Positions 1 to 40,598 of a stretch of 40,598 bases of DNA are shown here, piece by piece (position 1 is the stretch's first letter; each line of letters starts with the position of its first letter). Below the pieces are notes generated by a model. That model did no database searches. It was given only the letters and a program-made list of their open reading frames with translations, and was not told the origin of the DNA. The DNA is from Halonatronum saccharophilum DSM 13868. Lineage in GTDB: Bacteria > Bacillota > Halanaerobiia > Halobacteroidales > Halobacteroidaceae. The DNA lies in NCBI RefSeq assembly GCF_000517025.1, contig NZ_KI912097.1:150975-191572 (forward strand), given 5' to 3'. Made by a program: the position numbers and the translations under genes.

Positions 1-380
1 ATACCTTCTTTATCTACACTTAAACGTATAACATCAAAACCTTCCTCTTCTAGCCTATTAAAGACCTCTAAGACTGAAGGGTGTTCTATAGAGGAGGTAA
101 TTATTCTATTACCGTATCTTTTAAGAGCCTTTACCCCTCCCTTGATGAGCATATTATTGCCTTCAGTCCCTCCAGAGGTGAAGTATATCTCATTAGGTTT
201 TACCTTAAGCTTCTTAGCAATCTCCCTTCTAGCTTCTTTAATTATCTTTTCAGCTTCTATCCCTTTTCTATGTAGTGAAGAAGGATTGCCATAATAGTTT
301 TTTAAAACTTCTGTTACCCTATTTACTACCTTATCATAAGGCTTTGTAGTTGCTGCATTATCTAAATAGATCTCTTTCAT
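1..380 (-). CDS. Cysteine desulfurase (NifS/IscS family), N-terminal part, cut by window edge
   Basis: The minus strand from the ATG at 380 reads MKEIYLDNAATTKPYDKVV and continues open to the window edge, giving about 126 residues. The N-terminal YLDNAATT signature, the NPSSLHRKG stretch and the FTSGGTEGNN segment followed by a SSIEHPS histidine are hallmarks of class V aminotransferase-fold cysteine desulfurases. These PLP enzymes take sulfur from cysteine for Fe-S cluster, thiouridine or cofactor assembly. The catalytic cysteine and the PLP lysine lie outside the window. A GAGG ribosome binding site precedes the start. A possible -10 (TATAAT) lies at 494-499 on the minus strand, but the -35 is weak. 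An IS30 element is inserted upstream and does not reach that -10. NifS-type and IscS-type members cannot be told apart from this fragment. Confidence 0.93.
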   Translation of the reverse strand, partial: MKEIYLDNAATTKPYDKVVNRVTEVLKNYYGNPSSLHRKGIEAEKIIKEARREIAKKLKVKPNEIYFTSGGTEGNNMLIKGGVKALKRYGNRIITSSIEHPSVLEVFNRLEEEGFDVIRLSVDKEG

Positions 381-432
381 CTCATATCATCCTCTTCTAG
401 CTATTTAATGTATCCTTTACTGATATTTGAAC

Positions 433-468
433 TTACTGATTACTCATCACTCATAACCCATTACTAGT
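433..468. repeat. Single arm of the heptad inverted-repeat family (copy A)
   Basis: Read on the minus strand this is a run of 7-bp units: TAATGGG, TTATGAG, TGATGAG, TAATCAG, TAAG. It matches the left arm of the fuller copy at 21057-21092 with only a few mismatches over 36 bases. No second arm is visible nearby, so it is a fragment or a solo arm. It sits in the leader of the cysteine desulfurase gene. Confidence 0.7.
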
Positions 469-610
469 TAATTAATATCAGCATAACATTTTTATTATAT
501 CAATTAGGCGGTAAAAATAAAAGTAATTATAGGAATTTTAACTATTCTGAAAATTGCAATATAAAATGCACAGCCTTTATGGAAAAAAACACCTCATATG
601 ATGTGTTTAT

Positions 611-1681
611 TTATGCTACATTTAAACCTATTTCAAATATATTATTAGAACTTTTAAAACCAAACATCTTCCTAGGATAATTATTAATCCATTTTTCAAT
701 TCTTTTAATTTGATTTCTACTAAGATTCTTAAAGCTACTTCCTTTTGGCAAAAACCTTCTAATCATTTTATTTAAGTTCTCATTACTCCCTCTTTGCCAA
801 GAAGAGTAAGCATCAGCATAATATTGCTTTGTCCTTGGAATTTTACTTCTTGTAAAAGAAGTCTCTATTCCTGTATAGTTATAAAATTCTTTCCCATTAT
901 CAGTTGTAATAGTCTTGAACAATTCTCTAAACTTCTTTACTCCTATTCTTCTTTCTATTCGATCCAGACCTCTTATTACAGCTTCCTGCGTCTTATTAGG
1001 TATAATCTCTATTATTTCTTTTCTACTATACCTCTCCGTTAGAACTAATAAGAAAGGCTCTCCTTTTCCCTTTCTACCCTCTACTAGATCCATTTCCCAA
1101 TGACCTACTTCTAACCTCTCATCAGCTGCTTTAGGCCTATCTGATATTCTTCTACCTTCTTTACGTCTTTTAGTTGATTCTTTTTCTTTCTTCTTTGTCT
1201 TTTTAGACTTTTTATAATTACCATAGGTCAACTCTTCTCTACTTACAAATAGGATGCCTTTATCTATATAATTATAGATAGTCTTCCAATGTAATTCTAT
1301 TTCAAAATCTTCACTATTTTTTATCATATCTGCAATTACTTCTGGAGAATACTTATCTTTGATTTTTTCCTCTATAAACTCAGCTAACCTGTGATCTTTA
1401 CCTATTTTTATTTTAGCTCCTTTAGCTGTAGCATTTTGATCATATACCTTTTGAGCCTTTAATGCATCATATTCTATTCTAATTGTATAGTCCCAATTTA
1501 ATAGCTCTATTTTGCCTTTTTTAACCTCTCTGCTTATTGTAGTTCTATGTCTACCTAACTCTTGTGCAATCTCTTTGGGAGACTTGTTTTGTTGATTATA
1601 CAAGTGTTCTATTACTTTTCTATCTTCCCATTTTAAGTGTTCACCTTTGTTCTCATTTGTGTTATAATTATCTTGGCACAT
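611..1681 (-). CDS. IS30-family transposase
   Basis: This 356-residue protein catalyses cut-and-paste or copy-type movement of the surrounding element. The N-terminus (residues about 15-55) carries the IS30 helix-turn-helix region, with KSPKEIAQELGRHRTTISRE as its core. The C-terminal half is a DDE integrase fold. The first aspartate is in HWEMDLVEGRKG, the second in TTDNGKEF, and the glutamate in GSNENLNKMIRRFLPKG, so the triad is complete and the gene looks functional. The ATG at 1681 is preceded by GTGAGG with a 7-base spacer. A strong promoter lies inside the element end (ATGACA at 1743-1748, 17-bp spacer, TATAAT at 1720-1725, minus strand). The length fits the family. Confidence 0.96.
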   Translation of the reverse strand: MCQDNYNTNENKGEHLKWEDRKVIEHLYNQQNKSPKEIAQELGRHRTTISREVKKGKIELLNWDYTIRIEYDALKAQKVYDQNATAKGAKIKIGKDHRLAEFIEEKIKDKYSPEVIADMIKNSEDFEIELHWKTIYNYIDKGILFVSREELTYGNYKKSKKTKKKEKESTKRRKEGRRISDRPKAADERLEVGHWEMDLVEGRKGKGEPFLLVLTERYSRKEIIEIIPNKTQEAVIRGLDRIERRIGVKKFRELFKTITTDNGKEFYNYTGIETSFTRSKIPRTKQYYADAYSSWQRGSNENLNKMIRRFLPKGSSFKNLSRNQIKRIEKWINNYPRKMFGFKSSNNIFEIGLNVA

Positions 1682-1685
1682 ATCA

Positions 1686-1748
1686 ATACCTCACTTTATG
1701 TTATTTGTGGTTATTTAACATTATATATGAGGTATTCATATGTGTCAT
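1686..1748 (-). promoter_or_regulatory. Transposase promoter with RBS-sequestering inverted repeat
   Basis: On the minus strand the -35 is ATGACA (1748-1743) and the -10 is TATAAT (1725-1720), with a 17-bp spacer. An 8-bp arm, ATACCTCA (1735-1728), lies inside this spacer, upstream of the predicted start of transcription near 1713. Its exact complement TGAGGTAT (1693-1686) holds the transposase Shine-Dalgarno sequence. RNA from the native promoter therefore lacks the first arm and is translatable. RNA entering from outside carries both arms and can pair off the ribosome binding site. Confidence 0.65.
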
Positions 1749-1834
1749 TTATTTTTTGCACTATCCGTGCATTTAATTATACAATGTTCCAATTTTAACT
1801 ATTCTCTATTCTTTATTATTTATTCGTTAATATA

Positions 1835-1863
1835 TTGACAGATTGGATTATAAATAATAAACT
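1835..1863 (+). promoter_or_regulatory. Predicted sigma-70 promoter of the DUF1385 gene
   Basis: A perfect TTGACA (1835-1840) is followed after 17 bp by TAAACT (1858-1863), a 4/6 match to the -10. It is about 20 bp upstream of the start region at 1884 and lies just outside the direct repeat at 1791-1805, so the IS insertion left it intact. Confidence 0.55.
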
Positions 1864-1883
1864 ATATTAAAGTAGGAGGTGTA

Positions 1884-2651
1884 TTGCCGATTATGAAGAT
1901 TGGTGGTAGAGCATATAAAAATGGTGTTAGGCTTTTTGGAGAAAAGTACTCCGTTAAAGCTTATTACGATGGTGATAAATTAAAATATCAAGTTGGAAAG
2001 AGTTTGAAGAGAAAAAGCAGATGGTTTTTATTTGCTAAGAAGATACCTGTCTTAAGAGGGTTGATTTCTCTCTTCTCCTCTATTATCTTCTTATTTAAGG
2101 AGGCTTCTAATAGTCCAAAGAAGTTTTGGCCAATAATAAGCATCTTAGTAGTAGGAACTTTAATTGAGATCTACTTTATCTTTCATCCTTCTAGTGGGTG
2201 GTTGATTAGTAAGCTCAACTTTGGCCCTTACTTTTATATAACGTTATTTGGTGTAATAGCTTATACCTTAAGGAGGACAGTATTAAATGAGATATTTAAG
2301 TTTCACGGAGCTGAGCATAAAGCAGTAAACTATTATGAGTCTGATTATAAAGGATCTTTAGAGTCCCATTCGCGTCTAGCTAAGAGATGTGGGACCAATT
2401 TAGTAGTCTTTTATTTCATTATAATTACTATAACTGGCTACTTAGATGTCCAGATCAACTTTTATTTAGAAGCATTATTGGCTTTAGGTTTAGCTTATGA
2501 ACTTATACTCTATTCTCCTAAGTTATTATTATTAATTCCTTTCTTAGGTCAAAGATATACGACTGTTGAACCGGAGAAGAGACATATTAAAGCTGCTCAA
2601 AAGGCTTTAGATATCTTAATTTGGAAAGAGAATGAAGGAAAGATCAATTAA
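1884..2651 (+). CDS. yqhQ: DUF1385 membrane protein (YqhQ-like)
   Basis: A 255-residue polytopic membrane protein of the DUF1385 family, found widely in Firmicutes. Its biochemical role is not established. The family signature FKFHGAEHKAVNYYE is present near residues 137-151. Hydrophobic segments are visible around residues 48-70 (LRGLISLFSSIIFLF), 80-100, 115-130, 175-195 and 200-220. The protein opens with MKIGGRAYKNGVRLFG, which matches the usual N-terminus of the family. The start is uncertain: AGGAGG at 1874-1879 is 4 bases from the TTG at 1884 and 13 bases from the ATG at 1893, so the shorter form starting MKIGG is also possible. It is the first gene of a three-gene plus-strand run. Confidence 0.88.
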   Translation: MPIMKIGGRAYKNGVRLFGEKYSVKAYYDGDKLKYQVGKSLKRKSRWFLFAKKIPVLRGLISLFSSIIFLFKEASNSPKKFWPIISILVVGTLIEIYFIFHPSSGWLISKLNFGPYFYITLFGVIAYTLRRTVLNEIFKFHGAEHKAVNYYESDYKGSLESHSRLAKRCGTNLVVFYFIIITITGYLDVQINFYLEALLALGLAYELILYSPKLLLLIPFLGQRYTTVEPEKRHIKAAQKALDILIWKENEGKIN

Positions 2652-2666
2652 TTAAGGAGTGAGAAA

Positions 2667-3245
2667 ATGAGTGAGAAAATGAAAAAGGTTATTGGTGTAG
2701 ATATAGATGCAGTATTGACCGATGAAGGTAAAGGTGAAGATAATATCTGGCATCGGAATATCTGCGATTACTTTGGACTTGATGGGAGAAAGAATAATAA
2801 ATATGACTTCTGTGAGGCTTATGGATTAAGCCTTGCAGAGGTTGAGAAGTTTGTGGAAGATCGTGGAGATGATATATACCTGAGTGTCCCTCCAAGACCA
2901 AAGTGTAAAGAGGTGTTGGCCCGGTTAAAGGAAGAAGGTTATAAGATAATTCTAGTTACTGCTCGTCCTTCCAAAGATAACAAGGTAACCTTAGAATGGT
3001 TGAAAAAGAATAAGATTCCTTACGATAAGCTTTTTCACAGTGATGAAAAGCACCTCATCTGCCAAAAGGAAAAAATTAAATTCTTTATTGATGACCATCT
3101 AAAACATCTTATACCTATGTTAGATTTAGATATGGACCTTCTTTTGATGGATATGGACCATAATTTTGACTATGAGGGTAAAATTAAAAGAGTCGATAAT
3201 TGGGGAGAAATTGAAGAAGAGATCAGAAGATCTTTCGCAGATTAA
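2667..3245 (+). CDS. HAD-superfamily nucleotidase-like protein
   Basis: A 192-residue protein with the four motifs of a haloacid-dehalogenase-fold phosphatase. Motif I is GVDIDAVLTDEG, with nucleophile D12 and acid D14. Motif II is the threonine in LVTARPS. A lysine lies in the SDEKHLI/KEKIKF region, and motif IV is FFIDDHLKHL. This arrangement resembles the 5'(3')-deoxyribonucleotidase/YqfW group of putative nucleotidases, so a nucleotide or small phosphoester substrate is likely but unproven. Motif I has alanine where glycine is usual (DIDG). The gap to the DUF1385 gene is 15 bp. The start is odd: a 12-bp tandem duplication (2658-2681) creates two in-frame ATGs, at 2667 and 2679, each preceded by the same GAGTGAG-like sequence. 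Confidence 0.82.
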   Translation: MSEKMKKVIGVDIDAVLTDEGKGEDNIWHRNICDYFGLDGRKNNKYDFCEAYGLSLAEVEKFVEDRGDDIYLSVPPRPKCKEVLARLKEEGYKIILVTARPSKDNKVTLEWLKKNKIPYDKLFHSDEKHLICQKEKIKFFIDDHLKHLIPMLDLDMDLLLMDMDHNFDYEGKIKRVDNWGEIEEEIRRSFAD

Positions 3246-3269
3246 TTTGTTGAGAGGAGAATTTCTAAT

Positions 3270-3836
3270 ATGAAAAGTATGTTGAAAAAATTAATCTTCA
3301 ATACTACATCTAAAAGTTGGGCAAAAGAAAAAAGAAGAAGAATAAAACCCTTTATTAAAGATGGAGATAAGATAATAGATATAGGAGCAGGAAAAGGGGC
3401 TTTATCTTGGTCTTTAATGGAAGATGGTTATGATATTACACCTGTTGATGTTAAAGACTTAAGCTATTCAGAGATGGTTAATCCATTGATCTATGATGGA
3501 GAAAGGATCCCCTTTGAAGATGATAAATTTGATGTAGCTTTACTTATAACAGTACTTCATCATACACCTGATCCAGAAAAGATTATCAAAGAAGCTAAAC
3601 GAGTAGCAAAAAGAGTTATTATTATCGAAGATGTTTATAATAATAACTTCGAAAAATATGCAACCTGGTTTATGGATAGCCTTTTAAACTGGCAATTTAG
3701 TGGTCACCCACATACAAATATGAAAGATAAAGAGTGGAAGGACACCTTTAAAAAATTAGGGTTAACTTTAAAAAGTACTAGTGAAGAAAGAGCTTTATTT
3801 TATTTTAAACAGAACACTTACTATTTAGAAAGATAA
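3270..3836 (+). CDS. Class I SAM-dependent methyltransferase
   Basis: A 188-residue protein of the Methyltransf_11 type. The SAM-binding glycine motif DIGAGKGALSWSL lies at about residues 37-49. It is followed by an acidic loop (PVDVKDL) and by the post-motif segment DVALLITVLHHTPDPEKIIKEAKR, where small-molecule and ubiquinone-type methyltransferases usually have LHHxxD. The C-terminal segment SGHPHTNMKDKEWKDTFKKL is also seen in uncharacterised relatives. The substrate cannot be read from the sequence. It starts 24 bp after the nucleotidase-like gene with GAGAGGAG upstream and is probably co-transcribed with it. Its stop codon lies inside the perfect palindromic terminator that ends the unit. 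Confidence 0.88.
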   Translation: MKSMLKKLIFNTTSKSWAKEKRRRIKPFIKDGDKIIDIGAGKGALSWSLMEDGYDITPVDVKDLSYSEMVNPLIYDGERIPFEDDKFDVALLITVLHHTPDPEKIIKEAKRVAKRVIIIEDVYNNNFEKYATWFMDSLLNWQFSGHPHTNMKDKEWKDTFKKLGLTLKSTSEERALFYFKQNTYYLER

Positions 3837-3874
3837 AAAGGATTGGAGCCTAGGCTCCAATCCTTTTTATCTTT
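3829..3874. terminator. Perfect 46-bp palindrome, bidirectional terminator
   Basis: Two 23-bp halves are exact reverse complements with the centre CCT|AGG at 3851/3852. The GC-rich core (GGATTGGAGCC) is bounded by A and T runs on both sides, as needed for intrinsic termination in either direction. It lies between convergent genes: it includes the stop of the methyltransferase (3834-3836) and ends 2 bp before the stop of the ABC ATPase. Confidence 0.93.
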
Positions 3875-3876
3875 TT

Positions 3877-4944
3877 CTAATCTCTTTCTAGAAAAGAGAT
3901 GTTTTTTACCTCTACCCTAGCCTTAACCTCCTCCTCTAAAGCAAAAGACTTCTTTAGCAAGGATATAGCCTTAATTGTTAGGTTATTATTTATAGCCAGT
4001 TGATAATAGGTTCTTTCCCCGGCAAATTCTTTACTCTTTACCCTACTATTCAAATAGATATATTCCTTATTATCACTTAAATCCTCATTACTAGATAGGA
4101 TCTCAACCATTTCAGGTCTAATCATAGCAATTAAATCTTCTTTAGCTATAGGCTTATCTTCTGTAGAAGGCACCTCTTTATCTAAGTCTTTTAATAAGAT
4201 ATTATCTCCTTTTAAAGTAGCGTTTAAATAATTTGCTTCTCCTAAGAAATCTGCTACAAACTTGGAATTAGGTTTTAAATATAAATCCTCTCCACTGCCG
4301 TATTGGAGAACCATACCCTTATTCATAATAGCAATCTTATCCCCCATCAGCATTGCTTCTTCTCTGTCATGGGTTACAAAAATTGTAGTCATCCCTTCTT
4401 TTTGATGCAACTTCTTAATTAGCTTTTGCATATCTTTTCTAAGATTAGCATCTAAATTGGATAAGGGCTCATCTAAAAGGAGAACTTTGGGTTTGATTGC
4501 TAAAGCCCTTGCTAAGGCAACCCTCTGTTTCTGTCCACCTGATAACTCTTTGGGATAATTAGACTTATATTTAGATAAACCAATCATAGATAGTAGTTCA
4601 TCGACCCTTTCTCTTCTGTATCTTTTATTATAACCAGCCATTTTTAGACCAAAGCCTATATTCTCTTCAACAGTCATATGAGGAAAGAGGAGGTAATCTT
4701 GAAATACCATAACAGCCCCACGCTTTTGAGTAGGTATATTAAGGACTGGATCTTTATCAAAGTAAACTTCTCCAGAATCTTCCCCTTCAAGACCAGCAAT
4801 TATCTTAAGAGTTGTAGTCTTCCCACAACCTGACGGGCCAAGTAAAGCGACCATCTCTCCTTTATTTACCTTTAAATTTATTCCTTTTAAAACGGTATCA
4901 TTTTTAAAAGTCTTCTTTAAGTTCTTTATAGAAATTTCAACCAT
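3877..4944 (-). CDS. ABC transporter ATP-binding protein (PotA/YnjD-like)
   Basis: A 355-residue ATPase that would power the two permeases encoded upstream in the same operon. Walker A is GPSGCGKTTT (residues about 36-45), the Q-loop lies in MVFQDYLLFPHMT, the signature is LSGGQKQRVALARALA, and Walker B is VLLLDEPLSNLDA. The switch histidine is in FVTHDREEA. The C-terminal 120 residues form a TOBE/OB-type regulatory domain as in spermidine, iron and maltose importers. Position and partners (binding lipoprotein, two permeases, CDP-alcohol transferase, TVP38 protein, rhodanese in the region) resemble YnjD of the E. coli ynj cluster, whose substrate is unknown. The last gene of its operon, it ends at the 46-bp palindrome. 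Confidence 0.92.
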   Translation of the reverse strand: MVEISIKNLKKTFKNDTVLKGINLKVNKGEMVALLGPSGCGKTTTLKIIAGLEGEDSGEVYFDKDPVLNIPTQKRGAVMVFQDYLLFPHMTVEENIGFGLKMAGYNKRYRRERVDELLSMIGLSKYKSNYPKELSGGQKQRVALARALAIKPKVLLLDEPLSNLDANLRKDMQKLIKKLHQKEGMTTIFVTHDREEAMLMGDKIAIMNKGMVLQYGSGEDLYLKPNSKFVADFLGEANYLNATLKGDNILLKDLDKEVPSTEDKPIAKEDLIAMIRPEMVEILSSNEDLSDNKEYIYLNSRVKSKEFAGERTYYQLAINNNLTIKAISLLKKSFALEEEVKARVEVKNISFLERD

Positions 4945-4991
4945 AATTATATTGCTCCTTAAATTATAATAATTTAATTATACATGAAATT

Positions 4992-5792
4992 TTAAATACC
5001 TGCTTTAAATATCTTATCCTTTTTGAGTATAGACTCTAAAATAACAATAAAGATCAATATAGATATAATAAAGACAATACTATAAACGGCTGCTAAAGAT
5101 CTATTACCTCTTTCTACTAAAGGAAATAGAAGCATGGTAAAGGTCACTACCCTTCCACCACCAATTAAAAAGGTTAAAAAATATTGACTAAAAGAGATTA
5201 TAAAGACCATAATAGAAGCAGAAAAAATTCCTCTTTTAATTAAAGGGAGGGTTATATAAACAAAAGTCTGCCACCAGTTGGCCCCTAAAACTGCAGCCTG
5301 CTCTTCAATCTTATTTCCTACACCTTCAAAGGTATGATTTAAGATCATAATAGAGTAAGGTAAGGATGGGATTAAATGAACCAATATAACTCCTATAATT
5401 TGACCACTTAAACCATATTTAATAAAATTCATATGAATTCCCATAGTTGCTGCTAATGGTGGTACAATGATTGGGGCCAACAATAATAGTTTAATCATAT
5501 CCTTCCCCCAAAAACTATAAAGGGCCAAGGCCTTAGAAGCAGGTATGCTAACTCCAATAGATATAACTGTAACAGCTATAGCGATAATAAGGCTAGTCAA
5601 GAGAGCCCTGCCAGTACCGCTGATTGGATTAAAAAAGTATGCCCAACTATCTAAAGTAAATTCAATAGGTAATAGGTGTGGCCAAGGCCAACTCCCACTA
5701 AAAGACCACATTAATAAAATAATTAATGGTAATATTAAAAGTGCAACTATGGTATAAACTATAGTATATCTTATTGTATTAATCAAGTCCAT
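4992..5792 (-). CDS. ABC transporter permease (second membrane subunit, YnjC C-half-like)
   Basis: A polytopic inner-membrane permease of about 266 residues with roughly six hydrophobic segments. The binding-protein-dependent transport signature EEQAAVLGANWWQTFVYITLP (the EAA loop contacting the ATPase) lies about two thirds along. I place the start at the ATG 5790-5792 (MDLINTIRYT). The upstream GTG at 5801 lies within the ribosome binding site AGAGGTG and is unlikely to be used. The gene follows the CDP-alcohol transferase by 17 bp and precedes the ATPase by 47 bp. It pairs with the permease at 6546-7412. E. coli YnjC, by contrast, carries both halves in one protein. Its substrate is unknown. 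Confidence 0.88.
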   Translation of the reverse strand: MDLINTIRYTIVYTIVALLILPLIILLMWSFSGSWPWPHLLPIEFTLDSWAYFFNPISGTGRALLTSLIIAIAVTVISIGVSIPASKALALYSFWGKDMIKLLLLAPIIVPPLAATMGIHMNFIKYGLSGQIIGVILVHLIPSLPYSIMILNHTFEGVGNKIEEQAAVLGANWWQTFVYITLPLIKRGIFSASIMVFIISFSQYFLTFLIGGGRVVTFTMLLFPLVERGNRSLAAVYSIVFIISILIFIVILESILKKDKIFKAGI

Positions 5793-5809
5793 CACCTTCA
5801 CCTCTTTTT

Positions 5810-6397
5810 CTATTTGCTTAAAATCCTCTTTGCTTCAGCCATCCTCTGTAAAGCTGTAAATAAAACTGTAGCAGCAAAGATCAAAGTAATTAAAGTAATC
5901 TTATTAGGTATTAAAGTCATAAGAGTTAGGAATATAAAACCTTCTGTCCTCTCTGCTACTCCAGCTTGATAGTGAAAAGACTTTATTCCTTCATTTTTAG
6001 AAACAGCCCCTACCGTTAAGAAGATGGTCATAGATAAAATTATAGCCCCTAACAATAGTATTAATGGAAACTGAGCCAAAGGGTATTTAAGAGCCAAACC
6101 AATAATTAAAGATAACTCTACCACCCTATCAAAAGTTACATCCATTACTGTCCCCCAAGAGGTTGTATTCTTACTCTTGCGAGCCATCGACCCATCCACA
6201 GCATCTAAAAAGCCAGACAACCATAGTAGTATAATTGCAGTTATAGAGTAATTAAAATAAACAAAGAGTCCTGTTAAAGCACCAATTAAAAAAGCGACCC
6301 AAGTTATAAAGTTAGCACTAAGACCAAAACTTAATAAAATACTAGCAGTTCTTTCAATTAAAGGCTCAACATACTTACGTCCTTTAGAATCTAACAT
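5810..6397 (-). CDS. CDP-alcohol phosphatidyltransferase (YnjF-like)
   Basis: A 195-residue membrane enzyme of the CDP-alcohol phosphatidyltransferase family, which transfers a phosphatidyl group from CDP-diacylglycerol to an alcohol. The full signature D-x2-DG-x2-AR-x8-G-x3-D-x3-D is present, starting at DAVDGSMARKSK and ending at GTVMDVTFD, so catalysis should be intact. Five to six hydrophobic segments surround it. The alcohol acceptor is not evident. The gene sits between two ABC permease genes, in the same kind of neighbourhood as E. coli ynjF. This suggests a link between the transporter and a lipid or membrane-embedded product. AGGAGG lies 8 bases before the ATG. The region upstream is occupied by repeat copy B. 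Confidence 0.92.
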   Translation of the reverse strand: MLDSKGRKYVEPLIERTASILLSFGLSANFITWVAFLIGALTGLFVYFNYSITAIILLWLSGFLDAVDGSMARKSKNTTSWGTVMDVTFDRVVELSLIIGLALKYPLAQFPLILLLGAIILSMTIFLTVGAVSKNEGIKSFHYQAGVAERTEGFIFLTLMTLIPNKITLITLIFAATVLFTALQRMAEAKRILSK

Positions 6398-6437
6398 AAA
6401 AAATACCTCCTATAAGTTTGATTAAAATTAATAATAT

Positions 6438-6548
6438 AGTTGCACTTTGTGCAACTGGTAATCAGTAAGGTCAAAACCTAAGAATAAAGGGTTTTTGGAA
6501 TTTTAAGGTTTTACTCATTACCGATTACTAATCACTCATCACTATTCA
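6438..6548. repeat. Heptad inverted-repeat element (copy B) inside the ABC operon
   Basis: It begins with a hairpin (AGTTGCAC at 6438-6445, GTGCAACT at 6449-6456). A short left arm (TAATCAG unit) follows, then a core resembling that of the copy at 21040-21192 (AAAACCT near 6475, AAGGTTTTA near 6505). The right arm, read on the minus strand, has the heptads TGATGAG, TGATTAG, TAATCGG, TAATGAG. It fills the gap between the permease (6546) and the CDP-alcohol transferase and reaches the permease stop codon. Confidence 0.7.
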
Positions 6549-7412
6549 TATCCTAGATAGATCCACAACCTTCTTATAAAGAATAATTAAAAAGGTTGAT
6601 ATAACAGCTATTGTTATCAATATTGCCATGGCATAGGGCCTTTGTTGTATATTAAGGCTTGTATACCGATGATAAGCAAGGACAGGTAAGGTTCTAGGAT
6701 TTGTTGGCCCTAGAAGAAATGGGATTTCAAAGGCCCCAAAGGAAAAAGCAAATATAATTATAAAGGAAGACAATATCGTCGGCATAGATAAAGGAAGATA
6801 GATATTCCAAAATATCTGCCTTTTGTTGGCCCCTAGATTAAGAGCTGCTCCTTCCCAAGAAGAATTTATACCCCGTAGTATTGTATATACCATCAAAGCT
6901 ACAAAGGGAATCTGTTTCCAAAGGTAAACTAGGATAATACCTATTCCCCAAGGGTCAAAGACCATCCGAGGAAAACTTGAGATATCCTCTATAAACCCAA
7001 AACTATAAAAGATTCTAGATAGAGATCCACTTTGAGTAAAGATAATAAATATAATCAATGACCCAACAGCATGTGGGACAATAATTGGTAGCTTATAGAT
7101 GGTTGAAATAAACTTATTCTCTTTTGGCAATTTTAATAATTGATAAGCTAATAGAACACCTATAATTACCGAAAGAGTCGAAGATACTACAGAAATATAA
7201 AGGGTATATCCTAAAGATGAAATAAACTGCTCATCATTAAATATTCCGCGAAAATACTCAAGGCTTATATTATTTAATCCTATCAGAGGGAAATAACCTA
7301 AACTTTGTGTCAAAGCTATTATTAACCCTCCTAAAAATAATAAAACTATGATAGACAAAGAGGGTAATAGGAGTATATAGGGTATTAATTTTTTCTTGAT
7401 TTTAGTATTCAT
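6546..7412 (-). CDS. ABC transporter permease (first membrane subunit, YnjC N-half-like)
   Basis: A 288-residue permease with about six membrane segments, the first at residues 10-33 (IPYILLLPSLSIIVLLFLGGL). The EAA-type loop contacting the ATPase is WEGAALNLGANKRQIFWNIYLPLSMP, at roughly residues 186-211. It is the partner of the permease at 4992-5792 and follows the binding lipoprotein gene, from which it is separated by a stem-loop. AGGG/GGAGG lies before the ATG at 7412. The C-terminal end coincides with repeat copy B, whose last bases supply the TGA stop, so the element may have altered the last residues. The substrate is not identifiable from sequence. Confidence 0.88.
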   Translation of the reverse strand: MNTKIKKKLIPYILLLPSLSIIVLLFLGGLIIALTQSLGYFPLIGLNNISLEYFRGIFNDEQFISSLGYTLYISVVSSTLSVIIGVLLAYQLLKLPKENKFISTIYKLPIIVPHAVGSLIIFIIFTQSGSLSRIFYSFGFIEDISSFPRMVFDPWGIGIILVYLWKQIPFVALMVYTILRGINSSWEGAALNLGANKRQIFWNIYLPLSMPTILSSFIIIFAFSFGAFEIPFLLGPTNPRTLPVLAYHRYTSLNIQQRPYAMAILITIAVISTFLIILYKKVVDLSRI

Positions 7413-7461
7413 TTTTTACCCTCCAATTAATAAAATGTTATATTAAAAGTCCATTAACCTG

Positions 7462-7491
7462 ATTTAGGAGAGAATAAATTCTCTCCTAAAT
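7462..7491. other. Stem-loop between binding protein and permease genes
   Basis: A 13-bp perfect stem (ATTTAGGAGAGAA at 7462-7474, complement at 7479-7491) has a 4-base loop. On the minus strand no T run follows, so it is more likely an mRNA-stabilising or partial-termination structure. Such structures commonly keep binding-protein mRNA above permease mRNA in ABC operons. Confidence 0.6.
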
Positions 7492-7504
7492 TTAAGCTTA
7501 TAAA

Positions 7505-8749
7505 TTATCTATTTACTATACGATCCCATTCTTCTTCAATGATCGGAACAAAACGTGCTGGCATCTCTGGAACACTATGGCTATCTAAAGTTTCTTGAGA
7601 TAAGGTAGCTATACCTGTATCAATACTATCCACTATAGCCTTCTCTTCATCAGATAACTTCTCATAGCTAAAGATAGGCATATCTCCCCAAATTTGCGGA
7701 TCAAATTTAGATACTTGAGCTTCAAATCCAGCTAAGAAGTTAGCTGCTACCAAAGCTCCAGCCTTATTCGGTGAGTTAAAAGGAATAGCTAAGAAGTGGG
7801 TATTTGCAATAGTACCATTCTCTAAAACAAAGGTTCTAGCAGTTTCAGGAAAATTACCACTTGCAATTTCACCTGAAGTTAGAATTGAACTATAAGCCAT
7901 AGTAGCCATTAACTCTCCATCGACAAACATATTATTTAATTGTGCTGTAGTAGCTGGATATGTTTGGCCCTCTCTCCATAGATAAGGTTTTAAATCTCTA
8001 AGCAGCTCCATAGCAGGTCTAATCATTTCTCTAATCTCTTCTTCATCTTCAATTTGATGGTAAGCTTCATATCCACCAGTCATTTCATAAATTATATGTC
8101 TTACAAAGACGCTACCTGTAAAATTAGATACCGGATCTGGATAAGTAAACTTCCCTGGGTTATCCTTTATCCATTGGATAAGCTCATCAAAGGTATATGG
8201 AGGGTCTTCTGTTCTTGCCTGGTCATAGGTAAAGGTGAATTGAGCTTTACCATAAGGTAGTTCATAACCTTCTGTTGGATAACCAAAGTCTGTAATAATC
8301 TCTAAAGACTCTGTATCCATATAAGCTTCGTAATTAGGAACTATATCGACAAATGGGCCAAATAATAGTCCACTCTCCTTAGCAACCTGAAAGTTCTCTC
8401 CATTGATCCAGAGCAGATCAATACTCCCCTCTTCTAATCCAACCTGTTTTTCACCTAAAAGTTGATTCAAGTAATCATTTGGCCCCATAGGAACTCTATT
8501 TAACTCTATACCATAATCTTTTTTTAAGTTGGATGCAGCAAAGGTATCTATCCAATTATTTATTCTCTCGTCTCCACCCCACATATAAAAATTAACTTGA
8601 GTGCCTTCAGAAGCTGATTCAATCTCTGACCACTCCATAGAGAATAGGTCTCCACTAACAACCTCTTCATCAGAACTACATCCCATAAGGGGTAGTATTA
8701 ACAATAAGATGACAGTTAGTAATACTAAACTCTTTCTATTATAAATCAT
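7505..8749 (-). CDS. ABC transporter substrate-binding lipoprotein (YnjB-like)
   Basis: A 414-residue extracytoplasmic binding protein. The N-terminus is a lipoprotein signal: two positive residues, a leucine-rich segment, then the lipobox LMGC with the lipidated cysteine at residue 24. The segment LNQLLGEKQVGLEEGSIDLL followed by WINGENFQ matches the conserved stretch of YnjB-type (COG4134) binding proteins, which form a class apart from sugar and spermidine binders. The ligand is unknown in any organism to my knowledge. The gene is the first of the transporter set and is preceded by AAGGAGGAG. Upstream is the hairpin ending the TVP38 gene, so it may have its own promoter within 8750-8814, though I see no convincing one. 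Confidence 0.9.
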   Translation of the reverse strand: MIYNRKSLVLLTVILLLILPLMGCSSDEEVVSGDLFSMEWSEIESASEGTQVNFYMWGGDERINNWIDTFAASNLKKDYGIELNRVPMGPNDYLNQLLGEKQVGLEEGSIDLLWINGENFQVAKESGLLFGPFVDIVPNYEAYMDTESLEIITDFGYPTEGYELPYGKAQFTFTYDQARTEDPPYTFDELIQWIKDNPGKFTYPDPVSNFTGSVFVRHIIYEMTGGYEAYHQIEDEEEIREMIRPAMELLRDLKPYLWREGQTYPATTAQLNNMFVDGELMATMAYSSILTSGEIASGNFPETARTFVLENGTIANTHFLAIPFNSPNKAGALVAANFLAGFEAQVSKFDPQIWGDMPIFSYEKLSDEEKAIVDSIDTGIATLSQETLDSHSVPEMPARFVPIIEEEWDRIVNR

Positions 8750-8814
8750 CCTTCTCCTCCTTGATTAATAGATATAATTTGAAATTAATTCAATTTAATA
8801 ATTTAAGAATATAG

Positions 8815-8837
8815 AAGTGTAACTGAAAGTTACACTT
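8815..8837. terminator. Hairpin after the TVP38-like gene
   Basis: A perfect 10-bp stem (AAGTGTAACT 8815-8824, AGTTACACTT 8828-8837) has a GAA loop on the plus strand. On the minus strand it lies just after the stop of the gene at 8843. The following T content is modest, so it may only attenuate transcription into the ABC genes. Confidence 0.55.
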
Positions 8838-8842
8838 TATTA

Positions 8843-9550
8843 CTATTTAATATCTTCTACCATATTACCATGTTTCTTAGCCAAAAACTTAGGAATCATT
8901 GATAATAATACAAAGAATAAGGCTGCAACTCCTAAGTACATAAATGTAGTACCTAAGTCACCTTCACCTCTGGCAAGTGCTGAAGCTGCCATGATATAAG
9001 CAATTGTACCAGGTAACATACATATCCAAGAAACAAGTGCATAAGTTAATACTTTAATATCTGTTAGCCCATAAACATAATTTTGTAAGTTAAAAGGGAA
9101 CACTGGAACCATTCGAGTAATCATCAACATTCTCCAACCATTCTTCTTAACACCTTCATCAATCTTCTTAACCTGATCATTGCCTTCTATCCAACCCTCA
9201 ACCATACCTCTAGCTGCATATCTTCCAATTAAGAATGCTGCAGTTGCTCCTAGAGTAGAACCTACAGAAGCATAGATTATAGCAGGAATTGGATCGAAAG
9301 CAACACCTCCTAAAATAGCAATCGGAAGTCCTGGCAAGAAAAATACACAAGCTGCAACCCATAAAAGAATATAAACTACAGGTGCAATAGCTCCAAACCC
9401 TTGTATCCAAGTCTGTAAGCGATTAAGATTATCCATACTAATATGATCTGCTAATCCCAGTCTATGGGCCAAAAAAGCTGCTACAGCAATTACAATTACT
9501 GTTATAATTAATTTCTTCTTACTTCCTTTTTTCTCGTTATTATTAGACAT
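8843..9550 (-). CDS. TVP38/TMEM64 (DedA-like) membrane protein, YdjX/YdjZ-like
   Basis: A 235-residue integral membrane protein of the TVP38/TMEM64 (SNARE-associated/VTT) family, relatives of which act as lipid scramblases or membrane transporters. The first membrane segment is at residues 14-30. The VTT core is recognisable from FLPGLPIAILGGVAFDPIPA through GATAAFLIGRY, then ITRMVPVFPFNLQNYVYGLT, with the conserved glycines and the proline-rich re-entrant segment. It ends in a basic cytoplasmic tail. It lies 18 bp after the HdrB-like gene and is preceded by AAGGAGGGG. TVP38 proteins also flank the ynj transporter in E. coli (YdjX, YdjZ), so the association appears conserved across phyla. The specific role is unknown. 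Confidence 0.9.
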   Translation of the reverse strand: MSNNNEKKGSKKKLIITVIVIAVAAFLAHRLGLADHISMDNLNRLQTWIQGFGAIAPVVYILLWVAACVFFLPGLPIAILGGVAFDPIPAIIYASVGSTLGATAAFLIGRYAARGMVEGWIEGNDQVKKIDEGVKKNGWRMLMITRMVPVFPFNLQNYVYGLTDIKVLTYALVSWICMLPGTIAYIMAASALARGEGDLGTTFMYLGVAALFFVLLSMIPKFLAKKHGNMVEDIK

Positions 9551-9568
9551 TTAAACCCCTCCTTGAAG

Positions 9569-10339
9569 TTATGATAATACTTTGACAATCTTTTTCTTAC
9601 ATTTATACCTGTTAACCCAACCTGATATTGGAGTCTTAGGTAGAGTAGGGAAATCAGATTCTGAAGTCCAAAGACCGCCAAAGATAAGATCTAAGATATG
9701 AACTGCATTTTTTCCACCTTGTACCATTGAAGCCCTACAAGCCGCACAGTAAGTAACCATATAATCTGATTTAACCTCTGAAGTTCTTCTCTTCATTACC
9801 CTTTGGGCTAACTCTGGATTGGCTGGAACAACCATACCACCAAAACCACAGCAGCGAGTCTTCTCTTTAGTGCTCTTAGGTTCTTCAATTTTATAGCCAA
9901 GTTCTCTAATTATCCATCTTATCCCATCATGAATATCCTTTCTATCTCTAGTAGAACAAGAATCATGGACAGCAAAGGTAATATCACTACCCTTAGCTAT
10001 ACCTACCATCTCTTCTGGCAAGCCAATCTTAGGTAATAACTCCCATAGTGAAGTAACCTTTTGCTTCGGACTACTTGCTGACATAGTTAGATAACAAGAT
10101 TGGCAAGCAACTATTATCTCCTCTGCACCTAGGTTATCAATGTCTTCTTGTAACTGGCTATATCTCTCTTTAAATTTATCATATTGGCCTAAAGCCTTTG
10201 TAGGTTTACCACAACACTTAAGTATAGCACCTGTTCCAGGCAACTTATTCTGTAAATGTTCTAAAGTCTTCTCTACTAAATCAGGATTATATGAAGATAA
10301 ACTACACCCTGGTATAAATACTCTCTTTGCTTTCCCCAT
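9569..10339 (-). CDS. HdrB-like (Fe-S) protein with two CCG domains
   Basis: A redox protein of about 256 residues carrying two complete cysteine-rich CCG motifs. Counting from the ATG at 10339, the first is C12, C42-C43, C79-x2-C82. The second is the cysteine of HDSCSTRD, a CC pair 34 residues later (RCCGFGGM), and CAAC 33 residues after that. Such motifs in HdrB, GlpC, LutA and DsrK bind noncubane or related [4Fe-4S] clusters and act on disulfides or persulfides or pass electrons to quinones. The ATG at 10339 is preferred over the GTG at 10348 because AGGAGG directly abuts the GTG. It starts 1 bp after the stop of the FAD oxidoreductase gene, so the two are almost certainly translationally coupled partners. 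Its C-terminus is basic (KCKKKIVKV). Confidence 0.88.
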   Translation of the reverse strand: MGKAKRVFIPGCSLSSYNPDLVEKTLEHLQNKLPGTGAILKCCGKPTKALGQYDKFKERYSQLQEDIDNLGAEEIIVACQSCYLTMSASSPKQKVTSLWELLPKIGLPEEMVGIAKGSDITFAVHDSCSTRDRKDIHDGIRWIIRELGYKIEEPKSTKEKTRCCGFGGMVVPANPELAQRVMKRRTSEVKSDYMVTYCAACRASMVQGGKNAVHILDLIFGGLWTSESDFPTLPKTPISGWVNRYKCKKKIVKVLS

Positions 10340-10340
10340 C

Positions 10341-12149
10341 TTATGCACCCTCCTTATCTTTACTAGCGCCTACAGTTGTAGTGAATATACCTGAAAATCC
10401 TAGCTTTTGATGCCATTCTATAGCATTATGACCTTTCATAGGTGATTTACCATCATTATTTTTAACCAATAACTTTCTCATCTCCATAAAGTGATTCTTC
10501 AATTCAAATTCATGTGGGCAAACTATTGTACATTGACTACACATGTTACAAGAATAATGAATTAATGGAGCAACCTCACCTTTAATAATATCTTTAAAGA
10601 GATCTTTAGGTGAGATACAGAAGTCATTTAACATCTCACACTCTTGCATACATAGCTTACATTGACACTCCAAACATCTAAGGGCTTCTCCCCTTGCCTC
10701 TGATGGAGTATAAGCAAACTCAACCTCTTTAAAGTTTCCTCTCCTCTCATCTACAGGTAGCATTTTAATAGAGATTCTCTCTCTTCTTGGTTCATCTTCA
10801 GCTAATTCCTTCTTCAACCAACTTTGATAAGTACCCTCATAATCTCTATTTTCATATAAATTTTCACCTTTTAAATACCTATCTATTGAAGTTGCAACCT
10901 TTCTCCCATGGGCCATAGCCTCAATAGCCAATAAAGGTCTTCCTGCCCCATCACCACCTGCAAAAACCTTCTCCTTAGTAGTTTGTAATGTTACTGGGTC
11001 AACCTTAATCTTATTTCCTCGCATCAATTCAATGGAATCATCACCAGCTAAAAAGTCAGCTTCAGATGATTGACCGATAGCAAAGATAACATTATCAACT
11101 TCGATATCTTTTAGATTACAGACATCATAAGCCGGGTTAAAGCTGCCATCTTGATCAAAGACTTGAGTACATTTTTTTAAGGTTATACTTTCCACCTTAT
11201 CTTCCCCATTAATCTTCATTGGCCCCCATCCGTCATGGAGAGTGATTTCTTCTTCTAAAGCATCATCTATCTCCCATGAATGGGCTGGCATCTGATCTCT
11301 ACTTTCAACACAAGCTATATGAACCTCTTTGGCCCCTTCACGCCAAGCAGTTCTAGCTACATCCATTGCTACATTTCCACCGCCAATAACAAGAACTCTT
11401 TCACCTATTTCAACTTTATCATGCTTTTCTAAACCTGCTTTTCTTAAGATATCTACACCAGGTTGAACACCTGCTAAATCAGACCCTTCTATCGGTAAGA
11501 TAAAGCTTTTATGTGCTCCTACACCGATAAAGATAGCATCATAATCTTCTTCAAGCTTTTTAAAAGAAATATCTTCACCAACCTTAGTATTTAATTTGAT
11601 ATCTACACCTAATTTTTCTAAAATGCTATACTCTTTATCTATTACATTATGTGGTAATCGGTATTCAGGAATACCTACTCTTAGCATTCCTCCTACAACT
11701 GGCAAGGCTTCAAAGATAGTAACCTGATGGCCCATCTTTCTTAAATCATAAGCAGCTAAAGCACCTGCAGGACCTGATCCAATAATTGCTACCTTCTTTT
11801 CACTTTCTTCTTTCACATTTAGATCCCAATCCTTAGGATCATCACACTTATCTGCTACAAAACGTTTTAAGTTTTTAACAGATAAAGCATTATCAATCTC
11901 TTCTCTTTTGCACTTTTCTTCACAAGGGTGAGCACATACTCTCCCTAATATCCCTGGAAAAGGAGTTGTCTCTCTAATTAAATCTAAAGCTTTTTTATAC
12001 TCGCCTTCCCCAATCAATTTAACATAGCCTTGTACATCAATATGTAATGGACAAGTTGCTTCGCAGTATGGAGGTGCATCCCCCATACAATCTTCAACTA
12101 TTTCATTCATCTTAGTTACTAAGTCTTCTGGTAACCTTTCTGGTAACAT
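10341..12149 (-). CDS. FAD/NAD(P)-dependent Fe-S oxidoreductase (GltD/AegA-like)
   Basis: An oxidoreductase of about 602 residues. An N-terminal Fer4_20-type domain has the cysteines of CEATCPLHIDV and of RVCAHPCEEKC. The FAD Rossmann motif IGSGPAGALAAYDL and the second nucleotide motif VIGGGNVAMDVARTA follow. FAGGDGAGRPLLAIEAMAHG then closes the FAD site. The C-terminal 100 residues add ferredoxin-like clusters (CLECQCKLCMQECE and CNMCSQCTIVCPHE). It resembles glutamate synthase small-subunit-type reductases that feed electrons from NAD(P)H to partner proteins. The partner here is likely the CCG protein 1 bp downstream. I start it at the ATG 12147-12149 (MLPERLPEDL), preceded by AAGGAGGG. 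An upstream in-frame extension has no ribosome binding site and reads through promoter-like DNA. Confidence 0.9.
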   Translation of the reverse strand: MLPERLPEDLVTKMNEIVEDCMGDAPPYCEATCPLHIDVQGYVKLIGEGEYKKALDLIRETTPFPGILGRVCAHPCEEKCKREEIDNALSVKNLKRFVADKCDDPKDWDLNVKEESEKKVAIIGSGPAGALAAYDLRKMGHQVTIFEALPVVGGMLRVGIPEYRLPHNVIDKEYSILEKLGVDIKLNTKVGEDISFKKLEEDYDAIFIGVGAHKSFILPIEGSDLAGVQPGVDILRKAGLEKHDKVEIGERVLVIGGGNVAMDVARTAWREGAKEVHIACVESRDQMPAHSWEIDDALEEEITLHDGWGPMKINGEDKVESITLKKCTQVFDQDGSFNPAYDVCNLKDIEVDNVIFAIGQSSEADFLAGDDSIELMRGNKIKVDPVTLQTTKEKVFAGGDGAGRPLLAIEAMAHGRKVATSIDRYLKGENLYENRDYEGTYQSWLKKELAEDEPRRERISIKMLPVDERRGNFKEVEFAYTPSEARGEALRCLECQCKLCMQECEMLNDFCISPKDLFKDIIKGEVAPLIHYSCNMCSQCTIVCPHEFELKNHFMEMRKLLVKNNDGKSPMKGHNAIEWHQKLGFSGIFTTTVGASKDKEGA

Positions 12150-12218
12150 AAAATTCCCTCCTTGATTAGTGAAAGATATATTTTTCACAATTATATCTAA
12201 AAAAAGACTCTCAAGAAT

Positions 12219-12248
12219 ATTATAACCTCTAATCAGACTATTTGTCTT
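12219..12248 (-). promoter_or_regulatory. Predicted promoter of the oxidoreductase-HdrB-TVP38 operon
   Basis: On the minus strand AAGACA (12248-12243) and TATAAT (12224-12219) are separated by 18 bp. The perfect -10 lies about 70 bp upstream of the start at 12149, inside the long in-frame extension that I reject as coding. Confidence 0.45.
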
Positions 12249-12294
12249 TAGTATATAGTTATAATTTATAAACTGCTTTTTGTAGGTAAACAAC

Positions 12295-12328
12295 AAAGAG
12301 ATAAGCATATTAATATGCTTATCTCTTT
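12295..12328. terminator. Perfect 34-bp palindromic terminator
   Basis: The two 17-bp halves (AAAGAGATAAGCATATT and its complement, centre 12311/12312) form an uninterrupted hairpin after the split permease operon on the minus strand. T-rich bases follow. It separates the TsuA/TusA-like unit from the oxidoreductase unit. Confidence 0.75.
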
Positions 12329-12366
12329 AAATCAAGGCTTATTTTTGTTTGAAAAGACTAAGGAAA

Positions 12367-12921
12367 CTATAATAATAACTTCATTATTATCTTATTCCCG
12401 AAATAGACACCAGTTATAGCAAAGGGAAGATATATCCATCCATTTAAAGCTAAAGATGATATAGAAGAATAAAGACCTCCAATATTGCAACCAATTGCTA
12501 TTCTAGATCCATATCCCATTAACCACCCACCTACTAATACCATTATGAACTGTTTTTTATCTTTTATTCCCTTCAATTTAAAATTTTGAGTTAATAAAAT
12601 AGCGATTAAAGCCCCTATTATAATCCCTAAATTTGACCAAGTCTGCTTATCAAGCCAAGGTTCTGTATAGTAATCGTAATAAGTCCAAACAATCCATTGA
12701 CTAGAATTAACGCCGACTTTCTCTAAAACCCAAGCTCCCCAACGGGCCAAGTTGTTACTTATCCCCCAGTAATGCCCTGTTATTATAACATAAAGAAGAT
12801 TAAATAGGGCCAACAATATCCCGCCAAACCAATAAGGCCAAGGCCTATCAATTGCCTGAGATATCACTAACTGATAAAAGGTCTTATCATCTTTTAGTGA
12901 CTGTAATCTTCCACTCACCAA
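12367..12921 (-). CDS. YeeE/YedE-family permease, C-terminal half (split TsuA-like)
   Basis: A membrane protein of about 184 residues with four or more hydrophobic segments. Near its C-terminus it has GYGSRIAIGCNIGGLYSSIS, the cysteine-containing motif typical of the second half of full-length YeeE/YedE (TsuA) proteins. These import thiosulfate or related sulfur compounds by passing them along conserved cysteines. The first-half motifs are absent here but present in the gene at 13128, so the two look like one transporter divided in two. The start is a TTG at 12921 or a GTG at 12918, both near GAGGTG. It overlaps the end of the TusA-like gene by about 35 bp, implying coupled translation. A perfect palindrome at 12295-12328 follows the stop. 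Confidence 0.85.
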   Translation of the reverse strand: MVSGRLQSLKDDKTFYQLVISQAIDRPWPYWFGGILLALFNLLYVIITGHYWGISNNLARWGAWVLEKVGVNSSQWIVWTYYDYYTEPWLDKQTWSNLGIIIGALIAILLTQNFKLKGIKDKKQFIMVLVGGWLMGYGSRIAIGCNIGGLYSSISSLALNGWIYLPFAITGVYFGNKIIMKLLL

Positions 12922-13105
12922 AGCTCACCTCTTCCACTTCAACATCATACCCTCTCTTTCTAGCCCATTCAGGGACATTGGTCATAGCACAAGTATGATC
13001 TACCTCTATATAAATTTTATCACCTCTATTTAAATCTTTAATCCTTTTTTCCACCTTCATTAGAGGCAATGGACATGGTTCTCCAATACAGTCAAGTATA
13101 TTCAT
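12887..13105 (-). CDS. TusA-like sulfur carrier protein (TsuB/YeeD-like)
   Basis: A 72-residue protein of the TusA/SirA/YeeD family. The family signature CIGEPCPLPLMKVEK is at residues 5-19, with the persulfide-carrying cysteine in CPLPLMK and a second cysteine five residues earlier. A third cysteine lies in DHTCAMTNVPEW. The ATG at 13105 (MNILDCIG) is preferred because AAGGGGGAAG lies just upstream; the longer reading from 13135 has no such site. TusA-type proteins carry sulfane sulfur, and the TsuB subgroup works with the TsuA thiosulfate transporter. Here the gene lies exactly between the two halves of a TsuA-like permease, 22 bp after the first and overlapping the second. Confidence 0.93.
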   Translation of the reverse strand: MNILDCIGEPCPLPLMKVEKRIKDLNRGDKIYIEVDHTCAMTNVPEWARKRGYDVEVEEVSFGEWKITVTKR

Positions 13106-13127
13106 CTTCTTCCCCCTTATACAATTA

Positions 13128-13781
13128 TTATCCAAACTTATACTTTTCCCATAAGTAAGCTAAGACATATAGAATAATTAGTAGTAGTAACTGAATTAAA
13201 ATAGCCCATCTCCAACCAATAAGATTAGGTAGATGTGGAAAATCAATATCAGTAAACAATCTATACCATCTATCACCATCATAAGCACCATGGGTTGACC
13301 CAAAAATAAAGCCTAATAAAGCAATCCACTGTAATCTAAAACCTTCACCGATTCTAACTAGGGTTCCCGAAGCACAACCTCCACTTAAAGCAGCACCTAT
13401 TCCAAAGATCAATGCTCCAATAGGTATATGCCATCCTAAAGTAACAAATCTTCCTGGAAGGGGTAAGCCTTGAGAGAGTTGGTATATTTGAATCAAAAAA
13501 TATCCAATTGTCATAATAAATAATGATAATATAATTGCTCTAGCTAACTCTGTCATCCCAAATAAGATAGGATCACGTAAAGCTGCTGTAAAGCAGATTC
13601 TAGATCTTTGTAATGTAAATCCTACCAATAGTCCAAAGATCCAGGAATATGCTAAAGTTGAATCAATATAACTATAAAGGCAAATATATATCAGCAAAGA
13701 AAAAAGCGCTATGAGAAAAGACATCCTTCTCTGTTTAGGGAAGTTAATTTCTAAGCTTTTCTTCAATTTAGCATTGATCAT
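13128..13781 (-). CDS. YeeE/YedE-family permease, N-terminal half (split TsuA-like)
   Basis: A polytopic membrane protein of about 217 residues. It holds both first-half motifs of YeeE/YedE transporters: LQRSRICFTAALRDPILF around residues 55-72 and GGCASGTLVRIGEGFRLQW around residues 133-151, each with a conserved cysteine. TsuA of this family imports thiosulfate and usually has both halves in one chain of about 350 residues. The start is uncertain: the ATG at 13781 (MINAKLKKS) has GGGAG 11 bases upstream and overlaps the regulator gene by 14 bp. Upstream ATGs at 13799 and 13805 lack a good site. It is the first structural gene after the PucR-type regulator, probably in one operon with it. 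Confidence 0.85.
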   Translation of the reverse strand: MINAKLKKSLEINFPKQRRMSFLIALFSLLIYICLYSYIDSTLAYSWIFGLLVGFTLQRSRICFTAALRDPILFGMTELARAIILSLFIMTIGYFLIQIYQLSQGLPLPGRFVTLGWHIPIGALIFGIGAALSGGCASGTLVRIGEGFRLQWIALLGFIFGSTHGAYDGDRWYRLFTDIDFPHLPNLIGWRWAILIQLLLLIILYVLAYLWEKYKFG

Positions 13782-15060
13782 ACTTAAAGCACTCCCCATC
13801 TTCACAAATAATGAATTTATTAATTTTATATGCTGTAGCTAAATTTAATTTAACTTCAAAATCTGAGAGATCTAGCTTTAGTATATCTTCAATCTTTTTA
13901 ATTCTATATCTCATGGTGTTTGGGTGAATATGCAAGGCATTCGCTCCTTCTTTTATGCTCCCATCTTTCTTTAAAAGAACTCCTAGGGTATTAACAAGGT
14001 CACTATTATTCTTTTTATCATATTCTATTAAATCAGATAATAAATCATCTTTGAAGTTGATTAAATCAGAGCAATTAACCTTCCAAAGCAACTTCAATAT
14101 ACCCAGTTCTTCATAAAGCAAGGTTCTTTTTTCTTTATTAGATATATCTAAAAAATCCAAGGCATAAAGCCCTTGTTTATAGCTAAAAGATATATTAGAG
14201 CAATCATATAAAAATGCCCCACCGCCAATAGAGATAATTAACTTTTTAAATCGTTTTTGTAAGAGTTTATATATATAACCTAAGTCATCTCCGATCTCTT
14301 TTGAAGGTTTATCATAATTAATTAATAAGAGGATATGTTTATTATAAGAAAATATTATATACTTTCTAGATATATTAGACCTAATAATTCGATGTAAGCT
14401 TTGAACGATTTTATCTTCTAATTCATAATTATAAAGAAAATTTCCTTTTTCTCCTTTAGAATCTTTAGAGGAGTTGGCCCTTATTAGAAATAACTGATAA
14501 GGAACTGTTAAATCCCATCCTGCTAATTCGCCGCTTTTAATTAATTCTTCTTTATTATCTATCTTTCCTTGCAATAAGTTTTCAATCAACTCATTACTAC
14601 ATTTTTGGGCCAACCTTTGAATTAAAGAATTTTGATGTAATTTCAAAGTTATAGCATAAACCCCTTGTAGGACTAATGGATAATCAACTTTCTTAAGTTC
14701 TTTAGTTTCGGCTATAACTAAAACCCCTAAAAAATCATTATTATTACCAAGCCTAATTTGAATTTCGCTAAACTCATTTTTCTCCCAAAGGTATTTAACC
14801 CTTTCAATTTTATTATTGCCCTTTTTATATACTACCTCTTTTTTTATAAACTTTCTATTATCAAGATAAGAATAAAAATTTAATCCTCTTTTTAAGTCTC
14901 TATCCACATACAGTGGATTTTCACGATATTTATCTAAGATAAATATTTTATTATCAATTTCACTGCGCAATAGATTACATAAGCTTCTTAGCCCACCATC
15001 ATTTAACAAGATATTTTGGTATCTTTCCTGCAAAGAGAATAATTTATCTTTATTTATCAT
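13768..15060 (-). CDS. PucR/CdaR-type transcriptional regulator
   Basis: A 430-residue DNA-binding protein. The C-terminal 70 residues contain the HTH_30 domain typical of PucR and CdaR, with the recognisable core NALHIHPNTMRYRIKKIEDI. The middle (about residues 160-320) resembles the GGDEF-like domain that precedes it in this family. The N-terminal 150 residues are a variable, possibly ligand-sensing region with no motif I can name. It has no membrane segment. GGGGAGAAG precedes the ATG. It is immediately upstream of, and overlaps by 14 bp, the split permease operon, so it most likely controls uptake and processing of a sulfur compound in response to that compound. Its binding site is not evident from one locus. 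Confidence 0.88.
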   Translation of the reverse strand: MINKDKLFSLQERYQNILLNDGGLRSLCNLLRSEIDNKIFILDKYRENPLYVDRDLKRGLNFYSYLDNRKFIKKEVVYKKGNNKIERVKYLWEKNEFSEIQIRLGNNNDFLGVLVIAETKELKKVDYPLVLQGVYAITLKLHQNSLIQRLAQKCSNELIENLLQGKIDNKEELIKSGELAGWDLTVPYQLFLIRANSSKDSKGEKGNFLYNYELEDKIVQSLHRIIRSNISRKYIIFSYNKHILLLINYDKPSKEIGDDLGYIYKLLQKRFKKLIISIGGGAFLYDCSNISFSYKQGLYALDFLDISNKEKRTLLYEELGILKLLWKVNCSDLINFKDDLLSDLIEYDKKNNSDLVNTLGVLLKKDGSIKEGANALHIHPNTMRYRIKKIEDILKLDLSDFEVKLNLATAYKINKFIICEDGECFKYDQC

Positions 15061-15166
15061 CTTCTCTCCCCTTTATAAGTCTAAATTTATCAGACACTTC
15101 GATTATATCCTAACAATTTTTATTATATGATAATTAAGAAAGAAAAGAAAGGGTTAAAAACTAAAA

Positions 15167-15193
15167 AGAAGGAGGGTAATTTCCCCTCCTTCT
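15167..15193 (-). terminator. Rho-independent terminator of the rhodanese gene
   Basis: A 10-bp stem, AGAAGGAGGG (15167-15176) and CCCTCCTTCT (15184-15193), is followed on the minus strand by two T runs. It lies 8 bp after the rhodanese stop codon and isolates that gene from the PucR gene downstream. Confidence 0.88.
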
Positions 15194-15200
15194 AAATCAC

Positions 15201-16160
15201 TTAATCTTTTTCTATAGGTAAATCTTCTCTGTGGCTCCATTCAATCCATGATCCATCATAGTTCTTAACATCCTCATAACCTAGCAGTTGGCTTAAAACA
15301 AAGGTAGTATGAGCTGAACGAACACCAGATTGACAATAATTAATAACCCCTTTATCAGAAATTATCCCATTTGCTTCATAAAGGTCTCTTAATTCATCAG
15401 CAGTTTTAAATAGATTCTCTTCATTTAAGACTTCAGTCCACTCAATAAAATATGTTGACGGGATTCTCCCAGCTCGATTTGCCCCACCCAATTGATTTGT
15501 ACCAGTATTTTCATCTTGAGAACGAGTACATAAAACAACAGTCTCTTGATCCTCAATAGCTGCTAAAACATCATCTAGTGATGCTAACATAGACTCATTA
15601 ACATCGCCTAATCTGTACTCTACAGCATCTCTACTAGGACTGGACATAGTAGTGTTATAGCCAATTGCTCTCCAGTAATCTAAACCTCCATCCAATAGTC
15701 TAACATCTTTATGACCGATCATAGTCATCATCCACCACATTCTAGCCGCGTCATGACCACCACCTGAAGTGTAGATAACAACGGTATCGTTATTACTAAT
15801 ACCATTTTCACCTAACCAGTTAGCCAAACCTTCATGAGATATTCTCATACCTGCATACTCGTGGTCTGGGTCTGTAACATCGCTACGCCATACTTGGATC
15901 GCACCTGGTATATGACCAAGAACATACTGATCATTCCTCCTAAAATCAATTACAGCTACGTCATCTTGATCTTTAACCTCTTTTAATTCTTGAGCACTAA
16001 TTAAAACACTAGAATTATCATAACCCCTCTCTTCAATCGGAATATAATTTTCTTCATCAACCTTTAATGTAGTACGTGTACTAATTCTTACAAATGTAAA
16101 AACTCCAACAATAATAACAGCCAATAAAATTGCAAAAACAGACTTCTTGTTAAATTTCAT
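15201..16160 (-). CDS. Membrane-anchored or exported sulfurtransferase, two rhodanese domains (YnjE-like)
   Basis: A 319-residue protein. Residues 7-25 form one hydrophobic segment after a basic N-terminus (KFNKKS), with no lipobox cysteine, so it is secreted or anchored with the enzyme outside the cytoplasm. The first rhodanese domain (about 55-170) includes VAVIDFRRNDQYVLGHIPGA, but at the active-site position it reads YTSGGGHDAAR with no cysteine, as usual for the structural domain. The second domain (about 190-319) has NYCQSGVRSAH with the catalytic cysteine at 276. Two-domain rhodaneses transfer the sulfane sulfur of thiosulfate to acceptors. A promoter candidate lies at 16229-16257 and a terminator follows, so it is a single-gene unit. 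It shares the region with a TusA protein and a TsuA-like permease. Confidence 0.92.
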   Translation of the reverse strand: MKFNKKSVFAILLAVIIVGVFTFVRISTRTTLKVDEENYIPIEERGYDNSSVLISAQELKEVKDQDDVAVIDFRRNDQYVLGHIPGAIQVWRSDVTDPDHEYAGMRISHEGLANWLGENGISNNDTVVIYTSGGGHDAARMWWMMTMIGHKDVRLLDGGLDYWRAIGYNTTMSSPSRDAVEYRLGDVNESMLASLDDVLAAIEDQETVVLCTRSQDENTGTNQLGGANRAGRIPSTYFIEWTEVLNEENLFKTADELRDLYEANGIISDKGVINYCQSGVRSAHTTFVLSQLLGYEDVKNYDGSWIEWSHREDLPIEKD

Positions 16161-16228
16161 AAGTACCCTCCCTATAATATATTGAGTTTTTTTTCACAAA
16201 AAAGCGAAAAATTTTATCCTTCATAAAT

Positions 16229-16257
16229 ATACTAATCTTTTTTCAAGCTAATGTCAT
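16229..16257 (-). promoter_or_regulatory. Predicted promoter of the rhodanese gene
   Basis: On the minus strand ATGACA (16257-16252) is followed after 17 bp by TAGTAT (16234-16229), a 4/6 match to the -10. The distance to the ATG at 16160 leaves a leader of about 60 bases. The stretch 16194-16330 otherwise holds only A- and T-runs. Confidence 0.45.
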
Positions 16258-16320
16258 TGTTTTAAAGAAACAATATATAGGCCTTTTTTTGTGTTTTTTT
16301 AACAAAGGCTAAATTGTTGT

Positions 16321-16369
16321 AAAACTTAAAGAAGAAGGTATCGCTACGATACCTTCTTCTTTAAGTTTT
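16321..16369. terminator. Hairpin with perfect 23-bp stem, overlapping a stop codon
   Basis: The arms 16321-16343 and 16347-16369 are exact complements around a 3-base loop, with a GC-containing core (GAAGAAGGTATCG) and A/T tails on both sides. It ends the asparaginase/small membrane protein unit on the minus strand. The stop codon of the small gene (16361-16363) lies within its upstream arm. Confidence 0.9.
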
Positions 16370-16633
16370 TTTAATTTGATTTAAATCTTCTTTTATATCA
16401 ATAAATAATAATATCAATTCACTAAAAGCATATAAAAATAAGGCTTGAAAAACAGCAAAAAATATCGGGAACAAATTATTAAAGATAAGATACCCAATAT
16501 TCCCATGACCCATTGATCCTCTGGCAGTAAAAATATTTATTATAGTTATAAAGAAAATACCAGCAAAACCTATAAAAGCTAATATTTTCAATGCAAAAGC
16601 AACAGCTCTTAAAGTTTTATAATTTTCATTCAT
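16361..16633 (-). CDS. Small two-helix membrane protein, unknown function
   Basis: A 90-residue protein starting MNENYKTLR at the ATG 16631-16633, which has TTAGGAGAG upstream; the longer reading from 16678 lacks a site. Two membrane segments are visible, at about residues 14-35 (LKILAFIGFAGIFFITIINI) and 48-75 (LFPIFFAVFQALFLYAFSELI). A glycine-rich loop lies between them, and the charged tail is IKEDLNQIKKT. I recognise no family. It begins 46 bp after the asparaginase stop and shares its terminator, so the two are likely co-transcribed. A role linked to asparagine metabolism is only a guess from position. Confidence 0.7.
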   Translation of the reverse strand: MNENYKTLRAVAFALKILAFIGFAGIFFITIINIFTARGSMGHGNIGYLIFNNLFPIFFAVFQALFLYAFSELILLFIDIKEDLNQIKKT

Positions 16634-16679
16634 TATATCTCTCCTAACTTGTTGTATTAAAATTGAAAAAAATATCAAT

Positions 16680-17666
16680 TTACATCTTTAACTTTAAAGC
16701 AAAGTACTTTCTTATCTCTCCTTTAGAAAGGCCTCTACTGAGCAAAAGCATAAGTAATAACCTAGCTTTAGTACTATTTAAGGTTCTAGCAAAAATAAGG
16801 TCAAGCTCAGAGATATCAACTCCGCCTGCCGATGCACCATAGAGATTATAAACCCTTCCCTCTAAGCATCGAGAAGTTAAAACTACTGGGATACCTTCTT
16901 CTTTGGCCCTAAATAAACCTTTAGTAACCCTTTTGGGTATAGTTCCTACACCAAAAGCTTCTAAAACAATACCTTCTGTACCAGAATCTAAAGCAGCCTG
17001 AATTAACGTGTCATCAGTTCCAATAGATAACTTTATTATATCTACCCTATTTTTAAGCTTATCTGTCTTAACGGTTATTTGAGGTGCAAGATCATAAAAA
17101 TAATGTACCCCACAGTGATCAATATAACCAATTGGCCCTGCATTTAAAGAAGCAAAAGATGTTAATTTATTAGTATGTACCTTATAAATAAATCTAGCAG
17201 CATGTATTTGATTATTAATAGCTATTAATACACCTTTATTTTTACTACGTGGGTCTAAAATAGTCTGCAAAGAATGAACAAGGTTAGCTTCTCCATCAGA
17301 GCTTAATTGATTAAAACTACGAAGAGCTCCTGTAATTACAACCGGTTTCTGTACATCTAATATTAAATCTAATAAGTAGGCCGTCTCTTCTACGGTATCT
17401 GTACCATGAGTAATTAATACCCCGCTAATGCTTTCATCTGCTAAAGCCTCTTCTACCTTCTTAGCCAACCCTAAGATCATATTGGGACTTAACTGCGAAC
17501 TGTCTAGATTAGAGTATTGTAATAGATCTAATTGAGCAATATTTTTCAATTCAGGAACATAATCTAAAAGGTCAGATCCTGATAATTTAGGGACTATTTG
17601 ATTGCTTTTATTATCTTGGCCCATAGCTATAGTCCCACCAGTAGTTATTATTTTAATCTTTTTCAT
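16680..17666 (-). CDS. ansA: L-asparaginase, type I (AnsA-like)
   Basis: A 328-residue cytosolic amidohydrolase that converts L-asparagine to aspartate and ammonia. The N-terminal active-site motif KIITTGGTIAMG (residues about 4-15) holds the first catalytic threonine. The second motif, GVLITHGTDTVEETAYLL (about 82-99), holds the second threonine-aspartate pair. VVITGALRSFNQLSSDGEAN matches the conserved lysine/arginine-to-DG segment, with arginine in place of the more usual arginine-proline pair. No signal peptide is present, so it is the cytoplasmic type. GGTGGGGGTG precedes the ATG. It is the first gene of a two-gene unit with the small membrane protein. The length is normal for the family. 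Confidence 0.92.
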   Translation of the reverse strand: MKKIKIITTGGTIAMGQDNKSNQIVPKLSGSDLLDYVPELKNIAQLDLLQYSNLDSSQLSPNMILGLAKKVEEALADESISGVLITHGTDTVEETAYLLDLILDVQKPVVITGALRSFNQLSSDGEANLVHSLQTILDPRSKNKGVLIAINNQIHAARFIYKVHTNKLTSFASLNAGPIGYIDHCGVHYFYDLAPQITVKTDKLKNRVDIIKLSIGTDDTLIQAALDSGTEGIVLEAFGVGTIPKRVTKGLFRAKEEGIPVVLTSRCLEGRVYNLYGASAGGVDISELDLIFARTLNSTKARLLLMLLLSRGLSKGEIRKYFALKLKM

Positions 17667-17818
17667 AAAACACCCCCACCTTAAAATTATTTTACCTTAT
17701 TAATATTTACTTGCTATTAGTTGCTAGTAATAGATTATGTATCTTATAGAAACAAAATTCATCTTTTATCAAATTAATTATTTTAGGTGTGGGGGTAGAG
17801 AAAGATATAATAATTATA

Positions 17819-20116
17819 TTAATGAATTTTAACTAAAGCTTGGATCTCATCTAAGTCTTTTTTTAATAAATATCTCTTAAAAGCTCTACTCTCTTCTAAA
17901 GCTTTGCGTAACTTACTCTTATATCTTACTTCTTTACTTTTTCCTTCTCTTCCCTTTTTAATAAAGATACTCCTTCTTTCTATAAATTCTAACTCAATTA
18001 AACCTTCCTCCTGCAAATAACGTAATGCTAAAATTATATTTCCTTCTTCTTCACCAGTTAAAGAGGCTAATTCTTCAATTTTAGTAATTCCTTTTTCCTG
18101 TTCTATTATTCCTTTAATAATCTGCATTAGCTCTCTTAAAAAATCTTTATCCGACTTCAATTGAATCTTAGAATAAGCTAATAGTACTCTTTGGGGTTGG
18201 ATATTTTTTAATATATCTTTAAAGACACCTAAAGTTGGAGGAGTAGAAAGAAGGACTAAATCTTTAGCCTTATCATCTTGATAACGATTAATTATTGGAG
18301 TAAATGAAATATCTTTAGTGCCTTCATAATAATAAAGTGGATTATTTAAAGGCGGCAATTCTTCTCCTAATTCGCGCCAATTCCTATAATCTTCAAAATT
18401 TATTTCGATCTCCTTCTCTTTGCGAACTCCTTCTATAGAAGTACCTATTACCTCTTCTATAATCATTTGAAGATTTACTCTACCTCTCCACTCGTTTATA
18501 TCTAAAGAGTAAGTTAAATCCATTTTATCCTTTAAAGTCTCTTCATCTCCACTCCACCATAAGGCAGATATTTTCTTTTCACCTTTTCCTAAGGTTAACT
18601 TTAAATGTTTACCATCTCCTACCTTACGATAATTAATCAACTCTAGACCTTGACTATAAAAACTTGGACGAGGATTTCCTTCTCCAAAAGGGGCCAACAA
18701 TTCAAGTTTGTGATAAAGGTCTAAGTTAAGCTTTGACAATGGTAACTTAGCATCAACCTCAATTTTTCGCACTTTTCCTACCTTTTTCATTTCCCGAGCC
18801 AACACTCCATTCAACCTAGCCTTAAATTCCTCTAAGTTATCTCTTTTCAAAGATAACCCTGCTGCTCCAGCATGACCACCAAATCCTAATAGTAAATCGT
18901 CACACTCCTTTAAAGCTTCTCTAATATGTATTTGAGGTATGGATCGAGCTGACCCTACTATTACTCCTTCTTCTCCTCTTTTGTTGGCCAAAAAGACTGT
19001 AGGCAACTTAAAATTTTCACATAATCTTCCTGCACCAATACCAATAATTCCTTGATTCCATTCTTTTTTATATAAGATAATTGAGGTCAGTTCATCTTCT
19101 TTACTCAAAAGACTCCTAGCCTCATCCTCCATCTGCTGAGTCAACTCTTTTCTTTTGCTATTAATAGAGTCTAACCTTTGGGCCAACTTCTTAGCTTCAC
19201 TTCTATCTTCACTTAAAAGTAATTTTAAGGCTAAACTGGCATTAAATAATCTCCCAGCTGCATTAATCCTTGGCCCTAGTCTAAAACCAATATCAATTTC
19301 AGATAAATTGAAGGGATCAATGCCACTTACCTTACAAAGTTCTTGAATACCAACTGATTTAGCTGATTTTAAAGCCTTTAGACCCTTTTGTAATAAGTAA
19401 CGATTTTCACCATAAAGAGGAACCACATCTGCTACTATAGCTAAAGCTAAAAACTCTAAAAGAACCTCGCTTTTATCTTCTTTAGACTCCTTATTGAGCA
19501 ATCCTTTAGCTAAAAAGTAAGCCATCCCAGCTCCAGGTAAGTGATAAGCAGAATCATCCTCTTCTAAAAGCTTAGGTGACAATATTAGACGAGCAGGTGG
19601 TAACTTATCTGGCAAACCGTGGTGGTCAGTAATGATTACATCCAGCCCTAAATCATTGGCTAACTCCACCTCTTCATAGTTAGAGATACCACAATCACAG
19701 GTTATTATCAAATCAATTCCTTTTTTAGCTAATTTTTTAATTACCCCCCTATTCATACCATATCCTTCTGTAAAACGGTCAGGAAGGTGGTAAGAGACGT
19801 TGGCCCCTAAGGTTCTCAAAGTCTTTATCAAAATTGCAGTAGAGCTTACCCCATCTACATCATAATCACCATAGACAAGAATTGATCTATCCTTAGCTAT
19901 AGCATCAAGTATAATCTCAACACCTTCTTCTAGTCTTGGAAAATAAGAAGGTTTTATACCAAGGTGTTCTTCTGGATTTAGGAATTCATCTAATTTTTTA
20001 ATTGTATCTATCCCTCTATTTAATATAACCCTTGCTAAAAGGTGATCATCGTCAACCTTATTTAATAGCCACTTAGGAATCTCTAGATCCTTCTTATAAT
20101 TCACTTTTAAATCCAT
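17819..20116 (-). CDS. recJ: Single-stranded-DNA-specific 5'-3' exonuclease RecJ
   Basis: A 765-residue DHH-family nuclease that degrades single-stranded DNA from 5' ends in recombination and repair. Motif I is VYGDYDVDGVSST (about residues 80-92), followed by TCDCGIS and the DHH triad in IITDHHGLP. The DHHA1 motif GFGGHAGAAGLSL lies near residue 405, and OB-fold residues follow. The C-terminal 200 residues extend beyond the core. They end in a winged-helix-like segment (KIEELASLTGEEEGNIILAL) that may bind DNA or a partner. It is followed on the minus strand by the asparaginase gene after 150 bp and preceded by the nuclease gene by 54 bp. Its neighbours are all DNA-end-processing genes. RBS: AGGGGAGG before the ATG. 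Confidence 0.95.
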   Translation of the reverse strand: MDLKVNYKKDLEIPKWLLNKVDDDHLLARVILNRGIDTIKKLDEFLNPEEHLGIKPSYFPRLEEGVEIILDAIAKDRSILVYGDYDVDGVSSTAILIKTLRTLGANVSYHLPDRFTEGYGMNRGVIKKLAKKGIDLIITCDCGISNYEEVELANDLGLDVIITDHHGLPDKLPPARLILSPKLLEEDDSAYHLPGAGMAYFLAKGLLNKESKEDKSEVLLEFLALAIVADVVPLYGENRYLLQKGLKALKSAKSVGIQELCKVSGIDPFNLSEIDIGFRLGPRINAAGRLFNASLALKLLLSEDRSEAKKLAQRLDSINSKRKELTQQMEDEARSLLSKEDELTSIILYKKEWNQGIIGIGAGRLCENFKLPTVFLANKRGEEGVIVGSARSIPQIHIREALKECDDLLLGFGGHAGAAGLSLKRDNLEEFKARLNGVLAREMKKVGKVRKIEVDAKLPLSKLNLDLYHKLELLAPFGEGNPRPSFYSQGLELINYRKVGDGKHLKLTLGKGEKKISALWWSGDEETLKDKMDLTYSLDINEWRGRVNLQMIIEEVIGTSIEGVRKEKEIEINFEDYRNWRELGEELPPLNNPLYYYEGTKDISFTPIINRYQDDKAKDLVLLSTPPTLGVFKDILKNIQPQRVLLAYSKIQLKSDKDFLRELMQIIKGIIEQEKGITKIEELASLTGEEEGNIILALRYLQEEGLIELEFIERRSIFIKKGREGKSKEVRYKSKLRKALEESRAFKRYLLKKDLDEIQALVKIH

Positions 20117-20170
20117 CTTCTACCTCCCCTTTTTTTCATTGTTTTCTCAGGGTAAATCAATTAAACTAAT

Positions 20171-20980
20171 TTAAAAATCAAATTCTTCAATTTGATCCCA
20201 ATCTAAATCTAAATTCAAATCTTCTTCTTCCACATCAACCTTTAATGCTTCCTCACCATGACAAAGGGGGCGATATTCACAATAAAGACAAGCTTTATTG
20301 TTATCAGTAGGATAAAACTCATCAATTTCTAAATTTTTTATCTCTTTAATTAATTTCTTAATTCTATCTTCATCACGTTCAAATTGCCATTGTGTATAAT
20401 TAAGAGGTTGATAATCTTTAGGGTAACGAGGATTCCAATAGATTAAAATTATATCCTCTAAGGGCCAACTACCTTTTTGGTGATAATTACCTCCACCTTT
20501 AACCAAAAGATATCTATAAACTATAGTCTGTAAATTGTTCTCCCAGTATTCTAATTTAGGCTGTTTCTTATAAGTCTTCCAATCATAAATTATCCCTTGT
20601 CCTTCTTGGCCAAGATAAAGCAGATCATATTTAGCCATTAATTTAATCCCACTCTCATTAACCCTGATCTCTTGCTCTGGGTAGAATTTAGCATTATCAT
20701 TATAAGGTCTAAAAGATATTAAATTCTCTAGCCATTTCTCGATTTGAAGTGAGATTAGATTGGTAGGATCTACAATCCGACCACGCTCATAATACCTTTG
20801 AGCCAAAGTATGAAAATCTTGCCCCTCTTTGAATATATTCTTATCTTCAGGGCTTTGAACCCAATCGCTAGGCCAGTATAAGCCATCTAAATAGCGACGT
20901 TTAAACTTCAACCTACAAGTTTCATAGGTCTTCAAAGCCGAAGCACTAAAGTACATATCCTCTAAATTTCCCTTTAACAT
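20171..20980 (-). CDS. Free-standing RecB-type PD-(D/E)XK nuclease with Fe-S cysteines
   Basis: A nuclease of about 269 residues of the PDDEXK_1 family. Counting from the ATG at 20980, the RecB-nuclease residues are all visible: H57 in GQDFH, E104 in EQEIRV, D119 in AKYDLLYL, D133-W-K135 in IIYDWKT, and the Q-x3-Y motif in LQTIVYRYLL. Four cysteines, C22 (YETCRLKF) and C231-x2-C234-x5-C240 (CLYCEYRPLC), match the Fe-S arrangement at the ends of the AddB nuclease domain and of Cas4. The length is that of an isolated domain. No cas genes are nearby; a helicase pair lies directly upstream. I prefer the ATG at 20980 over the GTG at 20989 on RBS spacing. It probably trims DNA ends opened by the neighbouring helicases. 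Confidence 0.87.
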   Translation of the reverse strand: MLKGNLEDMYFSASALKTYETCRLKFKRRYLDGLYWPSDWVQSPEDKNIFKEGQDFHTLAQRYYERGRIVDPTNLISLQIEKWLENLISFRPYNDNAKFYPEQEIRVNESGIKLMAKYDLLYLGQEGQGIIYDWKTYKKQPKLEYWENNLQTIVYRYLLVKGGGNYHQKGSWPLEDIILIYWNPRYPKDYQPLNYTQWQFERDEDRIKKLIKEIKNLEIDEFYPTDNNKACLYCEYRPLCHGEEALKVDVEEEDLNLDLDWDQIEEFDF

Positions 20981-21039
20981 CCTTCTCACACCCTTATTTA
21001 TATGTATGATTTTTTAGAAGTGACACTTTGTAGTAATAA

Positions 21040-21192
21040 AGTGGCAGTTTCGTGCCACTAGTAATGGGTAATGAGTGAAGAGTAATGAGTAAAGTCAAAA
21101 TCTCAAAACCTCTTATAAGTCTTAGGTAACAAAGGGGTTTCTGTTTTCTTAAGGTTTTACCCATTACTCATTACTGATTACTCATCACCAGT
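21040..21192. repeat. Heptad inverted-repeat element (copy C, most complete)
   Basis: The order is: hairpin (AGTGGCA 21040-21046, TGCCACT 21053-21059); left arm of 7-bp units TAATGGG, TAATGAG, TGAAGAG, TAATGAG (21060-21092); a core with AAAACCT, AAAGGGGTTT and AAGGTTTTA blocks; and a right arm (21155-21192) which on the minus strand reads TGATGAG, TAATCAG, TAATGAG, TAATGGG. It occupies most of the 223-bp gap between the nuclease and helicase genes. Confidence 0.75.
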
Positions 21193-21212
21193 AATAAAGC
21201 TACGCTTTATTA

Positions 21213-23444
21213 CTATATAACTTCACTCTTTTCCTTTATATAACGCTCTAAGACATGGAATATATAGCTGACACCGATATCATTTAGCTTGCTTCCATCC
21301 CAATTTTTCCTCTTGTCATAACCACTTAGAGTCAACCTTTTCTTGGCCCTAGTTATCCCCACATAAAGTAAACGTAGGCGTTCGCTTATTATCTCTATCT
21401 TGGACTCTTTAATAGAATCACCTACAATTTTACCTCTGAAGTTCTTGTCAAAATCTGCTTTAGCTATTGCCACTGGATTAGATTTATCATCTTTTAAATA
21501 CCAGGCTTCACCTTTGAATTTATCTTCTAAAGTAGATGGATATTCATCAGATACAAGGGAAATTATAAAGACTCCATCCCACTCTAAACCTTTAGATTTA
21601 TGTGCTGTTAAAACAGTAATTACTCCTTTTTGTGGTTCAAACCCTTTAGCATCATATAACTTCTTAGCTAAAGAGATAAAAGAAGGCTCTAATTCTTTTA
21701 TCTCATCAACAACTTCTTTAAGCTTCCAACTGGGGTTCTCTCTTAATTTATCTTTGACATAAAGTGCCATACCTTGGGCCAAGGCTAATATATCATCTTG
21801 TAGCTCTAACTCTTGGGCTAGATGAAGAATTAATTCATCAGCTGATAATTTCATACTAGCCTTTAGCCACTGACGAAGCTTCTCTAAAGCACCTTTAAAT
21901 TCACTTAAAAGCTTAGCTCTAGCAAAAACCTCATCTGGTAGTTCTAAAGGAGATAACTCACCAGAGATCGGATAGATTAACTCTGCTACTGATCGTTTTT
22001 CAAGAAGTCGTTCAACTCCAGCTAACTCTTCTCCGCCAAAAGATTCTAAGAGTACACTATCTAAAACCTTTAATAGTTGGCCCTTTTTATAAGGGGTAGC
22101 AAGGTAGTAAATAATGTCTTCTAAAGTAGATATGGTAATTTCTTGCTTAGATGAAATATTCCCTACCTCTTCAAAAGAAGCCCCCTTCTTCTTAAGTAAT
22201 TCTATCACTTCTTTTTGAGTATAGTTATTAGGAACTAAGATAGCAACTGTATCTTCACTATGTTCTTTAGAATAATTTATTGCCTCTTCAACTATTCCCT
22301 CTAGCTCCTCTTCTCTAGTTGTAAACCTTCTTGTCTTAATCCCGTACTCATCAATTTTAGGATTTGGAAAAGGGTCATTATTATCGACTGGATCAATGAA
22401 TTGTTTTTCCAAAGCGTCTTGGCATTTTTTTACCGGATGTTCTTTGTTTGCCCAAGTTACTAAATAATTGGCAAGATCAATTATACTTAAAGTACTCCTA
22501 CTTGAAGATAATATAGCACCTTTCTTAACATCTTCTCTCTTAGCAAAGGATCTAAAGACTTCAGGCTCTGCTAGAGTAAAAGAACCCATAATAGATTGAT
22601 TAGAATCACCTACTCTAATTAGATTACCTTTCTCCTTAGAGAGTAAAAAGAGAATCTGTTCTTGTAATATATTAGAATCCTGTGCCTCATCTTCAAAGAT
22701 AAAAGTCCATCTTTTCCCTAAACGCTTTCTTAACTCCTTATCTTCTTTTAAAAGTTTCCAAGAATTCAAGAGAAGATCATTAAAATCAAGCCATCCATTT
22801 CTAGCTAGCTCCTTTGAATACTCTATAAAGATTTCACAAGCCCAAGCTAAATAGGAATAGTCACTGACCTTTCCATGAAGTTTCCCTACCTTATGTATAT
22901 CCATCCCGTGGCCTTTAAGGTGACCAATCATAGATTTTACTAAGCCTGGAAAAACTCTAGTTGACCAATTCTCAAAGGCTATATCATGCCACTTACTTCC
23001 TTTAGAACAATCAATGATATGCTCCCATTGGTCTGTATTTTCTTTCAGCCACTTATATATTATTCTATTAATAATCTTCCATTCTTCACTCTCATCTAAA
23101 ACCTTAAAATCGCTATTTATCATTAGATGATCAGGTCTTTCTTTCAAAATTGTCATAGCTAAAGAATGGAGTGTCTTAACCTCAAAGCTACCTCTACCTT
23201 CTATTCCCTTAGCCTCTAAAAAGTTTTCAATCCTACTTCTAAAGTTAGAGACGGCTGAATTCATATAAGTTACAATTAAGATTCTACCATCTTCAATTCT
23301 CTTCTCTTCGATTAATTTAGCAGCCAAATAAGCTAGGGTAAAGGTCTTACCAGCTCCTGGAACTGCCGGAACAGCCATCATACCTCCTTCATACTTAGCT
23401 ACCTCTGTCTGTCCATCTCTAAGCTTAATCTTACTAAAGTCCAT
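21213..23444 (-). CDS. UvrD/Rep-type superfamily 1 helicase (AddA-like, no nuclease domain)
   Basis: A 743-residue ATP-dependent DNA helicase. Walker A is VPGAGKTFT with lysine 33. The Ia motif is in VTYMNSAVSNFRSRI, motif II is FIFEDEAQDSN and motif III is RVGDSNQSIMGS. Motif V is in VLTAHKSKGLEWDGVFI and motif VI in LRLLYVGITRAKKRL. All motifs needed for ATP hydrolysis are intact. Unlike AddA or RecB it stops shortly after motif VI, with no nuclease domain. The nuclease downstream and the degenerate helicase upstream (23677) suggest that it is the motor of a three-part AddAB-like complex. TCGGAGGTG precedes the ATG. The first residues (MDFSKIKLRDGQTEV) match the usual Q-motif position. Confidence 0.92.
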   Translation of the reverse strand: MDFSKIKLRDGQTEVAKYEGGMMAVPAVPGAGKTFTLAYLAAKLIEEKRIEDGRILIVTYMNSAVSNFRSRIENFLEAKGIEGRGSFEVKTLHSLAMTILKERPDHLMINSDFKVLDESEEWKIINRIIYKWLKENTDQWEHIIDCSKGSKWHDIAFENWSTRVFPGLVKSMIGHLKGHGMDIHKVGKLHGKVSDYSYLAWACEIFIEYSKELARNGWLDFNDLLLNSWKLLKEDKELRKRLGKRWTFIFEDEAQDSNILQEQILFLLSKEKGNLIRVGDSNQSIMGSFTLAEPEVFRSFAKREDVKKGAILSSSRSTLSIIDLANYLVTWANKEHPVKKCQDALEKQFIDPVDNNDPFPNPKIDEYGIKTRRFTTREEELEGIVEEAINYSKEHSEDTVAILVPNNYTQKEVIELLKKKGASFEEVGNISSKQEITISTLEDIIYYLATPYKKGQLLKVLDSVLLESFGGEELAGVERLLEKRSVAELIYPISGELSPLELPDEVFARAKLLSEFKGALEKLRQWLKASMKLSADELILHLAQELELQDDILALAQGMALYVKDKLRENPSWKLKEVVDEIKELEPSFISLAKKLYDAKGFEPQKGVITVLTAHKSKGLEWDGVFIISLVSDEYPSTLEDKFKGEAWYLKDDKSNPVAIAKADFDKNFRGKIVGDSIKESKIEIISERLRLLYVGITRAKKRLTLSGYDKRKNWDGSKLNDIGVSYIFHVLERYIKEKSEVI

Positions 23445-23530
23445 ATCTTCACCTCCGAAATTACTTGTATATTTATAAATTGTAATCTTTCAACTTAATA
23501 ATATTCAAAACCTTTAAATCCAAGTCATCA

Positions 23531-23637
23531 ACTCTGACAACACCAGCGACTAAACCTTTGACTTAAATCTGACTAGATCTTTTTTTTTTATGTTCTTGTC
23601 GCGAACTTGTCGGCTCTTATCAGGGTTTTGTCAGAGT
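23531..23637. other. Possible structured leader between the two helicase genes
   Basis: A perfect 10-bp inverted repeat (ACTCTGACAA 23531-23540, TTGTCAGAGT 23628-23637) bounds 107 bp that includes the direct repeat CTTGTCG (23595-23601, 23606-23612) and a run of T on the plus strand near 23580-23590. Local composition is richer in CG steps than the surroundings. It could be an attenuator, an mRNA leader or a decayed mobile fragment. No coding frame is convincing in 23445-23676. Confidence 0.35.
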
Positions 23638-23676
23638 CTAAGCTTTTGATTTTGACCTTCTTAAATTATTTCACTT

Positions 23677-25635
23677 TTAAATATTAAACACTTCAGCCAG
23701 CTCTCCAGTCTGTTCCCAACCTCTACTATCTAATTTGCTATCACCTAGGTATAAGCCATGGGTCACCTTTGCTAGAATGCCTTTTAAATAAGATACTAAT
23801 TGTTCCTCTTTGGCCTTTCTATCATAAAGGTCATTCCATTCTCCTTCTTCATTCTCTCGGGCCAATATATAAGGATTACTCAACTCTTTACTAGCCCCTA
23901 GGTACCATAATTCGCTAGAAGTATCTAGCAAAAATAAATATTTGACACTTTCAATATAAGGGAAGGCTAGAAAACTATATGGTGTAGCCAATATAACCTT
24001 CTCTTCTATAGCTTGAGAGTCAACCAATAGATCAGCTGCCAAAGTCCCTTCGTTAATCATCTGAATAAACCTATGACCCAAATCTCTTTCCTCAAAGTCC
24101 TTAAACTCTTTCATAACCTTCTTAAACTTTACAAAAGAATTAATTAATTGACGACAGGATAAGATATCTTCAGCTTGGGGATGTAGAGGTGATAATATCC
24201 CTCCAAAAGCTGAACGAAAGAAGTACTCTAATTCTAATTCTTCTTCCCTTCTATCTTCAACCCATTCTCTAAATTTATCATACTTTTCACTTAAACTAAA
24301 TCCAATCTCCCCTCTGATTCCGATATGGTCTAAATTGGGCAATACCATCTTGTTCTCCTTAACCTTTTGGGCCAACAGAGAAGATCTAATAGGATCTAAA
24401 TCTAATATTAGATTTAAAACTTGGGTTATAGCAGTAGTACTGATTTCAATCTCCCATTCTCGCTTAACTAATAAAGTTAAAACTATCAACCCTTGGGCAA
24501 AAGAGTTATCTAATAGAAGTCGATTCTTACTTAGGCTTATCAACTGATGTCCATTTTCCTTTAAATAACTTTCTAAGTTAAATTCCAATACCTTATCTGG
24601 AAAAGGAGTAATGATAGCAATTTCTTTAGGGTTTATACCTCCTGCTAATAATGAGGATATCTCTTCTCCAATCTTAAAGATCATCTCTCCTCTTAACTCT
24701 TCTTTGATTATCTTTTTAATAAAGGGAGTAGGAGTAACCTCTCTTCCGTCCAATATTCTATCCCCAAGTTTTTGGGCCAACTCACGTCCCTCTTTAGAAG
24801 AGGTATATGACTCTTCTAATTCAATTATCTTTTCACCGTTAACAAACCTCTCTTTAGCCAATTGAGGAGCAGAACCAAAAAATTTAGCAAAATCACCTTC
24901 TTCATTAAATGAAATGTAGGTTTCCTCAACCCCTTGCATAATTACATCTATTAAATCTTGGGCTACAGGAACCATCTTCTCTAAATCGTCTATAATTAAA
25001 TATTTATATCTTCCCTTTAATTCTTCTAAATAACCCTTTCTTTTAACTAAATATTTATTATATAGGTGTAAGAGAAGTGAATAATCAATACAGCGCCTTT
25101 CTAAGCAGAGTTTACGAAAGCCTTTCATTACCTTCAAACCTATCTTATAAGTAAATTTTTTTTCACCATTATCTGCTAAAGATACTAATCTATCTCCAAC
25201 CTCCTCTATACTCAATCCATTTAACTCACTGTAGTTAAGATTATCTATTAGTTGTACCCCAATTTGAGATGAGGTAGATCTTACATCCTTAAAAGAACCC
25301 TTTTCTCGCTCTTTTTCTACTAATTGAGTCATTAGATAGTGAGCAGGCTCTACAGTCATAAAGATAGGGGCCAAAGCCTTTCTTTCGCCAAGATCTTCTT
25401 CGATTAAATCCCAGTACTTTTGAATTTCCCGTTGCAAAAACCCAAAGTAACTATAAATATGTAAAGAACCCATCTTGTTTAGATCAAGATCATTTCTCCA
25501 CCTTCTTACACTATTTGAGTCATTAGTAAAGACAAGAATTTCTTCAGTTCTTACTTCTCTAGCAAGTTTTTCATACTTCTCTTGTAATTTTGTACTCTTA
25601 CCTGATCCTGTTGACCCGGTATATATGTAAGACAT
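23677..25635 (-). CDS. AddB-like degenerate helicase subunit (UvrD-like fold)
   Basis: A 652-residue protein with a clear P-loop at the N-terminus (YTGSTGSGKST, lysine 13). The helicase motifs downstream are degenerate. Motif II reads YLIIDDLEKMVP, with DD in place of DE. The segment after it (IISFNEEGDFAKFFGSAPQ region and LEESYTSSKEG) keeps the helicase layout. The C-terminus (KEEQLVSYLKGILAKVTHGLYLG) resembles an eroded motif VI with no arginine finger. AddB and RecC are inactive helicases of this kind. In AddB, however, the fold is fused to an Fe-S nuclease domain, which here is the separate protein at 20171. It is separated from the helicase gene by 232 bp. Annotated relatives are often called recombinase-like proteins. 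Function is inferred from context. Confidence 0.75.
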   Translation of the reverse strand: MSYIYTGSTGSGKSTKLQEKYEKLAREVRTEEILVFTNDSNSVRRWRNDLDLNKMGSLHIYSYFGFLQREIQKYWDLIEEDLGERKALAPIFMTVEPAHYLMTQLVEKEREKGSFKDVRSTSSQIGVQLIDNLNYSELNGLSIEEVGDRLVSLADNGEKKFTYKIGLKVMKGFRKLCLERRCIDYSLLLHLYNKYLVKRKGYLEELKGRYKYLIIDDLEKMVPVAQDLIDVIMQGVEETYISFNEEGDFAKFFGSAPQLAKERFVNGEKIIELEESYTSSKEGRELAQKLGDRILDGREVTPTPFIKKIIKEELRGEMIFKIGEEISSLLAGGINPKEIAIITPFPDKVLEFNLESYLKENGHQLISLSKNRLLLDNSFAQGLIVLTLLVKREWEIEISTTAITQVLNLILDLDPIRSSLLAQKVKENKMVLPNLDHIGIRGEIGFSLSEKYDKFREWVEDRREEELELEYFFRSAFGGILSPLHPQAEDILSCRQLINSFVKFKKVMKEFKDFEERDLGHRFIQMINEGTLAADLLVDSQAIEEKVILATPYSFLAFPYIESVKYLFLLDTSSELWYLGASKELSNPYILARENEEGEWNDLYDRKAKEEQLVSYLKGILAKVTHGLYLGDSKLDSRGWEQTGELAEVFNI

Positions 25636-25650
25636 AATAGCCCTCCTTTA

Positions 25651-25752
25651 TTAGCTTCTAGTCTCTAGCTACTTTTTAGCTAAAAGCTTTAAACCCTACT
25701 TTTAACGCAGAAGGTTTAACTAATAGCTAGTAGCAAGTAGCTAGTGGCACGA
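25651..25752. repeat. Inverted-repeat element (copy D) with TAGCTAG-type heptads, in a 440-bp gene-free gap
   Basis: The right arm has the 7-bp units TAGCTAG, TAGCAAG, TAGCTAG and ends in AGTGGCACGA (25743-25752), the same edge sequence as copy C in complement (21050-21059). The left arm (about 25651-25680) carries CTAGCTAC-type complements, and the middle has TTTAAACCC and AAGGTTTAAC blocks as in copies B and C. Of the rest of the gap 25636-26075, 25985-26010 holds a further fragment (TAGCTAC, TTGCTAC units), and 25760-25980 shows no gene and no structure that I can support. Confidence 0.6.
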
Positions 25753-26016
25753 TAGTACTACTTAATTAGCACAACATATTATAATAACACTTTCCGATAT
25801 TAACTATTACAGAACTAGTATTATTCCTTGTTATTTGATCTTCATACATTAATTATTTCCCTTTATATATTTGCATATCGACATAATAAAATCCTTCATT
25901 CAAGTAATAAAGCTTAGTTTTATTAGCTAGTATTTTCTAACTGCTGGCTTTTAAAAACAACTTCAAATATTTTTTTAATGGGCTTTTCACCTAATAAATA
26001 GCTACTTGCTACTACC

Positions 26017-26055
26017 TAAACAAACAAGAGGGCCAAGGGCCCTCTTGTTTGTTTA
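26017..26055 (-). terminator. Strong GC-rich terminator of the M42 operon
   Basis: The arms 26017-26034 and 26038-26055 are exact complements (18 bp, core AAGAGGGCC) around a 3-base loop. It lies 21 bp after the stop of the last M42 gene. Confidence 0.92.
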
Positions 26056-26075
26056 CTATTATCTATTATCAGTAC

Positions 26076-27083
26076 TTAAATAACTCCTTTATAATCGCTC
26101 TCTAAGATACTTACTAACAACTCGACTCCATTTTGAACATCATTGATATCGATCATCTCTGAAGGAGAGTGAATATAACGGCACGGTATCGATATAGCTC
26201 CTGCTAAGACTCCATCACGACTAAGCTGTATTCCACTTGTATCTGAACCACCTGCTTCTAACACCTCTAGCTGATAGGGTATACCCTTCTCTTTAGCTAT
26301 CTCAACCATCATTCCCTTTACCTTAGGTGGTACTAAAACTGAACTATCTTTAACCTTAATTGTTGGCCCTTCACCTAAGGATACTTCCATCCTCTTGGCT
26401 TCAGGTGTATCACCGGTCCTAGTAACATCGACTGCAATTCCGAAATCAGGCTCTATACCATAAGCTGATGTTTTGGCCCCTCTTATACCTACCTCCTCTT
26501 GTACTGTAAAGACAAAGTAAGTATCATAGGTAGGTTGGCCCTTTAATTTATTTAAGGCTTCAATTAAGAAGGCTACTCCTATTCTATCATCTAATGATTT
26601 GGCAACTATTCTATCTCCTAACTCATCCATTCTTCTATAATAAGAAGCAGTATCCCCAACCTTAACCTTTTTTAGAGCTTCTTCTTTATTTTTGGCCCCT
26701 ATATCTATATACATTTTATCCAACTTCAATTTAGATATATCATCTAGTTTGGCTTCCTTATCGATTACACCTACTGTTTTATCATTAAATATTACTCTCT
26801 CTCCCAGTAAAGTATGGGTTGGAAGACCACCGATATTAGAGAACCTTATGAATCCTTCATCATCTATGTGGGTAGCTATGAAACCAATTTCATCCATATG
26901 AGCTGCTAACATTACACTCTTTTTTGAGCTTTCACCCTTTTTAAGAGCGATTAAGTTTCCCATATTATCTACCTTTATCTGGTCTACCTTCTCTGCAATC
27001 TTTGCCCTTATAACTTCTCTAATCTTATCTTCACTTCCTGACGGGCCAAAGGCTTCCACTAAATCTTTAATTAATTTTTTCAT
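26076..27083 (-). CDS. M42 family metallo-aminopeptidase (third of three)
   Basis: A 335-residue dinuclear-metal peptidase of the M42 (TET/glutamyl aminopeptidase, CelM-like) family that removes N-terminal residues from short peptides, usually as a large multimer. Metal and catalytic residues are in AAHMDEIG, SLDDRIG, the EE pair of VQEEVG, the aspartate of IAVDVTRTG, and the histidine of YIHSP. The start is the ATG at 27083 (MKKLIKDLVEAFG) because GGGGAGG lies just upstream and this is the usual N-terminus; the reading from 27152 extends into the preceding gene. It overlaps that gene by 17 bp in another frame. It is last in the three-gene unit. Confidence 0.93.
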   Translation of the reverse strand: MKKLIKDLVEAFGPSGSEDKIREVIRAKIAEKVDQIKVDNMGNLIALKKGESSKKSVMLAAHMDEIGFIATHIDDEGFIRFSNIGGLPTHTLLGERVIFNDKTVGVIDKEAKLDDISKLKLDKMYIDIGAKNKEEALKKVKVGDTASYYRRMDELGDRIVAKSLDDRIGVAFLIEALNKLKGQPTYDTYFVFTVQEEVGIRGAKTSAYGIEPDFGIAVDVTRTGDTPEAKRMEVSLGEGPTIKVKDSSVLVPPKVKGMMVEIAKEKGIPYQLEVLEAGGSDTSGIQLSRDGVLAGAISIPCRYIHSPSEMIDINDVQNGVELLVSILESDYKGVI

Positions 27084-28104
27084 TGCTAAAACCTCCCCTT
27101 TCAATCTCTTGGCAGAAATTATGAACCAATTTAGTAGCAGTCTTATAATCATCTAAATTTACCAAAGATACTGGTGAATGAATATAACGACAGGGAACAG
27201 AGATTATTGCAGTAGGAATCCCTTCTCTACTTAAATGAATAGCCCCTGCATCAGTTCCTGCTTTAGTAAATCTTCTAAATTGGTATTTAAGCTCCTTCTT
27301 CTCACAGATCTCTATTAACTTATTTAATATTCTCTTATCAACAATTGTTGATCCATCCATTATTGTTAGAGCAGGGCCATCACCTAAGACTGTAGAATAC
27401 CCTTCTTCTTTAGCATCAGGTAGATCAGCAGCAGTAGTTCCTTCTAAAACCAAAGCTAAATCTGGGTTTATATCCCATGAAGCAACCTTTGCTCCCCTAG
27501 TTCCTACCTCCTCTTGAACAGTAAAGACTCCATAAAGAGGAAAATCATAATCTTCCTTCAATATCCTAATTAATGAAAGGCAGCCTATCCTATCATCAAA
27601 GGCTTTTCCCTTAGCAATATTAGAACCTATTTCTTTATATTTAGTATCGAAGGTTGCCATATCGCCTAAGTTTATCAGTTTTTCACTCTCTTCTTTAGAC
27701 TTGCTACCTATATCTATATATAACTCTTTATAATCTAAAGGCTTCTTTCTTTCATCAGGTTTCTGTAAGTGTATAGCTTTGGCCCCAATAACTCCTTTAA
27801 TCTTTTTTTTACCAACTAGTACCCTTTTAGATACTAAAATTCTCTTATCTATCCCACCCACAGGCTTAAAGCTTAAAAGTCCATCTTCAGTTATATCGCT
27901 AATCATTAATCCAATTTCATCCATATGTGCTGCTAACATTAACTTTGGCTTGTCCTTATTACCCTTCTTGTAAACTATTAAATTCCCCAAAGCATCAGTT
28001 CTAATTTCATCAACATAATCTTTAATCTCTTCTCTAATTATATTTCTAACCTCATTCTCACAGCCTGAAACCCCAACAGCTTCACTTAATCTCTTTAAAA
28101 GCAT
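27067..28104 (-). CDS. M42 family metallo-aminopeptidase (second of three)
   Basis: A 345-residue paralogue of its two neighbours. It keeps AAHMDEIG, AFDDRIG, VQEEVG and YIHSP, but the metal-ligand position that is aspartate in the other two (VDV/IDV) is glutamate here, in LALVLEGTTAAD, together with GTDAGAIH at the dinuclear site. Glutamate occurs in part of the M42 family, so the enzyme is probably active with a different substrate preference. The start at 28104 lies inside the previous gene (10-bp overlap) and the end overlaps the next by 17 bp, showing tight translational coupling. It is cytosolic, with no signal peptide. The pair on either side may form mixed assemblies with it. Confidence 0.92.
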   Translation of the reverse strand: MLLKRLSEAVGVSGCENEVRNIIREEIKDYVDEIRTDALGNLIVYKKGNKDKPKLMLAAHMDEIGLMISDITEDGLLSFKPVGGIDKRILVSKRVLVGKKKIKGVIGAKAIHLQKPDERKKPLDYKELYIDIGSKSKEESEKLINLGDMATFDTKYKEIGSNIAKGKAFDDRIGCLSLIRILKEDYDFPLYGVFTVQEEVGTRGAKVASWDINPDLALVLEGTTAADLPDAKEEGYSTVLGDGPALTIMDGSTIVDKRILNKLIEICEKKELKYQFRRFTKAGTDAGAIHLSREGIPTAIISVPCRYIHSPVSLVNLDDYKTATKLVHNFCQEIERGGFSNEKIN

Positions 28105-29147
28105 CTTAACCCCTCCACAAATTCTCCATTTAAATCACCAATAAAGTGGGTCAACAACCTTGCCCCTCTTCTAATATCCTCCATACTGACTGTCTCTACT
28201 GAAGTATGCATATACCTCAAAGGGATAGAGATAAGCCCTGTAGCAACTCCACAACGGCTTACTTGAATAGAATAAGCATCAGTACCTCCAGGTCTAGTTG
28301 ATGGTTCTACCTGGTAAGGGATATCTAATTTGTCTGCCAGATCTTTAAAGCGATTAAATATCTGAGGATGAACATGAGGGCCAAAGCCTATAGCAGGTCC
28401 TTCTCCTAACTCAGAAGCATCTTCTTTAGAGACGCCAGGCATAGTAGCATGACAAACATCAATTGCTATTCCTACATCAGGGACTATACCATAGGTACTA
28501 GTGATTGCCCCTCTAACACCTACCTCTTCTTGTACTGTAGCTACTGCATAAATATCAGCTCTATGCTTTAACTTACTCAGCAACTTAATTATCTCTAAAA
28601 TCATTAATACTCCAGCCCTATCATCTAAGGCCTTTCCTGTTACTCTATCATTTCTTAATGAAGAGAACTCTCTTTTTACAGTAATAGTGTCACCTATCTG
28701 GACTAAAGATTTGACCTCCTCCTCACTCAAACCTAAGTCTATGTACATATCTTTAACCTTAAAAGCTTTCTTTTGCTCTTCTTTACTTTGGATATGAGGA
28801 GGTTTAGCTCCTATAATCCCTATTAAGGATTCTTTGCCATAAATAACTATCTCTTGGCCTACTAAAGTCCTTTGGTCTACACCACCTACAGTTGTAAAAC
28901 GTAAGAAACCACCTTCTTCAATCTTTGTTACCATTAGCCCTATCTCATCCATATGTGCGGCTAACATTATCTTAGGTCTATTCTCTCCTTGACCCTTCTT
29001 ATAAGCAATTAAATTTCCCATAGTATCATATCTTATATCATCTACATAAGTCTCAAAGCTAGAGGATATTGTCTTAGCAATATCTTCTTCATAACCTGAA
29101 ACACCTAACTCTTCAGATAACTTCTTTAAAAACATCTTGTCCTCCAT
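28095..29147 (-). CDS. M42 family metallo-aminopeptidase (first of three)
   Basis: A 350-residue member of the same family. Motifs: AAHMDEIGLMV, ALDDRAG, VQEEVGVRG, AIDVCHATM and LRYMHTSVE, so all five metal-binding and catalytic positions are kept. In the last motif, threonine-serine replaces the SP of its paralogues. AGGAGG lies 7 bases before the ATG at 29147 (MEDKMFLKK). It is the first gene of the unit, and the promoter is probably in 29148-29224, a gap without clear motifs. Divergence between the three copies is large, so the duplications are old and each likely prefers different peptides. Confidence 0.92.
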   Translation of the reverse strand: MEDKMFLKKLSEELGVSGYEEDIAKTISSSFETYVDDIRYDTMGNLIAYKKGQGENRPKIMLAAHMDEIGLMVTKIEEGGFLRFTTVGGVDQRTLVGQEIVIYGKESLIGIIGAKPPHIQSKEEQKKAFKVKDMYIDLGLSEEEVKSLVQIGDTITVKREFSSLRNDRVTGKALDDRAGVLMILEIIKLLSKLKHRADIYAVATVQEEVGVRGAITSTYGIVPDVGIAIDVCHATMPGVSKEDASELGEGPAIGFGPHVHPQIFNRFKDLADKLDIPYQVEPSTRPGGTDAYSIQVSRCGVATGLISIPLRYMHTSVETVSMEDIRRGARLLTHFIGDLNGEFVEGLRCF

Positions 29148-29224
29148 TTAATTACCTCCTTCTAAAATTATTATCTTCTTTCAACTAAATAAGTATACAC
29201 AAATTAATAATGAATAAATATTTA

Positions 29225-30748
29225 TTATCTATTACCTATTATATGCTCTTTAACAATATCTGCTCCCTTATCCAACCCCGGACCTCCTAATAATAATAAG
29301 AGATCATCTTTCTTTACTTTAGATAAGGTTTCTTTAATTGCAGGTTCTAACATAGTATAGGATTGAGTTTTTATTTCTTTCTCCATTATAGTATTTAAAA
29401 AGCTTTCTTCCTCTTTAGCAAGGACTCTATTCTTCTCAATAACCTGATCTTCACATTTAGTTGTTATAAGTTCTTTTATTCTTAATTTATCTGCCCAGTC
29501 CCCTATTATATCTGCATTAATTTTATTGGCTTCAATTCCACGTTGGCCCTTTAAAAAGTGGACGATATATAAGTTATTATAATCAAAATCTTTAATCGTT
29601 TTAAAGTTAGCCTCTAATCCAACTGGATTATGAGCAAAATCATCAATCACTGTAAATTCTCCATCATAAACAAGTTCCATTCTTCTTTTGATACCTTTAA
29701 ATTTCTCTAACCCTCCTTTTATATCTTCCAGAGAAAACCCTAATAACAAGGTAGCTAAAATAGAAGCTAAAGAGTTATAGATATTATGTATACCTAGTAA
29801 GGGAAGTTTTATTCTAATTGAATTGGGTTCAATTATTTTAGTGAAATTAGTCAAAATTTTATTATTAATTACTAAATCAAATTCTATCCCACTTTTATTT
29901 GCAACTATATTCTTAGCACTTATATCACTATCCTTATTAATTCCATAGGTATAAATTGTAGCAGAAGTATTCTCTATTATAGAATTAGCATAATCACTAT
30001 CTATATTAATTACTCCATATTTATCTTCTCTTAAGTTTACAAATAATTTCTCTTTACTACTATAGTAATCATCTATAGTTTTATGAAACTCCATATGATC
30101 ATATGAAAGATTAGTAAATATAGCTATGTCAAAGTCTATTCCTAAAACTCGATCTAATTTTAAAGCATGAGAAGAAACTTCCATACTTACATAATCTATT
30201 TTTTCCTTCTTCATTAGTCTTAGAGTTTCATTTAATAATAAGGAATTTGGAGTCGTACATTTTTGAGGATCAAAATAATATTTATCACCAATTTTAGTAT
30301 GTAAGGTACCTATAAGCCCAGTCTTACCAACTATATTATTAATTATTGCATCAACCATTGCCGTTATCGTTGTTTTGCCTACAGTTCCAGTGACTCCAAT
30401 CATTCTCAAAGCTTGACTTGGATTATCATAAAATTCAAGGGCCAACTGGGCTAAAGCTTTCCTACTATCATCAACAATAATATAGGTGATATTCTTTGGT
30501 ACTTCAATCTCTTCTTCACCAATAATTACTGTAGCACCTCTTTTTATAGCCTCAACTATATATTTATGACCATCGGTCTTAAAACCTTTAATAGCTACAA
30601 AAATACTCCCCTCTCTAACTTCTTTTGAATTATTGCTTATATTATAAATTTCAAAATCATGAAAGTTAATTATCTTTTTAGTCTCTAAAGTATCTAATAA
30701 TTCACTTAGGTAAAAGGACTTTTGGTCTAAAGATGGATTTATCCACAT
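29225..30748 (-). CDS. MurE-family Mur ligase with altered amino-acid specificity loop
   Basis: A ligase of about 507 residues that should join an amino acid to a UDP-MurNAc-dipeptide-like acceptor using ATP. The P-loop is IGVTGTVGKTTIT (valine where GTNGKTT is usual). The family motifs VSMEVSSHALKLDRV, NLSYDHMEFHKT and IDDFAHNP are present, as is the carbamylated lysine segment YYSSKEKLF. However, the C-terminal domain lacks DNPR, the loop that fits diaminopimelate, and reads ELITTKCEDQVIEKNRVL there. The usual GGDRDxxKR segment is replaced by FLKGQRGIEANK. It is therefore a MurE-like enzyme of unknown amino-acid specificity or a paralogue outside the division/wall cluster. I take the ATG at 30748, 6 bases from GGGGGG; the one at 30754 abuts the RBS. 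It is divergent from the VanW gene. Confidence 0.8.
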   Translation of the reverse strand: MWINPSLDQKSFYLSELLDTLETKKIINFHDFEIYNISNNSKEVREGSIFVAIKGFKTDGHKYIVEAIKRGATVIIGEEEIEVPKNITYIIVDDSRKALAQLALEFYDNPSQALRMIGVTGTVGKTTITAMVDAIINNIVGKTGLIGTLHTKIGDKYYFDPQKCTTPNSLLLNETLRLMKKEKIDYVSMEVSSHALKLDRVLGIDFDIAIFTNLSYDHMEFHKTIDDYYSSKEKLFVNLREDKYGVINIDSDYANSIIENTSATIYTYGINKDSDISAKNIVANKSGIEFDLVINNKILTNFTKIIEPNSIRIKLPLLGIHNIYNSLASILATLLLGFSLEDIKGGLEKFKGIKRRMELVYDGEFTVIDDFAHNPVGLEANFKTIKDFDYNNLYIVHFLKGQRGIEANKINADIIGDWADKLRIKELITTKCEDQVIEKNRVLAKEEESFLNTIMEKEIKTQSYTMLEPAIKETLSKVKKDDLLLLLGGPGLDKGADIVKEHIIGNR

Positions 30749-30914
30749 TATCATCCCCCCTATTTATATAATATGTCTCATTTTGATTAATGTGATTAGT
30801 TTTTCAAATTGTCTATTAGTAACTTTTTACTTTCTTAATTATTCCATTAATATTTTTACATAATAAACCCACGCTTATCCTAAAACTAAAAATAAAAAGG
30901 AGTTATAAAAATCT

Positions 30915-31814
30915 ATGAGAAGAAATCTTCTAATTTTAATATTGCTTCTGCTATTAATAGTTGTATTTAATTTCAACTCCTTTACAGATCAAAGTAAAGG
31001 AGAGCAAGAACAAAAAGATCAACCAACGAATAATGTTAATTATAATAACAAAATTATTACTTTAGATAATTTAAAGAATGATGACCTAAATTCCATAAGC
31101 CTCAATAAAATTATAACTCAGTTGGCAAAAGAAAAAAAGCAAAAAGCTAAAAATTCTTTTGTTTTCAAAGGAAGATTATACTCTGAGAAGCCAGGAAGAG
31201 AAATAAATATCAATAAAAGTATAAAAGAGAATTTAAACTTTAGAGAAGAAGAGAAGGTGAAGATTTTTTATAAGGATATACCACCATTAATTGATAAAAA
31301 AAGGTTGCTTAATAGAAAAAAATTCATCTTAGAAACAGATAGCCAAATTAACAAAGATAAAGCTAGAGTTATCTCTCATTATACTACCTATTTAGGTAAT
31401 AGTACCACAAATCGAAAAAACAATATATCCTTATCTTTAAGAAGATTAGAAGAGGCTATTATTAAATCTCAAGAAGAATTTTCTTTTAATGATATATTAG
31501 GGCCAATAACTTCTAAAGCAGGTTATAAAGAAGCTCCAATTATAGTTAACAAAAGATATGTACCACAGGTCGGAGGAGGAATATGCCAAGTATCTTCAAC
31601 TCTTTATAATGCAGTAAAAGAATTAGATATAGAGATTACAGAACGGCACCATCATAGTCTTTCTGTTAATTATGTACCTGAAGGTGAAGATGCTACCGTA
31701 GTACCTGATAAATTAGATTTTAAATTTATAAACAAAGAAAATCATCCAATAACTATATTAACCGATATAATTGATAATTATGTTGTAATTTATATCTTAG
31801 AAATTTTAGATTAA
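30915..31814 (+). CDS. VanW family protein, membrane-anchored
   Basis: A 299-residue protein with an N-terminal membrane segment (residues 4-22, LLILILLLLLIVVFNF) after two arginines. A low-complexity polar linker follows, then the VanW domain at about residues 150-290. The domain hallmarks are FSFNDILGPITSKAGYKEAP, VPQVGGGICQVSSTLYNAV with a conserved cysteine, and HHHSLSVNYVPEGEDATV. VanW proteins accompany vancomycin-resistance clusters and many Firmicute envelope loci; their enzymatic role is unsettled. A peptidoglycan-related function fits its divergence from a MurE-like gene 166 bp away. AAAGGAG precedes the ATG. A 48-bp perfect palindrome follows the stop codon by 3 bp. Confidence 0.92.
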   Translation: MRRNLLILILLLLLIVVFNFNSFTDQSKGEQEQKDQPTNNVNYNNKIITLDNLKNDDLNSISLNKIITQLAKEKKQKAKNSFVFKGRLYSEKPGREININKSIKENLNFREEEKVKIFYKDIPPLIDKKRLLNRKKFILETDSQINKDKARVISHYTTYLGNSTTNRKNNISLSLRRLEEAIIKSQEEFSFNDILGPITSKAGYKEAPIIVNKRYVPQVGGGICQVSSTLYNAVKELDIEITERHHHSLSVNYVPEGEDATVVPDKLDFKFINKENHPITILTDIIDNYVVIYILEILD

Positions 31815-31817
31815 AAC

Positions 31818-31865
31818 TTATTAAATTATTAGTTGCTAAATATTTAGCAACTAATAATTTAATAA
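31818..31865. terminator. Perfect 48-bp palindrome, bidirectional terminator
   Basis: Two exact 24-bp halves meet at 31841/31842 (core TTAGTTGCTAAAT). It serves both the VanW gene (plus) and the convergent gene at 31859 (minus), whose TAA stop is inside it. It is AT-rich, so strong termination is less certain than for 3829-3874. Confidence 0.75.
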
Positions 31866-32896
31866 TAATACATCATTATTATTACGCCTAATAAAATTAT
31901 TATTAATGTGAATAAACCAAAATAAATGTAATTCTTCTTAGTTCTAAAATTTTTCATATTTTTTTCTTTATCGTCCATATTTAAATTTTCTTCATTTACA
32001 TTAATTATTTTAACTTCTGGTTCTATAATCATACTTCCGTAGATATTTGGTCCAAATTTTACAACTATTGAATACCTCTTTAAGTTTGAATTGTAATCGA
32101 TTTTATCTATAATCCCAACTGTTTCCCCTTTACTATTGCTTAAAAGCTTTCCTAAATATCTCCCAATCTCCCTAGAATCGCTTATCTTGACAAGTAATTT
32201 ATCTCCTAACTCTAACTTTGTTGCTTTAACTCCTTTAAGTGGTGAGATAACAGGAGAAACATTTAAATTTATATCCATCTTTAACTTATTATCACTATTA
32301 TTTTGATTATCATCTGTTTCATTATCTTCTTCTAATTCTTTAAAAATATCAGGATATAATGCTTCTAATTGTACTTTAGTCATTAATTTAATAGCTAATT
32401 CTAAATCTAATGGATTTTCTAGTATATTATGAAGATGTTCTTCAATAAGTACCTTGATCTTTCCTATCTTATCTTCTTTAGCTAATTTATATATATTAAA
32501 GACAATAGTTGGATTAAACTTCTCTTTAAATTTTTTGATAAAGTTATAATAAATATGTTTATGATCTTCTCTAGAAGAAATTACTTCTAAAGCATTAACA
32601 AATGCTTTATTACTTACATCTAAATCTATATCTTTTGCTTCTTTTTTATCAGATAATGCAATATCAGACTTGATTAAATCTCCTGATTTTGCTTCCCAGA
32701 TCAAACTTAATATAAGATAATCTTTACTATACTCTTTATATTCAAATTTAAAATGCACAATCAAATACTTATTATCTATATAATCTCCCATTTGTAAAGC
32801 TTCTTTTAAATCATCTTCAGCTAATCGAAGTGCCTTTTGGGCACTTTCTTTATCAACGTCTAATGTTTCTTGGATAACTTGAACTTTATCTTCCAT
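31859..32896 (-). CDS. Tail-anchored protein with UBA/EF-Ts-like N-terminus, unknown function
   Basis: A 345-residue protein with no family I can name. Residues 1-40 (VIQETLDVDKESAQKALRLA, then EDDLKEALQ) have the pattern of a UBA/TS-N helical bundle as at the start of elongation factor Ts. The middle is acidic and helical. A conserved beta-rich module at about 200-300 (SPLKGVKATKLELGDKLLVKI to VKFGPNIYGSMIIEPEVKI) is shared with the protein at 39115. A single membrane segment ends the chain (YFGLFTLIIILLGVIIMMYYY), giving a cytosolic protein anchored by its C-terminus. AAGGGGG lies before the ATG. It is convergent with the VanW gene and upstream of none. The UBA reading is inference from pattern only. 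Confidence 0.75.
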   Translation of the reverse strand: MEDKVQVIQETLDVDKESAQKALRLAEDDLKEALQMGDYIDNKYLIVHFKFEYKEYSKDYLILSLIWEAKSGDLIKSDIALSDKKEAKDIDLDVSNKAFVNALEVISSREDHKHIYYNFIKKFKEKFNPTIVFNIYKLAKEDKIGKIKVLIEEHLHNILENPLDLELAIKLMTKVQLEALYPDIFKELEEDNETDDNQNNSDNKLKMDINLNVSPVISPLKGVKATKLELGDKLLVKISDSREIGRYLGKLLSNSKGETVGIIDKIDYNSNLKRYSIVVKFGPNIYGSMIIEPEVKIINVNEENLNMDDKEKNMKNFRTKKNYIYFGLFTLIIILLGVIIMMYYY

Positions 32897-32976
32897 ATAT
32901 TAACCCCCTTTTTTAGTTTACAGTTAAATTCTAATCATTACTAAATATATTCTACTTTCCTTGAAAAAAACCTTCA

Positions 32977-33019
32977 TTCAATAGATAAGAGAGGGTTAAA
33001 CCCTCTCTTATCTATTGAA
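32977..33019 (-). terminator. Rho-independent terminator of the UPF0182 gene
   Basis: The arms TTCAATAGATAAGAGAGGG (32977-32995) and their exact complement (33001-33019) flank a 5-base loop. A T run follows on the minus strand. The stop codon TAG (33012-33014) is within the stem. Confidence 0.92.
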
Positions 33020-35765
33020 CTTTGTCTTTTAATCTATTTAATTTATCTTCAAAATCACTTAGTAACTCACCATAACTTTGCCAATTTCCACGTCTTAATT
33101 CTTCTTGAGTTTCTAAATATAATCTATTGATATCATCCACTAAATCTTTTACTGTCATTATGTTCACTTTATCTTTACTTTCTTCTAATCGATCTTCTGC
33201 TATCTTAATTTCTTCATTAATTTTAATATCAAAGAGTGATTTTAAAGCTTCTTCTAGAGTTCTTTCCATTGCAATCCTTTCTCCATAAGCAACAATTACT
33301 CTCCTTAATTCAGGTAATTCACTTTGCTCTGCTTGTAAATAAATTGGCTCGACATAAAGTATAGAACTTTCAACTGGTATTACCAAAAGGTTTCCACGAA
33401 TTACTCTAGACCCCCTTTGGTTCCAGAGACTTAATTGTTGAGATATATTATCATCTTGGTCTATCCTTGTTTCTATTTGCATTGGCCCATATACTAGTTC
33501 TTGCTTTGGAAAGTTATAAAGTATCAATTCGCCATAATTATTTGGATCCGATCTAGCTGCTAACCAAGCAATCATATTATTTCTTCTAATTGGAGTAAAG
33601 GGAAGCATTAAAATAAAGTTTTCCTCTTCTTCTCCTGGAAGATTCATCAAAGTATAATAGGGTTCCATTATAATGGAAGTTCCTGCATATTTTTCTTGTG
33701 GTAATTCCCATAGATCTTCTTCATTGTAAAAAATTTCAGGGTTGGTAATATGATATCGAGTATAGATATCTGCTTGAATTTTAAATAAGTCAACAGGATA
33801 TCTTAAATGACTTCTTATATCATCAGGCATATCTTCAATAGATGTAAAGAGGTCTGGAAAAATATTATTGTAAGTCATTACTATTGGATCTTCTTCATCT
33901 ATTATATAGAATTTCACATCGCCATTATAAGCATCTGTTACTACTTTGACAGAGTTTCTAATATAGTTACCCCACCTTTGTGGTTTAGAGTAAGGGTATC
34001 TATTGGTAGTAGTATAAGCATCTTGAATCCAAAATAACCTTCCCTCATCATTGATCACTAAATAAGGATCTTGATCATAGCTTAAGAAAGGAGCTATTTT
34101 GTTGGCCCTCTCTTTTATATTGCGATCAAATAATATTCTGCTCTCTCTTGTAATATTATCATTTAAAATAATTTTTAAAGTATTATACTTTAAAGCAAAA
34201 GCACTTTTTCTAATAAAAGAACTCAGTTCTACCCCACCGTTACCTGTATAATTATAATGTTGATTTGTATCACCTTGTGGATAATCAAATTCTTTAGCTG
34301 TAGTATTTGCTATGACATAGTTGCTAGTAAGTTCTCCATAATATATTCTGGGCTGACTTATATTAAAGTAGTCACTCTTAGGCGGTATATCTTTGATAAT
34401 AAATTCTGGCAATCCACCCTCAGTTACTTCATTTACTGGATTCATTGCTATTCCAAAACCATGAGTATAATTTAACCTCTTATTAACCCAACTTTGAGCT
34501 TGACTAGATAAACGGCTTTGATCCAATTCTCTAGCTCCTAACATTACTTGCCTTAACTTTCCATTTATATGGTATCTATCTACATCAATATCATTAAAAG
34601 AATAGTAAGAGCGAATACCTTGTAGCTGATCATAAGTAGATATTAATGGTCTAGTGTCCCATAATCTGATATTATCTATAGTTCCTTGATTTTTTAATAT
34701 ACTTTCATAAGTAAGTTCATTATTAATTTCAAAATCTCTCTCTTCTATTATATCAAGGTTATATGCCTTTCTAGTAAATTCAATGTTATGTCCTATAAAT
34801 TCTCTCTCCATAGCTATCTCATTAGGTTCTACTCTATACCTTTGAATGATTTGAGGATAGATATTATTAACCCCTATATTTAAAGCTATTAAAGAAATAA
34901 AACCAATAATTATTATTTTAGGTTTTTTGATTATTATATTGATTAATATGGTTATAGCAAAAATTATCATCGCTACTGTCATTATTCTTAATCCCATTAA
35001 ATTGGCAGTTACATCAGTGTATCCAGCACCAAAGACAGCACCCTGTGACGAATATAGTAGGTCATATTTACTCAAATGATATGAATAACCTCGTAAAACA
35101 AAGAATAAAGCTAATAAAATTGATAAATGGGCATATGCTTTATTATTTGTTGAAATTTCTTTCAATATAGAACTACCTGTTTTAGTTAATATATATAGAC
35201 TACCAACTAACAATAAAGAAATCGCTACTGAAGTTATTAATATTTGATTGACAAGATTATATATTGGAAGTCTAAAGATGTAATAACTTAAGTCCAAATT
35301 AAATAAAGGATCTTTATCTGCAAAAGAGATATGATTAAAATATTTGAGTATATAACTCCAATTATTAGCAAGGTATTTTGCTAAAGGTATTGCCACTAGA
35401 GCACTTATAATAAAATAAGTTAAACTTATTCTCTTTTTAGTAAAGAAACTATAAATTCCATTATCATAAATAGAATTTAACTCTACAACATTATTATCTT
35501 TTTTTCTTTTAATTTTATCAATCAATTTTAAAGTCTCATTCTTACTCAAATTTAAATTAACAAAGAAAAATAATGCAAAAAACATCCATCCTATAATTCC
35601 AATTCCAATTCTAGCCTTGAAGATACTCAAAAATACTTCTGAAAAATGTAAGCTATTAAACCATAAAAATTCAGTATAAAAATTTGTTAAGAAGCTAAAG
35701 AAACCATTAAAAATTAATACTATTAAAAACAATATCATTATTATCATTTTGGATTTTATCATCAT
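33012..35765 (-). CDS. UPF0182 (COG1615) large membrane protein
   Basis: A 917-residue protein of the UPF0182 family, known in many Gram-positive bacteria and cyanobacteria but without an assigned function. The first 310 residues hold about seven membrane segments (for example 5-25, 50-70, 110-130, 175-195 and 215-235). The long remainder is extracytoplasmic, with family stretches such as RLWDTRPLISTYDQLQGIRS, NYTHGFGIAMNPVNEVTEGG, PYLVINDEGRLFWIQDAYT and WLAARSDPNNYGELILYNFP. The C-terminus is a predicted coiled-coil-like tail (LYLETQEELRRGNWQSYGEL). The length is normal. The start has two adjacent ATGs and only a weak site, GGGTTGAG. It follows the vWA gene, but a strong terminator lies between them, so it is transcribed alone. 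Confidence 0.95.
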   Translation of the reverse strand: MMIKSKMIIMILFLIVLIFNGFFSFLTNFYTEFLWFNSLHFSEVFLSIFKARIGIGIIGWMFFALFFFVNLNLSKNETLKLIDKIKRKKDNNVVELNSIYDNGIYSFFTKKRISLTYFIISALVAIPLAKYLANNWSYILKYFNHISFADKDPLFNLDLSYYIFRLPIYNLVNQILITSVAISLLLVGSLYILTKTGSSILKEISTNNKAYAHLSILLALFFVLRGYSYHLSKYDLLYSSQGAVFGAGYTDVTANLMGLRIMTVAMIIFAITILINIIIKKPKIIIIGFISLIALNIGVNNIYPQIIQRYRVEPNEIAMEREFIGHNIEFTRKAYNLDIIEERDFEINNELTYESILKNQGTIDNIRLWDTRPLISTYDQLQGIRSYYSFNDIDVDRYHINGKLRQVMLGARELDQSRLSSQAQSWVNKRLNYTHGFGIAMNPVNEVTEGGLPEFIIKDIPPKSDYFNISQPRIYYGELTSNYVIANTTAKEFDYPQGDTNQHYNYTGNGGVELSSFIRKSAFALKYNTLKIILNDNITRESRILFDRNIKERANKIAPFLSYDQDPYLVINDEGRLFWIQDAYTTTNRYPYSKPQRWGNYIRNSVKVVTDAYNGDVKFYIIDEEDPIVMTYNNIFPDLFTSIEDMPDDIRSHLRYPVDLFKIQADIYTRYHITNPEIFYNEEDLWELPQEKYAGTSIIMEPYYTLMNLPGEEEENFILMLPFTPIRRNNMIAWLAARSDPNNYGELILYNFPKQELVYGPMQIETRIDQDDNISQQLSLWNQRGSRVIRGNLLVIPVESSILYVEPIYLQAEQSELPELRRVIVAYGERIAMERTLEEALKSLFDIKINEEIKIAEDRLEESKDKVNIMTVKDLVDDINRLYLETQEELRRGNWQSYGELLSDFEDKLNRLKDKVQ

Positions 35766-35787
35766 AATCTCAACCCTTTCTAATTTA

Positions 35788-35829
35788 AAAGAGACTATTA
35801 TAATTAAATTTAATTATAATAGTCTCTTT
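35788..35829. terminator. Perfect 42-bp palindromic terminator of the vWA gene
   Basis: Two 21-bp halves (AAAGAGACTATTATAATTAAA and complement) meet at 35808/35809. It lies 6 bp after the stop of the gene at 35836 on the minus strand, with T-rich flanks. Confidence 0.8.
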
Positions 35830-35835
35830 GTTATT

Positions 35836-36567
35836 TTAAATAGTTCTATATTTTATATTAGTTATCCTTTGAAATATTAAATAAATATTTATTTTAATAT
35901 TTATAGTAGGAACAATCCTATCTTTTTCAAAATAAGTATAATAATTACCTCCGCCAATCTCAGCTAAAGTCTTTAATTGTATATAATTAAATTTATTTAT
36001 ATCACCAACTTGAATTATATGAAGGTTAATATCTAAAGTTTTAAGTTGATTAATTACTTTTGAGGGCATTATATCTCCCTGGTCTTGACCATCAGTTATC
36101 AACAGAATATGTTTTTTTCCTTTAATATTAATCATATCCTTTGTAGCTTTCTCTAAGTTACGACTTAAATTTAATTTTTCACTCTCTTTTACTTCTTTTA
36201 CTTTTTTAATTATATAATTACTATTATTTTGATTGATAGTTTGTTGGCCTTTTTCATTAGTCAATCTTAGACCTAAGTATATACTGTCCGGTAAGTTATT
36301 GATTATATTTTTTATTATTGTTTTGGATATATCTATCTTGCGTTTTCCGTCTATTTCCTCCCACATACTTGTAGATGTATCTAGTATAATATTTATGTTA
36401 ATTTTTTCATAGTTTTGTGGTAATTGAATCTTATCTGCTTTAATTTCATTATTAAAAGATTTGGATTCGGTAGGTATAGAAATAATATTTAATGTATTAA
36501 TGCTAAAAATAATAGATAATAATATAATGATTAGAGTTATTAGGGTTAAATTTTGTTTTATTCCCAT
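35836..36567 (-). CDS. von Willebrand factor A domain protein, membrane-anchored
   Basis: A 243-residue protein. Residues 7-26 form a hydrophobic signal-anchor (LTLITLIIILLSIIFSINTL). A vWA domain follows, with the MIDAS metal site DTSTS in NINIILDTSTSMWEE, the threonine of LRLTNEKG and LLITDGQDQGD. The predicted fold runs to GGGNYYTYFE; only about 30 further residues follow, and they lack any added domain. vWA domains of this kind mediate protein-protein contact in the envelope. The partner is not known here. GGAGGAAAC precedes the ATG. The upstream region contains a motif (36646-36675) also found before the sigma factor gene. Confidence 0.87.
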   Translation of the reverse strand: MGIKQNLTLITLIIILLSIIFSINTLNIISIPTESKSFNNEIKADKIQLPQNYEKININIILDTSTSMWEEIDGKRKIDISKTIIKNIINNLPDSIYLGLRLTNEKGQQTINQNNSNYIIKKVKEVKESEKLNLSRNLEKATKDMINIKGKKHILLITDGQDQGDIMPSKVINQLKTLDINLHIIQVGDINKFNYIQLKTLAEIGGGNYYTYFEKDRIVPTINIKINIYLIFQRITNIKYRTI

Positions 36568-36645
36568 TGTTTCCTCCTTTGCTTTTTAATAATAAATATG
36601 TGATATTAGTTTTTTATATGATATATTTTTAATTTTTTATTTATG

Positions 36646-36675
36646 TTCATAAATGACCAAGTTTAAAGTGACTTG
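36646..36675. promoter_or_regulatory. Shared upstream motif 1 (before the vWA gene)
   Basis: The sequence TTCATAAATGACCAAGTTT, followed by AAAGTGACTTG, resembles 38730-38760 before the sigma factor gene (about 24 of 31 aligned positions). On the minus strand it shows two GTCA-type half sites (AGTCACTT, GGTCATTT) about 16 bp apart. It may be an operator or an activator site. Confidence 0.4.
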
Positions 36676-36700
36676 TTTTCGTTAAATTATAGCAATAATA

Positions 36701-36745
36701 AAAGGACTCCCAAGGAGATTAATAACTCTCTTGTAAGCCCTTTCT
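36701..36745 (-). terminator. Imperfect terminator hairpin of the ribbon-helix-helix gene
   Basis: On the minus strand AAAGGGCT, AAG and GAG blocks pair with CTC, CTT and AGTCCTTT across a loop TTATTAAT, followed by T-rich sequence. The stem has mismatches. It lies 16 bp after the stop at 36761. Confidence 0.6.
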
Positions 36746-36760
36746 TATTACTTATATTAA

Positions 36761-36994
36761 TTATTCATTATATTCTTCTTTAAAAGCATCCGATTCAGTT
36801 AGCATACCCTCTTTGTATAATAATTTAAATGGGTCTGGAGACTTGCTTAGATTAACATCTAACTCTAATAACTCATCCTTTTCCAATACCATTTCTGATA
36901 TAAAATCACCAATACTCATATCATTTTGATACGAAAGATCTTTTAATAAAGAGTAAGTTTCTTGGGATAGATCAATACTATATTCTGGTTTCAT
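36761..36994 (-). CDS. Small ribbon-helix-helix-like protein
   Basis: A 77-residue protein starting MKPEYSIDLSQ at the ATG 36994, spaced 6 bases from AGGGTG; the in-frame GTG at 37003 lies in that site. Residues 4-35 (YSIDLSQETYSLLKDLSYQN then DMSIGDFISEMV) have the strand-helix-helix pattern of MetJ/Arc-type DNA-binding proteins, often antitoxins or small regulators. The acidic tail (LEKDELLELD, DAFKEEYNE) could bind a partner. No toxin gene is adjacent: the neighbours are a PrcB-type lipoprotein and a vWA protein. A DNA-binding role is inference from the pattern. It has its own terminator. Confidence 0.7.
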   Translation of the reverse strand: MKPEYSIDLSQETYSLLKDLSYQNDMSIGDFISEMVLEKDELLELDVNLSKSPDPFKLLYKEGMLTESDAFKEEYNE

Positions 36995-37082
36995 ATTCTT
37001 CACCCTTTTTTATTTTAGAATTTACTTTATGGGTAAATTTTATACTCTTAAATAGATATAATTCTTTAATTAAACTAAAAGA

Positions 37083-37577
37083 TTAGTATAAGTTATAATC
37101 TTTTTCATTTAAAATATCCCCTTCTTCAGAAACAAATACTACCCTATCTACACCTTCTATAATATCTTCTGACAGTTTAACAATATGATGTGGATTGGTT
37201 ATGGCTTGGGTTACCATATCATCAGGCCCAGGGCCAACAGCTTTAAGAACTACTATTAAATCATCTTTCCTTCTTCTTATCTGCCTAATATTGATTGCAT
37301 AACCTCCAGTTGGTCTTTCTCCTAATGTAACGTAAACACCTAACTTCCCATCAAAATTAATGTCCCTTAAACCCCTTAAATCACCTTTGAATTGATCGAT
37401 ATTCCCTTCATTAATTAAGATAAACCTACTTCTTTCTGGGTAAGACTCTTGATGCCACTCTCCGCTTAAATCTTGAGAATTTCGATAAAGAAGCTCACCT
37501 TGGTTAACGATATCTTCTTTGCAAGCTGTTAACAATAATAACATTAACCCAATAATAAAAATTAATTTCATCTTCAT
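37083..37577 (-). CDS. Lipoprotein with PrcB-type C-terminal domain
   Basis: A 164-residue lipoprotein. The signal is MKMKLIFIIGLMLLLLTACKED, with lipobox LTAC and lipidated cysteine 19. The C-terminal two thirds fit the PrcB_C (protease-complex subunit) family: LGVYVTLGERPTGGYAINIR, then a basic strand QIRRRKDDLIVVL, the glycine-proline turn AVGPGPDDM, TQAITNPHHIVKL and a final VVFVSEEG. In Treponema the named member is a partner of a subtilisin-like protease; here no protease is adjacent, so the protein may work with an unlinked one or alone. It is outside the membrane. The distance of about 190 bp to the sigma gene suggests its own promoter. Confidence 0.83.
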   Translation of the reverse strand: MKMKLIFIIGLMLLLLTACKEDIVNQGELLYRNSQDLSGEWHQESYPERSRFILINEGNIDQFKGDLRGLRDINFDGKLGVYVTLGERPTGGYAINIRQIRRRKDDLIVVLKAVGPGPDDMVTQAITNPHHIVKLSEDIIEGVDRVVFVSEEGDILNEKDYNLY

Positions 37578-37652
37578 ATTAATTACCCTCTCTACTTCTA
37601 TTATAGTTTTAAGATTAAATTCTATTATCCTCCTTATTCTGTGCAGTTAAAA

Positions 37653-37672
37653 AAGCAGACTATAGTCTGCTT
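37653..37672 (-). terminator. Terminator after the sigma factor gene
   Basis: The perfect 20-bp palindrome AAGCAGACTATAGTCTGCTT is followed on the minus strand by a T run. It is 94 bp after the stop of the sigma gene and also before the lipoprotein gene start. Confidence 0.7.
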
Positions 37673-37765
37673 ATCTTATAAGGCTTTATATACTTATTAT
37701 TTTACCTTTATTATATTATATAAAAATTAATCTTTCAACAAAGCAAAAATATTAATCATACCATT

Positions 37766-38584
37766 TTAAGCAATACTTAGATAACCCTCTAAGTTCTTAT
37801 TATAATTAATATTCTTCAACTTATTTAATGCTACATTAAGAAGTTGTCTAATTCTTTCACGTGAGAGATTTAAGACCTTAGCAATCTCTTGAAAAGTTCT
37901 CTCTCTACCATCCTCTAAGCCAAATCTTAATCTAACTATCATTTCTTCTCTAGCTGGTAAGTAGGTTAATAACTTGTTAATAGATAACCTTAAATCATCT
38001 TCTAAAATTTCATCCATCAAATCAAAATCACTTGGAATTAAAGCAAATAAATCATCTTCTTGTTCACTACCTATCTTATTATCTAGAGAAGATATCTCCT
38101 GGCTTAATTTTACTAAATTATGAACTTCATCTAAACTCATCTCTAATTCCTGGGCCAACTCTTCATTAGTCGCTTCTCTTTGTAAATCTTTTCTTAAAAA
38201 ATCTTGTACTCTCTTTAGCTTATTAATTTTGTTTTGAATTTGAAAAGATAATCTGATTGTCCTACCTTGACGCTTGATTGCTCTTCTTACCTTCTGTTCT
38301 ATCCACCAAGTGGCATAGGTGCTAAATCTATAGCCTTTAGTATAATCAAATTTTTCTACTGCTATAATTAAACCTATATTTCCTTCTTGAATTAGATCTA
38401 AAAAGTCTAAACCTTGCCCAGTATATTTTTTAGCAATACTTATTACTAATCTTAAATTGGAATTAATCAACTCTTCTCTAGCTTCTTGATCACCTTCCAT
38501 AATTAATTTACCTAACTTTTGTTCTTCTACTTTAGTTAAAAGATCGTGATTACTTTCCTTGAAATATATATCTGTTAAATTCAT
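37766..38584 (-). CDS. RNA polymerase sigma-70 family factor (group 2-like)
   Basis: A 272-residue sigma factor with regions 1.2, 2, 3 and 4 but no region 1.1. Region 1.2/2 runs from [17 protein letters not shown] through [20 protein letters not shown] and [18 protein letters not shown] to [20 protein letters not shown] (the -10 recognition area). Region 3 is about residues 105-175, and region 4 ends in [20 protein letters not shown] and [21 protein letters not shown] (the -35 helix-turn-helix). The high match to RpoD-type factors but short length makes it a secondary, primary-like sigma such as a stationary or stress factor. No anti-sigma gene is adjacent. AAGGAGATGAGG precedes the ATG. A 36-bp palindrome and the shared motif lie upstream. 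Confidence 0.93.
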
Positions 38585-38690
38585 ATCCTCATCTCCTTTT
38601 ATATAATCGAATAATTTAGTTTTTTGAAATAATTTAATATGGTTTTTAGCTTATATATATATTATAAGGGTTAATTTTTACGAAATTATG

Positions 38691-38726
38691 ACAATTTAAA
38701 ATTTATTTAAATAAATTTTAAATTGT
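38691..38726. promoter_or_regulatory. Perfect 36-bp AT palindrome upstream of the sigma gene
   Basis: Two exact 18-bp halves (ACAATTTAAAATTTATTT and complement) meet at 38708/38709, about 110 bp before the sigma start. It is almost pure A/T with no following T run that would make it a terminator, so an operator, a DNA-bending site or a cruciform is more likely. The shared motif at 38730-38760 directly adjoins it. Confidence 0.5.
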
Positions 38727-38729
38727 GTA

Positions 38730-38760
38730 TTCATAAGTGACTAGGTTTTAAGTATACTTA
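38730..38760. promoter_or_regulatory. Shared upstream motif 2 (before the sigma factor gene)
   Basis: The sequence TTCATAAGTGACTAGGTTTT, followed by AAGTATACTTA, matches the motif at 36646-36675 before the vWA gene, again with two half-sites on the minus strand (AGTATACTT and AGTCACTT). It lies between the cupin terminator and the 36-bp palindrome. Confidence 0.4.
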
Positions 38761-38773
38761 GTATCTGTAAAAA

Positions 38774-38802
38774 AAGAGAATCCTAATAATAAGAATTCTC
38801 TT
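38774..38802 (-). terminator. Terminator of the cupin gene
   Basis: The arms AAGAGAAT (38774-38781) and ATTCTCTT (38795-38802) flank a 13-base loop, with a run of seven T on the minus strand after it. It lies 8 bp after the stop at 38810. Confidence 0.85.
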
Positions 38803-38809
38803 AATTCTA

Positions 38810-39076
38810 TTATCCTAATTTATAATGCTTTTTAACATCCTCTTCTATCTTCCAGTGGCAACTTAGTCCAGCAGGAAAGGTAACCAAATCACCAGCCCCA
38901 AATTCAACTTCTTCTTCCTCTGTCTTTACAATCACTCTTCCTTCTAGGAGATAACAAACTTCATCCTTGCTATAATGCCAATCAAAGCTTGATCTTTCCT
39001 TCTCCCAAATTGGCCAATCCTTTACTCCCAAAGTATTTAACTTTTCTTCACTTACACTTTCAACCTTGATCTTCAT
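38810..39076 (-). CDS. Small cupin-fold protein (TM1112-like)
   Basis: An 88-residue single-domain cupin. The stretches DWPIWEKERSSFDWHYSKDE, VCYLLEGRVIVKTEEEE and FGAGDLVTFPAGLSCHWKIE cover cupin motifs 1 and 2. They closely resemble the Thermotoga protein TM1112, whose structure was solved but whose function is not settled. Related sequences are annotated as ureidoglycine aminohydrolase-like cupins (cupin_3). No metal-binding histidine pair of the usual motif 1 is complete (HYSKDE), so the bound ligand is uncertain. GGAGGTAG precedes the ATG, and the gene has its own terminator. It is not obviously linked to its neighbours by function. Confidence 0.88.
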   Translation of the reverse strand: MKIKVESVSEEKLNTLGVKDWPIWEKERSSFDWHYSKDEVCYLLEGRVIVKTEEEEVEFGAGDLVTFPAGLSCHWKIEEDVKKHYKLG

Positions 39077-39114
39077 CTAAACTACCTCCACTTCATTTTT
39101 AATTAATCTCTAGA

Positions 39115-40056
39115 TTATATTAAAACAATAGTTATAATTATGAAAGTAATAATAAAGAGCCCAATAAAAAAATACATTAACAAATCATCCTTAGAAGTTA
39201 ACAGTTCAGAAATATCACCATCTTCTTGTGGTATAGCCAATTTTAGTTCTGCATTACCTTCAAAGGACATTATCCCATAAAACTCTTCATCAAAATCAAT
39301 TAAAATATTATATACTCTACTTTGACTATCATAGTTAATTTCTTTTATCTCTCCTACTAACTTAAGCTCAGAACTTTCTTCTTTTAATTCTTTACCCTTA
39401 TCCTCACCCTCTTCAGTAGTTTTTTGAAGATGGTCTAAAGAAACCTTAACAAAAATCTTTTCTCCTTCTTTTAGCTGACCTATCTTCTTACCATTAATAG
39501 GGGCTATTATTGGAAGGCATTCTAATAGATTATAATTAACCTCCTCTTCTTCTAAAAAATCTTCTTTAATATCAGTCTGATCCTCATCTATAAATAACTT
39601 TGGATATATACCCTTTAACTCTTCTTTACTATTTTTTTCAATATGTATATCTAAGTATATAGCTTCTTTTATAACATCTTCTATCTTCTCTTTAACTAAC
39701 TCTTTAAGACTATTTTGGTTCGAATTATCATAAAATTTAATCATTTTCAAACAAAACTCTTCATCAAGAGTGGTCTCTAAATCTAAACGAAATCTACGCC
39801 CTTGTAACTTCTCGCTATTAGATGCTCTATCTAGAATTCGATTAAAAGCTTTATTTTCTGGGTCAATATAATAGACTTCATCCCTATTACTAAATATAAC
39901 CTCTAACCTAATAACTCTTTTTTCTTCAATAGAAATAATAGAATCAAATAATCCACATATTTTATTCTTCTTGCCATAGCATAATTTTCCCCTAAAAATC
40001 AAGTAACCTTCTTTGGGTAAGTCTTGAAGAAAACCTTCTCCTTTGATTGCTTCCAT
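39115..40056 (-). CDS. Tail-anchored protein, paralogue of the gene at 31859
   Basis: A 313-residue protein of unknown function. Its C-terminal half carries the same module as the protein at 31859: PIIAPINGKKIGQLKEGEKIF, then GEIKEINYDSQSRVYNILID, then EEFYGIMSFEGNAELKL. A single membrane segment follows (LMYFFIGLFIITFIIITIVLI) and ends the chain with no tail. The N-terminus differs: no UBA-like part, but a beta-rich region (GYLIFRGKLCYGKKNKICGL, RVIRLEVIFSNRDEVYYID) that may sense or bind something. The sequence is very acidic. GGAGGGAAT precedes the ATG. The shared module and same anchoring point to a two-member family in this genome, scattered about 7 kb apart. I do not recognise a named domain. 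Confidence 0.75.
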   Translation of the reverse strand: MEAIKGEGFLQDLPKEGYLIFRGKLCYGKKNKICGLFDSIISIEEKRVIRLEVIFSNRDEVYYIDPENKAFNRILDRASNSEKLQGRRFRLDLETTLDEEFCLKMIKFYDNSNQNSLKELVKEKIEDVIKEAIYLDIHIEKNSKEELKGIYPKLFIDEDQTDIKEDFLEEEEVNYNLLECLPIIAPINGKKIGQLKEGEKIFVKVSLDHLQKTTEEGEDKGKELKEESSELKLVGEIKEINYDSQSRVYNILIDFDEEFYGIMSFEGNAELKLAIPQEDGDISELLTSKDDLLMYFFIGLFIITFIIITIVLI

Positions 40057-40306
40057 TTATTCCCTCCTCTTATCTACTATTTCTCCTTATTTACTAATTG
40101 TTAATTAAAATATTATATAATCTTAATTCAATATAAGCTAAAATTATCCTCTATTTTTCCATAATAACGATTAATATGATATAATTTAAGTAGAAATGAT
40201 TTTTTTAAAGTATCTTATTAAAAGTTGATTAATGTAATTTTATTTTTCACATTTTCTTGTTCTTTTGAATATATATATATTATTACAATTACATAGGAGG
40301 GATAGT

Positions 40307-40598
40307 ATGTTTAAATTGATATTCATCTTCACTATAATTCCTTTAATAGAGTTGGCCCTATTAGTAAAAATGAGTAATAGCTTTGGCTTATCTTTTATAA
40401 TAACCTTAGTAACCATAACAGGTCTTTTAGGAGGAGCACTTACCAAACACCAAGGTAAAGAGACTATCAATAAAATTAATGATTCATTAGCTCAAAATCA
40501 ATTGCCAGCAGATAATTTAATGAATGGTTTATTGGTGTTAATTGGTGGTGTTTTACTGATTACACCAGGAGTCTTAACTGATATTGGAGGCTTTACCT
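40307..40598 (+). CDS. fxsA: FxsA-family membrane protein, N-terminal part cut by window edge
   Basis: The reading frame from the ATG at 40307 is open to the edge (97 residues). It starts MFKLIFIFTIIPLIELALLV and continues with LGGALTKHQGKETINKINDS, then LMNGLLVLIGGVLLITPGVL and TDIGG. These are the hallmarks of FxsA: a small cytoplasmic-membrane protein with three to four helices, originally named as a suppressor of F exclusion of phage T7 in E. coli. The cell role in Firmicutes is unknown. AGGAGG (40295-40300) lies 6 bases before the start, and a TATAAT -10 near 40178 is a weak promoter candidate. The C-terminal end is outside the window. Confidence 0.92.
   Translation, partial: MFKLIFIFTIIPLIELALLVKMSNSFGLSFIITLVTITGLLGGALTKHQGKETINKINDSLAQNQLPADNLMNGLLVLIGGVLLITPGVLTDIGGFT

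Follow-up and report, generated by a model that had tools for sequence, protein, structure and literature searches.

In the AddAB enzyme, the 5' strand is degraded by the nuclease of AddB, and the nuclease of AddA is kept from the 3' strand by Chi (PMC4824097). One survey of the recombination genes of bacteria reported many genomes without known presynaptic systems and suggested that still-unknown ones may exist (PMC1193525). We examined a locus in the genome of Halonatronum saccharophilum DSM 13868 (2.88 Mb, 99% complete), within a stretch of 40,598 nucleotides (G000:C8:150975-191572; hereafter, the window). Four genes on its minus strand, transcribed in the order Deg, Hel, Nuc and RecJ, form a module that is a concrete candidate for such an unknown presynaptic system. 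A sequence-only reading of the window, whose gene coordinates were correct, had described the first three as an AddAB-like machine split into three chains beside a RecJ. We found no prior description of the module in the open-licence papers searched.

Motor, degenerate partner and nuclease

Hel (21213..23444, minus strand; 743 aa) is an SF1A helicase of the UvrD/PcrA/AddA type. In the domain search, it matched PF00580 (165 bits) and UvrD_C, that is, the UvrD N- and C-terminal domains only, and the C-terminal PD-(D/E)XK nuclease of AddA was absent. Motifs I, II (DEAQD), III (GDxNQ), V (THxxKGLEW) and VI (RLxYVxITRA) were invariant or nearly so across 29 sequences, which bears out the earlier description of a helicase with all SF1 motifs and no nuclease domain. 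Hel scored 120 bits against the AddA model TIGR02785, whose cut-off is 708, and a quick tree with long branches placed it outside the group joining AddA and PcrA (SH-aLRT 91). By these comparisons, Hel bears no specific likeness to AddA.

Deg (23677..25635, minus strand; 652 aa) appears to be a pseudo-helicase subunit. Its P-loop, GxxxxGK(T/S), is kept, whereas the DE of motif II has become D-[D/N/E], with D or N in place of the catalytic glutamate in 28 of 30 sequences; the glutamine of motif III is gone (GG/GD), and no TRA-type motif VI was seen. The sole Pfam match was a weak one to PF00580 (28.5 bits), no nuclease domain is present, and the NCBIfam models, including the AddB model TIGR02773, gave no match. 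The AlphaFold model (pLDDT 89.5) predicts a complete UvrD-type fold, which Foldseek placed as near to UvrD (E 9e-19) as to AddB (3u4q_B, E 9.5e-18). Deg had been likened to AddB for its good P-loop and degenerate later motifs, and the likeness extends to the fold: both are degenerate UvrD-fold proteins. In AddB, however, the Fe-S nuclease is part of the polypeptide itself, whereas here it is encoded by a separate gene.

That gene, Nuc (20171..20989, minus strand; 272 aa), encodes a stand-alone PD-(D/E)XK nuclease of the RecB/AddB/Cas4 type with four Fe-S cysteines; its start is more likely the inner ATG near 20980, where aligned relatives begin. It matched PF12705 (99 bits) and carries the pattern C...CxxCx5C. 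No variation was seen in 32 sequences at C25, C234, C237, C243, H60, E105, D122, K138, Q154 or Y158, and almost none at D136, in agreement with the claim of a separate small nuclease holding the RecB catalytic set and this cysteine pattern. A Nuc profile matched the C-terminal nuclease domains of AddB (E 3e-13), placing it in the AddB-type Fe-S PD-(D/E)XK group, and its score against the Cas4 model was 19.1 bits, below the cut-off of 65. Structural matches of the Nuc model (pLDDT 87) comprised the Cas4-family nuclease ACE1, the nuclease domains of AdnA and AddB, and human EXO5. A separate cas4-like ORF lies elsewhere in the genome (L007:7219-7809), and a weak, stop-containing PD-(D/E)XK remnant (G000:C5:62284-62697; L005, L008) lies near an ORF resembling a RAMP-type CRISPR protein (L008:9382-10344).

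Nuc (20171-20260 in the window) and all its homologues share an acidic C-terminal tail, conserved as DLDWDxIEEIxF or, more loosely, W-[DE]-x-[IV]-E-E-[IF], which was modelled with low confidence and is probably disordered. An SSB-like reading of this somewhat similar tail was rejected, since a considerable fraction of the sequences lacks the terminal Phe; we therefore retain the tail as a possible docking peptide, with RecJ, Deg or Hel as candidate partners.

The host operon also contains two dispersed repeats. A palindromic, MITE-like repeat of ~182 bp (21031..21212, minus strand) has entered the junction of Hel and Nuc, a tight one in relatives; the repeat has at least 40 genome copies at 88-99% identity and a strong predicted hairpin over its 182 bp (z -4.85). 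Between Deg and Hel lies a ~160-bp member of a second family (23504..23664, minus strand), whose dozens of diverged matches cluster on contig C3 at ~190-214 kb. Rfam and tRNA searches for RNA elements gave no match. Elsewhere in the window, three consecutive M42-type peptidase genes lie upstream of the operon (26076-29147), an arrangement shared only with two other loci. A further cluster (9569-16160), comprising a YedE-like transporter, a rhodanese, a GltA-like oxidoreductase, a dicluster-binding protein and a CdaR-type regulator, resembles one for selenium/sulfur metabolism.

A conserved operon with its own RecJ lineage

We fetched 39 further loci around other Deg homologues. Deg, Hel and Nuc occur in the same order and on one strand in all 39, so their association is far beyond chance; the co-occurrence on which the sequence-only reading was to be judged is thus near perfect. 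Most of the Deg-Hel and Hel-Nuc junctions in these loci overlap or abut. RecJ comes next after the trio in 35 of the 37 loci in which the contig continues, and is absent in two (L129 and L133). In several Halanaerobium loci (L053, L054, L056, L057, L070), an extra gene of ~195 aa (MF..DYQLRYIYHTNQ...) stands between Nuc and RecJ.

The module occurs in dozens of bacteria from many families, including all eight Halanaerobium-type (g15) genomes sampled. Deg is present in 23 of 41 genomes (the host's own and its relatives) and, at full length, in ~28 of 398 genomes sampled from the phylum, the other matches there being weak helicase cross-matches. The cross-phylum evidence consists entirely of plasmid records, with one four-gene case: plasmid pSR56 of Salinibacter ruber M8 (Rhodothermota) carries the four genes in unchanged order, with Deg and Nuc at ~25-27% identity. 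Its Hel scored 521 bits against the Hel profile, compared with 63 for the host's own AddA-like gene. A plasmid of Ilyobacter (Fusobacteriota) carries a lone Deg homologue. The flanking genes are of housekeeping types, which differ between families and are syntenic across Halanaerobium species, and no fifth constant gene emerged among the neighbours of the loci compared. The four proteins have correlated pairwise distances (Spearman 0.70-0.86), and most of these correlations exceed those with the housekeeping RecJ (0.55-0.74), which supports the link without deciding it.

The RecJ of the operon (17819..20116, minus strand) is a RecJ by its score against TIGR00644 (528 bits, cut-off 397) and by its DHH, DHHA1 and OB domains. 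Its catalytic motifs are intact, as befits a DHH 5'-3' ssDNA exonuclease, and the D.D.DG and DHH motifs were found in 36 of 36 operon RecJs. Within the class, all 23 genomes with the trio have two RecJ genes, and none of the 18 genomes without it has a second one (17 have a single RecJ and one, a 57% complete genome, has none). The contrast also appears within families (for example, between g4 and the other members of family f1, and between g8 and the other members of f2), which argues against shared descent alone. A maximum-likelihood tree of 63 RecJs placed all 36 operon copies, Salinibacter included, on one side of a branch supported at 100/98, the other side holding 20 housekeeping RecJs from phylum genomes and 7 from other bacteria. 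We read the operon RecJ from this tree as a dedicated paralogue, a private lineage additional to the housekeeping RecJ; together with the copy count, the tree rules out a chance neighbourhood. The link of RecJ to the trio, first raised as a possible source of 5' end resection, is therefore stronger than supposed, RecJ being a fourth gene dedicated to the module. The housekeeping RecJ of some relatives (L168-L172, L184, L185) is unusually long, at 1100-1220 aa, with a C-terminal extension.

These data bear on the explanation that the four genes encode independent, merely co-transcribed repair enzymes, Hel being an extra UvrD-type helicase, Nuc a free exonuclease, RecJ an extra gap exonuclease and Deg something else. 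The further small gene that separates RecJ in several Halanaerobium loci speaks for it. Against it stand a gene order that has persisted through great divergence and between phyla, the overlapping genes and a RecJ lineage private to the operon, and we consider independent enzymes highly improbable.

Coexistence with AddAB and a proposed role at DNA ends

The host's addA-like gene (L006:9335-12451; G000:C8:633335-636451) is broken. It has 910 aa, compared with 1162-1190 aa for intact addA of relatives; its frame breaks after motif VI, and the nuclease domain is missing, its first residues alone remaining in another frame. The addB-like gene (L006:6432-9335; 967 aa) is open, with its nuclease present. 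No further addA/recB-type gene was seen in the host genome, which leaves the trio as the one intact set of its type seen there. A complete addAB elsewhere, joined with a lack of co-occurrence, had been named as the outcome that would count against the proposal; with addA broken and co-occurrence near perfect, the finding stands. A type I restriction locus with HsdS- and HsdR-like ORFs lies just upstream of the broken gene.

The trio is accompanied by intact AddAB-type pairs in G001, G004, G010, G014, G017, G243, G310 and G376, and Halanaerobium has beside it an intact pair of a different type (AddA-type genes of 1066-1077 aa in G019 and G037). Replacement of AddAB as a general rule is thereby ruled out, and the module is not simply a missing resection enzyme. 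The fixed operon with its private RecJ suggests an undescribed end-processing system that acts beside, not instead of, classical AddAB.

The same comparisons speak to whether the module is a true AddAB with split genes, Hel deriving from AddA minus its nuclease, and Deg and Nuc from AddB. Its domain inventory is that of AddAB, the Nuc profile matches the AddB nuclease, as noted, and the profile of Deg finds some N-terminal parts of AddB (E 8e-14). Its matches to Hel and AddA, however, are about as good, and this origin is very unlikely given that Hel lies outside the AddA and PcrA group in the quick, long-branched tree, that Deg has no TIGR02773 match and that AddAB-type pairs coexist in the same genomes. 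Judged by the tests made, the module is AddAB-like in its parts, yet neither a member of AddAB nor a split orthologue of it. Of the proposed three-chain AddAB, the AddAB-type parts in three strictly co-occurring chains are upheld, and the AddAB identity is not.

On balance, we favour a four-gene module that processes double-stranded DNA ends by one-sided resection with its private RecJ. Hel would be the single active 3'-5' motor that unwinds the duplex. Deg would be a pseudo-helicase with the same two tasks as AddB and RecC, keeping the complex together and guiding the strands once unwound. Nuc would act as an Fe-S exonuclease on the 5'-terminated strand, equivalent to the AddB nuclease domain, and the private RecJ would continue 5'-3' degradation of that same strand. 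The assignment of both nucleases to the 5' strand is made by analogy, and one-sided resection is the simplest inference because a nuclease of the AddB type is the only one retained and the RecJ that joins it is a 5'-3' enzyme. Since the module has no counterpart of the AddA nuclease, which cuts the 3' strand, it would supply RecA with long single-stranded 3' tails from the outset, with the 3' strand intact and no need for Chi. Counting against this explanation are the patchy distribution, which would be expected of an accessory or defence role too, a Hel that is not specifically AddA-like, and two genomes (G376, G084) with the trio and no adjacent RecJ.

That patchiness in the phylum is equally what anti-phage defence predicts, in which the complex would recognise the ends of invading linear DNA and degrade it with RecJ. 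Carriage on the 56-kb plasmid pSR56, beside an XRE-type regulator gene and near an antitoxin-domain gene, fits this as well, as do the best PADLOC match of Hel, GajB of Gabija, and the best structural match of the Nuc model, the Argonaute-associated Cas4-family nuclease ACE1 (9iac, E 3e-7). The GajB matches, however, are generic UvrD matches. Gabija (GajAB) shares with the module a UvrD-type helicase, but among the four genes none matched GajA (OLD ATPase/TOPRIM), and the constant neighbours of Hel are Deg, Nuc and RecJ. Moreover, the module is found in all eight sampled Halanaerobium-type genomes and in housekeeping surroundings that are syntenic across Halanaerobium species and free of defence genes. 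With these flanks and no fifth constant gene, a defence island is ruled out, as is a phage origin, by the lack of any match in phage records or viral contigs. Overall, we consider defence unlikely and recombinational repair reasonably probable, repair being favoured by the syntenic housekeeping flanks, the lack of phage occurrence and the nature of the parts.

A wider proposal, which we offer tentatively, is that the module may be an undescribed presynaptic system in which a three-chain helicase-nuclease and a RecJ lineage of its own produce 3' tails through degradation confined to the 5' strand. The system would have spread by transfer across Bacillota-type bacteria and into another phylum, and would act beside AddAB or, where AddA has decayed as in the host genome, in place of AddAB. 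RecJ, usually free-standing, is here tied to an AddAB-type motor through an operon-only lineage, so the roles proposed for the enzymes at DNA ends can be tested directly. With motor, strand guide and nuclease on separate chains, each can be removed one at a time.

Comparison with known systems

AdnAB of mycobacteria combines two UvrD-fold subunits with RecB-type nuclease, and the Nuc and Deg models match the AdnA/AdnB fold. In AdnAB, each subunit bears a nuclease domain, whereas neither UvrD-fold chain of the module, Hel or Deg, has one. Like Cas4 and ACE1, Nuc is a small, stand-alone, Fe-S nuclease of the RecB type; unlike them, it falls below the Cas4 cut-offs and always stands beside helicases, and no cas or argonaute genes were found adjacent.

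HerA-NurA is an end-resection pair of a helicase and a nuclease that makes 3' tails (PMC9960219). The module resembles it in likewise joining helicase and nuclease parts. The motor and nuclease families of HerA-NurA are unrelated to those of the module. The operon RecJ shares with other bacterial RecJs the DHH, DHHA1 and OB domains and intact catalytic motifs, and differs from them in forming a lineage of its own, confined to this operon and additional to the housekeeping RecJ.

The closest likeness in parts is to AddAB (Bacillus subtilis AddA/AddB; RexAB), with which the module shares an intact SF1A motor, a degenerate UvrD-fold partner and an AddB-type Fe-S PD-(D/E)XK nuclease. In contrast to AddAB, it has three chains instead of two, dispenses with the AddA-type second nuclease, uses a motor from outside the AddA group, keeps a private RecJ in its operon and coexists with true AddAB.
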